This document shows positions 1 through 64,000 of a stretch of 64,000 nt of DNA, in pieces. The DNA comes from Mesorhizobium loti. Its GTDB lineage: Bacteria > Pseudomonadota > Alphaproteobacteria > Rhizobiales > Rhizobiaceae. The position numbers were made by a program, and so were the translations under genes. The stretch spans positions 1,054,001-1,118,000 of the forward strand of contig AP017605.1 of NCBI GenBank assembly GCA_002356515.1, in the 5' to 3' direction. The notes under the pieces were generated by a model, which worked only from the letters and a program-made list of their open reading frames with translations, was not told where the DNA came from and searched no databases. Each line of letters begins with the position of its first letter. The stretch's first letter is position 1.

Positions 1-34
1 GCAGCGGCAGTGGATGATTGAGTGGGGCGTTCAT
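1..34 (-). CDS. possible 5' end of a gene running off the left edge
   Basis: An ATG read leftward from position 34 opens a frame that stays open to the window edge (first residues MNAPLNHPLPL). An AAGG purine run lies about nine bases upstream of the ATG, compatible with a weak ribosome binding site. Only eleven codons are visible, so no product can be assigned. It would be divergent from the DUF1127 gene at 267, with positions 35-266 as the shared upstream region. Confidence 0.3.
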   Translation of the reverse strand, partial: MNAPLNHPLPL

Positions 35-266
35 GGGAACTGACCTTCAATTTTTCTGATACAAAGCATCATTCCATTTCGTTTGATTGAACACCGGATT
101 GGGAGGATAGTCAACTCCATCGAGGCAGGTTGCTGCCACAAGCAGCCTCGAAACGACCACGTCACAGACCTGCAATCGACATGAAATGGGGTTGAAACAC
201 GCCTCGTGTAAGGCCCCACGCATCAAAGGCCGGAATGTCTCCGGCCCGTCACAAAAGGAGAATGAA

Positions 267-452
267 ATGTCTATCCTGTCGTCCCTCGGTCGCATCGCGA
301 CTGAATTCAGCGCGGCCCGCGCCCGCTACCAGACCGAACGCGCCATCCGCTCCCTGCCGATCGAACTGCAGAAGGATATCGGCTGGCCGGAGGCTTCCGA
401 CACCAAGTCTGGCATTCGCAACGGCGTTGGATCCTGGGCTGGAGCGAAGTAA
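267..452 (+). CDS. DUF1127 domain small protein
   Basis: This 61-aa protein has the DUF1127 signature in its middle: a basic helix with RAIRSLPIELQKDIGW at about residues 29-44, matching the conserved R-L-x-L-x-DIG pattern. DUF1127 proteins are abundant in Rhizobiales. Some are arginine-rich small proteins tied to RNA turnover, phosphate or C1 regulation, but the role of this one is unknown. The start at 267 is chosen because AAAAGGAG (252-260) lies just ahead; an ATG at 262 is in another frame. A strong hairpin terminator follows, so it looks monocistronic. The usual C-terminal arginine patch is weak here. Confidence 0.85.
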   Translation: MSILSSLGRIATEFSAARARYQTERAIRSLPIELQKDIGWPEASDTKSGIRNGVGSWAGAK

Positions 453-472
453 ACCGTGTGTACCAAATGCTG

Positions 473-516
473 AAGGCCTGCCGCGTGGACCCAGCCCGGC
501 AGGCCTTCTCTATTTT
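473..516 (+). terminator. rho-independent terminator after the DUF1127 gene
   Basis: Perfect 11-bp arms at 473-483 and 497-507 (AAGGCCTGCCG and its complement) enclose a 13-base loop and are followed by a T-rich CTCTATTTT run. It lies 20 bases after the stop codon of the DUF1127 gene. Confidence 0.85.
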
Positions 517-814
517 GCCCAGGCCTTCCACATTTTTGTTTGCATTCAAATGAGTTTGGAAGCCATGTCGCCAACGCATGGCGCATATGAGCAAGCCGCA
601 TAGCGGCTCTGATTTCGAATTAATGCCTTGTAAACAATCATAAATTTCGAGCAGATTGCCCAAATTTGTCGCATTCGGTGTCGCATTTCATATCAAGCGC
701 TTCGCTTTTGCGATTTAGTTTCACGCAGCACAAGCCTATATGACCACCAGCAAACGAGCTGCCCCACTCCATCAAGCGAAGGCGACCCGTCTGAGCAACC
801 GATTGGAGATGATC
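517..814. other. intergenic region, no gene seen
   Basis: No convincing coding frame lies here. The notable feature is a direct repeat TGTCGCATT at 667-675 and 679-687, spaced by 12 bases. It resembles the TTTGCGAC/GTCGCAAA elements upstream of the GlxA-type regulator. The region probably carries the promoter of the 44-aa gene at 815. Confidence 0.5.
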
Positions 815-949
815 ATGAAGCTTTTTGCCCGCCTCTTCGCCCGCCGCGAAATGAACCTGACGACCGCTCTCGAGCGTCAGCGCCTTGCCAACACCATGCC
901 CGGACAGACTGGTGCGATGGCTGCGGCGCGCCTCGGCTTCGTCGCCTGA
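815..949 (+). CDS. 44-aa hypothetical protein
   Basis: This is a very short basic protein starting MKLFARLFARREM and ending in an alanine-rich tail. The start at 815 is preferred because GGAG at 805-808 sits six bases upstream; an in-frame ATG at 809 has no such spacing. It is followed directly by a strong terminator, which supports its being a real transcription unit. The layout resembles the DUF1127 gene upstream (short basic protein, then hairpin), but I do not recognise a family and the DUF1127 motif is absent. Confidence 0.55.
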   Translation: MKLFARLFARREMNLTTALERQRLANTMPGQTGAMAAARLGFVA

Positions 950-995
950 CCATTTTCCGGGGCAGCGCGTCCCTGCCGCTGCTTCAAGACTGTAA

Positions 996-1030
996 CGCCG
1001 CCTGGCTCCAGCCACGGCGGCGTTTTTGTT
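996..1030 (+). terminator. rho-independent terminator after the 44-aa gene
   Basis: A GC-rich stem pairs CGCCGCC (996-1002) with GGCGGCG (1016-1022), extended by TGG/CCA pairing with one bulged base. It is followed by TTTTTGTTTT. Confidence 0.9.
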
Positions 1031-1127
1031 TTGCCTTTGCACATTTCGCCTATCGCTTGAACAGTTGATACTGCTCCCTCGGAACATGACTGCATGTTCC
1101 CGAGAGCATTGCGGCCAGCAATTGCCC

Positions 1128-1149
1128 ATTTGCGACCCATGTCGCAAAT
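1128..1149. promoter_or_regulatory. 9-bp dyad, candidate operator of the GlxA-type regulator
   Basis: ATTTGCGAC (1128-1136) and GTCGCAAAT (1141-1149) form a perfect inverted repeat around four bases, about 105 bases upstream of the regulator's GTG start. There is no T-tract, so an operator is more likely than a terminator. The same decamer TTTGCGACAT recurs at 10464-10473 ahead of the FAD/GcvT demethylase gene. Confidence 0.5.
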
Positions 1150-1197
1150 TTTGTCTCGTCAAGGCAGCGTAGCCAATTGACAGCCAAGGTTTTTCCT

Positions 1198-1223
1198 GAT
1201 GTCGCTATGCTATTCGCGACATC
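1198..1223. promoter_or_regulatory. second dyad GATGTCGC-N10-GCGACATC
   Basis: Eight-base arms at 1198-1205 and 1216-1223 form an inverted repeat sharing the GTCGC core with the dyad at 1128. It ends 30 bases before the GTG start at 1254, where an AraC-type activator or repressor could act on its own promoter. The function is inferred from position and symmetry only. Confidence 0.45.
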
Positions 1224-1253
1224 CTGTTCGCGTCATGGCCAGATGAGGTTCCC

Positions 1254-2255
1254 GTGAACGCCGTCAAGCATCCGATCAAGCGATCGTTTGTGTTCTTCCT
1301 TGTTCCCGATTTCACCATGATCGCTTTTGCGACCGCACTCGACCCGCTGCGCTCCGCCAATCGCATGCTCGGCTACGAGGCCTATCGCTGGCGCCTGGCC
1401 AGCATCGACGGCAAGCCGGTGCGCGCCTCGAACGGCGTCGAATGCGCGGTCAACACCTCGCTGGAGGAAGAGCGCAAGAAGATGGCAGGTCCCGACCGGC
1501 CGAACATGGCCATCGTCTGCAGCGGCATCAATGTCGAGCGTTACCAGAACAAGTCGGCCTTCGCCTGGCTGCGCGAAGAATATAATCGCGGCGTCGCCGT
1601 CGGCGGCCTGTGCACCGGCGCGCATATCCTGGCCGCAGCCGGCTTGTTGTCGAACAAGCGCTGCGCCATCCATTGGGAGAACCTGCCGGGCTTTTCCGAG
1701 GCGTTCCCGAAGGCCAATGTCTTTGCCGACCTCTTCGAGATCGACCAGAACATCTACACCTGCGCCGGCGGCACTGCCGCGCTCGACATGATGCTGAAGC
1801 TGATCGGCGACGATTTCGATGAGAGCCTGGTCAACCGCGTCTGCGAGCAGGTGCTGACCGATCGCGTGCGCAGCCCGACCGACCGCCAGCGCCTGCCGCT
1901 GCGCGCGCGCCTCGGCGTGCAGAACTCGAAAGTGCTGACCATCATTGAGCTGATGGAAGGCAATCTCTCCGAGCCGCTGTCGCTGATCGAGATCGCCGAC
2001 CATGTCGACCTGTCGCGCCGCCAGATCGAGCGGCTGTTCCGCACCGAGATGGGCAGATCCCCTGCCCGCTACTATCTGGAAATCCGCCTCGACCGCGCCC
2101 GGCATCTGCTGATCCAGTCGTCGATGCCGGTGGTCGAGGTGGCGGTAGCCTGCGGCTTCGTCTCGGCCTCGCATTTCTCCAAATGCTACCGGGAGCTCTA
2201 TGCCCGCTCGCCGCAGCAGGAACGCGTCGACCGGAAGCAGTTGCTGGCAGCCTGA
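1254..2255 (+). CDS. GlxA-family transcriptional regulator, GbdR/CdhR-like
   Basis: This 333-aa protein combines an N-terminal DJ-1/PfpI-like domain (about residues 12-175) with a C-terminal AraC-type double helix-turn-helix (about 223-318). The first domain carries the nucleophile-elbow-like GGLCTGAH with Cys120, typical of the GlxA family. Family members such as GbdR and CdhR sense glycine betaine, dimethylglycine or carnitine and activate their breakdown. With several methylamine demethylases in the window, a similar role is plausible but unproven. The GTG start follows GAGG about eight bases upstream. The gene converges on the ABC transporter genes and ends seven bases from them. Two GTCGC dyads upstream may be its operators. 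Confidence 0.85.
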   Translation: MNAVKHPIKRSFVFFLVPDFTMIAFATALDPLRSANRMLGYEAYRWRLASIDGKPVRASNGVECAVNTSLEEERKKMAGPDRPNMAIVCSGINVERYQNKSAFAWLREEYNRGVAVGGLCTGAHILAAAGLLSNKRCAIHWENLPGFSEAFPKANVFADLFEIDQNIYTCAGGTAALDMMLKLIGDDFDESLVNRVCEQVLTDRVRSPTDRQRLPLRARLGVQNSKVLTIIELMEGNLSEPLSLIEIADHVDLSRRQIERLFRTEMGRSPARYYLEIRLDRARHLLIQSSMPVVEVAVACGFVSASHFSKCYRELYARSPQQERVDRKQLLAA

Positions 2256-2262
2256 TCGCCGG

Positions 2263-3060
2263 TCAGTTCCCAGCCGGCTGCGCCTGAGCCGTGCGCATCG
2301 CCTCGACGCGGATATCCTCGGTCAGCCGCGCCTTCAGGCCTGAGAATTCCGGACTGGTCTTGAGCGTGTAGTGGCGCGGATGCGGCAGGTCGATGGCGAC
2401 ATCCGACTTGACGCGGCCGGGCCGCGCCGTCATCACGATCACACGCGAAGCCATGAAAATCGCTTCCTCGATGTCGTGGGTGACGAATAGCACCGTCTTC
2501 TTGCGCCGTTCCCAGATGCCGAGCAGCAGTTCCTGCATCAGCCCGCGTGTCTGATTGTCGAGGGCGCCGAACGGCTCGTCGAGCAGCAATATCTCGGGAT
2601 CGTTGGCAAGTGCCCGGGCAATCGCCGTGCGCTGCTGCATGCCTCCGGACAGTTGCTTCGGCCAATGGTTCTCGAAGCCCTTGAGCCCGACGAGGTCGAC
2701 ATAGGACGCGACGATCCCGTCCCGCTCCTTTTGCGCCATGCCGCGTTCGCGCAGGCCGAAGGCGATGTTTTCGGCGACCGTCAGCCACGGGAACAGTGTG
2801 TAGGACTGAAAGACCATGCCGCGGTCCGGCCCCGGTCGGGTCACCGCCTTGCCGTCGAGCAGCACGCGGCCCTCGCTTGGCGCCTCGAGACCGGCGACGA
2901 TCCTCAGCAGCGTCGACTTTCCGCAACCGGACGGCCCCAGAATGGTGATGAAATCATTGGCGCCGACCGCCAGGTCGATCGGCATCAGCGCCTTGACCGG
3001 CGGTCCACCGCGCACGCCGGCAAAGGTGCGTGAGACGCCCTCGATAAGAAGCTTGCTCAC
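2263..3060 (-). CDS. ABC transporter ATP-binding protein, NitT/TauT type
   Basis: This 265-aa nucleotide-binding subunit carries Walker A GPSGCGKS, the Q-loop region MVFQSYTLFPW, signature LSGGM, Walker B ILLLDEP and a switch histidine in FVTHD. It would energise uptake by the permease and binding protein encoded upstream. The start is taken as GTG at 3060: GGAG lies six bases before it and the codon overlaps the permease stop as GTGA, implying translational coupling. An in-frame ATG at 3072 lacks a ribosome binding site. The NitT/TauT class covers nitrate, sulfonates, taurine and similar compounds; the actual substrate cannot be read from the sequence. Confidence 0.9.
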   Translation of the reverse strand: MSKLLIEGVSRTFAGVRGGPPVKALMPIDLAVGANDFITILGPSGCGKSTLLRIVAGLEAPSEGRVLLDGKAVTRPGPDRGMVFQSYTLFPWLTVAENIAFGLRERGMAQKERDGIVASYVDLVGLKGFENHWPKQLSGGMQQRTAIARALANDPEILLLDEPFGALDNQTRGLMQELLLGIWERRKKTVLFVTHDIEEAIFMASRVIVMTARPGRVKSDVAIDLPHPRHYTLKTSPEFSGLKARLTEDIRVEAMRTAQAQPAGN

Positions 3061-3836
3061 GCCAGGCTCCATGGAAAGAGCCAGCGGTTGAAGGCCTTGA
3101 AGGCAAAATCGGACAATAGCCCGATCAGCCCGATGACGATGATGCCGAAGATGATCTGCCCGGTCGCCAGCCGCGACTGGCTGTTGATGATCATGTAGCC
3201 GATGCCCGAGGACGAGCCGATCAGTTCGGCGACGATGACATAGGTCCAGGCCCAGCCCAGCACCAGCCGCAACGTCTCGGCGATTTCTGGCGCATTGGCC
3301 GGCATGATCACCCGTTTGACGATGCCGTTGTTGGTCGATCCCAGTGTATAGGCGGCCTCGACCAGGTCGCGCCGCGTCGACCCGACCTTGACGGCGACGA
3401 TCAGGATGATCTGGAACACCGAGCCGACGAAGATGACCAGCAGCTTTTCCAGTTCGCCGATGCCGGCCCACAAGATGAGCAGCGGAATGAAGGCCGAGGC
3501 CGGCAGATAGCGGGCGAAGGAGACGAAGGGTTCCAGGAACGCCTCCACCGGCTTCCAGGCGCCCATGGCGATGCCGATCGGCACCGCGACGACCGAGGCC
3601 AGCACGAAGCCACCGAAGACGCGCCAGATGGTGATCAGTATGTCGAGCCAGAAACGGTCCTCGACCAGCAGCCGCCAGCCGTCCCGCAGCATCGACAGCG
3701 GATCGGCGAGGAAGATGCGGTTGACGTGGCCGCCAAGCGTGATCCAGGCCCAAAAGGCTATGAACAGCACGAAGAAGGAAATGCCGAGCACGGTTCTGAT
3801 ACCCGGCGAGACTGCATGCAAGGGGCGCATATTCAA
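3057..3836 (-). CDS. ABC transporter permease, NitT/TauT (SsuC/TauC) type
   Basis: This 259-aa inner-membrane protein has about six hydrophobic segments. The first spans roughly residues 13-35, and the EAA-loop region reads EAAYTLGSTNNGIVKRVIMPANAPEI in split form around residues 160-185. It forms the channel of an importer with the neighbouring ATPase and periplasmic binding protein. Its stop codon overlaps the ATPase start. Between it and the binding-protein gene lies a strong hairpin that may lower its expression relative to the binding protein. Confidence 0.9.
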   Translation of the reverse strand: MNMRPLHAVSPGIRTVLGISFFVLFIAFWAWITLGGHVNRIFLADPLSMLRDGWRLLVEDRFWLDILITIWRVFGGFVLASVVAVPIGIAMGAWKPVEAFLEPFVSFARYLPASAFIPLLILWAGIGELEKLLVIFVGSVFQIILIVAVKVGSTRRDLVEAAYTLGSTNNGIVKRVIMPANAPEIAETLRLVLGWAWTYVIVAELIGSSSGIGYMIINSQSRLATGQIIFGIIVIGLIGLLSDFAFKAFNRWLFPWSLA

Positions 3837-3872
3837 ATCGTCCCCATCTTCAGATCGTCACTTGTCCAGGGG

Positions 3873-3897
3873 AAAACGGCGGCGCCAGGCGCCGCCG
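3873..3897 (-). terminator. intra-operon hairpin between binding protein and permease genes
   Basis: CGGCGGCGCC at 3877-3886 and GGCGCCGCCG at 3888-3897 form perfect 10-bp arms. On the minus strand TTTTCCCC follows. It probably works as a leaky terminator or mRNA-stabilising hairpin after the binding-protein gene, a common arrangement for ABC importers. Confidence 0.65.
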
Positions 3898-3919
3898 CAG
3901 GATGGGCAAAGGCGAGGCT

Positions 3920-4870
3920 TCAGTTCGACACCGCGCTGGTGTCGGCCAGCGTGGCGACATCTGGCGCTTCCTTGATCAGCCCCATCTGCAGGAGCAGATC
4001 GCCGGCCGTCTTGGAAAAGTCCTGGAATTCCTTGGTGAAGAACTGCTTGTTCTCGGCCTTGTCGGCCCATTTCAAGTACTTCGCCGAATCCTCGAATTCC
4101 TTGGCCGACTGTTTCACATCAGCGCCCATGATCTCATAGGATTTCTGCGGATCCTTCTTGATCAGGTCGAGCGCGTCGAAATAGCTGTCGGCAAGCGCCT
4201 TGGCGGCGTCGGGATTGGCCTTGAGGAATTCGGGCGTGCAGCCGACCGTGTCGAGAACCATTGGGTAGTCGAGCGTTGTCGCCAGTATGTGACCCTGGTC
4301 GGCCTTGTCGCGCACCGCCGAAATGAATGGCTCATAGGTGACCGCGGCATCGTTCTGGCCGGCCAGGAAGGCTTGCGCCGCCGCGTCCGGCTCCAGATTG
4401 ACGACGGTGACGTCCTTGGTCGACATGCCGTTCTTGTTCAGCACCCAGGCGAGCATAAAATAGGGCGATGTACCGGGCGCCGAGGAGGCGACGTTCTTGC
4501 CCTTCAGATCGGCGACGGTCTTGATGTCGTTGCGCACGACGATGCCGTCGGCCCCGTAGGATTTGTCGAGCTGGAAGATCTGCTTGGTGGTCACCCCGCT
4601 GGCGTTCCACACCAGCCAGGTCTCGACCGTGGTGGCGGCGCATTGCAGGTCGCCGCTGGCAATGGCGAGCGGACGGCTGGCCTGCGGCACCTTCTTCAAG
4701 GTCACGTCAAGGCCATGCTTCTCGAAGAGCCCTGCCTGCTTGGCAAGCGTCAGCGGTGCAAAGCCGGTCCAGCCGCTGATGCCGATGGTGACCGATGTGG
4801 CGGCCATCACCGGCGCGGACAGACCGGCGGCAAGCGTCAAAGTCGCGGCAAATATGGCGGTCCGGTTCAT
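3920..4870 (-). CDS. ABC transporter substrate-binding protein, NMT1/NitT-TauT type
   Basis: This 316-aa protein has a Sec signal peptide (MNRTAIFAATLTLAAGL, cleavage near the AMAAT-like VMAAT at about 21-25). Its periplasmic fold resembles nitrate/sulfonate/taurine binding proteins, with the GFAPLTLAKQAGLFEKHGL segment typical of the SsuA/NMT1 superfamily. It delivers substrate to the permease and ATPase encoded downstream. It is the promoter-proximal gene of the operon, with 139 bases of upstream sequence. The ligand is unknown; no linked enzyme gene gives it away. Confidence 0.88.
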   Translation of the reverse strand: MNRTAIFAATLTLAAGLSAPVMAATSVTIGISGWTGFAPLTLAKQAGLFEKHGLDVTLKKVPQASRPLAIASGDLQCAATTVETWLVWNASGVTTKQIFQLDKSYGADGIVVRNDIKTVADLKGKNVASSAPGTSPYFMLAWVLNKNGMSTKDVTVVNLEPDAAAQAFLAGQNDAAVTYEPFISAVRDKADQGHILATTLDYPMVLDTVGCTPEFLKANPDAAKALADSYFDALDLIKKDPQKSYEIMGADVKQSAKEFEDSAKYLKWADKAENKQFFTKEFQDFSKTAGDLLLQMGLIKEAPDVATLADTSAVSN

Positions 4871-5009
4871 GTCAGTTCCCCTTTTGTTTCTCTTGAGGGA
4901 AATTGTTCACAGACGCCAATCGGCTTGTCAATCAACAGGAACGTGTTCGCCGGCACGGCCAGCGCGGCTACCTTGTTACCGACGCTCGGCCGGGCTGAAG
5001 CCGTGCCCG

Positions 5010-5348
5010 TCAATAGCCGTCGCAGACGCACTCGGCGGACGAGATCTGATCGTTCCAGTCGCCCAACTCGCGGGCCCGGCGCCTGATCTCGATCGAACCG
5101 CCGCCCATCCGCGTATCCTCATAGGCTATGAGCGTGCAGCCGCGGCGAACGAACACCGACGACACACGATCGTTCCAGAACTGACCGCCACGAAAACTTA
5201 CCGAATCATCGGGCGCCATTTCGATGGATCGTCCGCGAAAATTCGCGTGCTCGAACATGACGCAGGCAGGCTGGTCGTTGTATTGGGCGCTGGCGCCGTC
5301 GGCAAAAAGCACGGACGCGACAGCTGTCAGGATGGCAAGGCGTTTCAT
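5010..5348 (-). CDS. secreted beta/gamma-crystallin-like protein (I36 inhibitor superfamily)
   Basis: This 112-aa protein has a signal peptide (cleavage near ASAQ, about residues 19-22). The mature part has two Greek-key-like repeats. Each ends with the calcium-binding crystallin motif N/D-N/D-x-x-S-S: NDRVSS at about 59-64 and NDQISS at about 98-103. Four cysteines in the mature part suggest disulfides. Proteins of this fold include peptidase inhibitor I36 and calcium-binding crystallins, so function could be protease inhibition or calcium-dependent stability. Start at 5348 (MKRLAIL) is chosen because the signal peptide begins there; upstream codons in the frame are not protein-like. Confidence 0.75.
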   Translation of the reverse strand: MKRLAILTAVASVLFADGASAQYNDQPACVMFEHANFRGRSIEMAPDDSVSFRGGQFWNDRVSSVFVRRGCTLIAYEDTRMGGGSIEIRRRARELGDWNDQISSAECVCDGY

Positions 5349-5436
5349 CTCACATTTCCTCGGTTTCGACCGCGGTCCCCCACCGTTGGATAGCGCGGTC
5401 CGGACCGTTTGCCAATGCTCCAGCCCGCAGCCCAAG

Positions 5437-6285
5437 CTAGCGGCTGTCCAGCATCCAGTTGCGGTTGCGCCACATTTTCTCGCCGATCTGGCAGTCGGCG
5501 GGGGGCTCGTCCTGCGCCAGCACCACAGGCGGATGATCCGCCTCCTCCGCCGCCCATTGCGGTGATGCCGGACCGGCAAGTTCCAGCACCAGCTTGCGAC
5601 GTATGGCTTCGGGAAATTGCGTCCAGTCGTTGACGGGGATCATGAAGGCTCCGGGGCCGCCGATGACGCAGTCGCTGTAATAGCGGTCGAGATCGTTGAC
5701 GTCGTAGGCGCCGGAAAAGCCGCCTCGGGTCATCAGCGGCAGACCGTTTATGATGATGCCTTGCCTGACCACACCATCGCGGGTGAGATTAACCGGCGCG
5801 CCCTGATTGTTGGGTCCGTCGCCCGAAATGTCGATGACCCGTTTGGTCCCCTGGTAGCCGCTTTCGGCGAAAAGGTCGCTGCCGAACTCCAGCGCACCGG
5901 AGATCGAGGTACGTCGGGCGCTGTTCGGCGGCTGCGCGGACAATTGCGCGACCACCCGCTCCGCATCGGCACGGTTGGCGATCACCGTCCATGGCACGAT
6001 GACGCGCTGCCATGTGGTGCCGGCCCATTCGACATAGGTGACGGCGATCTTGCCATAGGCGCCATCGGCGATCGCCTGCAGCACATTGTCATGCGTCAGC
6101 GCCGCCGCGTAGCCGTGACGCTGGATCTCGAGCTCGTCCGCCGACATCGACAGCGAAACATCGACGGCCAGCACCAGCTCGACATCGACCGGCTCGTCCG
6201 CCTGCGTCGCCGGCGCCAGCCAGAGCATCAGCGCCAGCGCGGCGCAGCCGGAAAGGAGATGTCTTGCGCAAGAGGAAGCAGACAT
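5437..6285 (-). CDS. DUF1194 protein, von Willebrand factor A-like, exported
   Basis: This 282-aa protein has a signal peptide (hydrophobic stretch LLSGCAALALMLWLA, then TQADEP). A VWA-like domain follows: VDVELVLAVDVSLSMS contains the DxSxS metal-ion-dependent adhesion motif and VIDISGDGPNNQG is the conserved second strand. This is the DUF1194 family found in Rhizobiales; its function is not established. The start is placed at 6285 (MSASSC) because the preceding residues do not look like protein. Its closest neighbour is an unrelated membrane protein gene upstream whose terminator lies inside this gene's 5' flank. Confidence 0.8.
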   Translation of the reverse strand: MSASSCARHLLSGCAALALMLWLAPATQADEPVDVELVLAVDVSLSMSADELEIQRHGYAAALTHDNVLQAIADGAYGKIAVTYVEWAGTTWQRVIVPWTVIANRADAERVVAQLSAQPPNSARRTSISGALEFGSDLFAESGYQGTKRVIDISGDGPNNQGAPVNLTRDGVVRQGIIINGLPLMTRGGFSGAYDVNDLDRYYSDCVIGGPGAFMIPVNDWTQFPEAIRRKLVLELAGPASPQWAAEEADHPPVVLAQDEPPADCQIGEKMWRNRNWMLDSR

Positions 6286-6320
6286 GCCGCCAGGGTAAGC
6301 GAAAATCACCTGCTGACAAA

Positions 6321-6348
6321 GAAAAAAGCCCGGCCGAAAAGCCGGGCT
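6321..6348 (-). terminator. rho-independent terminator of the 415-aa membrane protein gene
   Basis: Arms AGCCCGGC and GCCGGGCT (6327-6334 and 6341-6348) around a six-base loop are followed on the minus strand by TTTTTTC. It lies about 30 bases past the stop codon at 6381. Confidence 0.9.
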
Positions 6349-6380
6349 CACACATTCACAATCCATGTCTCTCGGCGCGC

Positions 6381-7628
6381 CTAGGCGGGCGTCCCCGGCT
6401 TTGCTGTGGCGGAAATCCGGAACGTGGCGACGGATGGTGGGATCGCGGGTTGTGCGGGAGCCCCCTCGGTAACGATGCTCCGGGTGACGGCACGCTGCGG
6501 CGACACGATCTGGGTGATCCGCTGAGCCACGTCACGCGTCGCGGTAAGCGACGACACGGCTTGTGCCCAGAACGGCGCGCCGAGCCCGACAAGCAGGCCG
6601 CCGACCAGGAGCCAGAAGGCATTCGCGACTGACGGCAACGTGACCACCGGCTTGGCAACCAGCAGATTAATTTCTTGCCTGCAGAATTGCGTCAAATCCC
6701 GCACCATATCAGCATCGTCCGATCTGAAAGCGTCGTCAGCGAGCGGGTTGGCGGGGGCCGTCGTGTCCGTCGTCGGCTTCCCAAACAAATTGCAAGACTC
6801 GACATGGTCCGACGCTTCTGGCCAGCCAACCGGCGCGCCCAGATTTGCAAGCTCTGTATTTTTCTTCTTTGCATTGTTCATCGTTGTCTTCAGATGGGTG
6901 ATGGCGTCCGTAAGAGCTTTCGTTTCACTGGCGTCCATACCCTTGGTCGAAGGCAAACCGTCCAGCTTCTCGGTCAGGGCCTTATATTCGTCGTATGTTT
7001 TGACATTTTGCGCGGCGACGTTCTGCGCGGTGTCAGGGTTCTTGATATAGGTGACCACCAGCTCGTATGGCTGAACATAGAACATCCATGCCACGACAAA
7101 AGCCGTGATCACTGAAAACAGACGGGCCCGACGTTCGAAATAGGTCGACACCTCGTTCCCGAACGCCTCGTATTTCTGCGCGATATCCTTGATGACATCT
7201 TCGGAAACTTTGTCAGCTGCTTCAACAATCCGACTGTCGGCGAGTTTTTGTGTGAAGACTTCGACCGGGATGTCCGTCATCATCGAGGACTCTATCAACC
7301 AATGCATGAACTGGCTGATCTTCCCGCGCGGCCGTTTGGAACTCCCCGGCCGCAGGGCGCGGTTTTCCATGATGATGTCAGCGAATTTCTGAGCTCCCGT
7401 CTTCTCCTTGGACTTGGCGTCCTTGGCCGCGGCATCCGCAGCCTTGAGTTTGTCAGCGATCTCCAACCTGGGGACGATCACCTGGTTGTAGAGATTTTCC
7501 AGCATCAACCGCAGGCCCTTGGCCCGCAGTCCAAAGATGCGATGGATCATTTCCACCAGCGTCGACACGATGATTGCAAACATAAGCATCGTCGTGGCGA
7601 AAGCCAGCAACGCGGTTAGCCATTGCAT
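6381..7628 (-). CDS. hypothetical multi-domain membrane protein
   Basis: This 415-aa protein has an N-terminal membrane segment (about residues 4-24) and a charged Lys/Ala-rich cytoplasmic region (about 45-90). A second membrane segment follows (about 170-190), then a long soluble loop with coiled-coil character and a final hydrophobic segment near 340-360. The start at 7628 is preferred because GGGGGG lies directly upstream at ribosome-binding distance; six codons further upstream is an alternative. It is flanked by its own terminator and a bidirectional terminator, so it stands alone. I do not recognise a named family and infer no function. Confidence 0.7.
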   Translation of the reverse strand: MQWLTALLAFATTMLMFAIIVSTLVEMIHRIFGLRAKGLRLMLENLYNQVIVPRLEIADKLKAADAAAKDAKSKEKTGAQKFADIIMENRALRPGSSKRPRGKISQFMHWLIESSMMTDIPVEVFTQKLADSRIVEAADKVSEDVIKDIAQKYEAFGNEVSTYFERRARLFSVITAFVVAWMFYVQPYELVVTYIKNPDTAQNVAAQNVKTYDEYKALTEKLDGLPSTKGMDASETKALTDAITHLKTTMNNAKKKNTELANLGAPVGWPEASDHVESCNLFGKPTTDTTAPANPLADDAFRSDDADMVRDLTQFCRQEINLLVAKPVVTLPSVANAFWLLVGGLLVGLGAPFWAQAVSSLTATRDVAQRITQIVSPQRAVTRSIVTEGAPAQPAIPPSVATFRISATAKPGTPA

Positions 7629-7780
7629 GATTGCCCCCCCGAGCAAATATCCGCAGCTCCATGGCTGCGGATTTCGCTAAAAGATTACTCTCTATTTCGG
7701 GAAAGACAACAGATTTGAAGTTGCTCAAGAATTCGTGACAAGCCTGTTTCGCGACCTGCCAAAAGAGGTATCTCCATGAA

Positions 7781-7812
7781 AACAAAAGCCCGACATTGCC
7801 GGGCTTTGTTTT
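7781..7812 (-). terminator. terminator of the FAD/GcvT demethylase gene
   Basis: Arms AAAGCCCG (7785-7792) and CGGGCTTT (7800-7807) around a seven-base loop have A/T-rich flanks on both sides, so the hairpin could work in either direction. It lies 23 bases beyond the stop codon of the minus-strand gene ending at 7835. Confidence 0.8.
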
Positions 7813-7834
7813 CATGTGTCCTGCAAGCTGTTTG

Positions 7835-10396
7835 TCAGCTACGCGGCTTGAGGTTCTCCGGGTCGTAGAGCGGCTTGTAGCCAACGCTTGCGACCTCGAC
7901 CGGATAGGTCTCGCCGAAATATTCGACATTGAGCTTGCGGCCCTCTTGCGCATACGCCCGCGGCAGATAGGCAAGCGCGATGTTCTTGCCGATGGTCGGG
8001 CCAAAGGCGACCGAGGTGGTGAAGGAACGGCGGCCGAGTTCGTCGACCAGCGTCTCGCCGGTGGCGGGATCGAGCACCGGCATGGTGCCGACGGGATAAC
8101 GCGCCACGCCCTTGGAATCGGTGTTTTCGGTCATCACCAGCGTGCACAGAGTCGCCGGCTGATGCTCGCGGGCGCGGTATTCGACATGCTTGGCCTTGCC
8201 GCAGAAATCGTTCTCCTTGACCTTGGGGCGGGCGAGATCGGCTTCGAGCAGGTTGTACTCGGTCAGAAGGTCGGCGTTCTGCAGCCGCAGGCTCTTTTCC
8301 ATGCGCCGCGTATTGGCATAGGTCTCGACACCGAACGGCATGACGCCGGTCGAGCGCAGCGCGTCCCAGACGGCCAGGCCGTCCTCGTAGCGCATATGCA
8401 GTTCCCAGCCCTGCTCGCCGACATAGGAGATGCGAAAGGCGGTGACATCCTTGCCGCCGATCCTGACCGGCTTGATCGCCGCGAACGGGAAGTTTTCTAT
8501 CGAAAGGCCCTCGGGATTCTCGACCACTTTCTGCAAGGTCGTGCGGGCATTCGGCCCCCAGATGCCGATGGTGACGTATTTCTCGGTCACATCGGTGATC
8601 GTCGCGTCAAAGCCTTTGTCCTGCGCGGTGCGCTGCATGTAGCGGTAGTCGCGCGGGCCGGCGTCGGCGCCGTCGATGACACGACAGCGATCGGCCATGC
8701 GGATCACGGTAAAGTCGGCGCGCACCATGCCTTCCTCGTCGAGGAAGTGGGTGTAGATGCCCTTGCCGATGTTGTTGTCGCCGCCGATCTTGGCTGCGCA
8801 CAGCCATTCCAGCAGCGCGACATGGTCGGGTCCCTCGACGTCATACATCGAGAAATGCGACAGGTTGACGATGCCGCAATCCTCGCTCATCGCCAGATGC
8901 TCGGCATTGGAGACGCGCCAGAAATGGCGGTTGTCCCACTCATTCTCACGCACGGGAACCCGGTTGCCATACTTCTCCAGCAGGTGCTCGTTGGCGGCAT
9001 AGCCGTGGGCGCGCTCCCAGCCGCCCAGTTCCATGAAATAGCCGCCGAGTTCCTTCTCGCGCTCCCAGAACGGCGAGCGCCGGATGTTGCGGCCCTTGGA
9101 GAAGGGTTCGCGCGGATGCACCGCGGGATTGTAGACCTTCATCGCCGTCTCGGTGCAGCGATCCCAGATGAACTGTTCCTTGGTCTGGTGCGGATAGAAG
9201 CGCGCATAGTCGATGGCGTGGTGGTCGATTGCCGTACGGCCGTCGGTCATCCAGTCGGCGATCAGCTTGCCCATGCCGGGGCCGTCCTTGACCCAGATGG
9301 CGACGGCATACCAGAGCCCCCTTACCTTCTGGCTTTCGCCCATGGATGGGCCGCCATCGGCGGTCACCTGCAGCAGGCCGTTGAAGGAATGGCTTTCGTT
9401 ATAACCGAGCTCGCCCAGGATCGGCGTAAGCTCCATGGCGCGCTCGAGCGGCGCCAGGATCTGCTCCATGTCGAGGTCGCGCTGCGACGGCGACAGGCGC
9501 GCCTCATGCTTTTCGAGGAGATCGCGCGGATGGCAAAGGCGTGGGTTGTTTTCTTCGTAATAGCCCCACTCGATCTGCCCGCCCTCGGCGGTCTTGGGAT
9601 CGCCGGTGTCGCGCATATAGGCCGAATTGCCCTGGTCGCGCAGCAGCGGCCAGCCGATCTCCTTGCCGGTGCCGGCGAACTCGTTGTACGGGCCGAAGAA
9701 CGTCAGCGGATGGTCGATCGGCATGACCGGCAGGTCCTCGCCGACCATTTCCGCGATCAGCCGGCCCCAGATGCCGGCGCAGACGATGACATAGTCGGCC
9801 TCGATGGTGCCGCGGTCGGTCACCACGGCGCTGATGCGACCGTCCTTGACGACGAGCGACTTGGCCGGCGTGTTGGCGAAGGATTTGAGCTTGCCCGATG
9901 CTTCCGCCTGATCGACCAGCTTGCCGGCGACGGTTTGCGAGCGCGGGATGACCAGACCTGCGTCCGGATCCCACAGCCCTCCCTGCACCATCCCCTCTTC
10001 GATCAGCGGGAACTTTTCCTTGATCTCGGCCGGCTCGATCAGGCGCGCGCGTGTGCCAAAAGCCTTTGCCGAGGCGATCTTGCGCTTGATCTCGTCCATG
10101 CGGCCGTCGTCGCCAACGCGCGCGACCTCGAGACCGCCGATGCGGGCGTAATGGCCCATCCTCTCGTAGAAATCGATGGAATAAAGCGTCGTCCAGCAGG
10201 ACAGGAAATCGTGGCTGGTGGTGTAGCAGAAGTCGGAAGCATGCGCGGTCGAGCCGATGTCGGTCGGGATGCCCGACTTGTCGATGCCGACAATATCGTC
10301 CCATCCCCGCTCGATCAGGTGATGGGCGATCGATGCGCCGACAATACCGCCAAGGCCAATGATGACGACCTTCGCCTTTTTCGGAAACTCTGCCAT
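7835..10396 (-). CDS. FAD-dependent GcvT-family demethylase, dimethylglycine dehydrogenase-like
   Basis: This 853-aa enzyme has an N-terminal DAO-type FAD domain (VVIIGLGGIVGASIAHHL at about 10-27), a middle FAO-type linker, and C-terminal GCV_T plus GCV_T_C domains that bind tetrahydrofolate (about 460-840). Family members oxidatively demethylate dimethylglycine, sarcosine or related N-methyl compounds and transfer the carbon to folate. The usual flavin-attachment motif SGSTWHAAG is here GSTAHAS with His52 kept, so covalent FAD is still possible. The start at 10396 follows GGAG nine bases upstream. The gene is divergent from an IclR regulator, the probable controller, and its upstream region contains TTTGCGACAT at 10464-10473. 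The exact substrate is unknown. Confidence 0.82.
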   Translation of the reverse strand: MAEFPKKAKVVIIGLGGIVGASIAHHLIERGWDDIVGIDKSGIPTDIGSTAHASDFCYTTSHDFLSCWTTLYSIDFYERMGHYARIGGLEVARVGDDGRMDEIKRKIASAKAFGTRARLIEPAEIKEKFPLIEEGMVQGGLWDPDAGLVIPRSQTVAGKLVDQAEASGKLKSFANTPAKSLVVKDGRISAVVTDRGTIEADYVIVCAGIWGRLIAEMVGEDLPVMPIDHPLTFFGPYNEFAGTGKEIGWPLLRDQGNSAYMRDTGDPKTAEGGQIEWGYYEENNPRLCHPRDLLEKHEARLSPSQRDLDMEQILAPLERAMELTPILGELGYNESHSFNGLLQVTADGGPSMGESQKVRGLWYAVAIWVKDGPGMGKLIADWMTDGRTAIDHHAIDYARFYPHQTKEQFIWDRCTETAMKVYNPAVHPREPFSKGRNIRRSPFWEREKELGGYFMELGGWERAHGYAANEHLLEKYGNRVPVRENEWDNRHFWRVSNAEHLAMSEDCGIVNLSHFSMYDVEGPDHVALLEWLCAAKIGGDNNIGKGIYTHFLDEEGMVRADFTVIRMADRCRVIDGADAGPRDYRYMQRTAQDKGFDATITDVTEKYVTIGIWGPNARTTLQKVVENPEGLSIENFPFAAIKPVRIGGKDVTAFRISYVGEQGWELHMRYEDGLAVWDALRSTGVMPFGVETYANTRRMEKSLRLQNADLLTEYNLLEADLARPKVKENDFCGKAKHVEYRAREHQPATLCTLVMTENTDSKGVARYPVGTMPVLDPATGETLVDELGRRSFTTSVAFGPTIGKNIALAYLPRAYAQEGRKLNVEYFGETYPVEVASVGYKPLYDPENLKPRS

Positions 10397-10463
10397 TGCC
10401 CGCGACTCCAAAGTGATAAAGCGGGCGGACTATAGGGCGGAGCGACGGGCCGGATGAAGCCTG

Positions 10464-10473
10464 TTTGCGACAT
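10464..10473 (-). promoter_or_regulatory. TTTGCGACAT element in the demethylase/iclR intergenic region
   Basis: This decamer also occurs (as ATGTCGCAAA at 1139-1148) in the dyad upstream of the GlxA-type regulator. It may mark a site for that GbdR-like protein. The assignment rests on two occurrences and is tentative. Confidence 0.3.
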
Positions 10474-10597
10474 TGGCAAAAAGCCGAGCGACCAGATGGC
10501 AGAATGCCTCCCTTAGACAGCTCCTGCGCAGAGCCGGACTAGCCATCCTTGCCGGCTTATGGCTAGGCTTTGGCCGCAGCAATCCGGTGCAATCGAT

Positions 10598-11374
10598 ATG
10601 GCAAGCAAGAACGACGGCCCGCAATCGATCGAGCGCGTGGCGCGCATCCTCGAATGCCTGACGGCGGAGCCCGTCGTCGGCGAGCGGCTGTCCGACATCG
10701 CCGACCGTTGCGGCTATGCCAAGCCGATCGCTCACCGGACGCTGAACGCGCTTGTCGATGTCGGCTATGTCGAGCAGGATCCAGAGACGCGCCGCTACCG
10801 GCTGGGGTTGGAGATTTTCGCCCTGGCCGCCGCGGCCGGCAGCCGCATCAGCATTCTCCACCTCGCCCAGACCGCGATCGCCCAGCTTGCGGCCAAGCAC
10901 GGCGACACGTTTTTCCTCTATGTCCGAAACCGCACCAACGCTGTCTGCATAGACCGCATCAGCGGGTCTTTTCCGATCAAGGCGCAAACCATCAATGTCG
11001 GCGACCGTGTCCCCCTGGGCGGCAGCGCCGGCAGCCTGGCCATCCTGGCGAGCGTCAAGGAAGACGAGCTCGACCGGCTGATCGACATCAACATGCCGAT
11101 GCTCGGCCACCTGTCGAAATTCGACCCGTCGCGGCTGCACCAACTCGTGGCTGAAACGCGCGAGCGCGGCTACGCGCTGTATGAAGGTGCGATCGTCCCC
11201 GGCATGAGTGCGGCGGCGCTGCCGATCCATGATGGGCAGCGCAATGTCGTCGCCTCGATCAGCATTGTCGCGCTCTCCGATCGGCTCACGCGTCAGCGTC
11301 TGCCGCAGATCATCGACGATATGGCGGAGGCCGTCCGCCTGATCGAGCAGCGTGCCGGATACAGCCGGCTCTGA
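10598..11374 (+). CDS. IclR-family transcriptional regulator
   Basis: This 258-aa regulator has an N-terminal winged helix-turn-helix (IERVARILECL through GYVEQDPETRRYRLG, about residues 8-70). A C-terminal IclR effector domain follows (about 85-255), with the conserved GGSAGSLAILA and GMSAAALPI stretches. The start at 10598 (MASKNDG) fits the family's usual N terminus; upstream codons in the frame do not. It is divergent from the 853-aa FAD/GcvT enzyme and is the natural candidate for its regulator. The ligand is unknown. Confidence 0.85.
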   Translation: MASKNDGPQSIERVARILECLTAEPVVGERLSDIADRCGYAKPIAHRTLNALVDVGYVEQDPETRRYRLGLEIFALAAAAGSRISILHLAQTAIAQLAAKHGDTFFLYVRNRTNAVCIDRISGSFPIKAQTINVGDRVPLGGSAGSLAILASVKEDELDRLIDINMPMLGHLSKFDPSRLHQLVAETRERGYALYEGAIVPGMSAAALPIHDGQRNVVASISIVALSDRLTRQRLPQIIDDMAEAVRLIEQRAGYSRL

Positions 11375-11386
11375 GCAAGGCCAAGA

Positions 11387-12241
11387 TCATGCGCAGCGCG
11401 CGCTGAGGCCGCCGTCGACCACCAGCAGATGGCCGGTAATGTACCGGGCCTCGCGGCTGGCCAGGAACACGCCCGCATTGGCAACATCCCACGCGTCGCC
11501 GGTAAACCCCATCGGGCAGAGCGCCGCGCGTTCGCTGGCGGCGGCCTTCTCGTCGCCGCCGTAGCGCTGGGCCAGCTGGTTCTGCACCAGCGAGGTGTGC
11601 AGCAACCCAGGCACGATGGCGTTGGCGCGAATGCCACGGGCGGCGTTCTCAAGCGCCAGCTGCACAGTGAACTGGTTGAGTGCCGCCTTCGATGCTGCAT
11701 AGGCGGCGTAAGCGATGCCGGGGTAGCGGATCGAGCCGACGGTCGAGATGTTGGTTATGACACCACCGCCCGGCTGCGCGAGCATCTGCCGCAGCGCAAG
11801 CCGGCTGGCAAGGAATGGCGCTCGGGCATTGATCGCGAATGCCCGGTCCCACGTCGCGGTCGTCATCGCATCGATCGCCGCGACGTCGGCGATGCCGACA
11901 TTGTTGTGCAGGATATCGATCCGGCCGAACGTTTCGAGCACGCACTCGAACACCCTCTCGACTTCCGCCTCGTCATCAGCCCGCGCCTCGATCGCCAGCG
12001 CATGGCCGCCGGCAGCCTTTACCAGTGTTGCCGTGGCCTCGGCCCGTTCCCGATAGAGGTCCACCGCGACGACGATGGCACCGGCGAGAGCATAGGCCAG
12101 TGCCGCCGCCTGGCCGTTGCTCAGAATGTTGCCGGACGAGCCGGCCCCAAAAACGACGGCTATCGCGCCGACCAGACGGTCGGACTGTTCTGGCGCATGC
12201 GCCGGCAACGCTACCTTGCCGGCCAATCGGTCGCGCTGCAC
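11387..12241 (-). CDS. short-chain dehydrogenase/reductase
   Basis: This 284-aa SDR has a glycine-rich cofactor motif, FGAGSSGNILSNG at about 32-44. That spacing departs from the canonical TGxxxGxG. It keeps the NNVG motif (for NNAG), an active-site serine in NISTVGS, and YAASK as the catalytic Tyr-x-x-x-Lys. The first 27 residues look like an extra leader (RLAGKVA followed by a second RLVGAIAVV), so the true start or an ancestral duplication is unclear. The GTG at 12241 lies four bases after the stop of the frameshifted hydrolase, suggesting one transcript. The substrate is unknown. Confidence 0.78.
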   Translation of the reverse strand: MQRDRLAGKVALPAHAPEQSDRLVGAIAVVFGAGSSGNILSNGQAAALAYALAGAIVVAVDLYRERAEATATLVKAAGGHALAIEARADDEAEVERVFECVLETFGRIDILHNNVGIADVAAIDAMTTATWDRAFAINARAPFLASRLALRQMLAQPGGGVITNISTVGSIRYPGIAYAAYAASKAALNQFTVQLALENAARGIRANAIVPGLLHTSLVQNQLAQRYGGDEKAAASERAALCPMGFTGDAWDVANAGVFLASREARYITGHLLVVDGGLSARCA

Positions 12242-12244
12242 CGA

Positions 12245-13083
12245 TCAGCCCCGGCGGCTCAGAAACCGCGCGACCGCGGCGTTGAACGGTTCGGGCCTCT
12301 CGAGGAACATGAAATGCGCCCCGCCATCCTCGGCGTTGGTGATGACAAGCTCGACATCGGCGATCTGGCTGGCGATCCAACGCTGTGATCGCACCGAAAC
12401 GTGGCTGACCATGCCGCCGAAGACCAGCACAGGCCGGTCGATCCGCCTGAAGATATCGCGCCAGTCCAGCGATGCATGATCGATCAGCAGGGAGGCGGCC
12501 GCTTGCGGCGTCACGCGCAGGTTCTCGGCAACGATCCAGCGGTGCAAGCAGGGTCGATTGCCTTGGTGACCATCGAGCCGACAAAAGCCTCGCGCACTGA
12601 AGCCCCGTCAGCTCCAACGATCTGGGCGGCAATGGCGCCCAGCGACGTTGCATCGAAGATGGCGCCGGCATCGGCGACCGCTTCGTCGTCCATGCCGGGC
12701 TGGTGCATGACCGCCGCCGGCTCGTCGACGAAGATCAGGCTGCGCAGTCTGGCCGTGCCGAAGAGGTCGATATAGCTCCACAGCACCGAAGCGCCCATCG
12801 ACCAGCCCAATGCCGATAGCGACGCGATCTCCTCATGGTCTAGCAATTCGTGCACATCTCTGGCGAAGCGCGAAACGCGGTAGCCATGGTCGGCATCCGC
12901 CGACTGGCCATGACCGCGAAAATCGAGCGCGATAACCCGGTGCGATTTGCTGAAGGTGTCGATCTGGTTGCGAAACATCGCCGCCGATTGCGACCAGCCC
13001 GGCAGCAGCAGAAGCGGCGATCCCTCACCTGTAACGCTGTATACCAGATGCGCGCCGTCCGACGTCTGGAACGTCCTGTCCAT
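12245..13083 (-). pseudogene. alpha/beta hydrolase interrupted by a frameshift
   Basis: The N-terminal part starts at 13083 (MDRTFQTSDGAHLVY) and carries the oxyanion region LLLPGWSQS, DFRGHGQS and the nucleophile elbow ALGWSMGAS. It then runs into a premature stop at 12511. The missing C-terminal half continues from about 12547 in the next frame (LHRWIVAENLRVTP through FGG...GAHFMFLERPEPFNAAVARFL), including the catalytic histidine in GGAHFM. The join near 12540-12550 requires a -1 shift, equivalent to one lost base. It is either a recent pseudogene or a sequencing error. GGAGG lies upstream of the start. The family covers esterases and dienelactone or haloalkane-type hydrolases. Confidence 0.75.
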
Positions 13084-13435
13084 CATTCCTCCCGAAAATG
13101 CTGTCGTCCCGGTGTTGGCCCTGCCCCACGCGCCTCCACGCGTGTCCTGCATCGCGGCCGCCACCGTGGAACTGCAGGTGGCGGAACAAAGCCATTACCA
13201 ACGTCGCACAGACTTTTTCGTTGAAGAATATCCGGTTACCGATTTGCGCCTCAAGACAGCGAAAATATTTCAGAAACAAGCCAAAAAGTGGCCTGTTTTT
13301 CACCTGTCGGGAATACGAATTCTCACAGGCGTAACATGGCCTGAAAGTCATGCTGCCAGCCGGGCCTGTCGGCGCGAAAACCAACGATGCGGCTGCATCG
13401 TCGTCCGGTGAGTTACTCGACTCTGGCAGTTGGCT
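13084..13435. other. 352-bp intergenic region
   Basis: No coding frame here looks protein-like on either strand. It separates the hydrolase/SDR pair from the end of the polyprenyl-pentose cluster and should hold the hydrolase promoter. The AT-rich part at about 13255-13325 is the likeliest promoter location; no clear operator or terminator was identified. Confidence 0.4.
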
Positions 13436-14194
13436 TCAGGCGAAAGCCCAGATGTCCTCGGCCTGGAAGCCGACCTGGTAGCCTGCTGTCTTCAGCTTGA
13501 CCACGACCTGGCCGATCTCGGTCGCCGGCAACGCACCGACTTCCACCTTGATCATGCCGGGGCGGTAGCGCTTGAGGTCGAGCTGTTCGAAGACGATCCA
13601 GTCGGCGCCTTCGCAATCGACAAGAAAGGCATCGATATGGCTGATGCCGTTGCGGTCGAGCAGCGCTTGCAGCGTTTCCGACGGCACTTCGATGTCCTTC
13701 AGATGCGGCGCGAATTTGTTGAAGTTGGCGTCGGCCTCGCCCCAGGCATTCTTGCCGGACATCAGATTGGTGTCGGTGACCGAGGAGCAGCCGATGAATT
13801 CGATCGGCAGCGTGCCGGCCTCGAGGGCCGCGGCATCGAACGTGTGGACGGTGATCGTGCCCTTGGTCCTGGTGACAGCCACCGGCTCGATGATGAAGCG
13901 GTCGGTGTCGGGATAGTTGGCGCGCAGCCGCTTCTGATTGTAGGGGATCGGCTCGACCAGCATGGCGCGGGCGCCGGCAATCCTGTGCAGCCACGGCGTC
14001 ACATCGTCGAACAGCGCACCGTCGCAGGCGCCGACATTGACCATCTGGAACGGCTGCCCCGACCCGCCGAAGCGCGCCTTCAGCGCCGCCTTGGCGAGGA
14101 ACTTCGTACCGCGCAGCGACGGCCCGCGATCGAGCACGCCAGCGGGAAGGCCGAGCGACAAGGCGATGCGCGCCAGGCTGGAGAGTGAACTCAT
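13436..14194 (-). CDS. FkbM-family SAM-dependent methyltransferase
   Basis: This 252-aa protein has the FkbM methyltransferase layout. MVNVGACDGALFDD (about 42-55) is the SAM-binding glycine motif, MLVEPIPYN (about 75-83) the acidic second strand, and FLVDCEGADWIVFEQL (about 185-200) the conserved late motif of the family. FkbM enzymes O-methylate sugars and lipids, so it may cap the sugar made by this cluster. Its ATG overlaps the stop of the upstream membrane protein as ATGA, so it is the last gene of the operon. The acceptor is not known. Confidence 0.82.
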   Translation of the reverse strand: MSSLSSLARIALSLGLPAGVLDRGPSLRGTKFLAKAALKARFGGSGQPFQMVNVGACDGALFDDVTPWLHRIAGARAMLVEPIPYNQKRLRANYPDTDRFIIEPVAVTRTKGTITVHTFDAAALEAGTLPIEFIGCSSVTDTNLMSGKNAWGEADANFNKFAPHLKDIEVPSETLQALLDRNGISHIDAFLVDCEGADWIVFEQLDLKRYRPGMIKVEVGALPATEIGQVVVKLKTAGYQVGFQAEDIWAFA

Positions 14195-15423
14195 GGCTTG
14201 TCTCCGGGAATGACGTGCAAGGCCGCGCGGTTTTGGCCACGAACCGAGGCCGCCCACAGCGCCATGAACGGCGTTGCCAGCAGCAGGAAGGGCGGGATCA
14301 AATGCGGGAAATAGATGCGCGTATCGTGGATCGGAAAGACCGTGAATTTGGCGAGCGCGCCGAGCACCAGCGCCGCGAACAGGATGCCGGCACGGCGGTC
14401 GAGGCGGAAGCCGGCGCGGCCGGCGGCGAACCAACCAGCCAATGCCAGCACCGAGACGCCGACCCAGCTGTTCAAATTGACCGCGCGCAGCAGCGAGGCC
14501 GCAAACGCCTTGAGATAGGCGGTGACCGAGAAGGCCGGCTCGAACCCATCCATATTGTAGTGCTGTTCGATGCTGGAGAACCACAGATGCGGCCACCAAC
14601 CGGGATGCTGAGCCCAGTGCGAAATGGCGAAATAGGCGACGAAGGACGCGGCAAAGCCGGCCAGCGCGCCCCATGCCTTTTGCCGGAAGGCAACCACCAG
14701 CACCGCGAAAATGGCAAGGAAAACAATATTGTCCGGCCGCACCATGAAGGCGAGGAAGAGCAGGATCGCCGTCGCCACCTCGCGGCCTCTGACATAGGCG
14801 TAGAGCCCGCCCAGCAGCAGCGCCGAGGTGAGTAGGTCAGGCGTCGCAGCCCGCGCCGCGTCGCCGAAATCAGCCATGATCAGCACCGCCCCGACCACCG
14901 GTGCCAAGGCCAGGGCCTTTTCGGCGCGCAGCCAGAGCAGCACAATCGTGCCGAACATGAGCACCGAAAACACCTGCACCAGCCGCATCGCCTCGACCGG
15001 CGACATCACCGCGCTCAGCGTCGACAGGATTTCGGCGTAGAGGAATTTTATCCGGTACATGCCGAGCAGCGAATGGAAGTCGGCGGCATTCTCCGCCATG
15101 TGGCTGCGGAAGCCGCCGCCATCGTCGGTCAGCGCCTTATAGTCGCCGGCCGACACGCCCGCCTTGACCGTGCTGTAGGCATAATCATGCAGCGCCTGCG
15201 CATCGGGATAGCTGCCTTCCTCGGATATTGCGAGATAGGGCAGCATGTCCCAATTGGCGTCTGGCATCACCCAGGCTGTGAACGCCGTCAGAAGGATGTA
15301 GAGCGCGAACGCCGCCGCGCCGATCGGTGCCGCCAGCCGCGCATAGGTCCCCTCGCCCCACGCCAGACCGGCCTCGGTGAGCCGGTCGAGCGGGTTTTTC
15401 GCAAGGGGAGACTTGGTCAGCAT
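14191..15423 (-). CDS. polytopic membrane protein, GT-C glycosyltransferase-like
   Basis: This 410-aa protein has about nine to ten hydrophobic segments. After the first one (about residues 34-52) comes an extracytoplasmic loop beginning MPDANWDMLPYLA, whose acidic residues sit where GT-C transferases carry their catalytic Asp/Glu. Such enzymes transfer sugars from polyprenyl-phosphate donors on the outer face of the membrane, which suits the neighbouring lipid-sugar synthesis and transporter genes. No specific family name was recognised, so the glycosyltransferase role is an inference from topology and context. It overlaps the FkbM gene by four bases. Confidence 0.6.
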   Translation of the reverse strand: MLTKSPLAKNPLDRLTEAGLAWGEGTYARLAAPIGAAAFALYILLTAFTAWVMPDANWDMLPYLAISEEGSYPDAQALHDYAYSTVKAGVSAGDYKALTDDGGGFRSHMAENAADFHSLLGMYRIKFLYAEILSTLSAVMSPVEAMRLVQVFSVLMFGTIVLLWLRAEKALALAPVVGAVLIMADFGDAARAATPDLLTSALLLGGLYAYVRGREVATAILLFLAFMVRPDNIVFLAIFAVLVVAFRQKAWGALAGFAASFVAYFAISHWAQHPGWWPHLWFSSIEQHYNMDGFEPAFSVTAYLKAFAASLLRAVNLNSWVGVSVLALAGWFAAGRAGFRLDRRAGILFAALVLGALAKFTVFPIHDTRIYFPHLIPPFLLLATPFMALWAASVRGQNRAALHVIPGDKP

Positions 15424-15448
15424 CTTTTTGTGCTCAGCGAACTTTCTT

Positions 15449-16921
15449 TTAGCGGACTTGGCTTTTGACGAAGTCCCTCACGATCGAAACGATGCCGCGT
15501 GACAGCAGGCTGTCGAAGGCATCGACGAAGCGGTCGACATGCTCGCGCTGGCAGATCAGCGGCGGCTCGAGTCGGATGACGTTGCGGTTGTATTCGGTGA
15601 AGGCGACGAGCACGTCGTAGTCGCGCAGCAAGAGCGCGCCGACAAAACCCGACAGCGAACCCTTCAGCTTGTCGTCGAGCACGCTGACGATGGGCCTGAG
15701 CACCATGGGCAAGGTCTGCGAGAAGTCGTGGAACTCCAGGCCGACCATGAAGCCCTTGCCGCGCACATCCTTGATGATCTTCGGGTATTTGTCCTTGAGC
15801 GCTTGAAGCCGCTGCAGCAAATAATCGCCGGTGACGGCGGCGTTGTCGATCAGCCCCTCGTCATAGAGCACGTTGAGGCCCTCGATCGCGGTGACGCAGG
15901 CCTCGCCCATGCCGCCGAAGGTCGCCATGGCATGGATCATCGCCGTCTTCGGCGTGCCATAAGCCTTCATGTAGACGTCGCGCTTGGCGATCATCGCACC
16001 GACCGCCGCCTTGCCGGCGCCGAGCGACTTGGCAAGTGCGGTCACATCAGGCACGACGCCGTAGTGCTCGAAGGCATAGAAACGGCCCGAGCGGCCATAG
16101 CCGCACTGCACTTCATCGGCCACCCACAGCACGCCATACTGGTCGCACAGCGCGCGCAGCTTCTGCCAATATTCGGCTGCTGCCTGGATGATGCCGCCAC
16201 CGCCCTGGATGGTTTCGAGCACGATGACACCAACCTCCGGGTCGCTGCGGAACAGGCGCTCCACCGCCTCGATGTCGCCGAAGGGAATGCGCACCGTATT
16301 GTCCGCCATCTTGAAGTCGGCGCGATAGAGCTGGCCGTCGGTGATCCCCAGCACGCCCTTCGTCTTGCCGTGGAAGGAATTCTCGGCGTAGACGATTTTC
16401 GGCCGCTTCGGTCCGGCCGCGCGCTCGGCGAGCTTCACCGCCGCTTCCATCGCTTCCGAGCCGGACGAGCCCAAAAACACCATGTCGAGATCGCCGGGCG
16501 AGCATTTGGCGATGTTGTGCGCCAGCGCCGCCGCATATTGCGACATGAAGGCGATGGCGATTTCCTGGCGCTTCTCCTCTTGAAATTTTCTGCGCGCTTC
16601 CAGGATGCGTGGGTGGTTGTGGCCGAAGGCCAGCGAGCCGAAGCCGCCGAAGAAATCGAGGATCTTGCGGCCGTTCTGGTCGATGTAGAACATGCCCTCG
16701 GCACCCTCGATCTTGATCTTGTGGAAGCCGAGCAGCTTCATGAAATGCAGTTGGCCGGGATTGAGATGCGCCTTGAACAGGTCGGTCATGCGGGCGACAT
16801 CCATCGCCTTGGCCTGCTCGACGCTGATCAAATCGGGCTTGGCGATGGTGGCGGGCGACAGCGCCGGCGCGCTTACCATGGTGCGCGCACTCGTCTGTTC
16901 TGGCTTGGCCATGACGGTCAT
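15449..16921 (-). CDS. class III PLP-dependent aminotransferase
   Basis: This 490-aa enzyme has the class III fold. GSSGSEAMEAAVKLA binds cofactor phosphate, FHGKTKG follows, DEVQCGYGRSGRFYAFEHYG carries the cofactor-contacting Asp, and ALAKSLGAGKAAVGA holds the PLP lysine. Class III members act on ornithine, omega-amino acids, diamines or, rarely, sugars. About 50 extra residues precede the catalytic domain and the C-terminal region is longer than usual. GGAG lies seven bases upstream of the ATG at 16921. It sits inside a polyprenyl-pentose cluster, so an amino-sugar or amine cap is possible, but the true substrate is unknown. Confidence 0.82.
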   Translation of the reverse strand: MTVMAKPEQTSARTMVSAPALSPATIAKPDLISVEQAKAMDVARMTDLFKAHLNPGQLHFMKLLGFHKIKIEGAEGMFYIDQNGRKILDFFGGFGSLAFGHNHPRILEARRKFQEEKRQEIAIAFMSQYAAALAHNIAKCSPGDLDMVFLGSSGSEAMEAAVKLAERAAGPKRPKIVYAENSFHGKTKGVLGITDGQLYRADFKMADNTVRIPFGDIEAVERLFRSDPEVGVIVLETIQGGGGIIQAAAEYWQKLRALCDQYGVLWVADEVQCGYGRSGRFYAFEHYGVVPDVTALAKSLGAGKAAVGAMIAKRDVYMKAYGTPKTAMIHAMATFGGMGEACVTAIEGLNVLYDEGLIDNAAVTGDYLLQRLQALKDKYPKIIKDVRGKGFMVGLEFHDFSQTLPMVLRPIVSVLDDKLKGSLSGFVGALLLRDYDVLVAFTEYNRNVIRLEPPLICQREHVDRFVDAFDSLLSRGIVSIVRDFVKSQVR

Positions 16922-16984
16922 TTCATTCTCCTGTCCGCGCTAACGACCAGCGTCTTGCGCCATAAACCTTGTTCGGCAGGCCCG

Positions 16985-17992
16985 CTATTCGGCAGGCACA
17001 TGTTTGGTGGCGACGGCGGGACCCGCCCTCTTGGCGCGGTACTCGCTGTAGGCGGCGATCAGCATGTCCTCGTCGCGATAGTGCGGCACCCAGCCGAGCT
17101 GGCGGTCGGCCTTGGACACGTCGAGCACGCATTCCTCGTCGGCGATCAGATACTGCTCCGGATCCATGATCGGCATGTTCATGAGATCGAGCAGGTCGAG
17201 CGTGCGCTTGACCGCCCAGCCGGGCGTCGGCAGCAGGATCGATTTCGAACCGGCATAGCGGATCAAATCGCCGAGCAATTTCTTCACCGGCGGCGGGTTC
17301 AAAGAGCCGAGATTATAGGCCTCGTTGGGCACGCCGGCCTTCCAGGCCGCGCGGGCAGCTTCCGCGCAATCGAACACGGAGATGAACTGATAGGGGTTTT
17401 TGCCTGAGCCGATCATCGGCACCGGCAGGTTCCAGTCGATCAGCTTGAACAGTTTTTCGAGGATGCCGAGCCGGCCGGGGCCGATGATCAGCCGCGGGCG
17501 AAACAGCGAGATCGACATGCCGCGCTTGCGCCATTCGACGGCGAGTTCCTCGGTCTTTTGCTTCGACCAGCCATATTCGCCAAGCGGCGCGACCGGATGC
17601 TCCTCGGTCATCGGCTGGGTCACCGTGTGGCCGTAGATCATGTCGGTCGTGTAGTGGACGAGTTTTCGCGCACCAGCCTTGTCCATGGCCTGCATGATGT
17701 GCTCGGTGCCGTGGAAATTGACCGGGAAGAAGAAGTCGTGCCGCTTGGCGCGCACCTGGATCGGCGAAAGCATCTTGGCCGACAGATTGTAAACCATGTC
17801 GTCGGCCTTGAGCCCGACATTGGCGACCGACGCCGGATCGGTGACGTCGCATTGGACGAACCGGACATTGCGGTAGTGCGCAAGGTCGCTCCTAGCGATG
17901 TCGGCGACGACAACCTCTTCACCATCGGCCACAAGCTTCGGGGCAAGGTGACGGCCGACGAAGCCGTCACCGCCGAAAATCACATGTCTCAT
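16985..17992 (-). CDS. NAD-dependent epimerase/dehydratase (extended SDR)
   Basis: This 335-aa protein begins with an unusual Rossmann motif, IFGGDGFVGRHLAPKL (GxxGxxG with Asp inserted), and has the catalytic pair in YGWSKQKTE. The sequence is typical of nucleotide-sugar epimerases or 3-beta-HSD-like extended SDRs. In the cluster it may be the reductase or epimerase acting on the keto intermediate produced by the DprE1-like oxidase, although classical DprE2 is a short SDR. The ATG overlaps the stop of the small transporter gene by four bases. Confidence 0.82.
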   Translation of the reverse strand: MRHVIFGGDGFVGRHLAPKLVADGEEVVVADIARSDLAHYRNVRFVQCDVTDPASVANVGLKADDMVYNLSAKMLSPIQVRAKRHDFFFPVNFHGTEHIMQAMDKAGARKLVHYTTDMIYGHTVTQPMTEEHPVAPLGEYGWSKQKTEELAVEWRKRGMSISLFRPRLIIGPGRLGILEKLFKLIDWNLPVPMIGSGKNPYQFISVFDCAEAARAAWKAGVPNEAYNLGSLNPPPVKKLLGDLIRYAGSKSILLPTPGWAVKRTLDLLDLMNMPIMDPEQYLIADEECVLDVSKADRQLGWVPHYRDEDMLIAAYSEYRAKRAGPAVATKHVPAE

Positions 17993-18423
17993 CGAACGGT
18001 CTCGCTTGCCTGGATCTTGTCGGGCGTGATGGAAGCGGTCTGGTCTTCATGCCCTCGCCCACTTTGCGCGATCAGCACGGTGCCGACGCAGATGAAGGCG
18101 ATGCCGGCGATGCGCCAGCCATTGAGGTCCTCGCGGAAGACGAAATAGGCGAAGATGGCGACGGCGACATAGGCGAGGCTGAGGAAGGGATAGGCGAAGG
18201 AAAGCTCGACCTTGGACAGCACATAGAGGTGCGAGGCCATGGAGATCACGAAGGTGCACAGGCCAAGGAACACCCAGGGGCTGAAGACGATCTGCAGCAG
18301 CTTGATCAGCGGATTGACGCCCTCGAACGAGATCGGCCCAAGCGACATCATGCCTTGCTTCAGCATCAGCTGCGCAGCGGCATTGGTCATGACCGTAAAG
18401 AGAATGAAGACGATATATTTCAT
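17989..18423 (-). CDS. small four-helix EamA/SMR-like transporter, possible lipid-sugar flippase
   Basis: This 144-aa protein has four predicted membrane helices (about 2-22, 45-65, 75-95 and 103-120) in the style of ArnE/ArnF and EmrE-like transporters. It includes the family's NAAAQLMLKQG in helix 1 and SFAYPFLSLAYV in helix 3. ArnEF-type proteins flip aminoarabinose-undecaprenyl phosphate. Between lipid-sugar synthesis genes and a GT-C-like protein, flipping of a polyprenyl-phosphoryl-pentose is a good guess. Its stop overlaps the SDR gene. About 120 non-coding bases precede it, so it may also have its own promoter. Confidence 0.7.
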   Translation of the reverse strand: MKYIVFILFTVMTNAAAQLMLKQGMMSLGPISFEGVNPLIKLLQIVFSPWVFLGLCTFVISMASHLYVLSKVELSFAYPFLSLAYVAVAIFAYFVFREDLNGWRIAGIAFICVGTVLIAQSGRGHEDQTASITPDKIQASETVR

Positions 18424-18546
18424 GCCAACTCACCACCCCGCATCATCTGCTACTACAAAGCTGAAAAGATTTCGTGAACTCACAAGACAATTTTGAGTAA
18501 ACCTTGCCATTAATCATTTGCTAACCATGATTCATTCCATTTTTAT

Positions 18547-19896
18547 CTATTCCGCTGCCTCGGCGCCGCGCCGCCGCAGGTCGATGCCGCAAGCCGTGCG
18601 CGCCCAGAAATCGGACATGAAGGCGGGGTCGCGCAGCGCTTCCAGCCTCGGCCAGTCCGCGAAGGACGCGGCGAAGGTAGCAGCGCCCATGCGCGCGTCC
18701 TTGTAGGGATTGACCGCTCCGCCGGCCGCGATGGTGATGCGGTCGAGCTCGTCAAGCAGGGTAAGCGTCGCCGCTCCTCTGTTGGGGAAATCCAGCGTCA
18801 GCGTGTAGCCCGGGCGCGGGAACGACAGCAGCGCCGGCGAGCGGATCGAGCCGAAGCGTTTCAGCACAGTGAGAAAGGAGCCCTGCCCGGCCCGCCGGGC
18901 AGCGGCAAGCAATTCGGGCACGACGGTGCGCGCAGCCTCTTCCGGCACCACACTCTGGTGCTGGAACAACCCTTTAGGGCCATAAAGCCGGTTCCAGTCG
19001 CGCACGCCATCGAGCGGGAAGAAAAAGGCCTGGTAGCCACTTTGGTGCGGCGCGGTCGCCCGGCCTTTCTTCCACCGGTAGGCGGCATTGAAGGCGGTCA
19101 GGAACGGCCGGTTGAGCACATTGAACGGCGGCTGGAACGGCACCGCCAGACTGCCGCCGGCACTCGAGGCCGCATGCGAGCCGTGCTCGGCGTGGTTGCC
19201 GGTAAACAGCAGCCCGCGCCCGCCGTTGCGGCCGCCGGCAAGCTGGTCGATCCAGGCGACCGCATATTCATTGGCCTGATCCGCCGCCTCGGCCAGATCG
19301 AAGAATTCACGGAGATCGCGAAACGCCGCCGTCTTCCCGACGATGTCGAGCGAAGGCACCCGCATCAGCCGGATCGAGGCCGAGAGGATCAGGCCGGTCA
19401 GGCCCATGCCGCCGATGGTCGCCGCAAACAGGCGCCGATTGTCGGCGGCCGAGCAGCGATAGGTCTTTCCATCGGAGCGCAGCAGCGTGAAGCTTTCGAC
19501 ATGGCAGCCGAACGTGCCGCGCCGGTGATGGTTCTTGCCGTGTACGTCATTGGCGATGGCGCCGCCCAGCGTGACGAATTGTGTGCCCGGAACCACCGCC
19601 GGGAAAAAGCCATAGGGTGCTGCGTGCGCGATGATATCGGACAGCAGCACACCGGCATCGGCTTCGAGCACGCCCGTCTCGGCGTTGAAGGAACGGATAT
19701 GGTTCAGGCTTCGCATGTCGACGACCGCGCCAGCCCGGTTCTGGCAGGAATCGCCATAGGAACGGCCATTGCCATAGGCCAGCAGCGATCCCTCCTTCGC
19801 CTCGCCGCCCTTCAGCAGCGCGATGGCATCGGCGGCGTGGATCGCACGCGGCGCCGGCGGTGTGGCAAGGCCAAAGCTGCGAAAATGTTCGGCCAT
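18547..19896 (-). CDS. DprE1-like FAD-dependent decaprenylphosphoryl-ribose oxidase homologue
   Basis: This 449-aa flavoenzyme of the vanillyl-alcohol-oxidase superfamily matches mycobacterial DprE1 in its landmarks. It has YGNGRSYGDSCQNR near 41-54, VPGTQFVTLGGAIANDVHGKNHH around 102-124, IGGMGLTGLIL, WNRLYGPKGL and NPYKDARM. DprE1 oxidises the ribose 2'-OH of decaprenylphosphoryl-ribose on the way to arabinose. The lysine matching DprE1 Lys418 is kept (Lys399). The cysteine targeted by benzothiazinones (Cys387) is Thr367 here. It starts two bases after the stop of the UbiA-HAD gene, so the two enzymes are made together. Confidence 0.82.
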   Translation of the reverse strand: MAEHFRSFGLATPPAPRAIHAADAIALLKGGEAKEGSLLAYGNGRSYGDSCQNRAGAVVDMRSLNHIRSFNAETGVLEADAGVLLSDIIAHAAPYGFFPAVVPGTQFVTLGGAIANDVHGKNHHRRGTFGCHVESFTLLRSDGKTYRCSAADNRRLFAATIGGMGLTGLILSASIRLMRVPSLDIVGKTAAFRDLREFFDLAEAADQANEYAVAWIDQLAGGRNGGRGLLFTGNHAEHGSHAASSAGGSLAVPFQPPFNVLNRPFLTAFNAAYRWKKGRATAPHQSGYQAFFFPLDGVRDWNRLYGPKGLFQHQSVVPEEAARTVVPELLAAARRAGQGSFLTVLKRFGSIRSPALLSFPRPGYTLTLDFPNRGAATLTLLDELDRITIAAGGAVNPYKDARMGAATFAASFADWPRLEALRDPAFMSDFWARTACGIDLRRRGAEAAE

Positions 19897-19898
19897 GC

Positions 19899-21332
19899 CT
19901 ACCAGCCCCCGATGACCAGCAGCACGGCGCCGATCAGCACCACAATCTGGCTGCGCCAGTCGCGGATGATGAAGACGACCGGATCGTCATGCATCTCGTC
20001 GCGGCGCGCCAGGATCCAGACACGCATGGTGAGGTAAAGCACGATCGGCGGCAGCGGCCAGATCAGCCACGGATGCGGATAGAGTTCGCGCACCGCGACA
20101 CTGTCCATGTAGAGCGCCAGCACCAGCGCCGAGGAAAACGCCGAGGCCATGCCGGCTTGGGCAACGATCTCCTGGTCCTCGGTACGATAGCCACGGCCGG
20201 CAATGCGTTCGCCGGGTGGAATGGCGGTGGTACGCAGTTCGACGAAGCGCTTCACCAGCGCCAGCGACAGGAAGAAGAAGATCGAAAAGGCGAGCAGCCA
20301 GAACGAGACGTCGACGCCGGTCGCGGCAGCACCCGCGATCACGCGGATCGAGTAGAGGCCGGCAAGCGTCAGCACATCGACCAGCAGCATGCGCTTGAAC
20401 GACAGCGAATAGGCCGTGGTGACGACCATGTAGCCGCCGAGCACACCGAGGAATTCGATTGGCAAAAACAGGCCGGCGCCGATGCCGATCGCGAGCAGCA
20501 CGACCATCGCACCGAGGCCGAAGGGGATCGACAGCGCGCCGCTGGCGAACGGCCTGTTGCGCTTGGTGATGTGCTTGCGGTCGAGCGCGAGGTCGAAGAA
20601 GTCGTTGAGGATATAGATCGCCGACGCCACCGCGCTGAACGAGATGAACGCCAGCAGGCATTGCCAGACCATGTTGGTGTTGAAGTACTCGTGCGACAGC
20701 ACCATGGGCACGGCGATCAGCGAATTCTTCAGCCACTGATGCACGCGCAGCATCTTGACGATGGTCCGCAAGGTCGGCTTCGGCGCCGGCATGGTTTCGG
20801 CGCCATGCGCCGCCTGCCAGCGCGCGGCATGGCGGTCGGGCGCGACGACGATTGCATTGCGCGCGGCGTCGAAGACCTGGAGATCATGGCGGCTGTTGCC
20901 GGCATAGTCGAAACCGCCATCGCCATAGGCCGATATCAGCGAGGCGCGCTTCTTGCCGGAGGTGAGATTATCGAGACCATCGGTGGCCAGCACCCGGTCG
21001 AAGATGCCGAGATGGCCGGCTATGGCCTCGGCGAATTTGCGCGGCGTGCCGGTCGCCAGCACGATCTTGCGGCCTTCGGCATGTTCAGTACGAAGCCGGT
21101 CGAGCAGCGGCGCGCGATAGGGCAGCGTCGCCGGGTCTATGTCGATGCGCTGCGCGATCGCCTGCTTCAGCCGCGCCGGCCCGCCGGCCGCCCAGAACGG
21201 CACCAGGAAGAGATAGAGCGGGTTCTTCTTGAAGAGGAGGAACAGGCCTTCCCACAAAAGGTCGGTCGCGATCAGCGTGCCGTCGAGGTCGACCGCAAGC
21301 GGTATTGCGTTCCTGTCCGACCGCGCATCCAT
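19899..21332 (-). CDS. HAD phosphatase-UbiA prenyltransferase fusion, phosphoribosyl-polyprenyl-phosphate synthase-like
   Basis: This 477-aa protein joins two activities. The N-terminal HAD domain (about residues 10-175) has the catalytic DLDGTL motif at Asp15/Asp17 and ATGTP as motif II. The C-terminal UbiA domain (about 190-475) has around eight helices and NDFFDLALD at 243-251, the Mg-pyrophosphate-binding motif. Rv3806c-type UbiA enzymes attach phosphoribose from PRPP to decaprenyl phosphate, and a phosphatase then removes the 5-phosphate. The fusion could do both steps. It is the first gene of the minus-strand cluster, followed immediately by the DprE1-like gene. Specific substrates are inferred. 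Confidence 0.82.
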   Translation of the reverse strand: MDARSDRNAIPLAVDLDGTLIATDLLWEGLFLLFKKNPLYLFLVPFWAAGGPARLKQAIAQRIDIDPATLPYRAPLLDRLRTEHAEGRKIVLATGTPRKFAEAIAGHLGIFDRVLATDGLDNLTSGKKRASLISAYGDGGFDYAGNSRHDLQVFDAARNAIVVAPDRHAARWQAAHGAETMPAPKPTLRTIVKMLRVHQWLKNSLIAVPMVLSHEYFNTNMVWQCLLAFISFSAVASAIYILNDFFDLALDRKHITKRNRPFASGALSIPFGLGAMVVLLAIGIGAGLFLPIEFLGVLGGYMVVTTAYSLSFKRMLLVDVLTLAGLYSIRVIAGAAATGVDVSFWLLAFSIFFFLSLALVKRFVELRTTAIPPGERIAGRGYRTEDQEIVAQAGMASAFSSALVLALYMDSVAVRELYPHPWLIWPLPPIVLYLTMRVWILARRDEMHDDPVVFIIRDWRSQIVVLIGAVLLVIGGW

Positions 21333-21510
21333 GTCCGTCCTGCCCTGCCAGCGTATGATCCGGGAAACCGGATTCTGGTTGCGCGCCGCGTTTCGGCGTC
21401 TTGAGGCTGGTATAGCGGGGGATGGCGTAGCGAACGTTAAAACGCCTGGTTGCAGACGGCTGCCGCGGCGGTATTTCCGGCGTCATTGTTAAACAACCGC
21501 TACCGGAAAC

Positions 21511-21540
21511 GATAAAAGGCCGAGCAAATGCCCGGCCTTT
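21511..21540 (-). terminator. terminator after the 87-aa secreted protein gene
   Basis: Arms AAAGGCCG (21515-21522) and CGGCCTTT (21533-21540) are followed on the minus strand by a T run. It lies about 20 bases beyond the stop at 21559. Confidence 0.85.
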
Positions 21541-21558
21541 CCAATCATGCCGCCTGGA

Positions 21559-21822
21559 TTACTTGATGCGGGCGACGCCGCCCGAAATTTCGACGGTTTC
21601 CGAGCCGGTCAGGGCTTCAAGATCACCGTTCGGCAAGGTGACGAAGCAGCCGTTCTGGCAGAACTCGACGGTTTCACCGCCGGCCAGCGCAAGGTCGGTC
21701 TTGCTGCCGCCCTCGGTCACGACCAGCGTGCGGGTCTCGGCGTCCTTGTTGACCGCGCTGGCGGCATGAACCGAGCCGCTCACGGCGAGCAAGGCGACGG
21801 CAGCGACGAGAGACTTCCACAT
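21559..21822 (-). CDS. small secreted protein of unknown function
   Basis: This 87-aa protein has a clear signal peptide (MWKSLVAAVALLAVSGSVHAAS). The short mature domain contains a two-cysteine loop, EFCQNGCFV, that could form a disulfide or bind a metal, within a beta-rich sequence. I do not recognise a named family. The start at 21822 is chosen because the signal peptide begins there; 21 upstream codons are also open but not protein-like. It has its own terminator and a 158-base upstream region, so it is probably monocistronic. Confidence 0.72.
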   Translation of the reverse strand: MWKSLVAAVALLAVSGSVHAASAVNKDAETRTLVVTEGGSKTDLALAGGETVEFCQNGCFVTLPNGDLEALTGSETVEISGGVARIK

Positions 21823-21980
21823 TTTGCAATATCGGTGTTCCCACCGCCTCTGTTGCATTTCGCAAGGCATTTTCGCCCTTTGCATGGGAGCTTATATGAG
21901 ATGGAAGCTGAACCGCAACTGAATGCCGCATTCATGCCGCAATTGGTTTTGGATGGACATGAGGCCGGCAGATTCCCGAT

Positions 21981-24500
21981 CTAGTCCGGATCTGGTTTCT
22001 TGGATCTGCGGGACTTGGCCAGCTTTTTCGCCTCGGCCGCGGCGTCCGCCTTGGCCTGCTCCTGTTCGGCAAAGTCGGCCTCGATCTTGTCGTCGTCGGT
22101 TGGCCAGGCCTTCGCATGTTTGGTCTCGATGACGGCGCGCGGCGTCGAGGGGATCTCGATATGCTGGTCGCTGAATCTTTCCAGCACGGCGAAGCGGACA
22201 TCGTTCTGCACGATGTTGCCGTTCATCACATCGGCCAGGAACACACGGATCTCGAATTCGAGCGCCGCGGGACCGAAATTGGAAAACAGCACGAAGGGTT
22301 CGGGGTTCTTCAGCACCATCGGGTGGCCGCGTGCGATCTCCAGCAGGATGGCGTGAACCTGCTTGACGTCGCTGCCATAGGCGACGCCGACTTTGATGTC
22401 GAGGCGGCCGAGCTTGTTGCGGTGCGTCCAGTTGCCGACGGCATTGTTGATCAGGTTCGAATTGGGCAGGATCACCGACTGACGCTGGAAAGTCTCGATC
22501 TCGGTGGCGCGCACACTGATCTTCTTGACCGTGCCGCTGACGTCACCGGCGACGATCCAGTCGCCGACCTTGAAGGGCCGCTCGGCCAGAAGGATCAGGC
22601 CGGAGACGAAATTCGACACCACATTCTGCAGGCCGAAACCGATACCGAGGGAAAGCGCGCCGGCGACCAGCGCCAGGCTGGAGAGGTCGATGCCCGCCGC
22701 TGATATGCCGACAAGCCCCGCCAGCGCCACGCCGGCATAGCCGACCGCCAGCCGGATCGAGTTGCGCACGCCGGTATCGACCTTGCCGCGCGCCATGACG
22801 GAGCCGTCGAGCCAGCCCTGGAACCAGCGCGTCAGGAAATAGCCGATGATGAAGACGATGATGCCCGAAAGGATGCCGGTAACCGAAATCGTCACCGAGC
22901 CGATATTGATTCCCGTCGCGAGCTTGTAGGCCCAGGCCTGGATGTCGCCGGGCTGGAATCCCCACATCAGCAGGATCAGCGGCAGGAAAACCAGCACGAT
23001 CAACAGGTTGATGGCAATGCTGACAACGAGGCCGAGCTGGTCGAGCGCTGTGTCTTCGTAACTCGAATTGGTCGACAGCCAGCGCCCGACGGATGTGTTG
23101 GCGAAAGCCCCCTCTTCGCCGATCGCGCGCGCCGACAGGAAGCCGATATAGGCGGTGATCAGCGCCGTGCCGGTGACCACGACCTGCAGCGAGACGAACA
23201 GCGCAAGACCGATATAGCCAAGCAAGGCGGCTATGATGGTGAACAGGCCAAGCGCCAGCGCCAGGTAGCGCAGCCATGCGGGCCACGGCCGCCAGCTTCC
23301 ATCTCGCGCCTTGAAGGGCCGCAGCATCGCCATCAGGATCAGGATGATGCCGACGACAATGGTGGCGACGAAACTGCGCGCGATGGTCAGCGACAGCGGC
23401 GATCCCATCTTGTCGTTGACGACAGACAGGAAAGTATTGACGCTGATGACGACCGCCATGGCGGTGGACAGGCGCACCAGCCAGCGCGCCGGCCCGGTTT
23501 CGACCGGGATGAGGCGCCAGTTCGGCAGCCGCGGCTCAAGCGCCGCATTGGTCAGGCGGTTGACGCAGAATATCACCCCGATGGCGGTCGCCAGCGCATT
23601 GAGGAACAGGCCAATGTCACCACGCAGCACATTGTAATAATTGAAAAAGAAGATGGTCGAGCCGAGGAACGAACCGACCGCCAGCGTTGGCAGCAAGGTA
23701 GACCAGAAGGCCACCGACAAGCGGCTGAGATAAGACGGATCTTCGTTGGAGGGGTCGGCCTCGAATACGCGCCCGAACAGGCGCCTGCCGCCGACCAGCA
23801 GCACCAGCGCCAGCCCGAGCGCCACGAAGGTTGCTGCTAGGATGGCCTGGAACTTGAACTTGAAAGCGAAGCTCAGCCAGGACGACACCGCCTTGTAGAA
23901 GTTGGCGTATTCCTCCTGGGCGTCGGAGAAGACCTGCGGGCTCAGCGCATCGGACAGCACGTAGCGCTTGGTCAAAAGATTGCGGAACAGCGCGCTGCGC
24001 ATGTTGCCGATCTTGTCGATCAATCCGTTGATGCGAATCGACAGGTTCTGCGCGGCGGCGACGACCGCGTTGATCTCGGCCTTTTCCGACGCCAGTGCCT
24101 GGCGTTCGCCGGTCACGATGTCGGGCTCCTGCGGCTGGCCTGCAGCCGGCGGTGGACCGAGCACCTCGATGCGATTGTTGATGTCGGTGAGCCGCGAACG
24201 GAACGCCAGCGCACTGGTCAGCGCCGCCCGCGACAGATCCTCCAGCTGCAGACGGATGTCCACGAGCGAGGCATCATCCTCACTGTCCTGCTGGATTTTC
24301 TTCTCGAGATCGTCGGTCTTGGCCGTCAGGCCCTGGATGACTTTCTGCTGATCGGTGATCAAGCCGGCGGAGCCCTGGCCAAGCGCCTGCGCCATCGCCT
24401 CGAACGAAGGCGGCGCCGAAATAACCAGCGCGAGGAGCAGGATGAGGCGGAGCAATCGAAAAAGCATGATTTGTTGACGACTCACCGGCGGCAAAGACAT
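21981..24500 (-). CDS. mechanosensitive ion channel protein with DUF3772 domain
   Basis: This 839-aa membrane protein starts with a hydrophobic leader and a periplasmic DUF3772 region with coiled-coil character (about residues 40-190). Several transmembrane helices follow, then the MscS domain: GFGLQNVVSNFVSGLILLAERPFKVGDWI lies within about 610-640, shown here only as its family-defining pore-helix and beta-domain junction. The C terminus is highly charged (Lys/Ala/Glu-rich). Such large MscS-like channels release solutes on osmotic downshock. The start is 24500, with AGG eight bases upstream; an internal ATG at 24467 has no ribosome binding site. Confidence 0.85.
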   Translation of the reverse strand: MSLPPVSRQQIMLFRLLRLILLLALVISAPPSFEAMAQALGQGSAGLITDQQKVIQGLTAKTDDLEKKIQQDSEDDASLVDIRLQLEDLSRAALTSALAFRSRLTDINNRIEVLGPPPAAGQPQEPDIVTGERQALASEKAEINAVVAAAQNLSIRINGLIDKIGNMRSALFRNLLTKRYVLSDALSPQVFSDAQEEYANFYKAVSSWLSFAFKFKFQAILAATFVALGLALVLLVGGRRLFGRVFEADPSNEDPSYLSRLSVAFWSTLLPTLAVGSFLGSTIFFFNYYNVLRGDIGLFLNALATAIGVIFCVNRLTNAALEPRLPNWRLIPVETGPARWLVRLSTAMAVVISVNTFLSVVNDKMGSPLSLTIARSFVATIVVGIILILMAMLRPFKARDGSWRPWPAWLRYLALALGLFTIIAALLGYIGLALFVSLQVVVTGTALITAYIGFLSARAIGEEGAFANTSVGRWLSTNSSYEDTALDQLGLVVSIAINLLIVLVFLPLILLMWGFQPGDIQAWAYKLATGINIGSVTISVTGILSGIIVFIIGYFLTRWFQGWLDGSVMARGKVDTGVRNSIRLAVGYAGVALAGLVGISAAGIDLSSLALVAGALSLGIGFGLQNVVSNFVSGLILLAERPFKVGDWIVAGDVSGTVKKISVRATEIETFQRQSVILPNSNLINNAVGNWTHRNKLGRLDIKVGVAYGSDVKQVHAILLEIARGHPMVLKNPEPFVLFSNFGPAALEFEIRVFLADVMNGNIVQNDVRFAVLERFSDQHIEIPSTPRAVIETKHAKAWPTDDDKIEADFAEQEQAKADAAAEAKKLAKSRRSKKPDPD

Positions 24501-24663
24501 TCAAAAAGCCTGTCCTTGATAAAGACGGCCATATCATGGGGCAAGCCGTCGCATCCCGTCGCGGACCTAAGCGTCGGCCAGTCGAAAGGCCATGGCGCAA
24601 TATTGGCTTTGCGGGTGCGGCCTGCTCTATAGTCTGCCGCATCGCCCGAACCGGATGACAATG

Positions 24664-25923
24664 ATGGCAGAGTACTCGGCCTTTTCGCTGCTCGCGAACG
24701 CGCTCAAGGGAAACAAGGATTGGAAGCCGGCATGGCGCAAGCCCGACCCGAAGGCTTCCTATGACGTCATCATCATCGGTGGCGGCGGCCACGGGCTGGC
24801 GACAGCCTACTATCTCGCCAAGGAACACGGCATCACCAATGTCGCGGTGCTGGAAAAGGGCTGGCTCGGCTCCGGCAATGTCGGCCGCAACACCACGGCG
24901 GTGCGCTCGAACTACCTGCTGCCTGCCAACACCCGCTTCTACGAACATTCGATGAAGCTGTGGGAGGGCCTGTCGCACGAACTCAATTACAACGTCATGT
25001 TCTCGCAGCGCGGCTGCCTGAACCTGGCGCACACGCCGGCCCAGTTCGACGACTATGCAAGGCGCGGCAACGCCATGCGCCATCTCGGCGTCGATGCCGA
25101 ACTGATGACGCCGGCGCAGATCAAGCGCCTGATCCCGGCGCTCGACATCTCCAGCGATGCACGCTTTCCGGTGGTCGGCGGCCTGATGCAGCGGCGCGCC
25201 GGCACCGCCCGCCATGATGCAGTGGCCTGGGGCTACGCGCGCGGCGCCGACCGTCGCGGCGTCGACATCATCGAGAATTGCGAGGTCACCGGCTTCCTGC
25301 GCGACGGCGACCGCGTCACCGGCGTCACCACATCGCGCGGCGATATCCGCGCCAGGAAAGTGGCGGTCGCAGTGGCCGGCAGCACCGGCCGCGTCATGCA
25401 ACTCGCCGGCGTCGAGACGATGCCGATCGAGAGCCACGTGCTGCAGGCCTTCGTGACGGAATCGCTGAAGCCCTTCATCGACACGGTCGTGACCTTCGGC
25501 ATGGGCCACTTCTATATGTCGCAGTCCGACAAGGGCGGCCTTGTCTATGGCGGCGACATCGACGGCTACAACAGCTACGCCCAGCGCGGCAATTTGCCCA
25601 TTGTCGACGAGGTGATGAGCGAGATGCTGGCGCTGTTTCCGGGCCTTGCGCGTGTACGCATGCTGCGCTCCTGGGGCGGCGTCTGCGACATGTCGATGGA
25701 CGGCTCGCCGATCATCACCACCGGCCCCTTGCCCGGCATGTATCTCAATTGCGGCTGGTGCTATGGCGGCTTCAAGGCGACGCCGGCCTCCGGCTGGACC
25801 TTTGCCTGGACCATCGCCAAGGATGAGCCGCACGACTTCAACGCGCCGTTCACCCTCGACCGCTTCCACCGCGGCCTCGTCATCGACGACAAGGGCCAGG
25901 GCGCGAATCCCAGGCTGCACTAG
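24664..25923 (+). CDS. soxB: sarcosine oxidase subunit beta
   Basis: This 419-aa subunit of heterotetrameric sarcosine oxidase has a Rossmann FAD motif, DVIIIGGGGHGLATAYYL (about 34-51). It also has the RAGTARHDAVAWG segment whose His184 matches the covalent FMN attachment site of SoxB. The complex oxidises sarcosine to glycine in the cytoplasm, passing the methyl carbon to tetrahydrofolate and electrons to oxygen. The start is uncertain by a few codons because ATGs at 24655, 24661 and 24664 are all in frame; 24664 matches the usual MAEYSAF N terminus. It is the first gene of soxBDAG. Confidence 0.93.
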   Translation: MAEYSAFSLLANALKGNKDWKPAWRKPDPKASYDVIIIGGGGHGLATAYYLAKEHGITNVAVLEKGWLGSGNVGRNTTAVRSNYLLPANTRFYEHSMKLWEGLSHELNYNVMFSQRGCLNLAHTPAQFDDYARRGNAMRHLGVDAELMTPAQIKRLIPALDISSDARFPVVGGLMQRRAGTARHDAVAWGYARGADRRGVDIIENCEVTGFLRDGDRVTGVTTSRGDIRARKVAVAVAGSTGRVMQLAGVETMPIESHVLQAFVTESLKPFIDTVVTFGMGHFYMSQSDKGGLVYGGDIDGYNSYAQRGNLPIVDEVMSEMLALFPGLARVRMLRSWGGVCDMSMDGSPIITTGPLPGMYLNCGWCYGGFKATPASGWTFAWTIAKDEPHDFNAPFTLDRFHRGLVIDDKGQGANPRLH

Positions 25924-25932
25924 GAATATTCG

Positions 25933-26229
25933 ATGCTCATCACTTGCCCCTATTGCGGCCCGCGCGACGTCATCGAGTTCACCTATCAGGGTGACGGCAA
26001 CCGCGAACGTCCCGATCCCGCTTCGCAGAATTTCGAGGCGTGGAACGCCTATGTCTATGACCGGCTGAACCCGGCCGGCGACCACAATGAGATCTGGCAG
26101 CATTCCGGCGGTTGCCGCACGCATCTGCGCGTCGTGCGCAACACGCTGACGCATGAGATTTCGAGCGTCGCCTTTGTGCGCGGCGATCATACCTCGGCCG
26201 CGCGCCGCAAGGCGGAGGACAAGGCATGA
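25933..26229 (+). CDS. soxD: sarcosine oxidase subunit delta
   Basis: This 98-aa subunit has the zinc-ribbon start MLITCPYCGPRD with Cys5 and Cys8, and later HSGGCRTH, which supplies the remaining ligands seen in SoxD. It is a structural zinc-binding subunit of the cytoplasmic sarcosine oxidase complex. It starts nine bases after soxB and overlaps soxA by four bases, so the genes are translationally coupled. Confidence 0.93.
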   Translation: MLITCPYCGPRDVIEFTYQGDGNRERPDPASQNFEAWNAYVYDRLNPAGDHNEIWQHSGGCRTHLRVVRNTLTHEISSVAFVRGDHTSAARRKAEDKA

Positions 26230-29200
26230 GCCCGCGCCGCACCGATACTGGCGGCCGCATCGACCGGCTGAAGACCATCCGCTTCACCTTCGACGGCGTC
26301 GCCTATACCGGCCATGCCGGCGACACGCTGGCCTCCGCACTGCTGGCCAAGGGCGTCACGCTTTTCGGGCGCTCGTTCAAATACCACCGCCCGCGCGGCC
26401 TGCTGACCGCGGGCGTGGAGGAGCCCAATGCGCTGGTGACGGTGCTGAAGGGCGAGGTGCGCGAGCCCAACATTGCGGCGACCATGGTCGAGATCCATGA
26501 CGGGCTGGTCGCGATCAGCCAGAACCGCTTCCCGTCGCTGGCCTGGGACATCAACGCCGTCAACCAGCTTGGCGGCAAGATCCTGTCGGCCGGCTTCTAC
26601 TACAAGACCTTCATGGGGCCGGTTATCGGTCCGCTGAAGGGCACGCGTTTCTGGATGTTCTGCGAGCATTTTATCCGCCGCGCAGCCGGCCTCGGCAGCG
26701 CCGGATCGGCGAAAGACACGGCCCGCTACGAACGCATGAACGCATTTTGCGACGTGCTGGTGGTGGGCTCCGGCCCCGCCGGTCTGATGGCCGCCAAGGC
26801 GGCCGCCGATCAGGGCGCCCGCGTCATGCTGGCCGATCTCGAACCGCGTTTCGGCGGCTCGACCAACTGGTCCGGTGAAACCATCGATGGCGCACCGGCC
26901 GCCGACTGGACCCGCCGCACCGTCACCCAGCTTGAAGGCCGCGACAATGTCCGGCTTTTGCCACGCACCACGGTGTGGGGCTATTACGACAACAACACGC
27001 TTGCCGCGCTCGAGCGGGTCAGCGACCACAAAGAACAGCCCGCCAAGGGCGAGCCGCGCCATCGCTACTGGGCAATCCGCGCCAAATCCGTGGTTCTGGC
27101 CACCGGCGCCTTTGAGCGGCCGCTGGTTTTCCCCGGCAATGACAGGCCGGGCGTGATGCTGGCGCATGCCGCCGAGCGCTACGCCAACGAGTTCGGCGTG
27201 CTGCCGGGCGAGCGGATTGCGCTGTTCACCAACAATGACAGCGCCTATCGCGCGGCCGTCGCCTTGAAGAAGGCGGGTGCGGCGATCGTCGCCATCGCCG
27301 ACGTCCGCTCCGAGGTTTCAGCCGAGATGCGCAAGCTGGCGACGGAAGCCGAGGCCGAGATCCTTGCCGGCCACGCTGTCGTCGCCACCGAGGGCGGCAA
27401 GGCGCTGTCCGGCATCAAGGTGCAGCGTTTCGACATGGTCACCGGGGCGCTCACCGGCGATGAACGAAGCATCCATGCCGACTGCCTGTTGATATCGGGC
27501 GGCTGGTCGCCGACCATCCATCTGGCCAGCCAGGCCGGCGCCAAAGCGGAATGGAATGCCGCACGGCAGGCTTTCCTGCCGCCGAAGCCGACGCAGCACT
27601 GGCCAACACAACAATGGATTGGTGCAGGCGCCTTCACCGGCAGTTTTTCTACCGCCGAGGCGATCGCCGAAGGCCGCGCCGCCGGCCTGGCAGCGGCCGG
27701 TGGAACGAGCACCCCGGCGGCATTGCCGACGGTCGACGCTCTACCCGGTGACCCCGATCCGGCGCCGGTCTTCGAGATCAGGGCCAAGGGCAAGAGCTTT
27801 GTCGATTTCCAGCATGACGTGACGGCTGAGGATGTCCGCCTGGCGCATCGCGAGGGCTTTGTCTCGGTCGAGCATCTGAAGCGCTACACCACGCTCGGCA
27901 TGGCGACCGACCAAGGCAAGAGCTCCAATGTTCCCGGCCTTGCCATCATGGCCGAGGCGCTGGGCAAGCCGATCCCGGAAGTCGGCACGACGCGCTTCCG
28001 GCCGCCCTTCGCGCCGGTATCGATCGGTTCGCTGGCGGCCGAGCGCTTCGGCGACCTGAAGCCGGAACGGCTGACGCCGATGCATGACTGGCATCTCGCC
28101 AATGGCGCGACCATGTATTCCGCCGGCCTCTGGTACCGGCCGATGATCTACGGGCTGTCAGGCGAAACGATCGAGCAGGCCTATGTGCGCGAAGCCAAGG
28201 CGACGCGCGAAAGCGCAGGCATTGTCGATGTCTCGACGCTGGGCAAGATCGCCGTGCAAGGCCCCGACGCAGCGGCCTTCCTCGACCGCGTCTACACCAA
28301 CATGTTTTCGACGCTCGCCGTCGGCAAGGCGCGTTACGGGCTGATGCTGCGCGAGGACGGCTTCGCCTTCGACGACGGCACCACCTGGCGGCTCGGCGAA
28401 CAGGATTTCCTGATGACCACCACCACCGCCAATGCCGGCAAGGTGATGCAGCATCTGGAATATTTCCTCGACGTCATCTGGCCGGAGTTGAAAGTTCACG
28501 TCACTTCGGTGACCGACGAATGGGCGGGTGCCGCGATCGGCGGGCCAAAGGCCAGGCAGATCCTCGCCGCCTGCGTCACCGGCACCGCGGTCGACAATGC
28601 GACCTTGCCCTTCATGGGCATCGTGCGTGGCGAGATCGCGGGTGTTCCGGTGATGATCTGCCGGCTGTCCTTCTCCGGTGAAATGGCCTTCGAGGTCTAT
28701 TCCGGCGCCGGCCATGGCACCCATGTCTGGGAAGCCTTGATCGAAGCCGGCAAGCCGTTCGGACTGGTCACCTACGGGCTCGAGGCGCTCGGCACGATGC
28801 GCATCGAAAAAGGCCATGTCACCGGCGCCGAGATCGACGGCCGCACCACGGCGCGCGACCTGCATCTCGACTGGATGCTGTCGAAGAAGAAGCCGTTCAT
28901 CGGCTCGGCCATGATGGACCGCGAAGGCCTGATCGCATCCGACCGCCTGGAACTGGTCGGCCTGATCGCGCTCGACAACCGGCCGCTCAATGGCGGCGCG
29001 CATATTGTCGAGGCGTTGGACGAAGCCAATCCGCACGGCTCGATCGGTCACATCACCGCCTGCTGCTATTCGCCGGCGCTCGGCAAGCACATCGCACTGG
29101 CACTGGTCGAGGGCGGCAAGGCCAGGCACGGCACCCGTGCCCATGTCTCCGATCCCTTGCGCAATAGGTTCGGACCGGTCGAGATCGTCTCCAACCATTT

Positions 29201-29234
29201 CTACGATCCGGAAGGGACCCGCATGCATGGTTGA
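26226..29234 (+). CDS. soxA: sarcosine oxidase subunit alpha
   Basis: This 1002-aa subunit is full length. It starts with a Fer2_4-like domain without cluster cysteines (about 15-100), then an NAD-binding pyridine-nucleotide-disulfide-type domain with VLVVGSGPAGLMAAKAA (about 178-194). A zinc/FAD interface region follows, then a C-terminal GcvT folate domain (about 615-1000). It channels the methylene group from sarcosine oxidation onto tetrahydrofolate. It overlaps soxD by four bases and soxG by eight, consistent with a single operon and fixed stoichiometry. Confidence 0.94.
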   Translation: MSPRRTDTGGRIDRLKTIRFTFDGVAYTGHAGDTLASALLAKGVTLFGRSFKYHRPRGLLTAGVEEPNALVTVLKGEVREPNIAATMVEIHDGLVAISQNRFPSLAWDINAVNQLGGKILSAGFYYKTFMGPVIGPLKGTRFWMFCEHFIRRAAGLGSAGSAKDTARYERMNAFCDVLVVGSGPAGLMAAKAAADQGARVMLADLEPRFGGSTNWSGETIDGAPAADWTRRTVTQLEGRDNVRLLPRTTVWGYYDNNTLAALERVSDHKEQPAKGEPRHRYWAIRAKSVVLATGAFERPLVFPGNDRPGVMLAHAAERYANEFGVLPGERIALFTNNDSAYRAAVALKKAGAAIVAIADVRSEVSAEMRKLATEAEAEILAGHAVVATEGGKALSGIKVQRFDMVTGALTGDERSIHADCLLISGGWSPTIHLASQAGAKAEWNAARQAFLPPKPTQHWPTQQWIGAGAFTGSFSTAEAIAEGRAAGLAAAGGTSTPAALPTVDALPGDPDPAPVFEIRAKGKSFVDFQHDVTAEDVRLAHREGFVSVEHLKRYTTLGMATDQGKSSNVPGLAIMAEALGKPIPEVGTTRFRPPFAPVSIGSLAAERFGDLKPERLTPMHDWHLANGATMYSAGLWYRPMIYGLSGETIEQAYVREAKATRESAGIVDVSTLGKIAVQGPDAAAFLDRVYTNMFSTLAVGKARYGLMLREDGFAFDDGTTWRLGEQDFLMTTTTANAGKVMQHLEYFLDVIWPELKVHVTSVTDEWAGAAIGGPKARQILAACVTGTAVDNATLPFMGIVRGEIAGVPVMICRLSFSGEMAFEVYSGAGHGTHVWEALIEAGKPFGLVTYGLEALGTMRIEKGHVTGAEIDGRTTARDLHLDWMLSKKKPFIGSAMMDREGLIASDRLELVGLIALDNRPLNGGAHIVEALDEANPHGSIGHITACCYSPALGKHIALALVEGGKARHGTRAHVSDPLRNRFGPVEIVSNHFYDPEGTRMHG

Positions 29235-29814
29235 GCGCCAATCCCCGCTTGAGCCGGAGTTTCATGTCGGCTCGCATGGCAATTTCGAGCATGGCGTCGA
29301 GATCCTGCTGACCGAAACGAGGCCGGGCTCGATCGTGCAGCTCGCCGCCTGGCCAGGCGAAGAGAAGAAGCTGATCGCTGCCATCCGCACCGTCACCGGG
29401 CTGGCCCTTCCCGACGGCGCCGGCGGCGGCTTGAGCGACGGCGTGAAGTCGGTATTCGGCTTTGCGCCGGGAAAATTCACCGTGGCCGACGAAGCCGAAG
29501 GGTTGGCCGCTTCCTTTGCCAAGGCGGTGACGCCGGCCATTGGTACCGTGACGGACCTGTCGCATGGCCGCACCGCCATCCGCATCGCCGGACCCAAAGC
29601 GGAGTGGGTGTTGGCGAAATTCTTCGCCATCGACTTCGCGCTTACGGCCTTCCCGGTCGGCGCCGGCCGCTCGACCACCCATCACGACGTCTTCGCCCAG
29701 ATCCAGCGCACTGGCGCCGACCAGTTCGACATCTACGTCTTCCGCTCCTTCGCGCGTTCGTTCTGGAAGGCGCTCTGCCATGCCAGCGAGGAAGTCGGCT
29801 ACGAAGTACAATAA
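29227..29814 (+). CDS. soxG: sarcosine oxidase subunit gamma
   Basis: This 195-aa protein is the gamma subunit, a GcvT-like domain lacking catalytic motifs. The start at 29227 overlaps the soxA stop by eight bases, so it is translated by coupling. It completes the soxBDAG order. The usual glyA and purU genes that often accompany sox operons are not next to it; an MFS transporter follows instead after 172 bases. Confidence 0.9.
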   Translation: MVERQSPLEPEFHVGSHGNFEHGVEILLTETRPGSIVQLAAWPGEEKKLIAAIRTVTGLALPDGAGGGLSDGVKSVFGFAPGKFTVADEAEGLAASFAKAVTPAIGTVTDLSHGRTAIRIAGPKAEWVLAKFFAIDFALTAFPVGAGRSTTHHDVFAQIQRTGADQFDIYVFRSFARSFWKALCHASEEVGYEVQ

Positions 29815-29986
29815 GCGTTGCGGCCAGATTGCGGCCCCCGCTGCTTCTGGCCTCAATGCCGGCCGGTTCTGCCGCTAGAGAATCGCGCCGCGGGCGGCCA
29901 TGGTGGAAAAACGTGGCCGCGAGATCGGCCCAAGGGATAAAAATCCCGTCTCAGACTCGGCACATTCGTTTGGTTCGAACAACCCC

Positions 29987-31429
29987 ATGACCGCAGAACT
30001 ATCCGCCGGCGCCACCGATCGCGCCGATGTGTCGGCCAGAGCCCTGCTCCTGCTGCCGTTGACGGTCGCCTGCGGTGTGTTCATGACCAGCCTCGACCAG
30101 AATGTCGTGGTGACGGCGCTGCCCGGCATCGGCGAAAGCCTCGCCCGCCCGCCGAGCCAGCTTGGCCTGCTGATCACCGTCTATGTCGCCAGCCTGATCA
30201 TCTCGATGCCGCTCGGCGGCTGGGCCGCCGACCGCTTCGGCCTGCGCAACGTCTACTGTTTTGCCTTGCTGGTGTTCGCCGGCTCGTCAGCTCTGTGCGG
30301 ACTGTCTGATAACATCTGGACGCTGGTCGGTGCCCGCGCGCTGCAGGGATTTGGCGGGGCGCTGATGGGCACGCTCGGCCAGGTCGTCATCCTGTCGAGC
30401 TTCCCGCGCAACCGGACGCTGAAGATCAACATGTATATTTCGGTGGCCAGCCAGACCGGGCCGCTGGTCGGGCCGCTCGTCGGCGGTGCGCTGACCACCT
30501 ACATTTCCTGGCGCTGGATCTTCTTCATCAATGTGCCGTTCGCGCTGGCGGCAGCGATTCTTGCCGCCTCACTGTTCCCGACAGTGACCAAACCCGTGCG
30601 CACGCGCTTCGATTTTCCGGGCTTCCTGCTGGTCGGTAGCGGCATGATCCTTCTTGTCTTCGGCATGGACTCGCTTGCTGCCAAAGATGCCGCCGCCGGC
30701 ATGATTGCCGGCGAAATGGCGCTGGCGGTCATCATCCTGTCGATTGCCTCGCTCTACTGCCTGCGCGTGCCCAATCCCTTGCTCGAGCTCAAGCTCCTGC
30801 GGATCCGCACCTTCCGTATCTCGTTCCTCACCGGCGGCGGGCTGGACACGATCGGGCTGAGCTCCGTCGCCTTCCTGCTGCCGCTGATGTTCCAGCTCGG
30901 CTTCGGCATGAGCGCGGTGCAGGCGGGATCGCTGACCTTCGTTGCCGCGCTCGGCTCGGTGATCATGCGTTTCTTCATGCCGCGCGTCCTCAACCAGTTC
31001 GGCTTCCGCCGGGTGCTGGTCTTCAACACGCCTGTTGTTGCCGCGCTGGTCGCCGGCTTCGCTTTGATGCAGGCGACGACGCCGGTCTGGATCGTCCTTG
31101 GCTATATCTTTGCTTTCGGCGTTTTCCGTTCCATCCAATGGGCCTCGACCGGAAACCTCGCCTATTCCGACATCGCCCCCGAACAGCTCGCCCGCTTCAG
31201 CGCCCTCTATTACATCCTTTGGCAGCTCGCGGTCGCGGTCAGCGTCGGCCTGGCAGCGGCCATGCTGTCGTTCCTGGCCGGCGGCGGTCCTGCCGTGACC
31301 AATGATTTCCGGATCCTGTTCGCGATCGAGGGCGTCATCACGCTCTGCGCGCTGCTTGCCTATCTAAAGCTGACGCCGCAGGACGGCGCCCACGTCAGCG
31401 GGCACGGCATGCAGATGAATACGGAATAG
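29987..31429 (+). CDS. MFS transporter, DHA2-type drug:proton antiporter family
   Basis: This 480-aa membrane protein has about 14 predicted helices and the DHA2 landmarks: FMTSLDQNVVVTALPGIG in helix 1, GGWAADRFGLRNVY as the loop 2-3 motif A, and GPLVGPLVGGALT as motif C. Such proteins export toxic compounds using the proton gradient. The start at 29987 (MTAELS) is the most plausible; an upstream in-frame start at 29900 would add a polar tail. It lies downstream of soxG but has its own upstream region. Substrate unknown. Confidence 0.85.
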   Translation: MTAELSAGATDRADVSARALLLLPLTVACGVFMTSLDQNVVVTALPGIGESLARPPSQLGLLITVYVASLIISMPLGGWAADRFGLRNVYCFALLVFAGSSALCGLSDNIWTLVGARALQGFGGALMGTLGQVVILSSFPRNRTLKINMYISVASQTGPLVGPLVGGALTTYISWRWIFFINVPFALAAAILAASLFPTVTKPVRTRFDFPGFLLVGSGMILLVFGMDSLAAKDAAAGMIAGEMALAVIILSIASLYCLRVPNPLLELKLLRIRTFRISFLTGGGLDTIGLSSVAFLLPLMFQLGFGMSAVQAGSLTFVAALGSVIMRFFMPRVLNQFGFRRVLVFNTPVVAALVAGFALMQATTPVWIVLGYIFAFGVFRSIQWASTGNLAYSDIAPEQLARFSALYYILWQLAVAVSVGLAAAMLSFLAGGGPAVTNDFRILFAIEGVITLCALLAYLKLTPQDGAHVSGHGMQMNTE

Positions 31430-31439
31430 TGCATGTCGC

Positions 31440-32144
31440 CTATTCGCTGAACGTCACCCACTCTTCGAGCGGCACGCGGTCGGTGCGGAAGGCGTTTTCG
31501 GGCTTGGACGTGTCCTCATAGCCCAGCGCCATACCGCAGACGACGATCTCCTCGTCGGGAATGTTGAGCACCGGCCGGATCTGCCGGTGATAGGGCGCGA
31601 AGGCGGCCTGCGGGCAGGTGTGCAGGCCCCTGCCCCGCGCCGCGACCATGATGTTCTGCAGGAACATGCCGTAATCGATCCACGAGCCCTGGTTGAGGCG
31701 GCGATCGATGGTGAAGATCATGCCGACCGGCGCGTCGAAGAAGACGAAGTTGCGGTCGTGCTGGGCACGCATCTTGTCGACCTCGCGTCGACCGATGCCG
31801 AGCGCGCCATAGAGGCCGAAACCGTTGGCGCGTCGCCGCGTCAAATAAGGTTCGAAGAACTGCGTGGGATAATAGCGATACTCGTCCCAGTCGGCCTTTT
31901 CAGCGCGGATACCGGAATTCAGGATAGCATCCGATATCTGTTGCTTGGTCTCGCCCTTGGTGACGTAGACCCGCCATGGCTGCATGTTGGTGCCGGACGG
32001 AGCGCGTGCCGCAACCGCCAGAATGTCGCGGATGGTGTCGTCGTCGATCATGTCGGGCAAAAACGCGCGCACCGAACGGCGCGACAGGATCGCCTCGTCG
32101 ACGATCTCGGCCTCATCCGCGATTCGAGCCTTCTTTTCCAACAT
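31440..32144 (-). CDS. nitroreductase-family FMN oxidoreductase
   Basis: This 234-aa flavoprotein has the nitroreductase signature: SRRSVRAFLPDMIDDDTIRDIL near the N terminus (FMN-binding SRRS), then APSGTNMQPW, a conserved FMN-contact loop, and a late GMALGYED segment. It reduces nitro, quinone or enone compounds with NAD(P)H, or may belong to a specific pathway. The start at 32144 follows GGGA six to seven bases upstream. The gene is divergent from the XRE-cupin regulator and converges with the MFS gene ten bases away. Its own regulator may be the XRE protein, since both share TCATGA operators. Confidence 0.85.
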   Translation of the reverse strand: MLEKKARIADEAEIVDEAILSRRSVRAFLPDMIDDDTIRDILAVAARAPSGTNMQPWRVYVTKGETKQQISDAILNSGIRAEKADWDEYRYYPTQFFEPYLTRRRANGFGLYGALGIGRREVDKMRAQHDRNFVFFDAPVGMIFTIDRRLNQGSWIDYGMFLQNIMVAARGRGLHTCPQAAFAPYHRQIRPVLNIPDEEIVVCGMALGYEDTSKPENAFRTDRVPLEEWVTFSE

Positions 32145-32269
32145 GGGCCGTCCCTTAGCCTTTGTCTCGATCGGACGTCCCCACTCGCCGCTCGCGGCCG
32201 AGCCTTTGCATGAACCGTCAAAATCCTGCAAGCAAATCTTGAGCATCGGTGAAAATCTACTTGATTTTT

Positions 32270-32314
32270 TCATGAGCTTAACCTCTCATGAAATTCGGAT
32301 GGAATTTTTCATGA
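32270..32314. promoter_or_regulatory. triple TCATGA operator between nitroreductase and regulator genes
   Basis: The self-complementary hexamer TCATGA occurs at 32270-32275, 32286-32291 and 32309-32314, each flanked by T/A-rich bases (TTTTTTCATGA, CTCATGAAATT, TTTTTCATGAA). The last copy ends two bases before the regulator's ATG at 32316. Spacing is 16 and 23 bases. An HTH_XRE dimer bound here could repress its own gene and affect the divergent nitroreductase gene. Confidence 0.55.
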
Positions 32315-32315
32315 A

Positions 32316-32912
32316 ATGAGCGTTTTGCCTTCCACTACACCGCGAACATTGCAGGGACCTGACGAACGCGTGCTGGCCAGCGATATACGCGCGCTGCGCC
32401 GGGCGCGCGGGCTGACGCTCGCCGAGATCGCCCTGAAACTTGGCCGTTCGGTCGGCTGGGTCAGCCAGGTCGAACGCGGCCTGTCGACGCCGTCGCTCGG
32501 CGATCTCAGGGCCTTCGCCGAGCTGTTCGGCGTGCCGATCAGCCTGTTCTTCAGCCATGACGTGCCGGTCGAAAGCGAGCGCGGCGTGGTGGTGCGGGCC
32601 GGCAGACGCCGCACCCTTGGCACCAGCGAATCCGGCCTGGTGGAAGAACTCCTGTCGCCCGATCTCGGTGGTAGCTTCGAGATGGTGCGCTCGATCTTCG
32701 CACCGGGCGCGGAGATGAAGACCCAGCACCTGCGGCCGACCGAGGAAGCCGGCTATCTCGCCTCGGGTGTTTTCGAGATCGAGATAGCGGGCGTCTGGCA
32801 CCGGCTCGGCGAAGGCGATTCCTTCCGCTTCGAAGGCAAGCCCTATCGCTGGCGCAATCCAGGCACCGAGCCGGCGGTTGTCATCTGGGTGGTTTCACCA
32901 CCGGTTTATTGA
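32316..32912 (+). CDS. XRE-family regulator with cupin effector domain
   Basis: This 198-aa protein has an N-terminal HTH_XRE domain (IRALRRARGLTLAEIALKLG..GWVSQVERGLSTPSLGDLRAFAELFGV, about 24-75, shown in parts). A C-terminal cupin_2 barrel follows (about 120-195) with GSFEMVRSIFAPGAE and LGEGDSFRFEGKPYRWRNPG. Family members sense small metabolites and control amine or amino-acid catabolism, e.g. PuuR-type regulators. It is 20 bases ahead of the first dehydrogenase gene, likely on the same transcript, and faces TCATGA repeats that it probably binds. Ligand unknown. Confidence 0.85.
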   Translation: MSVLPSTTPRTLQGPDERVLASDIRALRRARGLTLAEIALKLGRSVGWVSQVERGLSTPSLGDLRAFAELFGVPISLFFSHDVPVESERGVVVRAGRRRTLGTSESGLVEELLSPDLGGSFEMVRSIFAPGAEMKTQHLRPTEEAGYLASGVFEIEIAGVWHRLGEGDSFRFEGKPYRWRNPGTEPAVVIWVVSPPVY

Positions 32913-32932
32913 GTCAATTTTGGGAGAAGAAG

Positions 32933-35386
32933 ATGGCGGGGTTGCCGAGCACGGCGCGCGTGGTGATCATCGGAGGTGGCGTCGTCGGCACCTCCTCGCT
33001 CTATCATCTCGCCAAGGCGGGCTGGACCGACTGCGTGCTCTTGGAAAAGAACGAGCTGACATCAGGCTCGACCTGGCATGCCGCCGGCAATGTGCCGACC
33101 TTCTCCTCGTCCTGGTCGCTGATGAACATGCAGCGCTATTCGACCGAGCTCTACCGTGGCCTCGCCGACGCGGTCGACTATCCCATGAACTACCACGTCA
33201 CCGGCTCGCTGCGGCTCGCCCATTCCTGGGAGCGCATGCAGGAATTCCAGCGCGCCAAGGGTATGGGCCGCTATCAGGGCATGGATATCGACGTGGTCGG
33301 CGTCGACGAGATCAAGCGCCGCTATCCCTTCATCGAGACGCACGACCTGAAAGGCGCGCTCTACGACCCGAGCGACGGCGACATCGACCCGGCGCAGTTG
33401 ACCCAGGCCCTGGCAAAGGGCGCGCGCGACATGGGCGCCAAGATCATCCGCTTCTGCCCCGTCACCGGCGTGCGCCGCGAAAACGACGAATGGGTGATGG
33501 CCACGCCGCAGGGCGAGATCCGCTGCGAGATCGTCGTCAATGCCGCCGGCTACCGGGCCGCCGAAGTGGGCAAAATGTTCGGCCGCGAAGTTCCGATGAT
33601 GGTGATGAGCCATCAATACATCTTGTTCGAGGAAATCCCCGAGCTGGCCGCCTGGTCGAAGGAACAGGGCAAGAAACTGCCGCTGCTGCGCGATGTCGAC
33701 ACCTCCTACTACCTGCGCCAGGAAAAGACCGGCATGAATCTCGGCCCCTATGAGCGCAATTGCCGCGCGCATTGGGCCACCCCCGGCGATCCGATGCCGG
33801 AGGATTTTTCGTTCCAGCTCTTCCCCGACGATCTCGACCGGCTGGAACATTATCTGGCCGACGCCGTCGCCCGCGTGCCGATCCTGGGCACGGCCGGCCT
33901 GTCCAAGGTCATCAACGGCCCGATCCCGTATGCGCCGGACGGCAATCCGCTGATCGGCCCGATGCCTGGCGTTCCCAATGCCTTCGAGGCCTGCGTCTTC
34001 ACCTTCGGCATCGCCCAGGGCGGCGGCGCCGGCAAGGTGCTGGCCGAATGGGTGACGCAGGGCCAGACCGAGTGGGACATGTGGTCCTGCGACCCGCGCC
34101 GCTTCACCTCTTTTGCCGCCGCACCCGACTACTGCGTCGCCAAGGGCATGGAAATCTACGGCAATGAATACGCCATCCAGTTCCCGCGCTATGCCTGGCC
34201 GGAGGGCCGCGACCGCAAACTGTCGCCGATCCACGATCGCATCAAGGCGTTCGGCGCCCGCTTCGACGCCTACAATGGCTGGGAGCGCGCCACCTGGTAC
34301 GCGAAGGACGGCGACGACATTTCCGAGGAAGCCACGCTGACCTTCCGGCGCGACGGGCCCTGGCAGCATCGCGTGCGCGAGGAATGCCTGGCGGTGCGTG
34401 ACGCCGCCGGCATTCTCGACCTCCCGGGCTTCTCGCGCTTCAACCTCGAGGGCCCCGGCGCCGCCGAATGGCTGAGCCTGCAGGTCACCGGCCTGGTGCC
34501 GAAGCCCGGCCGCATCGGCCTCGTCTATTTCGCCGACGACAAGGGCCGCATCGTCACAGAAATGTCCGTCGTGCGCCACGACGAGAATGTGATGACGCTG
34601 ATCACCGCCGCGGTTGCGCAATGGCATGATTTCGAATGGCTGAAATCGCGCATGCCCAAGGACGCGCCATTCAAGCTGATCGACCGGACCGAAGAATTCT
34701 CCACCCAGATCCTGGCCGGCCCCAATTCGCGAAAAATCCTCGCCGATGTCTGCGACGCCGACCTCACCCTGCCATGGCTCACGCATCAGGAAACCACCAT
34801 CGCCGGCCGCTGGGCGAAGCTGGTGCGCGTGTCCTTCGCCGGCGAACTCGGCTGGGAAATCCACACCAGGGTCGACGATACACCCGCCATCTTCGATGCC
34901 GTTTGCGCGGCGGGACAACAGCATGGCCTGAAGCCGTTCGGCATGTATGCGCTGGATTCACTGCGGCTCGAAAAGGGCTACCGCACCTGGAAAGGCGATC
35001 TCTCGACCGACTATTCCATCCTGCAGGGCGGGCTCGAGCGCTTCGTCAAATGGGAAAAGCCCGACTTCCGTGGCAAGGCAGCGCTGCAGAACGAGAAGCA
35101 GCAAGGCGTGAAGAAGCGCTTCGTCACGCTGGTCGTCGAAAACCCCGGCGATTGCGACGCACCCTACATGTCGACGCTGTGGCATGGCGGCCAGATCGTT
35201 GGCGAGACCACGTCAGGCGGCTGGGGCCATCGCATCGACAAGTCGATCGCGCTCGGCATGTTGCGCGTGGATTTGACCGAGCCCGGCACATCCGTCGAGG
35301 TCGAAATCTTTGGCGACCGTTTCAAGGCGATCGTGCAGAACGACGAACCTTTGTGGGATCCCAGGAACGAAAGACTGCGCGCATGA
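32933..35386 (+). CDS. FAD/GcvT dehydrogenase, dimethylglycine or sarcosine dehydrogenase-like (first copy)
   Basis: This 817-aa enzyme has an N-terminal DAO-type FAD domain (VVIIGGGVVGTSSLYHL, about 10-26) and the SGSTWHAAG motif with His49, the histidine used for covalent FAD in dimethylglycine dehydrogenase. It continues with an FAO_M domain and the GCV_T and GCV_T_C folate domains (about 430-810). It should oxidise an N-methyl amine and pass the methyl carbon to tetrahydrofolate. The start at 32933 follows GGGAGAAG; the upstream TTG in frame is not used. It overlaps the homocysteine methyltransferase gene by four bases. Substrate specificity is not readable. Confidence 0.88.
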   Translation: MAGLPSTARVVIIGGGVVGTSSLYHLAKAGWTDCVLLEKNELTSGSTWHAAGNVPTFSSSWSLMNMQRYSTELYRGLADAVDYPMNYHVTGSLRLAHSWERMQEFQRAKGMGRYQGMDIDVVGVDEIKRRYPFIETHDLKGALYDPSDGDIDPAQLTQALAKGARDMGAKIIRFCPVTGVRRENDEWVMATPQGEIRCEIVVNAAGYRAAEVGKMFGREVPMMVMSHQYILFEEIPELAAWSKEQGKKLPLLRDVDTSYYLRQEKTGMNLGPYERNCRAHWATPGDPMPEDFSFQLFPDDLDRLEHYLADAVARVPILGTAGLSKVINGPIPYAPDGNPLIGPMPGVPNAFEACVFTFGIAQGGGAGKVLAEWVTQGQTEWDMWSCDPRRFTSFAAAPDYCVAKGMEIYGNEYAIQFPRYAWPEGRDRKLSPIHDRIKAFGARFDAYNGWERATWYAKDGDDISEEATLTFRRDGPWQHRVREECLAVRDAAGILDLPGFSRFNLEGPGAAEWLSLQVTGLVPKPGRIGLVYFADDKGRIVTEMSVVRHDENVMTLITAAVAQWHDFEWLKSRMPKDAPFKLIDRTEEFSTQILAGPNSRKILADVCDADLTLPWLTHQETTIAGRWAKLVRVSFAGELGWEIHTRVDDTPAIFDAVCAAGQQHGLKPFGMYALDSLRLEKGYRTWKGDLSTDYSILQGGLERFVKWEKPDFRGKAALQNEKQQGVKKRFVTLVVENPGDCDAPYMSTLWHGGQIVGETTSGGWGHRIDKSIALGMLRVDLTEPGTSVEVEIFGDRFKAIVQNDEPLWDPRNERLRA

Positions 35387-36288
35387 AGAAAGTCATCCTC
35401 ACCGACGGTGGCATGGGCCAGGAACTGGTCCGGCGCAGCAAATCCGAGCCGACGCCGTTGTGGTCGGCCAGGGTGCTGATCGACGAACCCGATCTGGTGC
35501 GCGACCTCCACGCCGAATTCATCCGCGCCGGCGCCCGCGTCATCACCATCAACACCTATTCGGCGACACCCGAACGCCTGGCGCGCGAAGGCGCCGAGGA
35601 CCTGTTCAAGCCGCTGCAGAAGCGGGGCATCGAACTGGCCAGGCAAGCTTGCGAGCAAGCCGGGGACGCAGCGATCGCCGGCTGCCTGTCGCCGCTTTTC
35701 GGCAGCTACGCCCCGGCGCTGACCATCTCCTACCAGGAGACGCTCGACATCTACCGCCGCATCGTCGCCGAGCAGGCGGACGGCGTCGATCTCTTCCTGT
35801 GCGAGACCATGGCCTCGGCCGATGAGGCGCGCGCGGCCGTCACCGCGGCATCGGAAAGCGGCAAGCCCGTCTGGGTGTCCTGGACGCTCGCCGATCACGG
35901 CGCGCCGCGGCTGCGCAGCGGCGAAACAATAGCCGCCGCGGCCAGCGCGCTCGATGGCCTGCCGATAGCGGCGCGGCTGCTCAACTGCTGCCGGCCGGAA
36001 GCGATCGCCGCCGCCTTGCCTGAACTGATCGATCTGGGCGGCCCGGTCGGCGCCTATGCCAATGGCTTCACCTCCACAGAGGCGCTCAAGCACGGCGGTA
36101 CCGTCGATGTGCTGCACGCCCGCCACGACCTCGGCCCGGACGCCTATGCCGAGCAGGCGATCGGCTGGGTGGAGGCAGGTGCCGACATCGTCGGCGGCTG
36201 CTGCGAAGTCGGACCGCCGCACATTGCCGCGTTGCGCGATCGACTGCAGCAGGATGGTTACGCAATTTCGGGAGTTTTGCATGCCTAG
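35383..36288 (+). CDS. homocysteine S-methyltransferase family protein
   Basis: This 301-aa enzyme is a TIM-barrel Pfam S-methyl_trans member. It opens with VILTDGGMGQELVRR, has NTYSATP, and carries zinc-binding cysteines in LLNCCRPEA and GGCCEVGPPH. Family members transfer a methyl group from betaine, S-methylmethionine or similar donors to homocysteine, making methionine. Between two dehydrogenases it could perform the first demethylation of a quaternary amine such as glycine betaine. Its ATG overlaps the previous stop as ATGA, and its 3' end overlaps the aminotransferase by eight bases. Donor unknown. Confidence 0.87.
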   Translation: MKKVILTDGGMGQELVRRSKSEPTPLWSARVLIDEPDLVRDLHAEFIRAGARVITINTYSATPERLAREGAEDLFKPLQKRGIELARQACEQAGDAAIAGCLSPLFGSYAPALTISYQETLDIYRRIVAEQADGVDLFLCETMASADEARAAVTAASESGKPVWVSWTLADHGAPRLRSGETIAAAASALDGLPIAARLLNCCRPEAIAAALPELIDLGGPVGAYANGFTSTEALKHGGTVDVLHARHDLGPDAYAEQAIGWVEAGADIVGGCCEVGPPHIAALRDRLQQDGYAISGVLHA

Positions 36289-37462
36289 ACCATCGTCGCG
36301 CATTTCCGGCATCGTCCCGTCGGGCAAGGATGGCTGGGAGGTCCACTCGGCCGCCTGGGCCCGCAAGGCGGCCGGCGAGGACATCATCATGCTGTCGGTC
36401 GGCGACCATGATTTCGACACGCCTTCGCAAACCATCGAGGCCTGCGTGGCCGCGGTTCGCGGCAGCAATCACCACTACACGCCGCTGCCCGGCCTGCCGC
36501 GCCTGCGGCAGGCGATGGCGGCAGCCTCCAGCGCCTGCACCGGCGTCGAGACGACGCCGGATCAGGTGATCGCCACGCCAGGCGGCCAGGCGGCCCTCTA
36601 CGCCGCCGTGCAGGCTGTGCTCGACCAGGGCGACCACGCCATCGTCGTTGCTCCCTACTACGCCACCTACCCCAACACGTTCAGCGCTGCCGGCGCCAGT
36701 TTCACCGTCGTAGAGACACCGGCCGAGGATGGTTTCCAGCCGCACGCCGACATGATCCGCGCGGCACTCAAGCCCAACACACGCGCCATCCTGATCAACA
36801 CGCCGAACAACCCGACAGGTGCGGTCTATTCGCGCGAGCGGCTGGAACAGCTGGCCGAAATCTGCCGCGAGCATGACCTCTGGCTGTTGTCGGACGAGGT
36901 CTACTGGACGCTGGGCGGCGGCGAGCATATCTCGCCGCGCTCGCTGCCCGGCATGGCCGAGCGCACGCTGGTCATCAATTCCATGTCGAAAAGCCATGGC
37001 ATGACCGGCTGGCGCATGGGCTGGCTGACCGGCCCGGAAAGCATGATCACGCTGCTGATCAATCTCAATCTGGTGACCACCTATGGCCTGCCGGCCTTCA
37101 TCTCGGTCGCGTGCGCCGAGGCGCTTGAGAATCATTACGGCGTGAAGGACATCGCCGAGCGCTACGCGGCGCGCCGCACCGTCTTCCTCGATGCCGTGCG
37201 CGGCATGAACGACGTCGCCGTGCGCGGCTCCGAAGGCGGCATGTATGTCATGCTCGACATTTCGGCCGTCGAGCCCGACGACGAGAAATTCGCCTTCGCC
37301 TTCCTCGACAAGGAGAATGTCGGCGTGATGCCCGGCTCCAGCTTCGGCGAAGCCGCCGCCGGCCACATCCGCATCAGCCTCTGCCAGCCGGAGCCGATTC
37401 TCAGAGAAGCCGCACTTCGGCTGCGCCGTTTTGCTTCCAGCTATCGCCGCGAGGCCGCATGA
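36281..37462 (+). CDS. class I/II pyridoxal-phosphate aminotransferase
   Basis: This 393-aa enzyme has the aspartate-aminotransferase fold: PLP-phosphate region GGQAALYAAV, NTPNNPTGAVYSRE with the ring-contacting Asn, SDEVYW with Asp205, and the internal aldimine lysine Lys237 in SMSKSHGMTGWRMGW. The C terminus has RISLCQPE with the substrate-carboxylate arginine. It would convert an amino acid, perhaps the product of the neighbouring demethylations, to a keto acid. GGGAG precedes the ATG; it overlaps both neighbouring genes (eight and four bases), so it belongs to the operon. Substrate unknown. Confidence 0.88.
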   Translation: MPRPSSRISGIVPSGKDGWEVHSAAWARKAAGEDIIMLSVGDHDFDTPSQTIEACVAAVRGSNHHYTPLPGLPRLRQAMAAASSACTGVETTPDQVIATPGGQAALYAAVQAVLDQGDHAIVVAPYYATYPNTFSAAGASFTVVETPAEDGFQPHADMIRAALKPNTRAILINTPNNPTGAVYSRERLEQLAEICREHDLWLLSDEVYWTLGGGEHISPRSLPGMAERTLVINSMSKSHGMTGWRMGWLTGPESMITLLINLNLVTTYGLPAFISVACAEALENHYGVKDIAERYAARRTVFLDAVRGMNDVAVRGSEGGMYVMLDISAVEPDDEKFAFAFLDKENVGVMPGSSFGEAAAGHIRISLCQPEPILREAALRLRRFASSYRREAA

Positions 37463-39906
37463 CCAAGACCATTCCGACCAAGGCCCGGGCCGTGATCATC
37501 GGCGGCGGTGTCTCCGGCTGTTCGGTCGCCTATCATCTGGCCAAGCTCGGCTGGACCGACATCGTGCTCCTGGAACGCAAGCAATTGACATCCGGCACGA
37601 CATGGCACGCCGCCGGCCTGATCGGCCAGTTGCGCGGCTCGCAGAACATGACGCGGCTGGCGAAATATTCGGCCGACCTCTACGTCAAGCTGGAGGCCGA
37701 GACCGAGGTCGGCACCGGCATGCGCCAGGTCGGTTCGATCACCGTCGCGCTGACCGAGGAGCGCAAGCACGAGATCTACCGGCAGGCGTCGCTCGCGCGC
37801 GCCTTCGATGTCGATGTGCGCGAGATTTCACCCAATGAAGTCAAAGCGATGTATCCGCACCTGAACGTCTCCGACGTCGTCGGCGCCGTGCATCTGCCGC
37901 TCGACGGCCAATGCGATCCGGCCAACATCGCCATGGCGCTGGCCAAGGGTGCCCGCCAGCGCGGCGCCACCATCGTCGAGAATGTGAAGGTCACCAAGGT
38001 TCACACCAAAGCCGGGCGCGTCACCGGCGTGTCCTGGGCACAGGGCGAGGACCAAGGCACCATCGAAGCCGACATCGTCGTCAACTGCGCCGGCATGTGG
38101 GCGCGTGAGTTGGGGGCCCAGAACGGCGTCACCATCCCGCTGCACGCCTGCGAGCATTTCTATCTCGTCACCGAGCCGATCCCCGGCCTCAGCCGCCTGC
38201 CGGTGCTGCGTGTGCCGGACGAGTGCGCCTACTACAAGGAAGACGCCGGCAAGATGATGCTCGGCGCCTTCGAGCCGGTGGCCAAGCCATGGGGCATGGA
38301 CGGCATCCGCGAGGATTTCTGCTTCGACCAATTGCCGGAGGACATGGACCATTTCGAGCCGATCCTCGAAATGGGCGTCAACCGCATGCCGATGCTGGCC
38401 ACCGCCGGCATCCACACCTTCTTCAACGGCCCCGAGAGTTTTACGCCCGACGACCGCTACTATCTCGGCGAGGCGCCGGAATTGTCCGGCTATTGGATGG
38501 CGACCGGCTACAATTCGATCGGCATCGTCTCCTCCGGGGGCGCCGGCATGGCGCTGGCGCAGTGGATCAATGATGGCGAAGCGCCCTTCGATCTGTGGGA
38601 AGTCGACATCCGCCGCGCCCAGCCGTTCCAGAAGAACCGCCGTTATCTCAAGGAGCGCGTCTCAGAAACGCTGGGCCTGCTTTACGCCGACCATTTCCCC
38701 TACCGGCAGATGGCGACATCGCGCGGTGTGCGCCGCTCGCCCCTGCACGAGCACCTGAAGGCGCGCGGCGCCGTGTTTGGCGAGGTCGCCGGCTGGGAGC
38801 GCGCCAACTGGTTCGCCCGCGAGGGACAGGAGCGCGAATACCGCTATTCCTGGAAGCGGCAGAACTGGTTCGACAACCAGCGCGACGAGCATCTGGCTGT
38901 CAGGAACGGCGTCGGCCTGTTCGACATGACCTCGTTCGGCAAGATCCGTGTCGAGGGCCGCGACGCCTGTGCCTTCCTGCAAAGACTATGCGCCAACGAC
39001 ATGGACGTGGCGCCGGGCAAGATCGTCTACACGCAGATGCTCAACCAGCGCGGCGGCATCGAGAGCGACCTCACCGTGTCCAGGCTCTCGGATACGGCCT
39101 ACTTCCTCGTCGTTCCAGGCGCCACGCTGCAACGCGATCTGGCGTGGCTGCGCCGGCATGTCGGCGAGGATTTCGTCGTCATTACAGATGTCACGGCGGC
39201 CGAAAGCGTGCTCTGCCTGATGGGGCCGGATGCGCGAAAGCTGATCCAGAGGGTCAGCCCCAACGACTTCTCCAACGAGAACAATCCCTTCGGCACGTTC
39301 CAGGAGATCGAGATCGGCATGGGGCTGGCCCGTGCCCACCGCGTCACCTATGTCGGCGAACTCGGCTGGGAGCTCTATGTCTCGACCGACCAGGCGGCGC
39401 ATGTCTTCGAGGCGATCGACGAGGCCGGCGCCGATGTCGGCTTGAAGCTCTGCGGCCTGCACACGCTGGATTCCTGCCGCATCGAAAAGGCCTTTCGGCA
39501 TTTCGGCCACGACATCACCGACGAGGACAATGTACTGGAAGCCGGCCTCGGCTTCGCGGTGAAGACGGCCAAGGGCGACTTCATCGGCCGCGATGCCGTG
39601 CTGAAGAAGAAAGAGGCCGGATTGAACCGCCGGCTGGTGCAGTTCCGGCTCAGGGATCCGCAGCCCCTGCTCTTCCACAATGAGGCGATCCTGCGTGACG
39701 GCAGGATCGTCGGCCCGATCACCTCAGGCAATTACGGCCATCATCTCGGCGGCGCCATCGGGCTGGGCTATGTGCCGTGCCAAGGCGAGAGCGAGGCCGA
39801 TGTGCTGGCATCGTCCTACGAGATCGAGATCGCCGGCGAGCGGTTCGCGGCGGAAGCGTCGTTGAAGCCGATGTATGATCCGAAGGCGGAACGGACGAAG
39901 ATGTAG
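37459..39906 (+). CDS. FAD/GcvT dehydrogenase, dimethylglycine or sarcosine dehydrogenase-like (second copy)
   Basis: This 815-aa enzyme is a paralogue of the first copy, with AVIIGGGVSGCSVAYHL (about 11-27) and the flavinylation motif SGTTWHAAG with His50. An FAO_M segment and folate-binding GCV_T/GCV_T_C domains (about 440-810) follow. Its sequence differs clearly from the first copy (for example LIGQLRGSQNMT after the motif instead of NVPTFSSSWS), so the two probably take different methylated substrates, such as dimethylglycine and sarcosine in sequence. It is the last gene of the operon, overlapping the aminotransferase stop as ATGA. Confidence 0.88.
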   Translation: MTKTIPTKARAVIIGGGVSGCSVAYHLAKLGWTDIVLLERKQLTSGTTWHAAGLIGQLRGSQNMTRLAKYSADLYVKLEAETEVGTGMRQVGSITVALTEERKHEIYRQASLARAFDVDVREISPNEVKAMYPHLNVSDVVGAVHLPLDGQCDPANIAMALAKGARQRGATIVENVKVTKVHTKAGRVTGVSWAQGEDQGTIEADIVVNCAGMWARELGAQNGVTIPLHACEHFYLVTEPIPGLSRLPVLRVPDECAYYKEDAGKMMLGAFEPVAKPWGMDGIREDFCFDQLPEDMDHFEPILEMGVNRMPMLATAGIHTFFNGPESFTPDDRYYLGEAPELSGYWMATGYNSIGIVSSGGAGMALAQWINDGEAPFDLWEVDIRRAQPFQKNRRYLKERVSETLGLLYADHFPYRQMATSRGVRRSPLHEHLKARGAVFGEVAGWERANWFAREGQEREYRYSWKRQNWFDNQRDEHLAVRNGVGLFDMTSFGKIRVEGRDACAFLQRLCANDMDVAPGKIVYTQMLNQRGGIESDLTVSRLSDTAYFLVVPGATLQRDLAWLRRHVGEDFVVITDVTAAESVLCLMGPDARKLIQRVSPNDFSNENNPFGTFQEIEIGMGLARAHRVTYVGELGWELYVSTDQAAHVFEAIDEAGADVGLKLCGLHTLDSCRIEKAFRHFGHDITDEDNVLEAGLGFAVKTAKGDFIGRDAVLKKKEAGLNRRLVQFRLRDPQPLLFHNEAILRDGRIVGPITSGNYGHHLGGAIGLGYVPCQGESEADVLASSYEIEIAGERFAAEASLKPMYDPKAERTKM

Positions 39907-39913
39907 CGCCTCT

Positions 39914-40103
39914 TCCCTTCTCCCCTTGTGGGAGAAGGTGGATCGGCGCGTAGCGCCGAGACGGATGAGGGGTGCGTGACGAAGCGCGGTGTGAAAAGAT
40001 CGAAGGGTCTGAAGCACTTATTTCTGCAAAGCAGAGATCCTTCACACACCCCTCATCCGACCTCGCTTCGCGAGGCCACCTTCTCCCACAAGGGGAGAAG
40101 GGA
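39914..40103. repeat. 190-bp palindromic intergenic repeat, RIME/REP type
   Basis: Perfect 28-bp arms at 39914-39941 and 40076-40103 are complementary. Inside them, GGATGAGGGGTG at 39963-39974 pairs with CACCCCTCATCC at 40047-40058, so two half-units face each other. Each half also has a small hairpin (GGCGCGTAGCGCC around 39945; CTCGCTTCGCGAG near 40062). The CCTTGTGGG and GGCGCGTAGCGCC blocks recur in the repeat at 51166-51276. This matches the mosaic intergenic repeats of Rhizobiales. It lies between convergent genes and could act as a terminator. Confidence 0.75.
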
Positions 40104-40117
40104 GAGTCGCGCATCCC

Positions 40118-40705
40118 CTAAAACCTTTCCAGCTTCGTCCGCACCTTCGTCAGAAACGCCGCCCGCGTCTTTGGCGTCGAGGCATCCATCAGATAATGCG
40201 CCAGGAAGAACGTCTTGCAGCGTCTCGCGCACAGCGCCCGCATGCCGCGCAGCAATGTCTTGCGCCCCGGCTGGCCGACGACGACGCTCCACCAGGTCGG
40301 CGCACCGCAGGTGGTGATGACGCCAACCTTGGTGACATGCGTCATCAGCGACTTGATCCGCCCCTTGCCCGCCGGCAGCTTGAAGGCGACGTCGGTGGCC
40401 CACACCCGGTCGAGCCAGCCCTTCAGCATCGCCGGCAGCCCGTACCACCACGTCGGATAGACGAACAGGATCGCTTCAGCCCAGCCGAGCAGTTCGAAAT
40501 GCGGCTTCAGCGCCGGGTCCTGCGGTGCCTGATTGTTGTAAGTGCGCCGCTCGTCGCAGCCCATCACCGGGTCGAATTTCTCGGCATAGAGGTCGAGCAG
40601 CCGGACCTGCCAGCCCTTCGCCTTCAGCACCTCGATGGCGGTGTCGCGGATCGACGCACAGAAGCTTTCGGGCACAGGATGGCAATAGACCACGAGGACC
40701 CGCAT
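40118..40705 (-). CDS. NAD(P)H dehydrogenase (quinone), flavodoxin-2 fold (first of two)
   Basis: This 195-aa protein has the Flavodoxin_2 fold seen in NQO1/MdaB-like quinone reductases. An N-terminal beta strand VLVVYCHPVPES precedes the FMN/FAD-binding loop, and FVYPTWWYGLPAMLKGWLDRV is the conserved substrate-side motif. It shares the fold and about the same length with the gene directly upstream and overlaps it by one base, so the two are coupled and arose by duplication. They may transfer electrons for the oxidase in the same operon. The exact acceptor is unknown. Confidence 0.82.
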   Translation of the reverse strand: MRVLVVYCHPVPESFCASIRDTAIEVLKAKGWQVRLLDLYAEKFDPVMGCDERRTYNNQAPQDPALKPHFELLGWAEAILFVYPTWWYGLPAMLKGWLDRVWATDVAFKLPAGKGRIKSLMTHVTKVGVITTCGAPTWWSVVVGQPGRKTLLRGMRALCARRCKTFFLAHYLMDASTPKTRAAFLTKVRTKLERF

Positions 40706-41286
40706 CAGAACGCATCCATGCTCGCAGCGACCTTCGACATGAAGGATTTTCGCGTTTGGTCGGTCGACAGGTTCATCGCGTAGTGCGCGAGATAAGTCAC
40801 CGGCGCGCCCGGCTTTACGGTGGCGCGCAGCATGCGCTTGATCAGCCTGCGTGGCGGATCACCCATCACCATGGCGCGGAACCGGCTGCCGCCATAGGTG
40901 GTGACGGCCGCAACCTTCCTGATGTTGTGCAGCGAGGGCTGCACCTTGCCGTCAACCAGCCTGAACGACACGCCGGGCAGGAAGACACGATCGAAGAAAC
41001 CTTTCAGGATTGCCGGGAAACCGTAGTTCCAGACCGGATAGGAAAGCACCAGCGCCTCGGCACGCAGCAGGCGCTCGACATAGGTCGCCGCGGGATCGGC
41101 GGTGCCGCGCGGGTTGTGATAGTCCAGCCTCTCCTGGCGCATCAGCCGCGGGTCAAAATCCTCGGCATAGAGGTCACAGTCATCGATCGTATGGCCCGCC
41201 GCCGTCAGCCGCTCGACGATCAACCGGTGCAGGCCGGCATTGAAGCTGGTCTCGACCGGGTGCGCGTAGAGGACGAGGATGTTCAT
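40705..41286 (-). CDS. NAD(P)H dehydrogenase (quinone), flavodoxin-2 fold (second of two)
   Basis: This 193-aa paralogue of the downstream gene has ILVLYAHPVETS and VLSYPVWNYGFPAILKGFFDRV at the matching positions. The aromatic residues of the substrate pocket differ from the sister protein (WNYG against WWYG), suggesting a split in substrate preference. Its start shares a base with the stop of the upstream flavoprotein gene, and its stop shares one with the next start, indicating coupled translation across the operon. Confidence 0.82.
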   Translation of the reverse strand: MNILVLYAHPVETSFNAGLHRLIVERLTAAGHTIDDCDLYAEDFDPRLMRQERLDYHNPRGTADPAATYVERLLRAEALVLSYPVWNYGFPAILKGFFDRVFLPGVSFRLVDGKVQPSLHNIRKVAAVTTYGGSRFRAMVMGDPPRRLIKRMLRATVKPGAPVTYLAHYAMNLSTDQTRKSFMSKVAASMDAF

Positions 41287-42692
41287 CAGCCTGCCTTTTG
41301 CAGTCCCTTGAACAGAAAAGTCCGTCCGGAACGGTAGTCATAGTCCGGATTTTCCCAGGCGATCATCTTGCCGGGATTGAGCAGCCCCTGCGGATCCGTC
41401 TCGCGCTTGAAGGCAAGTTGCACCGCGTCCGTCTGCTTCATGCCGCCCTCTTCCAACGTGTAGCGGTGTGGGTTGAAGATCGGGCAGCCATTCTCCTCAT
41501 GCAGGTGCACGATCTCATCCAAACGCGCCTCGGTGGTGAACTTCACCAAGGGCAGGCCAAAGCAGGTGATGTTGCCGTCCAGCCGGACGAATTCGAGATG
41601 CGAGAAGACCTCGCCGGGAAACATCGCATCCATCTTCTCGACCAGCGCCAGCTGGTTGGGGAACGGATAGAGCGACTGCAGATAGGTGATGTCGGGATCG
41701 ACGCGCAGTGCCCTGAGCGTGGTGTGGTTCCAGGCCAGCTCATAGGCCGGCGGCAGGCCCTTTTTCTCCTCGGGCGTCGCGGTGGCGGCATTGAAGATCA
41801 CCTCGCCGCCGGCGCGCCGGGTGAAGGCGAGGAACGCATCCAGCCCATGCTGCGCCACCATGACGACGCAGATGCTTTGCCCCTCCCTGAAAAATTTCTG
41901 GTGCCGCTTGAAATAGAGCTGCGGCACGGGCGCGGCGATCGGCGTGATCAGCTTGGTCAGGATGCCGTCCTGGCAGGCCAGCGCATTGCCGTAGCGCGCC
42001 GCGTCCATGAAGGCATCGAAGCCGACGATGACATCGATCCACTCATAGGCCGCGGTCAGCGGCATCTCGACTTCGGTGATGATGCCATTGGTACCATAGG
42101 CGTGAGTGACCTTGTGCAGATCCTCGCCGGTGAGTTCCAGCGCCTTCGGCTCGGCCTCCATCGTCACCACGCGCAGCCGCAGCACATTGCCGAAATCGCG
42201 CAACCCGCCGAAATTGATCGAGCCGACGCCACCCGAACCGCCGGCGATGAAACCGCCGATCGAGGCGGTGTTGTAGGTCGACGGCGACAGCCGCAGTTCC
42301 TGCCCGGAATGCGCGCGTGTCGCCTTGTCGATATCGGCCAGCACCGCGCCCGGCCCGGTCACCACGCGCCCAGGTGCGATCGATTTGATCTCGTTCATTT
42401 CGGCGAGGTTGAGCACCACGCCGCCCGACAACGGCATCGCCTGACCGTAATTACCGGTGCCGCTGCCGCGCGGCGTCACTGGCACGCCGTGCCGGTGACA
42501 GGCGGCGAGCACACGGATCAGCTCGGCTTCGGTCTTCGGCGTCACGATCAGGTCGCCGGTGACATGGTCGAGCTGCTGTTTCAGCACCGGGCTGTACCAG
42601 TAGAAGTCGCGGCTCTTCTGCTGGACGATGGCCGGATTGTCGTCGAGCTTTATCCCCTCGAGATCGCGTTTGAGCGCCGAAACATCCATCAT
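41286..42692 (-). CDS. FAD-binding oxidase, GlcD/vanillyl-alcohol-oxidase superfamily
   Basis: This 468-aa flavoprotein has the PCMH FAD domain (VTPKTEAELIRVLAACHRHGVPVTPRGSGTGNYGQ across about 50-85, quoted here as parts, and GGFIAGGSGGVGS near 145-157). A C-terminal FAD_oxidase_C domain resembles GlcD, D-lactate or alditol oxidases. It oxidises a hydroxy acid or similar compound, passing electrons to a carrier, perhaps via the quinone reductases downstream. ATGs at 42692 and 42689 are both possible starts and overlap the amidohydrolase stop. Substrate unknown. Confidence 0.8.
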   Translation of the reverse strand: MMDVSALKRDLEGIKLDDNPAIVQQKSRDFYWYSPVLKQQLDHVTGDLIVTPKTEAELIRVLAACHRHGVPVTPRGSGTGNYGQAMPLSGGVVLNLAEMNEIKSIAPGRVVTGPGAVLADIDKATRAHSGQELRLSPSTYNTASIGGFIAGGSGGVGSINFGGLRDFGNVLRLRVVTMEAEPKALELTGEDLHKVTHAYGTNGIITEVEMPLTAAYEWIDVIVGFDAFMDAARYGNALACQDGILTKLITPIAAPVPQLYFKRHQKFFREGQSICVVMVAQHGLDAFLAFTRRAGGEVIFNAATATPEEKKGLPPAYELAWNHTTLRALRVDPDITYLQSLYPFPNQLALVEKMDAMFPGEVFSHLEFVRLDGNITCFGLPLVKFTTEARLDEIVHLHEENGCPIFNPHRYTLEEGGMKQTDAVQLAFKRETDPQGLLNPGKMIAWENPDYDYRSGRTFLFKGLQKAG

Positions 42693-43990
42693 TCCACCAT
42701 CAGTTCGTCGAGTTCGGCATAGTCGGGCAATTGCCGGTCGATCGCGCGGCCGCCGCGCACGACAATGCGATCCGATTCGGGCCGCGACAGCAATTCCGTC
42801 CAGCTTCGACCTTTGAACAGGATGAAATCGGCACCACCGCCGGCGGCAAGCGTGCCAAAACCATCGAGCCGCATCACCTTGGCCGGCGTGGCAGTGACCG
42901 CTTGCGGCCAGTCAGCGACCGGATGATCGAAATGCAGGATGCGTGTCGCCATGCGGTAGACCTCCAGCATGTCGAGATCGCCATAGGCATAGAAGGGGTC
43001 ACGCGTGTTGTCGGAAGCCACCGCAACCGGAATGCCCCTCGCCTTCATCTCGTGCAGCAGCGTCACGCCGCGCCAGCGCGGCGTGGTCTGGTCCCCGCGC
43101 CGGTCCTGCAGATAGAGATTGCACATCGGCAGCGACACCACCGCCAGCCCGGCCTTCGCCACCTTGTCCAGCGTGTCCAGCACTTCGAGGTCGGGCTGCC
43201 GCGCCAGCGAGCAACAATGGCCGACGAGGATGTTGCCCTCGAAGCCGCTCCAGAGCGCGGCCTCCGCGATCTTCTTCAGCGAGATCGCGGCAATGTCGTC
43301 GGTCTCATCGGCATGGAAATCAAGGTCGAGCCCATGCTTGATCGCCTGCGCGAAGACGTGGTCGAGCAGCTCTTCCAGGTCCGGCACCATATAGGTGACG
43401 ACGCCGAGCACGCCCTTGGCGGCGGCGACTCGTCTCGCCAGCCTGTCGAACCATTTCTTGTCGCGCACGCCCTCGATGCCGAGCAGGCAGGCGCCCTGCA
43501 ATTCGATGCGGCCGCGCCAGGCTTCGCGCATCGTCTCGAACACCGGCCAGGAGATTTCCTCTTGCGGCGCGACACTGTCGAGATGGGTACGCAGCGCCCT
43601 GGTGCCATGCGCGTAGGCCGAGCGCAGCGAGAAATCCATGCGTTTGGCCAGATCCTCGGCGCTCCAGCGCGCGACGCGGTCGGCGCCGGCGGCATTGAGC
43701 GCGCCCATGAAGGTGCCGTCGGGATTGGGCTTTCGCGGCCAGATATGGCCCTTGTCGATATGGGTATGGCAGTCGACGAAGCACGGCAGCACGATACGAC
43801 CGGCAAGGTCGATAGCCTCCGCCGGCGCCTTCGATTTGCCATGCGCCGCAATGCTGGAGATCTTGCCGTCGGCAATAGCAATGTCGGCTAGCGTGAAACC
43901 GTCATTGTCGTAGGCGGCAGTAAGGTCCGATGTCAGCGATCTATGAACGCGGGCGTTGGCGAGCGGGTATGAAGCTGAGTTCGGAATCAA
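42689..43990 (-). CDS. amidohydrolase, cytosine-deaminase-like
   Basis: This 433-aa metal-dependent hydrolase has CHTHIDKGH (the HxH metal pair), a later FHADETDD (metal His), VGHCCSLA and ASDNTRDPF with the catalytic Asp, all in the order of CodA-type cytosine deaminases and related aminohydrolases. It should remove an amino group or open a ring of a nitrogen heterocycle. The only start available is TTG at 43990 with a weak GGAG 11 bases upstream, so the N terminus is uncertain. It lies directly after the permease gene of an ABC importer, suggesting it acts on the imported compound. Confidence 0.78.
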   Translation of the reverse strand: MIPNSASYPLANARVHRSLTSDLTAAYDNDGFTLADIAIADGKISSIAAHGKSKAPAEAIDLAGRIVLPCFVDCHTHIDKGHIWPRKPNPDGTFMGALNAAGADRVARWSAEDLAKRMDFSLRSAYAHGTRALRTHLDSVAPQEEISWPVFETMREAWRGRIELQGACLLGIEGVRDKKWFDRLARRVAAAKGVLGVVTYMVPDLEELLDHVFAQAIKHGLDLDFHADETDDIAAISLKKIAEAALWSGFEGNILVGHCCSLARQPDLEVLDTLDKVAKAGLAVVSLPMCNLYLQDRRGDQTTPRWRGVTLLHEMKARGIPVAVASDNTRDPFYAYGDLDMLEVYRMATRILHFDHPVADWPQAVTATPAKVMRLDGFGTLAAGGGADFILFKGRSWTELLSRPESDRIVVRGGRAIDRQLPDYAELDELMVE

Positions 43991-43994
43991 GGCA

Positions 43995-44843
43995 CTACCG
44001 CTCCTGCTTCAGCGCGCTTTCGTGCCAGCGCCGCAGAATGAGATGCGAAATCAGCGACAGCACGAGGAAGATCAGGATACCGGTCAGCGAGATCAGGAAC
44101 AGCGCCGCGAACAACCGTGGCGCGTTGAGGCGGTAGCCGGCCTCGATGATGCGCGAGGCGAGTCCCGACGACTGGCCGGTGGCGCCGGCGACGAACTCGG
44201 CCACCACCGCGCCGATCAGCGACAGGCCGCCGGCGATCTTCAGCCCGCCGAGGAAATACGGCATCGCTGCCGGCAGCCTGAGATAGCGCAATTGCTGCCA
44301 GCGCGTCGCGCCGTTGAGCTTGAACAGGTCGCGCAGATTGCGATCGACCGAATTCAGGCCAAGCGTGGTGTTGGACAGGATCGGGAAGAAGGCGACGATC
44401 CAGGCGCACAGCAGGAGCTTGGTGGTCTGGTTGTTCACATAGATGTTGATCAGCGGAAAGATCGCCACGATCGGCGTCACCTGCAGCACGATGGCGAACG
44501 GGAAGAACGACATCTCCACCCATTTCGATTGCGCAAACAGCACCGACAGGCCGACGCCGCCGATGACGGCCAAGGCCAGGCTGAGGAAGGTGATGCGCAA
44601 GGTGACCAGCAGCGAGGAGAACAAAAGGCCGGCATCGTTGTAGAGTGTCTGCAGCACCACGCCGGGGCGCGGCAGGATGTATTGCGGGATCTCGTTCCAC
44701 ACGCAGATGCGGTCCCACAGCCAGATCGCCAGGATCATGATCGCCAGCGGCAGCACCCAGCGGCCGATCCGCTCGAACCGCTCCTGGCGCACACGGCGCG
44801 CTTCCTCGGGATCGAGCGTCAACGTGCCGTCAATGACCGTCAT
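43995..44843 (-). CDS. ABC transporter permease, NitT/TauT (SsuC) type
   Basis: This 282-aa permease has about six helices and the EAA-loop pattern near residues 165-190 (LFKLNGATRWQQLRYLRLPAAMPYF read in parts). The start at 44843 overlaps the ATPase gene by 14 bases. With the upstream ATPase and binding protein it makes a complete importer of the nitrate/sulfonate/pyrimidine-precursor type. A longer upstream frame exists but would extend into the ATPase gene and looks unlike a permease N terminus. Confidence 0.85.
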   Translation of the reverse strand: MTVIDGTLTLDPEEARRVRQERFERIGRWVLPLAIMILAIWLWDRICVWNEIPQYILPRPGVVLQTLYNDAGLLFSSLLVTLRITFLSLALAVIGGVGLSVLFAQSKWVEMSFFPFAIVLQVTPIVAIFPLINIYVNNQTTKLLLCAWIVAFFPILSNTTLGLNSVDRNLRDLFKLNGATRWQQLRYLRLPAAMPYFLGGLKIAGGLSLIGAVVAEFVAGATGQSSGLASRIIEAGYRLNAPRLFAALFLISLTGILIFLVLSLISHLILRRWHESALKQER

Positions 44844-45654
44844 GATGCGAGCCCGCTGTTGAATTGATGGCATTGACCAGCACGTCGGAAGCCTGACGGC
44901 AAAGGGCTGCATAGTCGGGCGAGGTGCGAAACACCTCGTCGCGCGGATAGGAGGCCTCGATAGCGAGTTCGTCGAACACCCTGCCCGGCCGCGCCGCCAT
45001 GACGACGACGCGGTTGGAAAGGAACACGCTCTCGAACACGCTGTGGGTGACGAAGACGACGGTGAAGCGTTCGTCCTGCCAAAGCTCCAGCAGGTCGTTG
45101 TTGAGCTTGAAGCGGGTGATCTCGTCGAGGGCCGCGAACGGTTCGTCCATCAACAGCACGCGCGGCTTGGTGACCATGGCCCGCGCGATCGAAACACGCA
45201 TCTTCATGCCGCCCGATAATTCGCGCGGCACGGCGTCCTCGAAACCGGTCAGGTGCACCCGCGCGAGCATCTCCGTTATCGCCGGTGCGGCCTTGGCACG
45301 GGAAATGCCTTTCAGCCTGAGCGGCAGCCAGACATTGTCGAAGACGCTGGCCCAGGGCAACAGCGTCGGCTCCTGGAAGACGAAGCCGATGTTGGCGCGG
45401 TCGAGCGAGCCGCCGCCGCGCCAGTCGAGCACGCCGGAAGTCGGCGTCGACAGGCCGGCGATCAGCCGCAGCGCCGTCGACTTGCCGCAGCCCGACGGCC
45501 CGAGCAGGCTGAGAAAATCGCCTTCCCGGATCGTCAGGTCGACAGCGCTCAGCGCCGTCACGCCGTTGGAAAACACCTTGCCGACGCCGCGCAGCGCCAG
45601 CAAGGTCGGAGCGACGTCCGATGCCGGCGCTCGCGCCACTTTTTCCCCTATCAT
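44830..45654 (-). CDS. ABC transporter ATP-binding protein
   Basis: This 274-aa ATPase carries Walker A GPSGCGKS, the Q-loop FVFQEPTLLPW, signature LSGGM, Walker B VLLMDEP and a switch His in FVTHS. It energises the importer with the permease downstream and the NMT1-like binding protein upstream (12 bases away). Sequence and gene order fit the SsuB/TauB/ThiZ group; the substrate follows from the binding protein, not from this gene. Confidence 0.9.
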   Translation of the reverse strand: MIGEKVARAPASDVAPTLLALRGVGKVFSNGVTALSAVDLTIREGDFLSLLGPSGCGKSTALRLIAGLSTPTSGVLDWRGGGSLDRANIGFVFQEPTLLPWASVFDNVWLPLRLKGISRAKAAPAITEMLARVHLTGFEDAVPRELSGGMKMRVSIARAMVTKPRVLLMDEPFAALDEITRFKLNNDLLELWQDERFTVVFVTHSVFESVFLSNRVVVMAARPGRVFDELAIEASYPRDEVFRTSPDYAALCRQASDVLVNAINSTAGSHHDGH

Positions 45655-45666
45655 GCCCAGGCCGGC

Positions 45667-46671
45667 CTATTTCTTCAGGTCGAGCCCGACGCCCTTGTTG
45701 ACGAAGGCCAGCGTGTAGGCCTTCGAAATGTCGATGCCTTCCGGCGTGACCTTGGCCTTGACCATCTTGTCGTAGAAGCTCTTGATCCGCGCGTCGGTCA
45801 TGGCGCCGATGCCGAGCTTCTCGGTATCGCCCGAATCGGCAAGGCCGAACTTCTTCATCTGATCGATGGAGAAAGCGATCTGCTCGTCGCTCATGTCAGG
45901 ATTGTCTTTCTTGATCATGTCGTTGGCCGCCTTGTTGTCGCCGTAGAGGTACTTGTACCAGCCCTTGGCCGAGCCATCGACGAAGCACTGGACCACCTCC
46001 GGCTTCTTGTCGATCGTGTCCTGCATCACCTCGATCGTCGTCGAGTAGGTATCCCAGCCATAGTCGGCGAGCAGGAACTGGTTCGGCACGAAGCCGCCTT
46101 CCTTCTTGACCGCGAACGGCTCGGAGGTGACGTAGCCCTGCTGGATCGACTTCTTGTTGGCGAGGAACGGAGCGGTGTTGTAGGTGTAGGGCGCGCGCTT
46201 GGCAGCGTCGAAGCCAAGTGCGGTGACCATCCACTGGAAGAAGGTCTGCACGCCTTCGTCACCCAGGATATACTGGTCGGCGTTCTTCAGGTCCTCCCAT
46301 TTGTCCAGCCCCTCACCGGGATGAGACATGATGACCTGCGGATCTTTCTGGAAATCGGCGGCCACCACGCGCATCGGAATGCCTTGCTGGACGGCATCGA
46401 AGGCCGACAGCAGATTGCCGCCCATGTAGAAATCGATCTTGCCGGCCAAAAGCATCGGCCGGCCGCTGACCTGCGGGCCGCCCTGCATGATGGTGACGTC
46501 GAGGCCGCAGGCGGCATAAGTGCCGTCCGCCACGGCCTGGTAGTAGCCGCCATGTTCCGGTTCGGCCAGCCAGTTGGTGCCGAAGGTCACTTTTTCATTC
46601 GCCGCGGCCCCCAGCGTGCTGGCCGCCAGCAAGGCCACCACCGCCACCGAGATCTTCTGTTTTGCGTACAT
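45667..46671 (-). CDS. ABC substrate-binding protein, NMT1/ThiY-like
   Basis: This 334-aa binding protein has a signal peptide (MYAKQKISVAVVALLAAST, cleavage near GAAANE). Its mature domain resembles NMT1/THI5-type periplasmic proteins that bind pyrimidine precursors and similar small molecules: TFGTNWLAEPEHGGYYQAVADG near the N terminus, then IMQGGPQVSG. It is the first gene of the seven-gene catabolic operon. Start 46671 follows GAGGGTGG. Together with the amidohydrolase downstream it suggests uptake and hydrolysis of a nitrogen heterocycle. Confidence 0.85.
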   Translation of the reverse strand: MYAKQKISVAVVALLAASTLGAAANEKVTFGTNWLAEPEHGGYYQAVADGTYAACGLDVTIMQGGPQVSGRPMLLAGKIDFYMGGNLLSAFDAVQQGIPMRVVAADFQKDPQVIMSHPGEGLDKWEDLKNADQYILGDEGVQTFFQWMVTALGFDAAKRAPYTYNTAPFLANKKSIQQGYVTSEPFAVKKEGGFVPNQFLLADYGWDTYSTTIEVMQDTIDKKPEVVQCFVDGSAKGWYKYLYGDNKAANDMIKKDNPDMSDEQIAFSIDQMKKFGLADSGDTEKLGIGAMTDARIKSFYDKMVKAKVTPEGIDISKAYTLAFVNKGVGLDLKK

Positions 46672-46936
46672 CGACAACCACCCTCTGTTTGCTCCGGCGC
46701 CACGCGCCAGGCTCGACACCAAAGATTCAAGAAGCAAGACACATGCCACCGGCGGCTCGCGCCGGGACCCGCCCGCCTGCACCACAGCCATCTGCGAAAG
46801 CCGGAAAGGTCGTGCTGCACCGGAGGCATCGTGCCTATTTTTTGAACGCCTGTCCACAATCGCACCAGTGCCATGCACGGCCATCTTGAAGCTGTAGTGA
46901 ATACGGCCTTAGGCTGACGACATTCAGGAGATTGCC

Positions 46937-47320
46937 ATGTTCAGATTCCTCACCCCGAAGTCGATCAAGCCGCCCTTTGCCCGCTACAGCCACGGCGTCG
47001 AGGTGCCGGCGGGCAAGCGGCTGGTGCTGTGCTCCGGCCAGGTCGCTATCACGGCGGACGACCAGATCCCCGAGGACGCCGGCGCCCAGGCCGAGCTCTG
47101 CTTCCGCAACATCGAGGCGATCCTTGCGGAGGCCGGGTTGCAACTCGGGGATATCGTGCGCATCAACGCCTACGTTACCGACCGCGCGCATCTGCGGGCC
47201 TATATGGATGTCCGCGACCGGCTGTTTTCGAGCCCGGCACCCGCCTCGACACTGATGATCGTCAGCGGATTTGCCCGACCCGAATTCAAGGTCGAGGTCG
47301 AAGTCATCGCTGCCGGGTGA
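46937..47320 (+). CDS. Rid-family (YjgF/YER057c/UK114) protein without the catalytic Arg
   Basis: This 127-aa protein has the chorismate-mutase-like Rid fold, with CSGQVAI near 32-38, RINAYVTDRAHLRAYM and VEVEVIAAG at the end. In RidA the reactive arginine (Arg105) lies in a PAR-S/T segment; here the same place reads PAST, so the arginine is replaced by serine. The conserved C-terminal Glu is kept. This places it among Rid subfamilies that lack imine deaminase activity, where roles are tied to a local pathway. CAGGAG precedes the start. It is divergent from the importer operon and followed by the creatininase. Confidence 0.8.
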   Translation: MFRFLTPKSIKPPFARYSHGVEVPAGKRLVLCSGQVAITADDQIPEDAGAQAELCFRNIEAILAEAGLQLGDIVRINAYVTDRAHLRAYMDVRDRLFSSPAPASTLMIVSGFARPEFKVEVEVIAAG

Positions 47321-47374
47321 TCGACAGGAAGCCTGGACCGCGTTAGGTCTGGCCGACCATTGAAGAGGCATGAC

Positions 47375-48178
47375 ATGACCGCAGCCAAAAGACGCGTCTG
47401 GTGGGGGGACTACCGGACCACCGAATACGCCTCGATCGATCCGGAGGCGACGATCGCCGTTCTGCCGGTGGCGGCGATCGAGCAGCATGGACCGCATCTG
47501 CCTGTCTCGACCGACACCTCGATCATGAACGGCATGCTCGATACCGTGATCGCCCGCCTGCCCGACGATCTCGACATCCGCATCCTGCCGGTCCAGGCGG
47601 TCGGCAAGTCGAACGAACATCTGCATGCACCGGGCACCCTCACTTTGCCGGCAACGACGCTGGTCGAAGCCTGGACCGAACTTGGCATTTCGATCGCACG
47701 CGCCGGTGTGCGCAAGCTCATCGTCGTCAACTCGCATGGCGGCAATGAAGAGATCATAGGCATCATCACGCGCGAATTGCGCGTGCGCGAAAAGATGCTG
47801 GCGGTGAAGACCAGCTGGCAGCGCTTTGGCCGTCCGGCAGGCATGTACACCGAACTCGAGGACCGTCACGGCATCCATGGCGGCGATGTCGAGACCTCGC
47901 TGATGCTGCATTTCCGGCCCGACCTTGTCGACATGGCCAAGGCGGACAATTTCGTTTCCAATGTCGCCAGGGCCGAGACGGAATTTTCGCTGCTGCGCCA
48001 CACCGGCACCCACGCCTTTGCCTGGATCGCTGGCGATCTCAACCCGAACGGCGTGGTCGGCGACGCCAGCATCGCCACGGCGGAAAAGGGCCGGCTGACC
48101 GCGGAGCATCAGGCCGACGGTTTCATCAGCCTGCTCAGGGATGTGCGCAAGGCGAAGCTCGTCGACTGGCTGAAGTAG
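47375..48178 (+). CDS. creatininase-family amidohydrolase
   Basis: This 267-aa enzyme shows the creatininase metal motifs AAIEQHGPHLPVSTD (Glu and His ligands), VNSHGGNEEI and HGGDVETSLML. Members hydrolyse cyclic amides such as creatinine, or formamide-type intermediates. GAGG lies seven bases before the ATG at 47375; a TTG further upstream is less likely. It lies 54 bases after the Rid-family gene and faces a transport/amidohydrolase operon, so it may process the same imported compound. True substrate unknown. Confidence 0.83.
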   Translation: MTAAKRRVWWGDYRTTEYASIDPEATIAVLPVAAIEQHGPHLPVSTDTSIMNGMLDTVIARLPDDLDIRILPVQAVGKSNEHLHAPGTLTLPATTLVEAWTELGISIARAGVRKLIVVNSHGGNEEIIGIITRELRVREKMLAVKTSWQRFGRPAGMYTELEDRHGIHGGDVETSLMLHFRPDLVDMAKADNFVSNVARAETEFSLLRHTGTHAFAWIAGDLNPNGVVGDASIATAEKGRLTAEHQADGFISLLRDVRKAKLVDWLK

Positions 48179-48258
48179 CGGCATAGCCGCAATCGCGCCT
48201 TCGAAAAAGCTCCCAATATGAGGTTTGACATCATACTGGACGGGATATGGAGGCCGAT

Positions 48259-48513
48259 ATGGCAACAATGAACATATCATTGCCCGATCCGATGAAGGAT
48301 TGGGTTGAGGCGCAAACTGAAACCGGTCGCTACGCCAACGCGAGCGACTATGTGCGCGATTTGATCCGTCGGGATCAGGAGCGCAACGACAAGATTGCCG
48401 CCATGCAGCGCTTTGCCGATAACGGATTGAAGAGTGGCGTCGGCTATCGATCCAGTGACGCGCTTTTTACTGAGGCGGTCAAACGCGCTGGAAAGTCACC
48501 CGGCAACGGGTAG
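48259..48513 (+). CDS. parD: ParD-type antitoxin
   Basis: This 84-aa protein has the ribbon-helix-helix start MNISLPDPMKDWVE and the C-terminal extension ASDYVRDLIRRDQERN typical of ParD antitoxins (CopG/Arc-like). It would neutralise a ParE ribonuclease/gyrase-type toxin and repress its own promoter. GGAGG lies six bases upstream of the ATG at 48259. Its stop overlaps the start of a parE frame that has lost its middle, so the antitoxin now appears to stand alone. Confidence 0.85.
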   Translation: MATMNISLPDPMKDWVEAQTETGRYANASDYVRDLIRRDQERNDKIAAMQRFADNGLKSGVGYRSSDALFTEAVKRAGKSPGNG

Positions 48514-48614
48514 TGGGATTTCGCCTTTCTTTAGCCGCGGAAGAGGACATCGACGTGTCCATTGTCCGGGTACGCCACGGGCACGAAGATTGGGCGAATG
48601 AAGGCACTCGATAG
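48513..48614 (+). pseudogene. internally deleted parE toxin remnant
   Basis: A GTG at 48513 overlaps the parD stop, the normal ParDE coupling. It opens a 33-codon frame that begins with the ParE N-terminal signature VGFRLSLAAEEDID. It then jumps straight to the C-terminal pattern SIVRVRHGHEDW before a stop at 48614. Normal ParE is about 95-100 aa, so roughly two thirds of the middle are missing in frame. The toxin should be non-functional. The coupling overlap shows it was once an intact module. Confidence 0.7.
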
Positions 48615-48638
48615 TCCTGCAACGATGTATGGGCACAG

Positions 48639-49148
48639 CTAGCTCTCGATCTTCAGCCCAAACGGCGTGCCCTCAAACGCATCCGCCCCGCGCCCGATCG
48701 ACTGGATCGCCTCGATCATGCGGCCATTGCGATCAAGCAGCGCGTCGGCCACGGCAATGAGCCGAGAGTTGGGTGTCGCCGAGGGCGACAGCGCCCGCAA
48801 CGTCCGGGCCAGTTCGGCCTCGTCGCGTTTTGGCGCCAATGCGGCGGCGATGATGTAGGCCGATGCCGTGGAGCGGCTGATGCCGGCATAGCAATGCACG
48901 ACCATCGGCTTCGTCCGGTCCCAGCGGCGCGCGAAATCGAGCACCTCGCGGACATGCTCCTCGCCCGGCATGGTCATGCCGTCCTGCGCCACCGCGATGT
49001 CGTGCATGACCAGATGCAAGTGGTTTTCCCTCGCTATCGAGGCCGGACGCGTCACCTCCGTTCCGACGGAGAGCAGCGACAGCATGCGGTCGGCGCCGGT
49101 CCTGGCCACCGTTTCCTCGATCTTCGCCAGCGAGCAGACATGGATCAT
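48639..49148 (-). CDS. tyrosine phosphatase-like protein
   Basis: This 169-aa protein has the protein tyrosine phosphatase loop VHCYAGISRSTASAY (His85-Cys86...Arg92-Ser93). An earlier LHLVMHDIA segment supplies the general-acid region. The overall size fits a dual-specificity or PTP-like phosphatase. Its start at 49148 overlaps the cobC stop as ATGA, so it is co-translated with cobC. A role in the cobalamin pathway is not established: nucleotide-loop assembly does need a phosphatase step in some organisms, but that is speculation here. Confidence 0.78.
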   Translation of the reverse strand: MIHVCSLAKIEETVARTGADRMLSLLSVGTEVTRPASIARENHLHLVMHDIAVAQDGMTMPGEEHVREVLDFARRWDRTKPMVVHCYAGISRSTASAYIIAAALAPKRDEAELARTLRALSPSATPNSRLIAVADALLDRNGRMIEAIQSIGRGADAFEGTPFGLKIES

Positions 49149-50191
49149 TGTTTTGAACCTTTTTGTCGATCCGCGCGCCGCGTCGCCCATTCGGCAAGGG
49201 CTGATTCGAGCCGCTGCCATTCCTCCTCACTCCCCGGCAGGCCGACGCGCAGGACATGCGGCCGGTCATAGAAATGCCGAAGCAGGACGCCGCGCTCGCC
49301 AAGCGCTGAAAACAGGCCAGCTGCATCCGGCAGGCTGAGATAGCGGAACAATACGGTGCCGCCCGCGACAGGCACGTCGAGACGGCCGAACACTGCGTCC
49401 AGCCGCGCGGCCGCCTCGGCAAGGGATGCCCGCATTGCGTCCTGCCAGCCAATATCGGCAAGCGCGCGAATGCCATATTCCAGCGCCGGGCCGGCGACGG
49501 CCCACGGCCCGAATTGCGTTTCCAGCAATTCCACCGTCGCTGCATCGGAAAGCGCGAAGCCAAGCCGCAGGCCGGCCAGGCCAAAGAACTTGCCGAACGA
49601 GCGCAGCACGACGAGGCCGCCTCGATCGGCATCGCCGGCGAGACTGTGCTGGCGCGGGCCGACATCCATGAAGGCCTCGTCGACGACCAGCAGCCCGCCT
49701 CTGGCGCGCAGCCCGGCGGCCAATGCCAGCAGCCGGTCGCGCTCGATGACGCGACCATCGGGATTGTTCGGATTGACGATGATGGCAAGGTCGGCGTCCG
49801 CCAGTGCGGCAAAATCGCTGACTTCGCTCACCTGATGCCCGGCGATCGCCGCTACCCGCGCATGTTCGGCATAGGTCGGCCCCAGCACCAATGCCTTGCC
49901 GGGCCTGACCAGCGAGGCCACGCGCGGCAGCAGGATCTGCGTGCCGGGCGCCGCGACCACATTGGCCGGCGACGGCGCGCCATAGGTGCTGGCCGCGATC
50001 TCTGTCAGTTCGCGCGCCCGCCCGGCTTCCGGCAATCGCCACAGCGAGGTGGCGGGCAGGTCGAAAAGCGGGTAGGAGTGCGGGTTGATACCGGTCGAAA
50101 GGTCGACGAAAGGCTGAGGGGCGGCGGGGAAAAGCGCCCTCGCCCGGCCAAGACTTCCACCATGGTCCACCGCTCCTTCAAGAAGCTTCAT
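49145..50191 (-). CDS. cobC: threonine-phosphate decarboxylase-like cobalamin enzyme
   Basis: This 348-aa PLP enzyme has the class I/II fold (IIVNPNNPDGRVIERD with the PLP-contacting Asn, VDEAFMD with Asp, VLRSFGKFFGLAGLRLGF with the lysine) and the CobC/CobD-type N terminus HGGSLGRARALFP. In the aerobic pathway it supplies (R)-1-amino-2-propanol phosphate for the nucleotide loop of cobalamin. Its ATG shares bases with the start of the divergent cobD. It is followed by a coupled tyrosine-phosphatase gene. Confidence 0.9.
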   Translation of the reverse strand: MKLLEGAVDHGGSLGRARALFPAAPQPFVDLSTGINPHSYPLFDLPATSLWRLPEAGRARELTEIAASTYGAPSPANVVAAPGTQILLPRVASLVRPGKALVLGPTYAEHARVAAIAGHQVSEVSDFAALADADLAIIVNPNNPDGRVIERDRLLALAAGLRARGGLLVVDEAFMDVGPRQHSLAGDADRGGLVVLRSFGKFFGLAGLRLGFALSDAATVELLETQFGPWAVAGPALEYGIRALADIGWQDAMRASLAEAAARLDAVFGRLDVPVAGGTVLFRYLSLPDAAGLFSALGERGVLLRHFYDRPHVLRVGLPGSEEEWQRLESALAEWATRRADRQKGSKQ

Positions 50192-51161
50192 GTCAGTCCT
50201 GATCGCTTTCCTGTCACTGGCCGTCGAATTTGTCCTGGGTTACCCGGACTGGCTCTTCCGCGCCATCGGCCATCCGGTGACGTGGTTCGGCAGGCTGATA
50301 TCCTTTCTCGATCGCAGGCTCAACCGCGCCACGGATCCCGACGCGCTGCGTCGCCAACGTGGCGTCCAGGCGCTGCTGGTCATCGTGCTGGTGCCGGCGG
50401 TGATCGGCCTTGGCGTGCAGCTTGTCCTGCTCTGGTTCGTCCCCCTGGGGTTTTTCATCGCCGCCCTTCTGGCGACATCGCTGCTGTCGCAAAAGAGCCT
50501 CTACGAACATGTCGAGGCGGTGGCCGATGCGCTCGACAGCGCCGGCCTCGCCATGGGCCGTGTTGCTGTCTCGCGCATCGTCGGCCGCGATCCCGAAGCG
50601 CTAGACAGGGCCGCCGTCTGCCGTGCGGCAATCGAAAGCCTGGCCGAGAATTTTTCCGACGGCATCGTCGCCCCGGCCTTCTGGACCGGTGTCGGCGGGC
50701 TCGCCGGCGGCGCCGCCTACAAGGCCGCTAACACCGCCGATTCGATGATCGGCCACCGCACCCCGCGCCACGAGGCCTTCGGCTGGGCTGCGGCGCGCTT
50801 CGACGACTGGATCAACCTGCCCGCATCGCGGCTGACGGCGCTGCTGATCGTGCTGGCGGCTTTCCTGGTCAAGGGCGCCGATCCCGGCAGTGCCTGGCAG
50901 GCGGTGCGGCGCGATGCAAAAAAACACCGCTCGCCCAATGCCGGCTGGCCGGAAGCGGCCATGGCCGGCGCGCTCGGCCTGGCGCTTGCCGGGCCACGCA
51001 GCTATGGCGGCATCGTGGTCGACGATGTCTTCATGGGTGAAGGCGGCCGCCGCGACGTCGACAGCGACGACATCAGGCAGGCGCTGAAACTCTACCGCGT
51101 CGCCGATTATCTGCTGATCGTGCTGTTCGGGGTGGTTTCGGTCGTCGTCATTCTGGCGTGA
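50190..51161 (+). CDS. cobD: adenosylcobinamide-phosphate synthase, aerobic pathway
   Basis: This 323-aa integral membrane protein of the CobD/CbiB family has about four to five helices. It carries the conserved GHPVTWFGRLI near residues 27-37, SLAENFSDGIVAPAFW, and YKAANTADSMIGHRTPRHEAFGWAAAR (given here in parts). It attaches the aminopropanol phosphate arm to adenosylcobyrate. The ATG at 50190 overlaps the cobC ATG on the other strand by two bases (CATG), so each gene's ribosome binding site lies in the other's 5' end. The cobC and cobD products act in consecutive steps. Confidence 0.93.
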   Translation: MSVLIAFLSLAVEFVLGYPDWLFRAIGHPVTWFGRLISFLDRRLNRATDPDALRRQRGVQALLVIVLVPAVIGLGVQLVLLWFVPLGFFIAALLATSLLSQKSLYEHVEAVADALDSAGLAMGRVAVSRIVGRDPEALDRAAVCRAAIESLAENFSDGIVAPAFWTGVGGLAGGAAYKAANTADSMIGHRTPRHEAFGWAAARFDDWINLPASRLTALLIVLAAFLVKGADPGSAWQAVRRDAKKHRSPNAGWPEAAMAGALGLALAGPRSYGGIVVDDVFMGEGGRRDVDSDDIRQALKLYRVADYLLIVLFGVVSVVVILA

Positions 51162-51165
51162 CCTC

Positions 51166-51276
51166 ACCCTCCCCCTTGTGGGGAGGGTCGGCGCGTAGCG
51201 CCGGGGTGGGGGTGCGGCGCCAAGGCCCCCACCCCGCTCCGCTTCGCGGATCGACCCTCCCCACAAGGGGGAGGGT
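51166..51276. repeat. 111-bp palindromic intergenic repeat, RIME/REP type
   Basis: Arms of 25 bp at 51166-51190 and 51252-51276 are perfectly complementary; they include CCCTTGTGGGG. GGCGCGTAGCGCC follows the left arm, as in the repeat at 39914-40103, and a C-rich/G-rich pair (GGGGTGGGGGT, CCCCCACCCC) pairs further in. It sits between convergent cobD and cobO, where the stem may end transcription from both sides. Confidence 0.75.
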
Positions 51277-51283
51277 AAAAGAC

Positions 51284-51898
51284 TCAAAACTCGATCCCCT
51301 GCTGCGCTTTCACGCCTGCTGAAAAATGGTGCTTGGTCACGCCCATTTCGGTAACAAGATCAGCGGCCTCGACCAGCGCCGGCTTGGCGTTGCGGCCGGT
51401 GACGACGACATGCAGGCCCTCGCGGCGCGCCTTGAGCGCTGCAATTACCTTCTCAAGATCGAGATAATCGTAGCGCAGAGCGATGTTGAGTTCGTCGAGC
51501 ACGACAAGGCTGATCGAGGGATCAGCAATCAACTCCAGCGCCTTGGCCCAGGCAGCCTCGGCTGCCGCGATGTCGCGCTTCAGATCCTGCGTCTCCCAGG
51601 TAAAGCCCTCGCCCATCGCATGCCAGACGACGCGGTCGCCGAAGACGGCAAACGCATCCTTCTCGCCGGTGTGCCATTTGCCCTTGATGAACTGCACGAC
51701 GCCGACGCGCTTGCCGTAGCCGAGCATGCGCAGCGCCAGGCCGAAGGCAGCTGTGGTCTTGCCCTTGCCCGGGCCGGTGTTGACGATCAGCAGTCCTTTT
51801 TCGATCGTCTTGGCCGCCACCTCGGCGTCCTGAACCGCCTTGCGCTTGGCCATTTTGGCACGATGGCGTTCTTCATCCTTATTGTCGATGTCGGTCAT
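51284..51898 (-). CDS. cobO: cob(I)yrinic acid a,c-diamide adenosyltransferase
   Basis: This 204-aa protein is a CobO/BtuR-family ATP:corrinoid adenosyltransferase. It has Walker A NTGPGKGKTT (GPGKGKTT at 42-49), VVQFIKGKWHTGE, GEGFTWETQD and the late VVLDELNIALRYDYL, all in family order. It attaches the 5'-deoxyadenosyl ligand to the cobalt in the cobalamin pathway. It begins just upstream of the palindromic repeat and lies two bases from the next gene, cobU/cobP, in the same direction. Confidence 0.93.
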   Translation of the reverse strand: MTDIDNKDEERHRAKMAKRKAVQDAEVAAKTIEKGLLIVNTGPGKGKTTAAFGLALRMLGYGKRVGVVQFIKGKWHTGEKDAFAVFGDRVVWHAMGEGFTWETQDLKRDIAAAEAAWAKALELIADPSISLVVLDELNIALRYDYLDLEKVIAALKARREGLHVVVTGRNAKPALVEAADLVTEMGVTKHHFSAGVKAQQGIEF

Positions 51899-51899
51899 G

Positions 51900-52415
51900 T
51901 CACTTCACCTTGAGCGGCAGCCCCGCCACCATCAGCAGCACCGTATCTGCAATTGCAGCGACCTGCTGGTTGAGCCGGCCGGCGTCATCGCGAAAACGGC
52001 GCGCCAGGGCATTGTCGGGCACGATGCCTTGCCCGACTTCGTTGGATACCACGAACCAGGGCCCGCGCGGCCGCGACAGCAAATCCGCCAGCCGCCGGCA
52101 CTCGGCGCCGACGTCGTGATCGGCCAGCATGTGATTGGTCAGCCACAGCGTCAGGCAGTCGACAAGCACCGGCTGGTTGTCGGGCAACGCCTCGAGCGCG
52201 CCGGCAAGGTCAAGCGGTGCGTCGACTGTTATCCAGCCCTCGCCGCGCCGCGAGCGGTGCAATGCGATGCGTTCGCGCATCTCGTCGTCATAGGCTTGCG
52301 CCGTGGCGATATAGGACCATGGCGCGGGCGACGCCGTCGCCAGGGTTTCGGCGTGCGCGCTCTTGCCGGAGCGCGCACCGCCGATGATGAAGGTCAGCTT
52401 GCTGCGATCAGGCAA
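51900..52415 (-). CDS. cobU: adenosylcobinamide kinase/adenosylcobinamide-phosphate guanylyltransferase
   Basis: This 171-aa bifunctional enzyme (CobU, called CobP in the aerobic pathway) has the P-loop GGARSGKS at 12-19, the ALHRSRRGEGW region with the histidine that takes the guanylyl group, and LVDCLTLWLTN. It phosphorylates adenosylcobinamide and then forms the GDP-adduct. It has to use a TTG start at 52415, which overlaps the cbtA stop by eight bases, implying coupled translation from cbtA. No ATG or GTG lies in frame nearby. Confidence 0.92.
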   Translation of the reverse strand: MPDRSKLTFIIGGARSGKSAHAETLATASPAPWSYIATAQAYDDEMRERIALHRSRRGEGWITVDAPLDLAGALEALPDNQPVLVDCLTLWLTNHMLADHDVGAECRRLADLLSRPRGPWFVVSNEVGQGIVPDNALARRFRDDAGRLNQQVAAIADTVLLMVAGLPLKVK

Positions 52416-53205
52416 AGCTGTCGCGCAGGCTGGTCGCGGTGCCGGTGAAGCGTCCGCGCACCACGCCGACGACAGCGCCGAGCACCAGCCAGAACACTAG
52501 ACGGGTGAGCGTTGAGGCCACGATGAACTGGTGATGCAAGCCTTCGGGGATTGGCGTCACGAAGCTATCGGGTTGCGGCGCGCCAACGATATGCGGCGCC
52601 ACGATAAGAGCAATGCCAAGAAGGGCAAGAGGCAGTGACTTGCGGAACGCGATGAGCCCAAGGCCGGCGGCAGTCGCCACAACTGTCAAAGTCCACCAGA
52701 TTTGGCGCTGCAAGAGATCGGCGTCAGGCATTGCCGGCAGTTTCGGCGGTAGGCCGAGCCCAGGTGCCAAAGTGAATATAGCGAAGCCAGCTAGGCCCCA
52801 GAAGACACCCTGCCGCCAGTTGCCGATACCGCCCATGAATTCGGAGACAGCGACCAGGATCAGCGCAAAACCGATACCGCTGACGATGTTGGCAAGGACA
52901 TTGAAGGCGAAGCGCTCGAAACCGTCGGCCGGAGCCCAGCCTTCGTCCTCGACCGGGGCGGCCGCTTCCGCAGGAGCCGGGGCCGCGCTGCTCATGGCAT
53001 TGTCAGCCGGAACGGCCGGGGTCATGGCGTTGTCGTTTGTGGTAACAGCGGCGAGGTCGTGGTGATGGTCGCCGCCGGCCTTTTCATAGACTTCCGCCTT
53101 CAGGATCAGTGGGTCGGTCGCGTAGGCTTGCATGCAGGCGAGCGCAATGCCCCCCACGAGCCCTGCGATCGCCGCGATGAACACGACGTTGCGAAACAAA
53201 TTCAT
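52408..53205 (-). CDS. cbtA: CbtA-type cobalt transporter
   Basis: This 265-aa membrane protein has about five to six helices and the CbtA start NVVFIAAIAGLVGGIALACMQAY. It carries a histidine-rich loop (GGDHHHDLA) after the first helix and a TPIPEGLHHQFIVAST late motif with two histidines. CbtA/CbtB are proposed cobalt uptake proteins under B12-riboswitch control. It is 15 bases downstream of cbtB. It is followed by cobU and cobO in the same direction, so the riboswitch probably controls the whole group. Confidence 0.9.
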   Translation of the reverse strand: MNLFRNVVFIAAIAGLVGGIALACMQAYATDPLILKAEVYEKAGGDHHHDLAAVTTNDNAMTPAVPADNAMSSAAPAPAEAAAPVEDEGWAPADGFERFAFNVLANIVSGIGFALILVAVSEFMGGIGNWRQGVFWGLAGFAIFTLAPGLGLPPKLPAMPDADLLQRQIWWTLTVVATAAGLGLIAFRKSLPLALLGIALIVAPHIVGAPQPDSFVTPIPEGLHHQFIVASTLTRLVFWLVLGAVVGVVRGRFTGTATSLRDSFA

Positions 53206-53220
53206 GATGTCAGGCCTTCG

Positions 53221-53400
53221 TCAGTGGCAGGGAAAACCCATCGAATGGCGATAGTCGTGAGCCGCATTGTGGACCGCATCGATATGCGAGAAGCCGACAA
53301 AGCCGATGATGAACGTGCCGAGCAGCGCGGCAAGCGCCAGCTGCATGAAGCGCGACTGCGAGGAGACGGAGGCGCCGAGGGAGACGGAAGCGGTAGTCAT
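53221..53400 (-). CDS. cbtB: CbtB-type cobalt transporter small subunit
   Basis: This 59-aa protein has one transmembrane helix (about residues 18-38, LALAALLGTFIIGFVGF). Its C-terminal tail, NAAHDYRHSMGFPCH, carries the His/Cys metal ligands characteristic of CbtB. It works with CbtA in cobalt uptake. The start at 53400 follows AAAGGA at ribosome-binding distance. It lies about 50 bases downstream of a B12 riboswitch on the same strand. Confidence 0.9.
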   Translation of the reverse strand: MTTASVSLGASVSSQSRFMQLALAALLGTFIIGFVGFSHIDAVHNAAHDYRHSMGFPCH

Positions 53401-53447
53401 ATCTTGTCCTTTCACCCTCCACCCGAGGGCCTGTCAGTTTTGCCGTC

Positions 53448-53615
53448 GTCGGCAGGTCTCCTGGCTCACGGATCAGCGCCCTTCCCCACCTTCCCGAAGA
53501 CGAATCTTCAGTGGCATATGGAGAGGACTACCGCACACAGTTGCGGGGGCAGCCACGGCATTGGGCAAGAATTTCGCCCGCACCGCATTCCCTCTTGGCT
53601 CCAAAACGGAACCGA
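53448..53615 (-). promoter_or_regulatory. cobalamin (B12) riboswitch
   Basis: On the minus strand, upstream of cbtB, the element shows the B12-riboswitch landmarks in order. These are GAATGCGGTGCG, then GGCTGCCCCCGCAACTGT, GCCACTG, and the B12 box AGCCAGGAGACCTGCCG (53450-53466). High cobalamin would close the ribosome binding site or terminate, lowering cbtBA and probably cobU/cobO. Its 5' side reaches to about 150 bases from the divergent Rieske oxygenase gene, whose promoter shares the region. Confidence 0.93.
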
Positions 53616-53762
53616 CGACTGCATGACTATAGGGAAAATCGCGACACGCGGCAAACCAAATTCCGCCGGCAAACAGCGCGATTGCGCCATGCCGTTTCCA
53701 GGCGCGACAATTGACAATTCTCCTGGCCGGGTGTCGGCTGACCGCTTCACAGGAAGCCAGCC

Positions 53763-54932
53763 ATGCAGCCCACTGCCAGCGAGCGCGCCCCTTACAATGG
53801 CCTGACCCGGGCCGAATCGACCCTGCCCTCGTCGGCCTATTGGGATGAAGCGGCGTACCAGCTCGACCTCGACGCCATCTGGTACAGAAACTGGCTGCTC
53901 GTCTGCCGCGAGGCCGATCTGGCAAAGCCGCTGGCCTTCCGCCGATTCCGCATCGGCGCGCAGGACATCATCGTGCTGCGCGACGACACCGGCGCTTTGC
54001 GTGCCTTCCACAACACCTGCCGCCATCGTGGCTCGCAGCTTTGCCAGGAGAGCGAGGGCCGGCTGAAGGCGCGGCTGATCACGTGCCCCTACCATGCCTG
54101 GTCCTATTCGCTGCGCGGCGACCTCGTGCGCGTGCCATCTAAATCGCTGCCTGATGGATTCGACAAGGCCGACCATCCGCTCTACCGCGTCGCGCTCTCG
54201 GTGTGGCGCGGCTTCGTCTTCATCAATCTGCAGGAGGATGCGGCGGGCTCCGCGCAGGCCTCCTTCGACCCGGCCTCCGGCGATCTCGGCAACTGGCCGC
54301 TGGAAACGCTGGTATCGGGCCATGTGCTGCGCAAGGTGATGCACTGCAACTGGAAGATCTTTTGGGAAAACTTCAACGAGTGCCTGCACTGCCCGGGCGT
54401 GCACAAGGATCTGTCGCGGCTGGTGCCGATCTATGGCCGCGGCCTGATGAGCCGGCATGACGACCCCGAATGGACGCGCCACGCCGACAATGACGCGCCG
54501 GAGTTTTCCGGTGGCCTGCGCGACGGCGCCGAGACCTGGTCGCGCGACGGCCAGACGCATGGGCCGATCTTCTCAAGCCTGACGCCGGCCGAACGCGCCG
54601 CCGGGCAGACCTACGCCACCAGCCTTCCCTCGATGTTCATCGTCGGTCATGTCGACTACGTCAGGACCGTGCGCCTGGTGCCGCTTGGTCCCGAACAGAC
54701 CGAGCTTGTTGCCGAATGGCTGTTCGCGCCCGAGGCGCTGGCCGCGACCGACATCGATAACATCGTCGCCTTCGGCACACAGGTGCTGGAAGAGGACGCG
54801 GCGATCTGCGAGGTCAACCAGAGAGGCCTGCATTCGATGCGCCACGCCGCCGGCGTGCTGATGCCCGAGGAGTACGACCTGCACCGCTTCCACAACTGGG
54901 TGCGCGAGCGCCACGCTGCACTTACTGCCTGA
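53763..54932 (+). CDS. Rieske non-heme oxygenase alpha subunit, glycine-betaine monooxygenase (GbcA)-like
   Basis: This 389-aa protein has the Rieske 2Fe-2S motif CRHRG at Cys86/His88 and CPYHAW at Cys108/His111. The mononuclear iron site is NFNECLHCPGVH, with His209 and His214. These are the features of GbcA and stachydrine demethylase Stc2, which demethylate quaternary amines. It could make dimethylglycine for the GcvT-flavoproteins. A dedicated reductase gene (GbcB-like) is not adjacent. It lies three bases from the convergent MFS gene. Confidence 0.85.
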   Translation: MQPTASERAPYNGLTRAESTLPSSAYWDEAAYQLDLDAIWYRNWLLVCREADLAKPLAFRRFRIGAQDIIVLRDDTGALRAFHNTCRHRGSQLCQESEGRLKARLITCPYHAWSYSLRGDLVRVPSKSLPDGFDKADHPLYRVALSVWRGFVFINLQEDAAGSAQASFDPASGDLGNWPLETLVSGHVLRKVMHCNWKIFWENFNECLHCPGVHKDLSRLVPIYGRGLMSRHDDPEWTRHADNDAPEFSGGLRDGAETWSRDGQTHGPIFSSLTPAERAAGQTYATSLPSMFIVGHVDYVRTVRLVPLGPEQTELVAEWLFAPEALAATDIDNIVAFGTQVLEEDAAICEVNQRGLHSMRHAAGVLMPEEYDLHRFHNWVRERHAALTA

Positions 54933-54935
54933 TCC

Positions 54936-56135
54936 TCAAAGCGACTTCGGCAGGTAGCGCCACGTGACAAACCCGCAAACCGCCGCCAGCAGACCGAGCG
55001 TGACGAACACCGAGCCCAGTCCAAAGAAAGCCAGCACCACCGAATAGACCAGCGGCGGCGTCAGCTCGGAAAAATCGAGATAGGTGCGGTAGACCGCTGC
55101 CATCTGCGCCCGCTCATAGGAGCGCACCGAGCGCATGAAGGCGGTCGAGCCCAGCGCATCGAGCGCGATGGTGAAGAAGGCGCCGCACAGCAGGAAAGCG
55201 CCGGTGAGCAACGGCACACTCTCGCCCACCGTACCTGCTGCCAGGAGCATCGCCGACATGGCGAAATAGGCGAAAGTCATGGTCTTGCGGCCGCCAAAGC
55301 GTTTTCCGGCCTTGCCCCAGAAGATCGCCATGAACAAAAGCGCGTTGCCGGCCGAGACCAGCAGGCCGCCGGCCAGCTTGCCCTCTCCGGTGATCACCAT
55401 GAACAGCGGCCCGTAGACGAAGAACGTCGTCCAGAAGCAGGAGCGGCCGAAGGCGATCAGCCAGGCAAGCCTCAATCGGGGCTGCGCGATGAAGCGGCCG
55501 ATATTGGCGAGCGGATTGGCCGGCCGTGTCTTGCCGGGCCGGATCGACGGGTTGTCGCCCAGCCGATAGGTCCAGAACAGCGCCAAGAGCGCCAGCGCGA
55601 ACACCGCCACCGCACCGTGCGCGGCATAGATACCGAAGCGCGTGTAGAGGAAGATGCCGAGCGTCGGCCCGCCGGTCCAGGCAAGCATCGACCACGCCAT
55701 GCGCAACGATTCGGCCTGCATGAAGTCGGTCTTGCGGATGTGGTCCATGATGTAGAGGTTGAGCGTGATCGAAAGCGCGCTGGCGCCCATCACCCGACAC
55801 AGCATGCCCGCCAATTGCCCGGCAAGCGTGTGGGTAACGAAAAACAGCGAGCCGATGGCGAGCAGGCAGGCGCCCGCCGTGTAGACCCAGCGCCGGGCAA
55901 AGCGGCGGATCAGCATCGGCATGAACAAGGTCACCGACAGGCCGAGCAGCGCCACGATGGTGTAGAGGATCGAGACGATCTGCTCATTGTGCAGGATTTC
56001 GTAGGCCTGGATCGGGATGACGCTCGACACCGTGGCGCGGGCGAAGGATTCGACCGCGTAGAGCGAGGCGAAGGTGCGCGCATCCGCGGCCTTGAGAGCC
56101 GGAAGCCAGATCGGATGGCGCACATGAGTGGACAT
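54936..56135 (-). CDS. MFS transporter
   Basis: This 399-aa membrane protein has about 12 helices. An N-terminal conserved region includes SLYAVESFARATVSSVIPIQAYE, and motif-A-like MPMLIRRFARRWVYTAG lies between helices 2 and 3. A long middle loop (TYRLGDNPSIRPGKTRPANPLA) separates the halves. The family's substrate is not evident. It converges with the Rieske gene and is separated from it by only three bases. Its 5' end faces a 209-base intergenic region toward a divergent acyltransferase-like gene. Confidence 0.8.
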   Translation of the reverse strand: MSTHVRHPIWLPALKAADARTFASLYAVESFARATVSSVIPIQAYEILHNEQIVSILYTIVALLGLSVTLFMPMLIRRFARRWVYTAGACLLAIGSLFFVTHTLAGQLAGMLCRVMGASALSITLNLYIMDHIRKTDFMQAESLRMAWSMLAWTGGPTLGIFLYTRFGIYAAHGAVAVFALALLALFWTYRLGDNPSIRPGKTRPANPLANIGRFIAQPRLRLAWLIAFGRSCFWTTFFVYGPLFMVITGEGKLAGGLLVSAGNALLFMAIFWGKAGKRFGGRKTMTFAYFAMSAMLLAAGTVGESVPLLTGAFLLCGAFFTIALDALGSTAFMRSVRSYERAQMAAVYRTYLDFSELTPPLVYSVVLAFFGLGSVFVTLGLLAAVCGFVTWRYLPKSL

Positions 56136-56344
56136 TGCTTCCCCAAAGCAGAATCATCGGCCAAATCTGCCGTGGTCATTCCCGGACGATTAAGAGGAAA
56201 CCGACGCGTAACCGGCCAAAAGCGAAGCCGGTCAAAGGCTTCCCGGCTCTGGCCTAAAGCGCCGCTTGATCCGATGCCTCGGCCTTCTTCTGTCCCGCCC
56301 AACCGTGATAGTCCTCAGGCGGGGCTGAATCAGAACGCGAGACC

Positions 56345-57343
56345 ATGACCATCCACACGCCGACCGCACCCGTTCCGGAGCCATCCAAGCGCATCGTCGC
56401 CATCGACATCGTGCGCGGCATCGCGCTGCTGGCCATGGCGAGCTACCATTTCACCTGGGATCTGGAATTCTTCGGCTACACCGACCCCGGCCTCACCGCC
56501 TTCGGCTGGTGGAAGATCTACGCACGCTGCATCGCCTCGACCTTCCTGTTCCTGGTCGGCGTCAGCCTGTACCTGGCGCACGGCCAGCAGATCCGCTGGA
56601 ACGGTTTCTGGAAACGTTTCGCCATGGTTGCCGGTGCGGCGATCGCCATTTCGGTGGTCACCCGCATCGCCACGCCGGACGGCTTCATCTTCTTCGGCAT
56701 CCTGCACGAGATCGCGCTCGCCAGCCTGCTCGGCCTCGCCCTCCTGCGGCTGCCGGCCCTGCTGACGCTTGTCGTTGCCGCGCTCGTCATCGCGGCGCCC
56801 GTCTATCTGCGCTTCGAGGCCCTGGATCACCCCTGGCTGTGGTGGATAGGCCTGTCGGCGATCAATCCACGCTCCAACGACTACGTGCCGTTGTTTCCAT
56901 GGTTCGGCGCGGTGCTTGTCGGCATCGGCGTGGCGAAACTCGCTTCCGCGTCCGGTGTAAGAGCGCGGCTGGCAAGCCTGGTGCCCGGCCGCTGGGCCAA
57001 TCCGCTGCTCTTCATCGGCCGCCACAGCCTGGCTTTCTACCTCATCCACCAGCCGTTGCTGATCGGCTGCGTCTGGCTTTTTTCGCAAATCATGCCGGCC
57101 CAGGTCGACACCCCACAGGTCAATTTCCTGAAAACCTGCCAGCGCTCGTGCGAGCAGACGCGCAACGCAACCTTCTGCACCAGCTATTGCGGTTGCATGC
57201 TGACGACGATCGAGGGCGAGGCCACGCTTGATCGGCTCGAGAACAACGACCAGAGTGCGGAATTCCGGGCGCATCTGGGCGATCTGGCCGCCAGTTGCAC
57301 GGCCCAGACCGAAGACAAGATGGACGAGGGAGGAACGCAATGA
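56345..57343 (+). CDS. DUF1624 (heparan-alpha-glucosaminide N-acetyltransferase-like) membrane protein with Cys-rich tail
   Basis: This 332-aa protein has the HGSNAT_cat/DUF1624 start RIVAIDIVRGIALLAMASYHFTWDL and around seven to eight helices. SLAFYLIHQPLLIG near 245-258 is the conserved catalytic-side segment. The last 65 residues are a soluble tail with six cysteines in the pattern C-x3-C-x8-C-x3-C-x-C plus one more, unusual for this family. It overlaps the downstream ICMT-like methyltransferase by four bases. Acyl transfer to a cell-surface sugar is possible but not shown. Confidence 0.8.
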   Translation: MTIHTPTAPVPEPSKRIVAIDIVRGIALLAMASYHFTWDLEFFGYTDPGLTAFGWWKIYARCIASTFLFLVGVSLYLAHGQQIRWNGFWKRFAMVAGAAIAISVVTRIATPDGFIFFGILHEIALASLLGLALLRLPALLTLVVAALVIAAPVYLRFEALDHPWLWWIGLSAINPRSNDYVPLFPWFGAVLVGIGVAKLASASGVRARLASLVPGRWANPLLFIGRHSLAFYLIHQPLLIGCVWLFSQIMPAQVDTPQVNFLKTCQRSCEQTRNATFCTSYCGCMLTTIEGEATLDRLENNDQSAEFRAHLGDLAASCTAQTEDKMDEGGTQ

Positions 57344-57816
57344 CCGAAACCCAGCCGAAGCCCGGGGTGATCCCATGGCCGCCGGTGATCTACACCGCGG
57401 CGATCGCCATCAGCATCATCCTCGGCATGCTCTATCCCCTGCCCTGGATCGGAGACCTTCTGGGCGACCTGCTGTTCGCCGCCGGCTGGGTGGCGCTGTT
57501 CGGCGTCGCCGCACTCTGGTTCACCGCCATCCGCACCATGATGCGGGCCAGGACCACCCTCAATCCCAACGCAGTGCCCGACCACCTCGTCACCACAGGA
57601 CCCTTCGGCATCACCCGCAACCCGATGTATCTGGCCAACACGCTGCTGTTGATCGGCGTCGCCTTTGTCTCGGGGATCGTCTGGTTCCTGCCGCTGGCGT
57701 TCATCGCCGCCTTCGTCACGCAGAAGGTCGCCATCGAGCGTGAGGAAAAGGTGCTGGCGGCGAAATTCGGCAAGAAATACCGCGACTACGCCAAACGCGT
57801 GCGGCGCTGGATTTGA
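57340..57816 (+). CDS. isoprenylcysteine carboxyl methyltransferase-family (PEMT-like) protein
   Basis: This 158-aa membrane protein has about four helices and the ICMT/PEMT motif TTGPFGITRNPMYLAN (SAM-binding side), with EREEKVLAAKFGKKYRDYAKRVRRWI ending the protein (read in parts). Bacterial members methylate lipids or small molecules. The ATG at 57340 overlaps the DUF1624 stop, so the pair is coupled. The MerR gene converges with it six bases away. Substrate unknown. Confidence 0.83.
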   Translation: MTETQPKPGVIPWPPVIYTAAIAISIILGMLYPLPWIGDLLGDLLFAAGWVALFGVAALWFTAIRTMMRARTTLNPNAVPDHLVTTGPFGITRNPMYLANTLLLIGVAFVSGIVWFLPLAFIAAFVTQKVAIEREEKVLAAKFGKKYRDYAKRVRRWI

Positions 57817-57822
57817 ACAGCG

Positions 57823-58209
57823 TTACGTGTTGACGCCAAGCTCCACCAGCCGCTCGACGCAGGACTCCTCGGCCTGGTCAAGCTCGGCCAGCGTCTCCTC
57901 GAGGTCGCGGCGCTTCTGGCGCAGATCCTCGCGCTTTTCCTCGATGCGCTTGATCATCAGCTTGAGCTGGCCGACCTCGCCCGGCGGCTCCTTGTACATC
58001 TGGATGATTTCGCGGATCTCGTTGATCGAGAAGCCGAGCCGCTTTCCCCGCATGATCTGCCGGATGAGATGGCGGTCGGACGGGCGAAACAGCCGTGTAC
58101 GGCCACGCCGCACCGGCTGCACCAGCCCCTCATCCTCATAGAAACGCAGCGTCCGCGTCGACACGTCGAATTCGCGGGTCAGCTCGGTGATCGAATAATA
58201 TTCCCGCAT
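57823..58209 (-). CDS. MerR-family transcriptional regulator
   Basis: This 128-aa protein has the MerR helix-turn-helix and wing (YSITELTREFDVSTRTLRFYEDEGLVQPVRRGRTRLF, about residues 5-40, cited in parts). The long dimerisation coiled coil is rich in Glu/Leu (about 80-115). It resembles the LiuR/GnyR group controlling branched-chain or fatty-acid catabolism in proteobacteria, but its targets are not visible here; no such genes are adjacent. The Cys residue count (one, near the end) argues against a metal sensor. Confidence 0.82.
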   Translation of the reverse strand: MREYYSITELTREFDVSTRTLRFYEDEGLVQPVRRGRTRLFRPSDRHLIRQIMRGKRLGFSINEIREIIQMYKEPPGEVGQLKLMIKRIEEKREDLRQKRRDLEETLAELDQAEESCVERLVELGVNT

Positions 58210-58351
58210 TGTCGCTCCATGCCGGAAGCCTGGGCAACGCCACGCGGCGTCGCCTTCTGTCCCGAACCAAACCCTTGCCTGTCGGAATCGACATGGCCCC
58301 CGCGCGAGCCTCGCACGGCATTTACGTAAAAGTCAATTGAGGCCACTCACG

Positions 58352-58374
58352 GGTAGTGTCTCAGTTTGAAATTT
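58352..58374 (+). repeat. left terminal inverted repeat of the insertion element
   Basis: 23 bp, starting GGTAGTGTCTCAG and ending GAAATTT. It is the exact complement of 58876-58898. The stop codon of the passenger gene lies inside this repeat. Confidence 0.9.
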
Positions 58375-58744
58375 CACCGCCGCTACGATCTCTCCGATAT
58401 TCCGAAGCCATCCCGTAACGGAAGCGTATGCCATCGATTGCGAGCCTCTTTGATGTCGCAGACAAAATCGGCTCCGCAGTTGGAGCGGGCTCGTAGCGGA
58501 ATCGAAGCACAATCGAAACCTTGGCTGGCGGGGTTTCTGGATATCTCTGGCGAAATTGATCGCTTGTTGCAATCTGCAAGTAGGAGTCCACTCTCGCCGA
58601 TATGCTTTCGAGATGCGCAGCTATCGCCTCGTCATCTGTCCAAGGCAACGTATCAGTGATGACGAACCGCAGACCATTATTTCCCAAACGAACTTCCAAA
58701 TCGTTCGAAAAGTCATCACTGATAGCAAAACTCTCGTTGTTCAT
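58361..58744 (-). CDS. 127-aa passenger protein, DUF6572-like
   Basis: This protein has the pattern FVITDTLPWTDDEAIAAHLE, then YLQIATSDQF...RYPE, IVLRFRYEP and GIRFRYGM. From memory that matches the DUF6572 domain layout (small proteins often found beside toxin/immunity genes). The ATG at 58744 overlaps the 3' end of the transposase remnant, and the stop lies inside the left terminal repeat. The gene is therefore an integral passenger of the element. Function unknown; an immunity-like or accessory role is speculative. Confidence 0.6.
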   Translation of the reverse strand: MNNESFAISDDFSNDLEVRLGNNGLRFVITDTLPWTDDEAIAAHLESISARVDSYLQIATSDQFRQRYPETPPAKVSIVLRFRYEPAPTAEPILSATSKRLAIDGIRFRYGMASEYRRDRSGGEISN

Positions 58745-58875
58745 TATCCTTCAATCGTTTTTTGTAAGGCCCGCGTTTGCCCGGCTTCGGCGCAACGACG
58801 TCCATCTTCTCGCAAAGGTCTTCCATCGACCAGAGAGTTTTCGATACGCCAGAGGCGCGGATTGGCCTGTCGGGC
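58716..58875 (-). pseudogene. 3' remnant of a transposase gene
   Basis: Reading leftward from just inside the right terminal repeat, the frame gives ASGVSKTLWSMEDLCEKMD followed by APKPGKRGPYKKR, ending at 58716. This looks like the C terminus of IS1-like transposases of alphaproteobacteria. About 50 codons remain; the catalytic part is gone, so the element cannot move itself. Confidence 0.6.
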
Positions 58876-58898
58876 AAATTTCAAACTGAGACACTACC
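58876..58898 (-). repeat. right terminal inverted repeat of the insertion element
   Basis: 23 bp, exact inverse complement of the left repeat at 58352-58374. It is followed by the second copy of the CACTCACG duplication. Confidence 0.9.
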
Positions 58899-58901
58899 CA
58901 C

Positions 58902-60314
58902 TCACGCGACGCCGAACCACCAGGTGGCAAGGCCGAGGAAGGCGAAGAAGCCGACAACGTCGGTGACCGTGGTGACGAAGACGGCAGAAGCCACCGCCGG
59001 ATCGATCTTGAACCGGTCGAGCAGCAGCGGGATCAGAATGCCGGCAAGTGCGGCGACGAACATGTTGATGATCATCGCCGCCGCGATGATGCCGCCCAGA
59101 TTGCGATCGTGGAACCAGGCCGCGGCGACAATGCCGATCAGGATGGCGAAGATGATGCCGTTGATGAAGCCGACGCCCATTTCGCGACGGATGATGCGGC
59201 CGGCATTGTAGATGTCGATATCCTTGGTCGCCAACGCCCGCACGGTAACGGTCATGGTCTGCGAACCGGCATTGCCGCCCATGCCGGCGACGATCGGCAT
59301 CAATACCGCAAGCGCCACAATGTGCTCGATCGTGCGGTCGAACAGGCTGATCACCGACGCCGCCAGGAATGCCGTCAAGAGATTGATCAGCAGCCAGGGA
59401 ACGCGCGAGCGCGAGGTCGAAAAAATGCTGTCGGAAAGCTCTTCGTCGCCGACGCCGCCCATGCGCAGCAGATCTTCCTCGGCCTCCTGCTGGATGACGT
59501 CGACGACATCGTCGATGGTCAGCACGCCGACCAGGTGCTCGTTCTCGTCGACGACGGCGGCCGACAAGAGGTCGTACTGTTCGAATTCGCGCGCCGCTTC
59601 TTCCTGGTCCATCGTCGCCGGAATGGCGTGCCGCGTCTCGTGCATGATCTCTCCGACCTTGACCGTGCGCTTGGTGCGCAGGATCTGGTCGAGATCGATG
59701 GCGCCGAGCAGCTTGAAGGTCGGGTCGATGACGAAGATCTGACTGAAGCGCTCAGGCAGGTTCCTGTCCTCGCGCATGTAGTCGATGGTCTGGCCGATGG
59801 TCCAAAACGGCGGCACCGCGACGAACTCGGTCTGCATGCGCCGCCCGGCGGTCTCTTCCGGATAGTCGAGCGAGCGGCGCAGCCTGATCCGTTCGGTGAA
59901 CGGCAGTTGCGACAGGATCTCGTCCTGGTCTTCCTTTTCGAGGTCTTCGAGAATGTAGACCGCATCGTCGGAATCGAGTGCCTGCACCGCCTGCGCGATC
60001 TGCGCATTGGGCAGATTGTCGACGATCTCCATGCGGATCGCCTCGTCGACCTCGGTCAGCGCGGAAAAGTCGAAATCGGCGCCCAGCAGCTCGACCAGAA
60101 CTCGCCGCTGTTCGGGATGCAGCGCCTCGATCAGGTCGCCCAGTTCCGACTGGTGCAGATGGTCGACTTCATGCTTGAGCGTCAGCGTATCGCGGTCGGC
60201 GATCGCAGCCCCGATCTGGGCAAGGAAGGACGAAAGGACCGCACCGTCCTCGCCATAGATGTCGGCGTGGGCGTCGTCAGCCGCCTTGGCGGAGATCGTC
60301 TGCTTGTCCTCCAC
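58902..60314 (-). CDS. mgtE: magnesium transporter MgtE
   Basis: This 470-aa protein has all MgtE parts: an N-terminal MgtE_N domain (about 40-150), two CBS domains (about 155-285), and a C-terminal channel of five helices (about 300-465). The channel contains MPIVAGMGGNAGSQTMTV, the conserved pore region. It conducts Mg2+ and the CBS domains sense it. The stop codon lies in the 8-bp duplication of the adjacent insertion element, so the gene itself is intact. The upstream region (60315-60739) has no gene. Confidence 0.94.
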   Translation of the reverse strand: MEDKQTISAKAADDAHADIYGEDGAVLSSFLAQIGAAIADRDTLTLKHEVDHLHQSELGDLIEALHPEQRRVLVELLGADFDFSALTEVDEAIRMEIVDNLPNAQIAQAVQALDSDDAVYILEDLEKEDQDEILSQLPFTERIRLRRSLDYPEETAGRRMQTEFVAVPPFWTIGQTIDYMREDRNLPERFSQIFVIDPTFKLLGAIDLDQILRTKRTVKVGEIMHETRHAIPATMDQEEAAREFEQYDLLSAAVVDENEHLVGVLTIDDVVDVIQQEAEEDLLRMGGVGDEELSDSIFSTSRSRVPWLLINLLTAFLAASVISLFDRTIEHIVALAVLMPIVAGMGGNAGSQTMTVTVRALATKDIDIYNAGRIIRREMGVGFINGIIFAILIGIVAAAWFHDRNLGGIIAAAMIINMFVAALAGILIPLLLDRFKIDPAVASAVFVTTVTDVVGFFAFLGLATWWFGVA

Positions 60315-60739
60315 CAGCGCCTCCCGCCATCCCGGAAAAATTGTGTCTCAGGTCTAGAGCATCGGACCTTAAAGCGGAAATCGGTTTCGCGGAAATCCGA
60401 CGCATCTCGCGTGCAGGCGCGATTCGATTTGAGAACTTATCGCTCTAAGGCACGGAATATCAAACGAAACGCGTGTTCCACGCCACCCCGGCGAGCGTAT
60501 CGCGGATGCCTGACCCGACAATGCCTCTCCCATCAAAAACCAGCCAATCCTGGCTTCAGACAGCGCGACAGCCGATGTCGCTGGGGAAAGAGCACCCCAG
60601 CGCGGTTGGGGCAGAATTGTCACGATACGGGTCCAGGCCTGAAGCCTGACCTCGGAGTTGCGGCACCACCAGCCCAGGACAAAAACGGCCCTTGAACAGC
60701 AAGCCCGGGAAAACGAGCAAGGCAATTGGCGACCGGCGC
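60315..60739. other. 425-bp intergenic region between mgtE and the LuxR-type regulator
   Basis: No protein-like frame was found. The region separates two divergent genes and should hold both promoters. It contains a mildly repetitive stretch (GGAAATCGG, CGCGGAAATCCG around 60376-60400) that may form a hairpin, but no clear riboswitch or terminator was identified. A TTG at 60692 could extend the regulator by 16 codons. Confidence 0.4.
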
Positions 60740-61360
60740 ATGCGCATCGTCGTCGCCGAGCGCAATCCGTTCGTGATATCGGCGCTGCGCGAAATGCTCG
60801 AATGCGACGGCCGTTTCGACCTGTTGAGCAGCGTGCAAAGCGGCAAGCAATTCCTCGATCTGGCTGTCAAGGGCGGCTTCGACGTCGCAATCATCGGCTG
60901 GAAGCTTGCCGACATGGACGGCGCGGATGTCCTGGCCGAGGTCCAGAGCCGCAAGCTCGATGTCCGCATCACCGTCTTTTCCAACGACCATGACATCGGC
61001 ATCCTGAAGCAATGCGTGCGGCTCGGCGCTCAGGGCTACTGTTTCCAATTCGACGATCCGGCGATCATCTTCGACACGATCCTGGCGGTCGCGCATGGCC
61101 GCATCTGCATCCCCTATATAGACATCAATAAGGTCAACGACACGCCGCTCGCGCAGCTCACTGTGCGTGAGCGCGAGCTGCTGGCGGTGCTTTCCGACGG
61201 CTGGACCAATCTGCAGATCGCGACAAGGACCGGCATTTCCGAGAACACGGTGAAATACCACCTCAAGAATCTCTACGACAAGCTCGACGTGCGCAACCGG
61301 GCGATGGCCGTCGCGCTCTATGCGCGCGAGAGGCGCACCCAGAAGCAACCTTTCGGGTAG
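60740..61360 (+). CDS. LuxR-type regulator with degenerate receiver domain
   Basis: This 206-aa protein has a receiver-like N-terminal domain (about 1-120) and a LuxR/FixJ helix-turn-helix (LTVRERELLAVLSDG..NLQIATRTGISENTVKYHLKNLYDKL, about 138-195, cited in parts). In the receiver the phosphoacceptor Asp is replaced by Gly53 (IIGWKLADMDG), and the acidic pair near the start reads ER instead of DD. Activity is thus likely independent of a kinase. It lies 123 bases upstream of sgaA-mcl-mtkA and may regulate them. The ATG start is preferred over a TTG at 60692. Confidence 0.8.
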   Translation: MRIVVAERNPFVISALREMLECDGRFDLLSSVQSGKQFLDLAVKGGFDVAIIGWKLADMDGADVLAEVQSRKLDVRITVFSNDHDIGILKQCVRLGAQGYCFQFDDPAIIFDTILAVAHGRICIPYIDINKVNDTPLAQLTVRERELLAVLSDGWTNLQIATRTGISENTVKYHLKNLYDKLDVRNRAMAVALYARERRTQKQPFG

Positions 61361-61483
61361 GCCAACCGGGTAGGCTTTCCCCACCCGCGCGCGGCGAGAT
61401 GTTACCCGGCAAGGTGTTGTCGGCTTTAGCCGTCGAAACGAAACTCCCCCCACCGCTTTGCTGGATCAGGAGGAGTTCGCATC

Positions 61484-62674
61484 ATGGCCGGTTTCACCCA
61501 TCTTTTCATTCCCGGACCGACCAACATTCCCGAACAGGTCCGGCAGGCGATGAACCTGCCGATGGAGGACATGCGCGCCGCGTCCTTCCCCGATCTCACT
61601 CTGCCGCTGTTCGAGGACATCAAGGCGGTTTTCAAGAACGAGACCGGCCGCGTCTTCATCTACCCCTCCTCCGGCACCGGTGCCTGGGAAGCGGCGATGA
61701 CCAATGTGCTCAGCCCCGGCGACCGCGTGCTGATGTCGCGCTTCGGCCAGTTCTCGCATCTGTGGGTCGACATGGCCGAGCGCCTCGGCCTCGAGGTCGA
61801 CGTCATCGACTGCGAATGGGGAACCGGCGTGCCGCTCGAGCTCTATGCCGAGCGGCTGAAGGCGGACAAGACGCACCGCATCAAGGCCGTCTTCTGCACG
61901 CAAAACGAGACGGCGACCGGTGTGACCAGCGACGTGGCCGGCTGCCGCGCCGCGCTCGACGACGCCAACCACCCTGCTTTGCTCTTCGTCGACGGCGTGT
62001 CGTCGATCGGCTCGATCGATTTCCGCCAGGAGGAATGGGGCGTCGACTGCGCCGTCAGCGGCTCGCAGAAGGGTTTCATGCTCCCCGCCGGCCTTGGCTT
62101 CCTCTCGGTCAGCAAGAAGGCGCTGATGGCTTCGCGAACCGCCACCCACCGGCGCTGCTTCTTCTCCTTCGAAGACATGATCCGCGCCAATGATGCCGGC
62201 TACTTCCCCTACACGCCGGCGACGCAGCTGCTGCGCGGCCTGCGCGCCTCGCTCGACCTGATCGCCGAGGAAGGGCTGGACAACATCTTTGCCCGCCACC
62301 ATCGCCTGGCCGAAGGCGTGCGCAAGGCGGTCGACGCCTGGGGCCTGAAGCTCTGTGCCAAGGCGCCGAAATGGCATTCCGATACGGTCAGCGCCATCCT
62401 GGTGCCGGAAGGGATCGACAGTGGCGACATCGTCAAGCGCGCCTACCGCACCTACCAGACCTCGCTCGGCGGCGGCCTCAACAAGGTGATGGGCAAGGTC
62501 TTCCGCATCGGCCATCTCGGCTGGCTGAACGAGGTGATGGTGCTGTCCTCGCTGTCGGCTGCCGAGATGGCGCTGCTCGATTGCGGCGTGCGGCTGGCGC
62601 CGGGCTCCGGCGTCGGCGCCGCCATCCAGCATTTCCGCGCCTCGGCCACAGTGCCGGTCGCCGAAGCCGCCTGA
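61484..62674 (+). CDS. sgaA: serine--glyoxylate aminotransferase
   Basis: This 396-aa class V PLP enzyme has PGPTNIPEQVRQAM at the start, YPSSGTGAWEAAMTNVL, VDGVSSIG and the PLP lysine Lys196 in SGSQKGFMLPAG. It converts serine and glyoxylate to hydroxypyruvate and glycine in the serine cycle. AGGAGGAG precedes the ATG. It is the first gene of sgaA-mcl-mtkA, with mcl starting 11 bases after its stop. In a rhizobium it may also serve glyoxylate or photorespiration-like metabolism. Confidence 0.93.
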   Translation: MAGFTHLFIPGPTNIPEQVRQAMNLPMEDMRAASFPDLTLPLFEDIKAVFKNETGRVFIYPSSGTGAWEAAMTNVLSPGDRVLMSRFGQFSHLWVDMAERLGLEVDVIDCEWGTGVPLELYAERLKADKTHRIKAVFCTQNETATGVTSDVAGCRAALDDANHPALLFVDGVSSIGSIDFRQEEWGVDCAVSGSQKGFMLPAGLGFLSVSKKALMASRTATHRRCFFSFEDMIRANDAGYFPYTPATQLLRGLRASLDLIAEEGLDNIFARHHRLAEGVRKAVDAWGLKLCAKAPKWHSDTVSAILVPEGIDSGDIVKRAYRTYQTSLGGGLNKVMGKVFRIGHLGWLNEVMVLSSLSAAEMALLDCGVRLAPGSGVGAAIQHFRASATVPVAEAA

Positions 62675-62685
62675 GGGAGCCGACG

Positions 62686-63663
62686 ATGAGCCACACCATC
62701 AACCACCTGAAGAAACTCCGCCTGCAGCGCAGCGAGCTGGCGGTTCCCGGCTCCAGCCCCGAGATGATCGACAAGGCGGCCAACAGCGCCGCCGACTTCA
62801 TATTTCTCGACATCGAAGACGCCGTGGCGCCGCCCGACAAGGAACGCGCCCGCAAGAACATCATCCAGGCGCTCAACGACATCGACTGGCGCGCCAAGGG
62901 CAAGACCGTCTCGGTGCGCATCAACGGCCTGGACACCCATTACATGTACCGCGACGTGGTCGACGTGATGGAACAGGCCGGCGACCGGCTGGACACCATT
63001 TTGGTGCCGAAGGTCGGCGTGCCGGCCGATCTCTACATGGTCGAGGCCATGGTCAACCAGATCGAGATGGCCAAGGGTTTCAAAACCCGCGTCGGCCTCG
63101 AAGCGCTGATCGAGACGGCTCTCGGCATGGCCAATGTCGAGGCGATTGCCGCGACGCCAGGCCGGCTGGAAGCCATGCATTTCGGCGTCGCCGACTATGC
63201 GGCGAGCTGCAAGGCGCGTACCGTCAACATTGGCGGCCTCAACCCCGACTATCCCGGCGACCAGTGGCATTTCGCGCTGTCGCGAATGACCGTCGCCTGC
63301 CGCGCCTACGGCCTGCGCGCCATTGACGGGCCGTTCGGCGATTTCTCCGATCCCGAGGGCTATATCGCCGGCGCCAGGCGCGCCGCAGCCCTTGGCATCG
63401 AAGGCAAATGGGCGATCCACCCTTCGCAGATCGCGCTCGCCAACGACGTCTTCTCGCCGCCGGAAAAAGAGGTCACGCGCGCCAGGCGCATCCTCGAAGT
63501 GCTGAAGGAGGCCGAGGCGCAGGGCAAGGGAGCGGCCGCACTCGACGGCAAGATGATCGACGCCGCGTCGGAGCGCATGGCGCGCAATGTTCTGGTGGTC
63601 AACGAAGCCATCGAACGCGCCGGCCAGCTTGGTCAACGAGAGCCGCGCGTCGCCGCGCATTGA
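62686..63663 (+). CDS. mcl: L-malyl-CoA/beta-methylmalyl-CoA lyase
   Basis: This 325-aa enzyme of the HpcH/HpaI-CitE superfamily has RSELAVPGSSPEMI, FIFLDIEDAVAPPDKERAR (Mg-binding acidic motif), ALIETALGMANVEAIA and HFGVADYAASCKA. These identify the malyl-CoA lyase branch. It splits malyl-CoA into glyoxylate and acetyl-CoA. GGGAG precedes the start. It sits between sgaA and mtkA, the standard serine-cycle order. Confidence 0.92.
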   Translation: MSHTINHLKKLRLQRSELAVPGSSPEMIDKAANSAADFIFLDIEDAVAPPDKERARKNIIQALNDIDWRAKGKTVSVRINGLDTHYMYRDVVDVMEQAGDRLDTILVPKVGVPADLYMVEAMVNQIEMAKGFKTRVGLEALIETALGMANVEAIAATPGRLEAMHFGVADYAASCKARTVNIGGLNPDYPGDQWHFALSRMTVACRAYGLRAIDGPFGDFSDPEGYIAGARRAAALGIEGKWAIHPSQIALANDVFSPPEKEVTRARRILEVLKEAEAQGKGAAALDGKMIDAASERMARNVLVVNEAIERAGQLGQREPRVAAH

Positions 63664-63681
63664 AAGTTACGGGAGGACAAG

Positions 63682-64000
63682 ATGGACATCCACGAATATC
63701 AGGCCAAGGAACTGCTCGCCCGCCACGGCGTGCATGTGCCGCGCGGCGGGCTTGCCTACAGCCCCGAGCAGGCCACCTACAGGGCGCGCGAGATCGGCGG
63801 CAGCAAATGGGTCTTGAAGGCGCAGGTGCACTCCGGCGCCCGAGGCAAGGCCGGCGGCATCAAGCTCTGCGCCAATGACGAGGAAATCTCCAACGCCGCC
63901 GAAGCCATGCTCGGCCGCAAGCTGGTGACCCAGCAGACCGGCCCGCGCGGCAAGCTGATTTCGCGCCTCTATCTCGAGGAAGCCGTCGACATCGCGCAGG
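63682..64000 (+). CDS. mtkA: malate--CoA ligase (malate thiokinase) subunit beta, 5' part
   Basis: The first 106 codons show the ATP-grasp succinyl-CoA-synthetase-like start [22 protein letters not shown] and [19 protein letters not shown]. The rest continues beyond the window edge. Its place directly after mcl supports the malate thiokinase role rather than succinyl-CoA synthetase, though the sequence alone cannot separate them. GGGAGG lies six bases upstream of the ATG. Confidence 0.88.

Follow-up and report, generated by a model that had tools for sequence, protein, structure and literature searches.

The window analysed here, a stretch of 64,000 nucleotides from Mesorhizobium loti (contig AP017605.1), contains a cluster of seven genes between positions 13436 and 21332, all on the minus strand and all confirmed as real:

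19899..21332, minus strand: HAD-UbiA fusion, proposed polyprenyl-phosphate 5-phosphoribosyltransferase with a HAD phosphatase
18547..19896, minus strand: DprE1-like FAD oxidase with an altered pocket, T/T/N/Y at M. tuberculosis positions 364/387/415/417
17989..18423, minus strand: SMR/EamA four-helix protein, ArnF-like, presumed flippase for the lipid-linked sugar
16985..17992, minus strand: extended SDR (SDRx) of the Epimerase family, presumed to epimerize or reduce the lipid-linked sugar
15449..16921, minus strand: class III PLP aminotransferase (AT3), candidate for aminating the keto product of DprE1 in the place of DprE2
14191..15423, minus strand: GT-C-like membrane protein, presumed periplasmic pentosyltransferase
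13436..14194, minus strand: FkbM-family methyltransferase (Methyltransf_21) of 252 amino acids, accessory

The first-pass annotation had described seven minus-strand genes with these domains, and Pfam bears this out with one correction: the 412-amino-acid FkbM reading frame is over-long, and the start is most likely the ATG at 14194, which overlaps the GT-C stop codon. The HAD-UbiA and DprE1 genes lie 2 bp apart, SMR and SDRx overlap by 4 bp, and 123 bp separate DprE1 from SMR. Predicted promoters (2 versus 1.6) and terminators (8 versus 7.8) were roughly as common as in shuffled sequence. A five-gene core is complete in 69 of the 80 nearest DprE1 loci, an association far above chance; GT-C and FkbM are the variable genes of the cluster.

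A lipid-linked pentose is the likely product, because the cluster combines a UbiA domain of the polyprenyl-phosphate phosphoribosyltransferase type with a DprE1-like oxidase. The fusion protein matches Pfam UbiA (78.1 bits) and HAD (39.6 bits), carries the motifs DLDGT at residue 15 and NDFFDLALD at residue 243, and exceeds the cut-off of the fusion family NF006088 with 639 bits; it also matches PDB 8j8j (85.7 bits). Its UbiA domain scores 141 bits against the decaprenyl-phosphate phosphoribosyltransferase model NF008977, under the cut-off of 234, and 25 bits against the quinone UbiA model, which rules out a quinone or heme prenyltransferase. HAD-UbiA thus combines the polyprenyl phosphoribose synthase and phosphatase domains of a three-component pentofuranose system. 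The oxidase, corresponding to that of the ribose-to-arabinose epimerase pathway, reaches 326 bits on the NCBIfam DprE1 model NF053785, below the curated cut-off of 500, and 228 bits against DprE1 in the PDB, compared with 42 bits for sugar-lactone oxidases; on these scores we reject a general VAO enzyme. Both comparisons, which the first-pass annotation had named as ones that could overturn it, came out in its favor, and its lipid-linked pentose, SMR flippase and GT-C assignments appear reasonable.

Among the remaining proteins, the SMR-like protein scores above the cut-off for EamA (32.1 bits) and below it for the ArnF model NF002816 (51.2 bits, cut-off 99). SDRx matches Pfam Epimerase (121 bits) and has the motifs GGDGFVG at residue 7 and YGWSK at residue 140, its best NCBIfam models being far under their cut-offs. 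The GT-C-like protein falls just under the GT87 cut-off (22.8 versus 25 bits) and has no sequence match in the PDB; an alignment of 18 rows, made up of the window and 17 of the 31 loci, shows as invariant the PDANWDM aspartate, an R-x-D pair, GWW.H, and one Lys and one Arg close to the C terminus. Relatives encode a second GT-C-like protein of about 570 amino acids that has no Pfam match, and for which a search of the window's genome at E 1e-5, run without a positive control, gave no match. FkbM scores 54 bits on Methyltransf_21, measured on the over-long reading frame. Matches to it were obtained at 14 of 140 loci, all in Mesorhizobium; one of them covers only 70 residues.

AT3 belongs to Pfam Aminotran_3 (281 bits). 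Asp269 and Lys298, which we take to be the PLP aspartate and the Schiff-base lysine, are invariant in 36 aligned rows (drawn from 86 AT3 loci and the window), so that the lysine and aspartate of a class III PLP aminotransferase are in place. The closest solved structures are 4ppm (246 bits), an 861-residue "Aminotransferase" that is presumably PigE, and putrescine aminotransferase (221 bits); the best NCBIfam model is likewise PigE, at 342 bits against a cut-off of 850. Most sugar aminotransferases described so far belong to a different class, which counts against the sugar-aminating role proposed here. HpnO, a class III enzyme of hopanoid synthesis, was also considered. The best 120 of 2051 matches to the AT3 protein are all near copies (at least 83%), and these 120 offer no distant gene context.

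The first-pass annotation had treated the aminotransferase as a tailoring gene and had drawn an analogy with arabinose synthesis in mycobacteria and in the noe system. Our comparisons instead identify AT3, from gene content, as a conserved alternative to DprE2. Neither the cluster nor the window's genome yielded DprE2 (best match 6.3e-12 genome-wide, where presence in our counts is defined as E 1e-25 or better); the two best candidates reach 65.8 and 91.8 on the DprE2 profile, on which the seeds exceed 310. In the window's genome, 120 of 120 candidates were scored in one search and 98 of 116 in another, and in the largest genomes some first-look candidates were left unscored (for G579, 71 of 101 were scored). 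The profile was built from our own seeds, so that only G047, the IRBG74 gene, L227 and generic hits are scored independently by it.

Across 397 genomes of the order, AT3 occurs in 21, spread over 11 of 141 genera, and all 21 have DprE1. DprE2 is found in 38 of 39 genomes with DprE1 and without AT3, versus none of the 21 with AT3 (Fisher p 2.8e-15, a value that overstates independence, since the main AT3 clade represents one event on the DprE1 tree). Outside the AT3 clade, the fetched stretches show DprE2 adjoining DprE1 in 43 of 43 loci and AT3 in none of them. DprE2 lies on the same strand as DprE1 in 49 of 49 cases, with a gap of less than 250 bp in 40; the other nine pairs overlap by 372–2208 bp, which we attribute to over-long starts, as the longest reading frames were used. 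Named AT3 loci include Mesorhizobium, Aminobacter, Phyllobacterium, Ensifer, Bosea and several Brucella species. The tree and tallies leave out L001-L003 and the short loci L084-L140, L073 and L159 are one contig, and six DprE1-positive genomes of the phylum sample that lie outside the fetched stretches (G055, G123, G171, G274, G035 and G111) take their status from searches.

The association of AT3 with DprE1 is more than the effect of a single locus, since the AT3-SDRx-SMR block lies apart from the UbiA-DprE1 block in G635, one of the 21 AT3-positive genomes, and also in Hoeflea, which is not among the 397. Co-occurrence counts, the Fisher test and locus gene content together rule out chance adjacency of AT3. 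Within the AT3-type DprE1 clade, G047 retains SDRx and SMR without AT3, and carries elsewhere a DprE2-family SDR with 381.7 bits on the DprE2 profile and 340 bits on NF005489, on which the gene in NoeO's place scores 336 bits. Three DprE1 loci (G579, L082 and L076) show neither AT3 nor DprE2.

AT3-linked DprE1s occupy two places on the DprE1 tree. Those of L075 and L145 group with the DprE2-linked L072 and L079 (SH-aLRT 98; L075 was flagged for odd composition), while the AT3 of L145 has as its sister the AT3 of the main-clade locus L148 (support 95, in a tree with a very distant outgroup). The DprE1 and the AT3 of L145 thus group with different lineages, which suggests a new pairing of AT3 with a DprE2-type DprE1. 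In the main clade, four pocket residues are changed in all 84 AT3-linked DprE1s, and the equivalents of M. tuberculosis H132, K134, Q334, Q336, K367 and K418, which we take to be active-site residues, are unchanged in the same 84 rows. Pocket and partner gene are not strictly tied, as AT3 occurs with an unchanged AAYA pocket in L145 and L075, and DprE2 with TANS in L072. Nor does the presence of SDRx account for the pocket change, since L149 and L152 show no SDRx yet keep TTNY. The four positions are listed among inhibitor contacts of M. tuberculosis DprE1, mostly from docking (PMC9525719).

The three-component pentofuranose system of Citrobacter youngae O1/O2 (PMC11127046) resembles this cluster in joining HAD and UbiA in one protein and, as proposed here, in using a PRPP-derived lipid-linked pentose, with an SDR epimerase in O2. 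It also has a flippase and a periplasmic GT-C, roles for which the SMR-like and GT-C-like proteins are candidates here. It differs in its MATE flippase, where the candidate here is SMR-like, and in the DprE1 and aminotransferase that the M. loti cluster adds; the Citrobacter prototype GT-C is a GT136, whereas the GT-C-like protein here has the near-cut-off GT87 match. The mycobacterial decaprenyl-phosphoryl-arabinose pathway (Rv3806c, DprE1, DprE2, Rv3789) shares the UbiA phosphoribosyltransferase, DprE1 and, presumably, an SMR-type flippase with our cluster, which, in contrast, has a fused HAD rather than the Rv3807c phosphatase, an aminotransferase, a changed DprE1 pocket and no DprE2 that we could find. 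The noeCNHOP operon for Nod-factor arabinosylation (Azorhizobium, Rhizobium IRBG74; PMC5080398) likewise pairs a rhizobial UbiA with DprE1, but it includes DprE2 (NoeO) and an AAYA pocket, with nodA a few kb away; the cluster here has AT3 and a TTNY pocket. The noe and mycobacterial analogies therefore fail at the DprE2 step, noe having the enzyme and the search of the window's genome having found no counterpart; the lipid-linked pentose pathway of the first-pass annotation remains likely, and its arabinose reading does not. A role in Nod-factor arabinosylation is similarly unsupported, and a Pfam scan of 20 window ORFs showed no nod-type domain.

With the Arn pathway (undecaprenyl-phosphate-4-amino-4-deoxy-L-arabinose, ArnE/F, ArnT), the cluster would share a polyprenyl-phosphate aminopentose and ArnF-like and GT-C-like proteins. 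The Arn pathway aminates a UDP-sugar first, whereas the route proposed here would build a furanose from PRPP on the lipid and aminate it after attachment; the domains typical of ArnB and ArnC are absent from the ten cluster-region proteins scanned with Pfam. The best reading of these protein families is a PRPP-based counterpart of the Arn route.

We consider it reasonably probable, on this comparative evidence, that the cluster encodes the synthesis and use of a polyprenyl-phosphate-linked amino-pentofuranose. The proposed route would lead from PRPP through polyprenyl-phosphate-ribose and a keto sugar to transamination and a polyprenyl-phosphate-aminopentose. By homology, the DprE1-like flavoenzyme would oxidize a ring hydroxyl to a ketone, most likely at C2; the 2-keto sugar lipid made by DprE1 is otherwise reduced by DprE2 (PMC9993113). 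Since AT3 appears to replace DprE2, it may transaminate this ketone in place of the reduction to arabinose, giving a 2-amino-2-deoxy-pentofuranosyl phospholipid. In most species seen, SDRx could set the stereochemistry at another carbon, in the manner of the Citrobacter O2 epimerase, and is apparently dispensable, as some AT3 loci lack it. The ArnF-like SMR protein would then flip the lipid-linked sugar, a lineage-specific GT-C-like enzyme would transfer the sugar in the periplasm to an envelope acceptor, and in Mesorhizobium FkbM may O-methylate it. The aminated carbon, the SDRx role and the acceptor are those we infer.

An unlikely alternative is that the donor is a neutral pentose (arabinose or xylose), with SDRx standing in for DprE2 or acting like the Citrobacter epimerase, and with an unrelated amine for the same glycan supplied by AT3. 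Of the 70 AT3-positive loci in the first set, 69 contain SDRx, whose conservation matches that of AT3 in most loci and which could itself be a keto-reductase. It is also retained without AT3 in G047, and the xylose side chain of Citrobacter O2 depends on an SDR epimerase (PMC11127046). Against this, SDRx was not found in the stretches searched for four AT3-positive loci, L075 and L145, which are on short contigs, and L149 and L152, whose further flanks also lack it, so that at these loci the keto sugar would stay unreduced if SDRx is not encoded elsewhere. Moreover, it is AT3, not SDRx, that is paired with a DprE2-type DprE1 in L075 and L145, and G047 itself has a DprE2-family gene.

It is also rather improbable that AT3 aminates the lipid-linked sugar at C5 or C3, with this DprE1 or SDRx oxidizing another hydroxyl. 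The four pocket positions that differ throughout the main clade could mean another oxidized carbon, and C5 rather than C2 is conceivable because class III aminotransferases often act on terminal aldehydes, the nearest characterized relatives of AT3 presumably acting on terminal aldehydes or amines. The constancy of the presumed active-site residues, and the pairing of AT3 with a DprE2-type pocket in L075 and L145, argue the other way. We see very little chance that AT3 and SDRx are conserved neighbors with no role on the lipid-linked sugar and that the system adds plain ribose, for which HAD-UbiA, a flippase and GT-C suffice in Citrobacter O1 (PMC11127046): AT3 co-occurs strictly with DprE1, even through split loci and re-pairing, and DprE1 is retained where ribose addition needs none.

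Returning to the amino-pentofuranose, the product is probably an amino sugar not yet described for the cell surface, because a nitrogen-adding enzyme stands in the place of DprE2, and we found no description of a DprE1/AT3 aminopentose pathway in the open-access literature searched. The chances seem to us even that this is a second, PRPP-based route to a lipid-linked aminopentose, independent of the UDP-sugar Arn route and scattered in the order, in which AT3 took over from DprE2 where the keto intermediate branches and the sugar gives an envelope glycan or lipid additional positive charge. The reading predicts a polyprenyl-phosphate pentosamine that is lost on single-gene deletion. DprE1, an important target of tuberculosis drugs, yields a 2-keto product that is usually described solely as an intermediate on the way to arabinose; if transaminases replaced DprE2, the keto sugar lipid would be a branch point to different lipid-linked pentoses. 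Arabinose and aminopentose clusters could then be told apart by the partner gene and, in the main lineage, also by the four DprE1 pocket residues, and some soil and root-nodule bacteria would be expected to carry an undescribed amino sugar at their surface.

The cluster, which the first-pass annotation had read as a DprE1/UbiA pentose pathway, comprises seven genes:

19899..21332, minus strand, HAD-UbiA fusion
18547..19896, minus strand, DprE1-like oxidase
17989..18423, minus strand, ArnF-like four-helix membrane protein (SMR)
16985..17992, minus strand, extended SDR (SDRx)
15449..16921, minus strand, class III PLP aminotransferase (AT3)
14191..15423, minus strand, GT-C-like membrane protein
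13436..14194, minus strand, FkbM methyltransferase

ORF, Pfam and NCBIfam profile checks found all seven genes with the domains originally named, the sole change being a revised FkbM start, whose ATG overlaps the GT-C stop (14191-14194). The two family assignments central to the pentose reading were also upheld. The UbiA domain groups with decaprenyl-phosphate phosphoribosyltransferases (141 bits, versus 25 for quinone synthases; 85.7 bits against the solved structure 8j8j), and the oxidase groups with DprE1 at 326 bits, below the curated NCBIfam DprE1 cut-off of 500, and at 228 bits with DprE1 from the PDB. Closest to the small membrane protein are the aminoarabinose flippases ArnF (51 bits) and ArnE (36 bits), both below cut-off, and the GT-C fold is weakly indicated by a weak profile match together with conserved residues. 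The closest five DprE1 loci are all from Mesorhizobium (90-92% identity), and the window appears to come from a chromosome of that genus. A 108-aa protein with no Pfam match (21559-21885) and an MscS channel (21981-24500) are encoded upstream and keep that position in Mesorhizobium and many related bacteria, likely a matter of synteny only. Positions 24592-39906 hold sarcosine oxidase/dimethylglycine dehydrogenase-type genes, with DAO, SO_alpha_A3 and GCV_T domains, alongside a gene for an MFS transporter; this region may serve methylated-glycine catabolism.

Mycobacterial DprE1 makes a 2-keto sugar lipid that DprE2 then reduces to arabinose, and the keto intermediate is described as unstable (PMC9993113). 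A search of the whole genome (8.45 Mb, four contigs; the window is C1:1054001-1118000) with a Mesorhizobium DprE2 (from L080) found no DprE2 (best match 6.3e-12). At least 585 DprE1 loci were confirmed. The nearest 80 of them, a sample leaning to close kin, have AT3 within the stretch in 70 cases and DprE2 in 6, with both in none and neither in 4. In one of these four (L033) the stretch ends inside AT3, and in another, from Hoeflea (L046), AT3, SDRx and SMR lie elsewhere in the genome; the remaining two are L076 and L082.

This mutual exclusion extends beyond close relatives. Even sampling of 398 genomes across the phylum gave 53 with DprE1 (E 1e-50) and 7 with AT3 (E 1e-130). Sixty stretches were fetched from the phylum and order searches (L142-L201): L142-L157 have AT3 and lack DprE2, L158 (from genome G047) has SDRx and SMR without AT3, and L159-L201 carry DprE2 beside DprE1 and no AT3 (43/43). 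In the order sample of 397 genomes, DprE1 occurs in 60 and AT3 (E 1e-120) in 21, all within the 60. DprE2 (E 1e-25 or better) is found in 38 of the 39 genomes with DprE1 and no AT3, and in none of the 21 with AT3 (best match 9.9e-19). The exclusion has a Fisher p of 2.8e-15, which treats related genomes as if they were independent events. By coordinates, DprE2 adjoins DprE1 in 37 of the 38. The 39th genome, G579, has DprE1 with neither AT3 nor DprE2 nearby (L219), and scoring 71 of its 101 candidates turned up no DprE2 at E 1e-15.

The 38th DprE2-positive genome, G047, is informative. Its DprE1 sits within the AT3-type clade, and its locus keeps SDRx, SMR and the longer GT-C-like gene; its two aminotransferase matches are only 33 and 35% identical to AT3, which it seems to have lost. 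A separate SDR scores 381.7 bits on a DprE2 profile built in this analysis, compared with 124.5 for G047's second SDR. Generic matches score 92.1-133.4 in AT3-positive genomes apart from that of the window (five matches) and 65.8 and 91.8 in the window's own genome (two matches). On NF005489 it scores 340 bits versus 336 for the gene in the place of NoeO in the noe operon; on the NCBIfam DprE2 model the two score 197 and 192, both below the cut-off of 250. The G047 genome (L158 and L208), a member of the order, is 2.6 Mb, and its DprE2-family gene lies on another contig than the DprE1 locus. In G635 the AT3 and DprE1 blocks are likewise on different contigs of one genome. A DprE1-AT3 locus (L018) and a DprE1-DprE2 locus (L080) belong to the same MAG according to their records, so that each oxidase keeps its own partner.

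A DprE1 tree built from 141 rows by a quick method, with SH-aLRT support, has one clade (97) that unites 84 AT3-linked rows with 4 lacking a local AT3. At positions corresponding to M. tuberculosis 364, 387, 415 and 417, all 84 AT3-linked rows have T, T, N and Y, as do the other 4, whereas DprE2-linked rows mostly have x, A, Y and A (exactly AAYA in 30 of 50; TANS in L072). The 84 rows keep, without change, the residues taken to be the DprE1 active site (132, 134, 334, 336, 367 and 418). With these pocket differences, main-clade DprE1 probably accommodates another sugar, or the sugar in another pose. All four positions occur in published contact lists, mostly from docking, and the row for the co-crystallised ligand names 387, 415 and 417, not 364 (PMC9525719).

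Two AT3-linked loci, L075 from Methyloprofundus and L145 from G540, a genome in the same order as the window, have an AAYA pocket despite this linkage, and group with the DprE2-linked L072 and L079 (98) on the DprE1 tree. On the AT3 tree, which has a very distant outgroup, L145 is sister to the main-clade L148 (95) and L075 is not resolved. As L145 is placed differently on the two trees, AT3 appears to have been paired a second time, with a DprE1 of the DprE2 type. Neither stretch contains SDRx or SMR; both loci have a PF03706 membrane protein (lysylphosphatidylglycerol synthase TM region) and a PMT_2 protein nearby. Separately, a DprE1 of Sinorhizobium meliloti Ak57 (L225:7896-9221) has a TTNC pocket and lies beside YceI and tpiA genes in a 17-kb stretch without UbiA, SMR, SDRx or AT3. 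By eye, similar neighbours also come after complete clusters in L059 and L063, so it looks like a relic.

The seven-gene set is conserved only in part. HAD-UbiA, DprE1, SMR, SDRx and AT3 occur together in 69 of the 80 nearest loci. A strict ORF count gives a single arrangement on one strand in 59. Among the ten that remain, a separate locus table shows L018, L024, L028, L053 and L054 to be in order as well, and in five Bosea loci SMR-SDRx-AT3 runs on the opposite strand. In 141 long loci (L004-L083, L141-L201), the 410-aa GT-C family is found in 31 and a different membrane protein of ~570 aa in 33. FkbM matched in 14 of 140 loci, one match spanning only 70 residues. Since these two genes vary among loci, the unit is the five-gene core rather than all seven genes. 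The core is not universal even in the genus: among nine Mesorhizobium genomes listed, AT3 and DprE1 are both present in five and both absent from four. The ~570-aa proteins (L034:14361-16079 and relatives) are convergent with AT3 in many species; two members gave no Pfam match when scanned, and the family may represent an undescribed group of GT-C enzymes.

The likeness to noe that had been proposed holds for UbiA and DprE1, which both systems share, but not for the DprE2 step, as the noe operon has DprE2 and the present cluster does not. The IRBG74 plasmid (BN877 tags) encodes UbiA, GtrA, DprE1, DprE2 (373 bits on our profile) and a further gene in the place of NoeP, with an AAYA pocket and a NodA gene in the same 13-kb stretch; deletion of noeP abolishes Nod factor arabinosylation in this strain (PMC5080398). 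A Rhizobium leguminosarum plasmid has the same UbiA-GtrA-DprE1-DprE2 layout, and a Neorhizobium plasmid the AT3 layout with a TTNY pocket. Between UbiA and DprE1 in IRBG74, L224:5495-5917, which is noeN by gene order only, encodes a membrane protein of the GtrA family (147.6 bits against a cut-off of 50). The noeN product has been proposed as a phosphatase (PMC5080398); its family suggests that a flippase fits better.

The simplest account is that AT3 would aminate the keto sugar from DprE1, giving a polyprenyl-phosphate aminopentose that the ArnF-like protein would flip and the GT-C-like protein would then use. Phosphoribosyl transfer, dephosphorylation, oxidation and PLP chemistry are predicted steps supported by homology. 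We infer a lipid-linked ketone as the AT3 substrate; the carbon aminated and the SDRx step are also putative, as are flipping, the acceptor and any charge effect. Among the open-access papers listed in literature searches, none described an aminotransferase in this role; they include a three-component system (PMC11127046) and a report that DprE1 is the closest solved structure to a Brucella ovis oxidoreductase (PMC9045290).

A second HAD-UbiA, 39% identical to that of the cluster, lies on a 295-kb contig of the same genome (L141:8442-11222, within C2:256000-275500). No DprE1 was found in that stretch, and the gene adjoins an extended SDR, a layout resembling the Citrobacter xylofuranose system. 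The window's genome may make two different lipid-linked pentoses.
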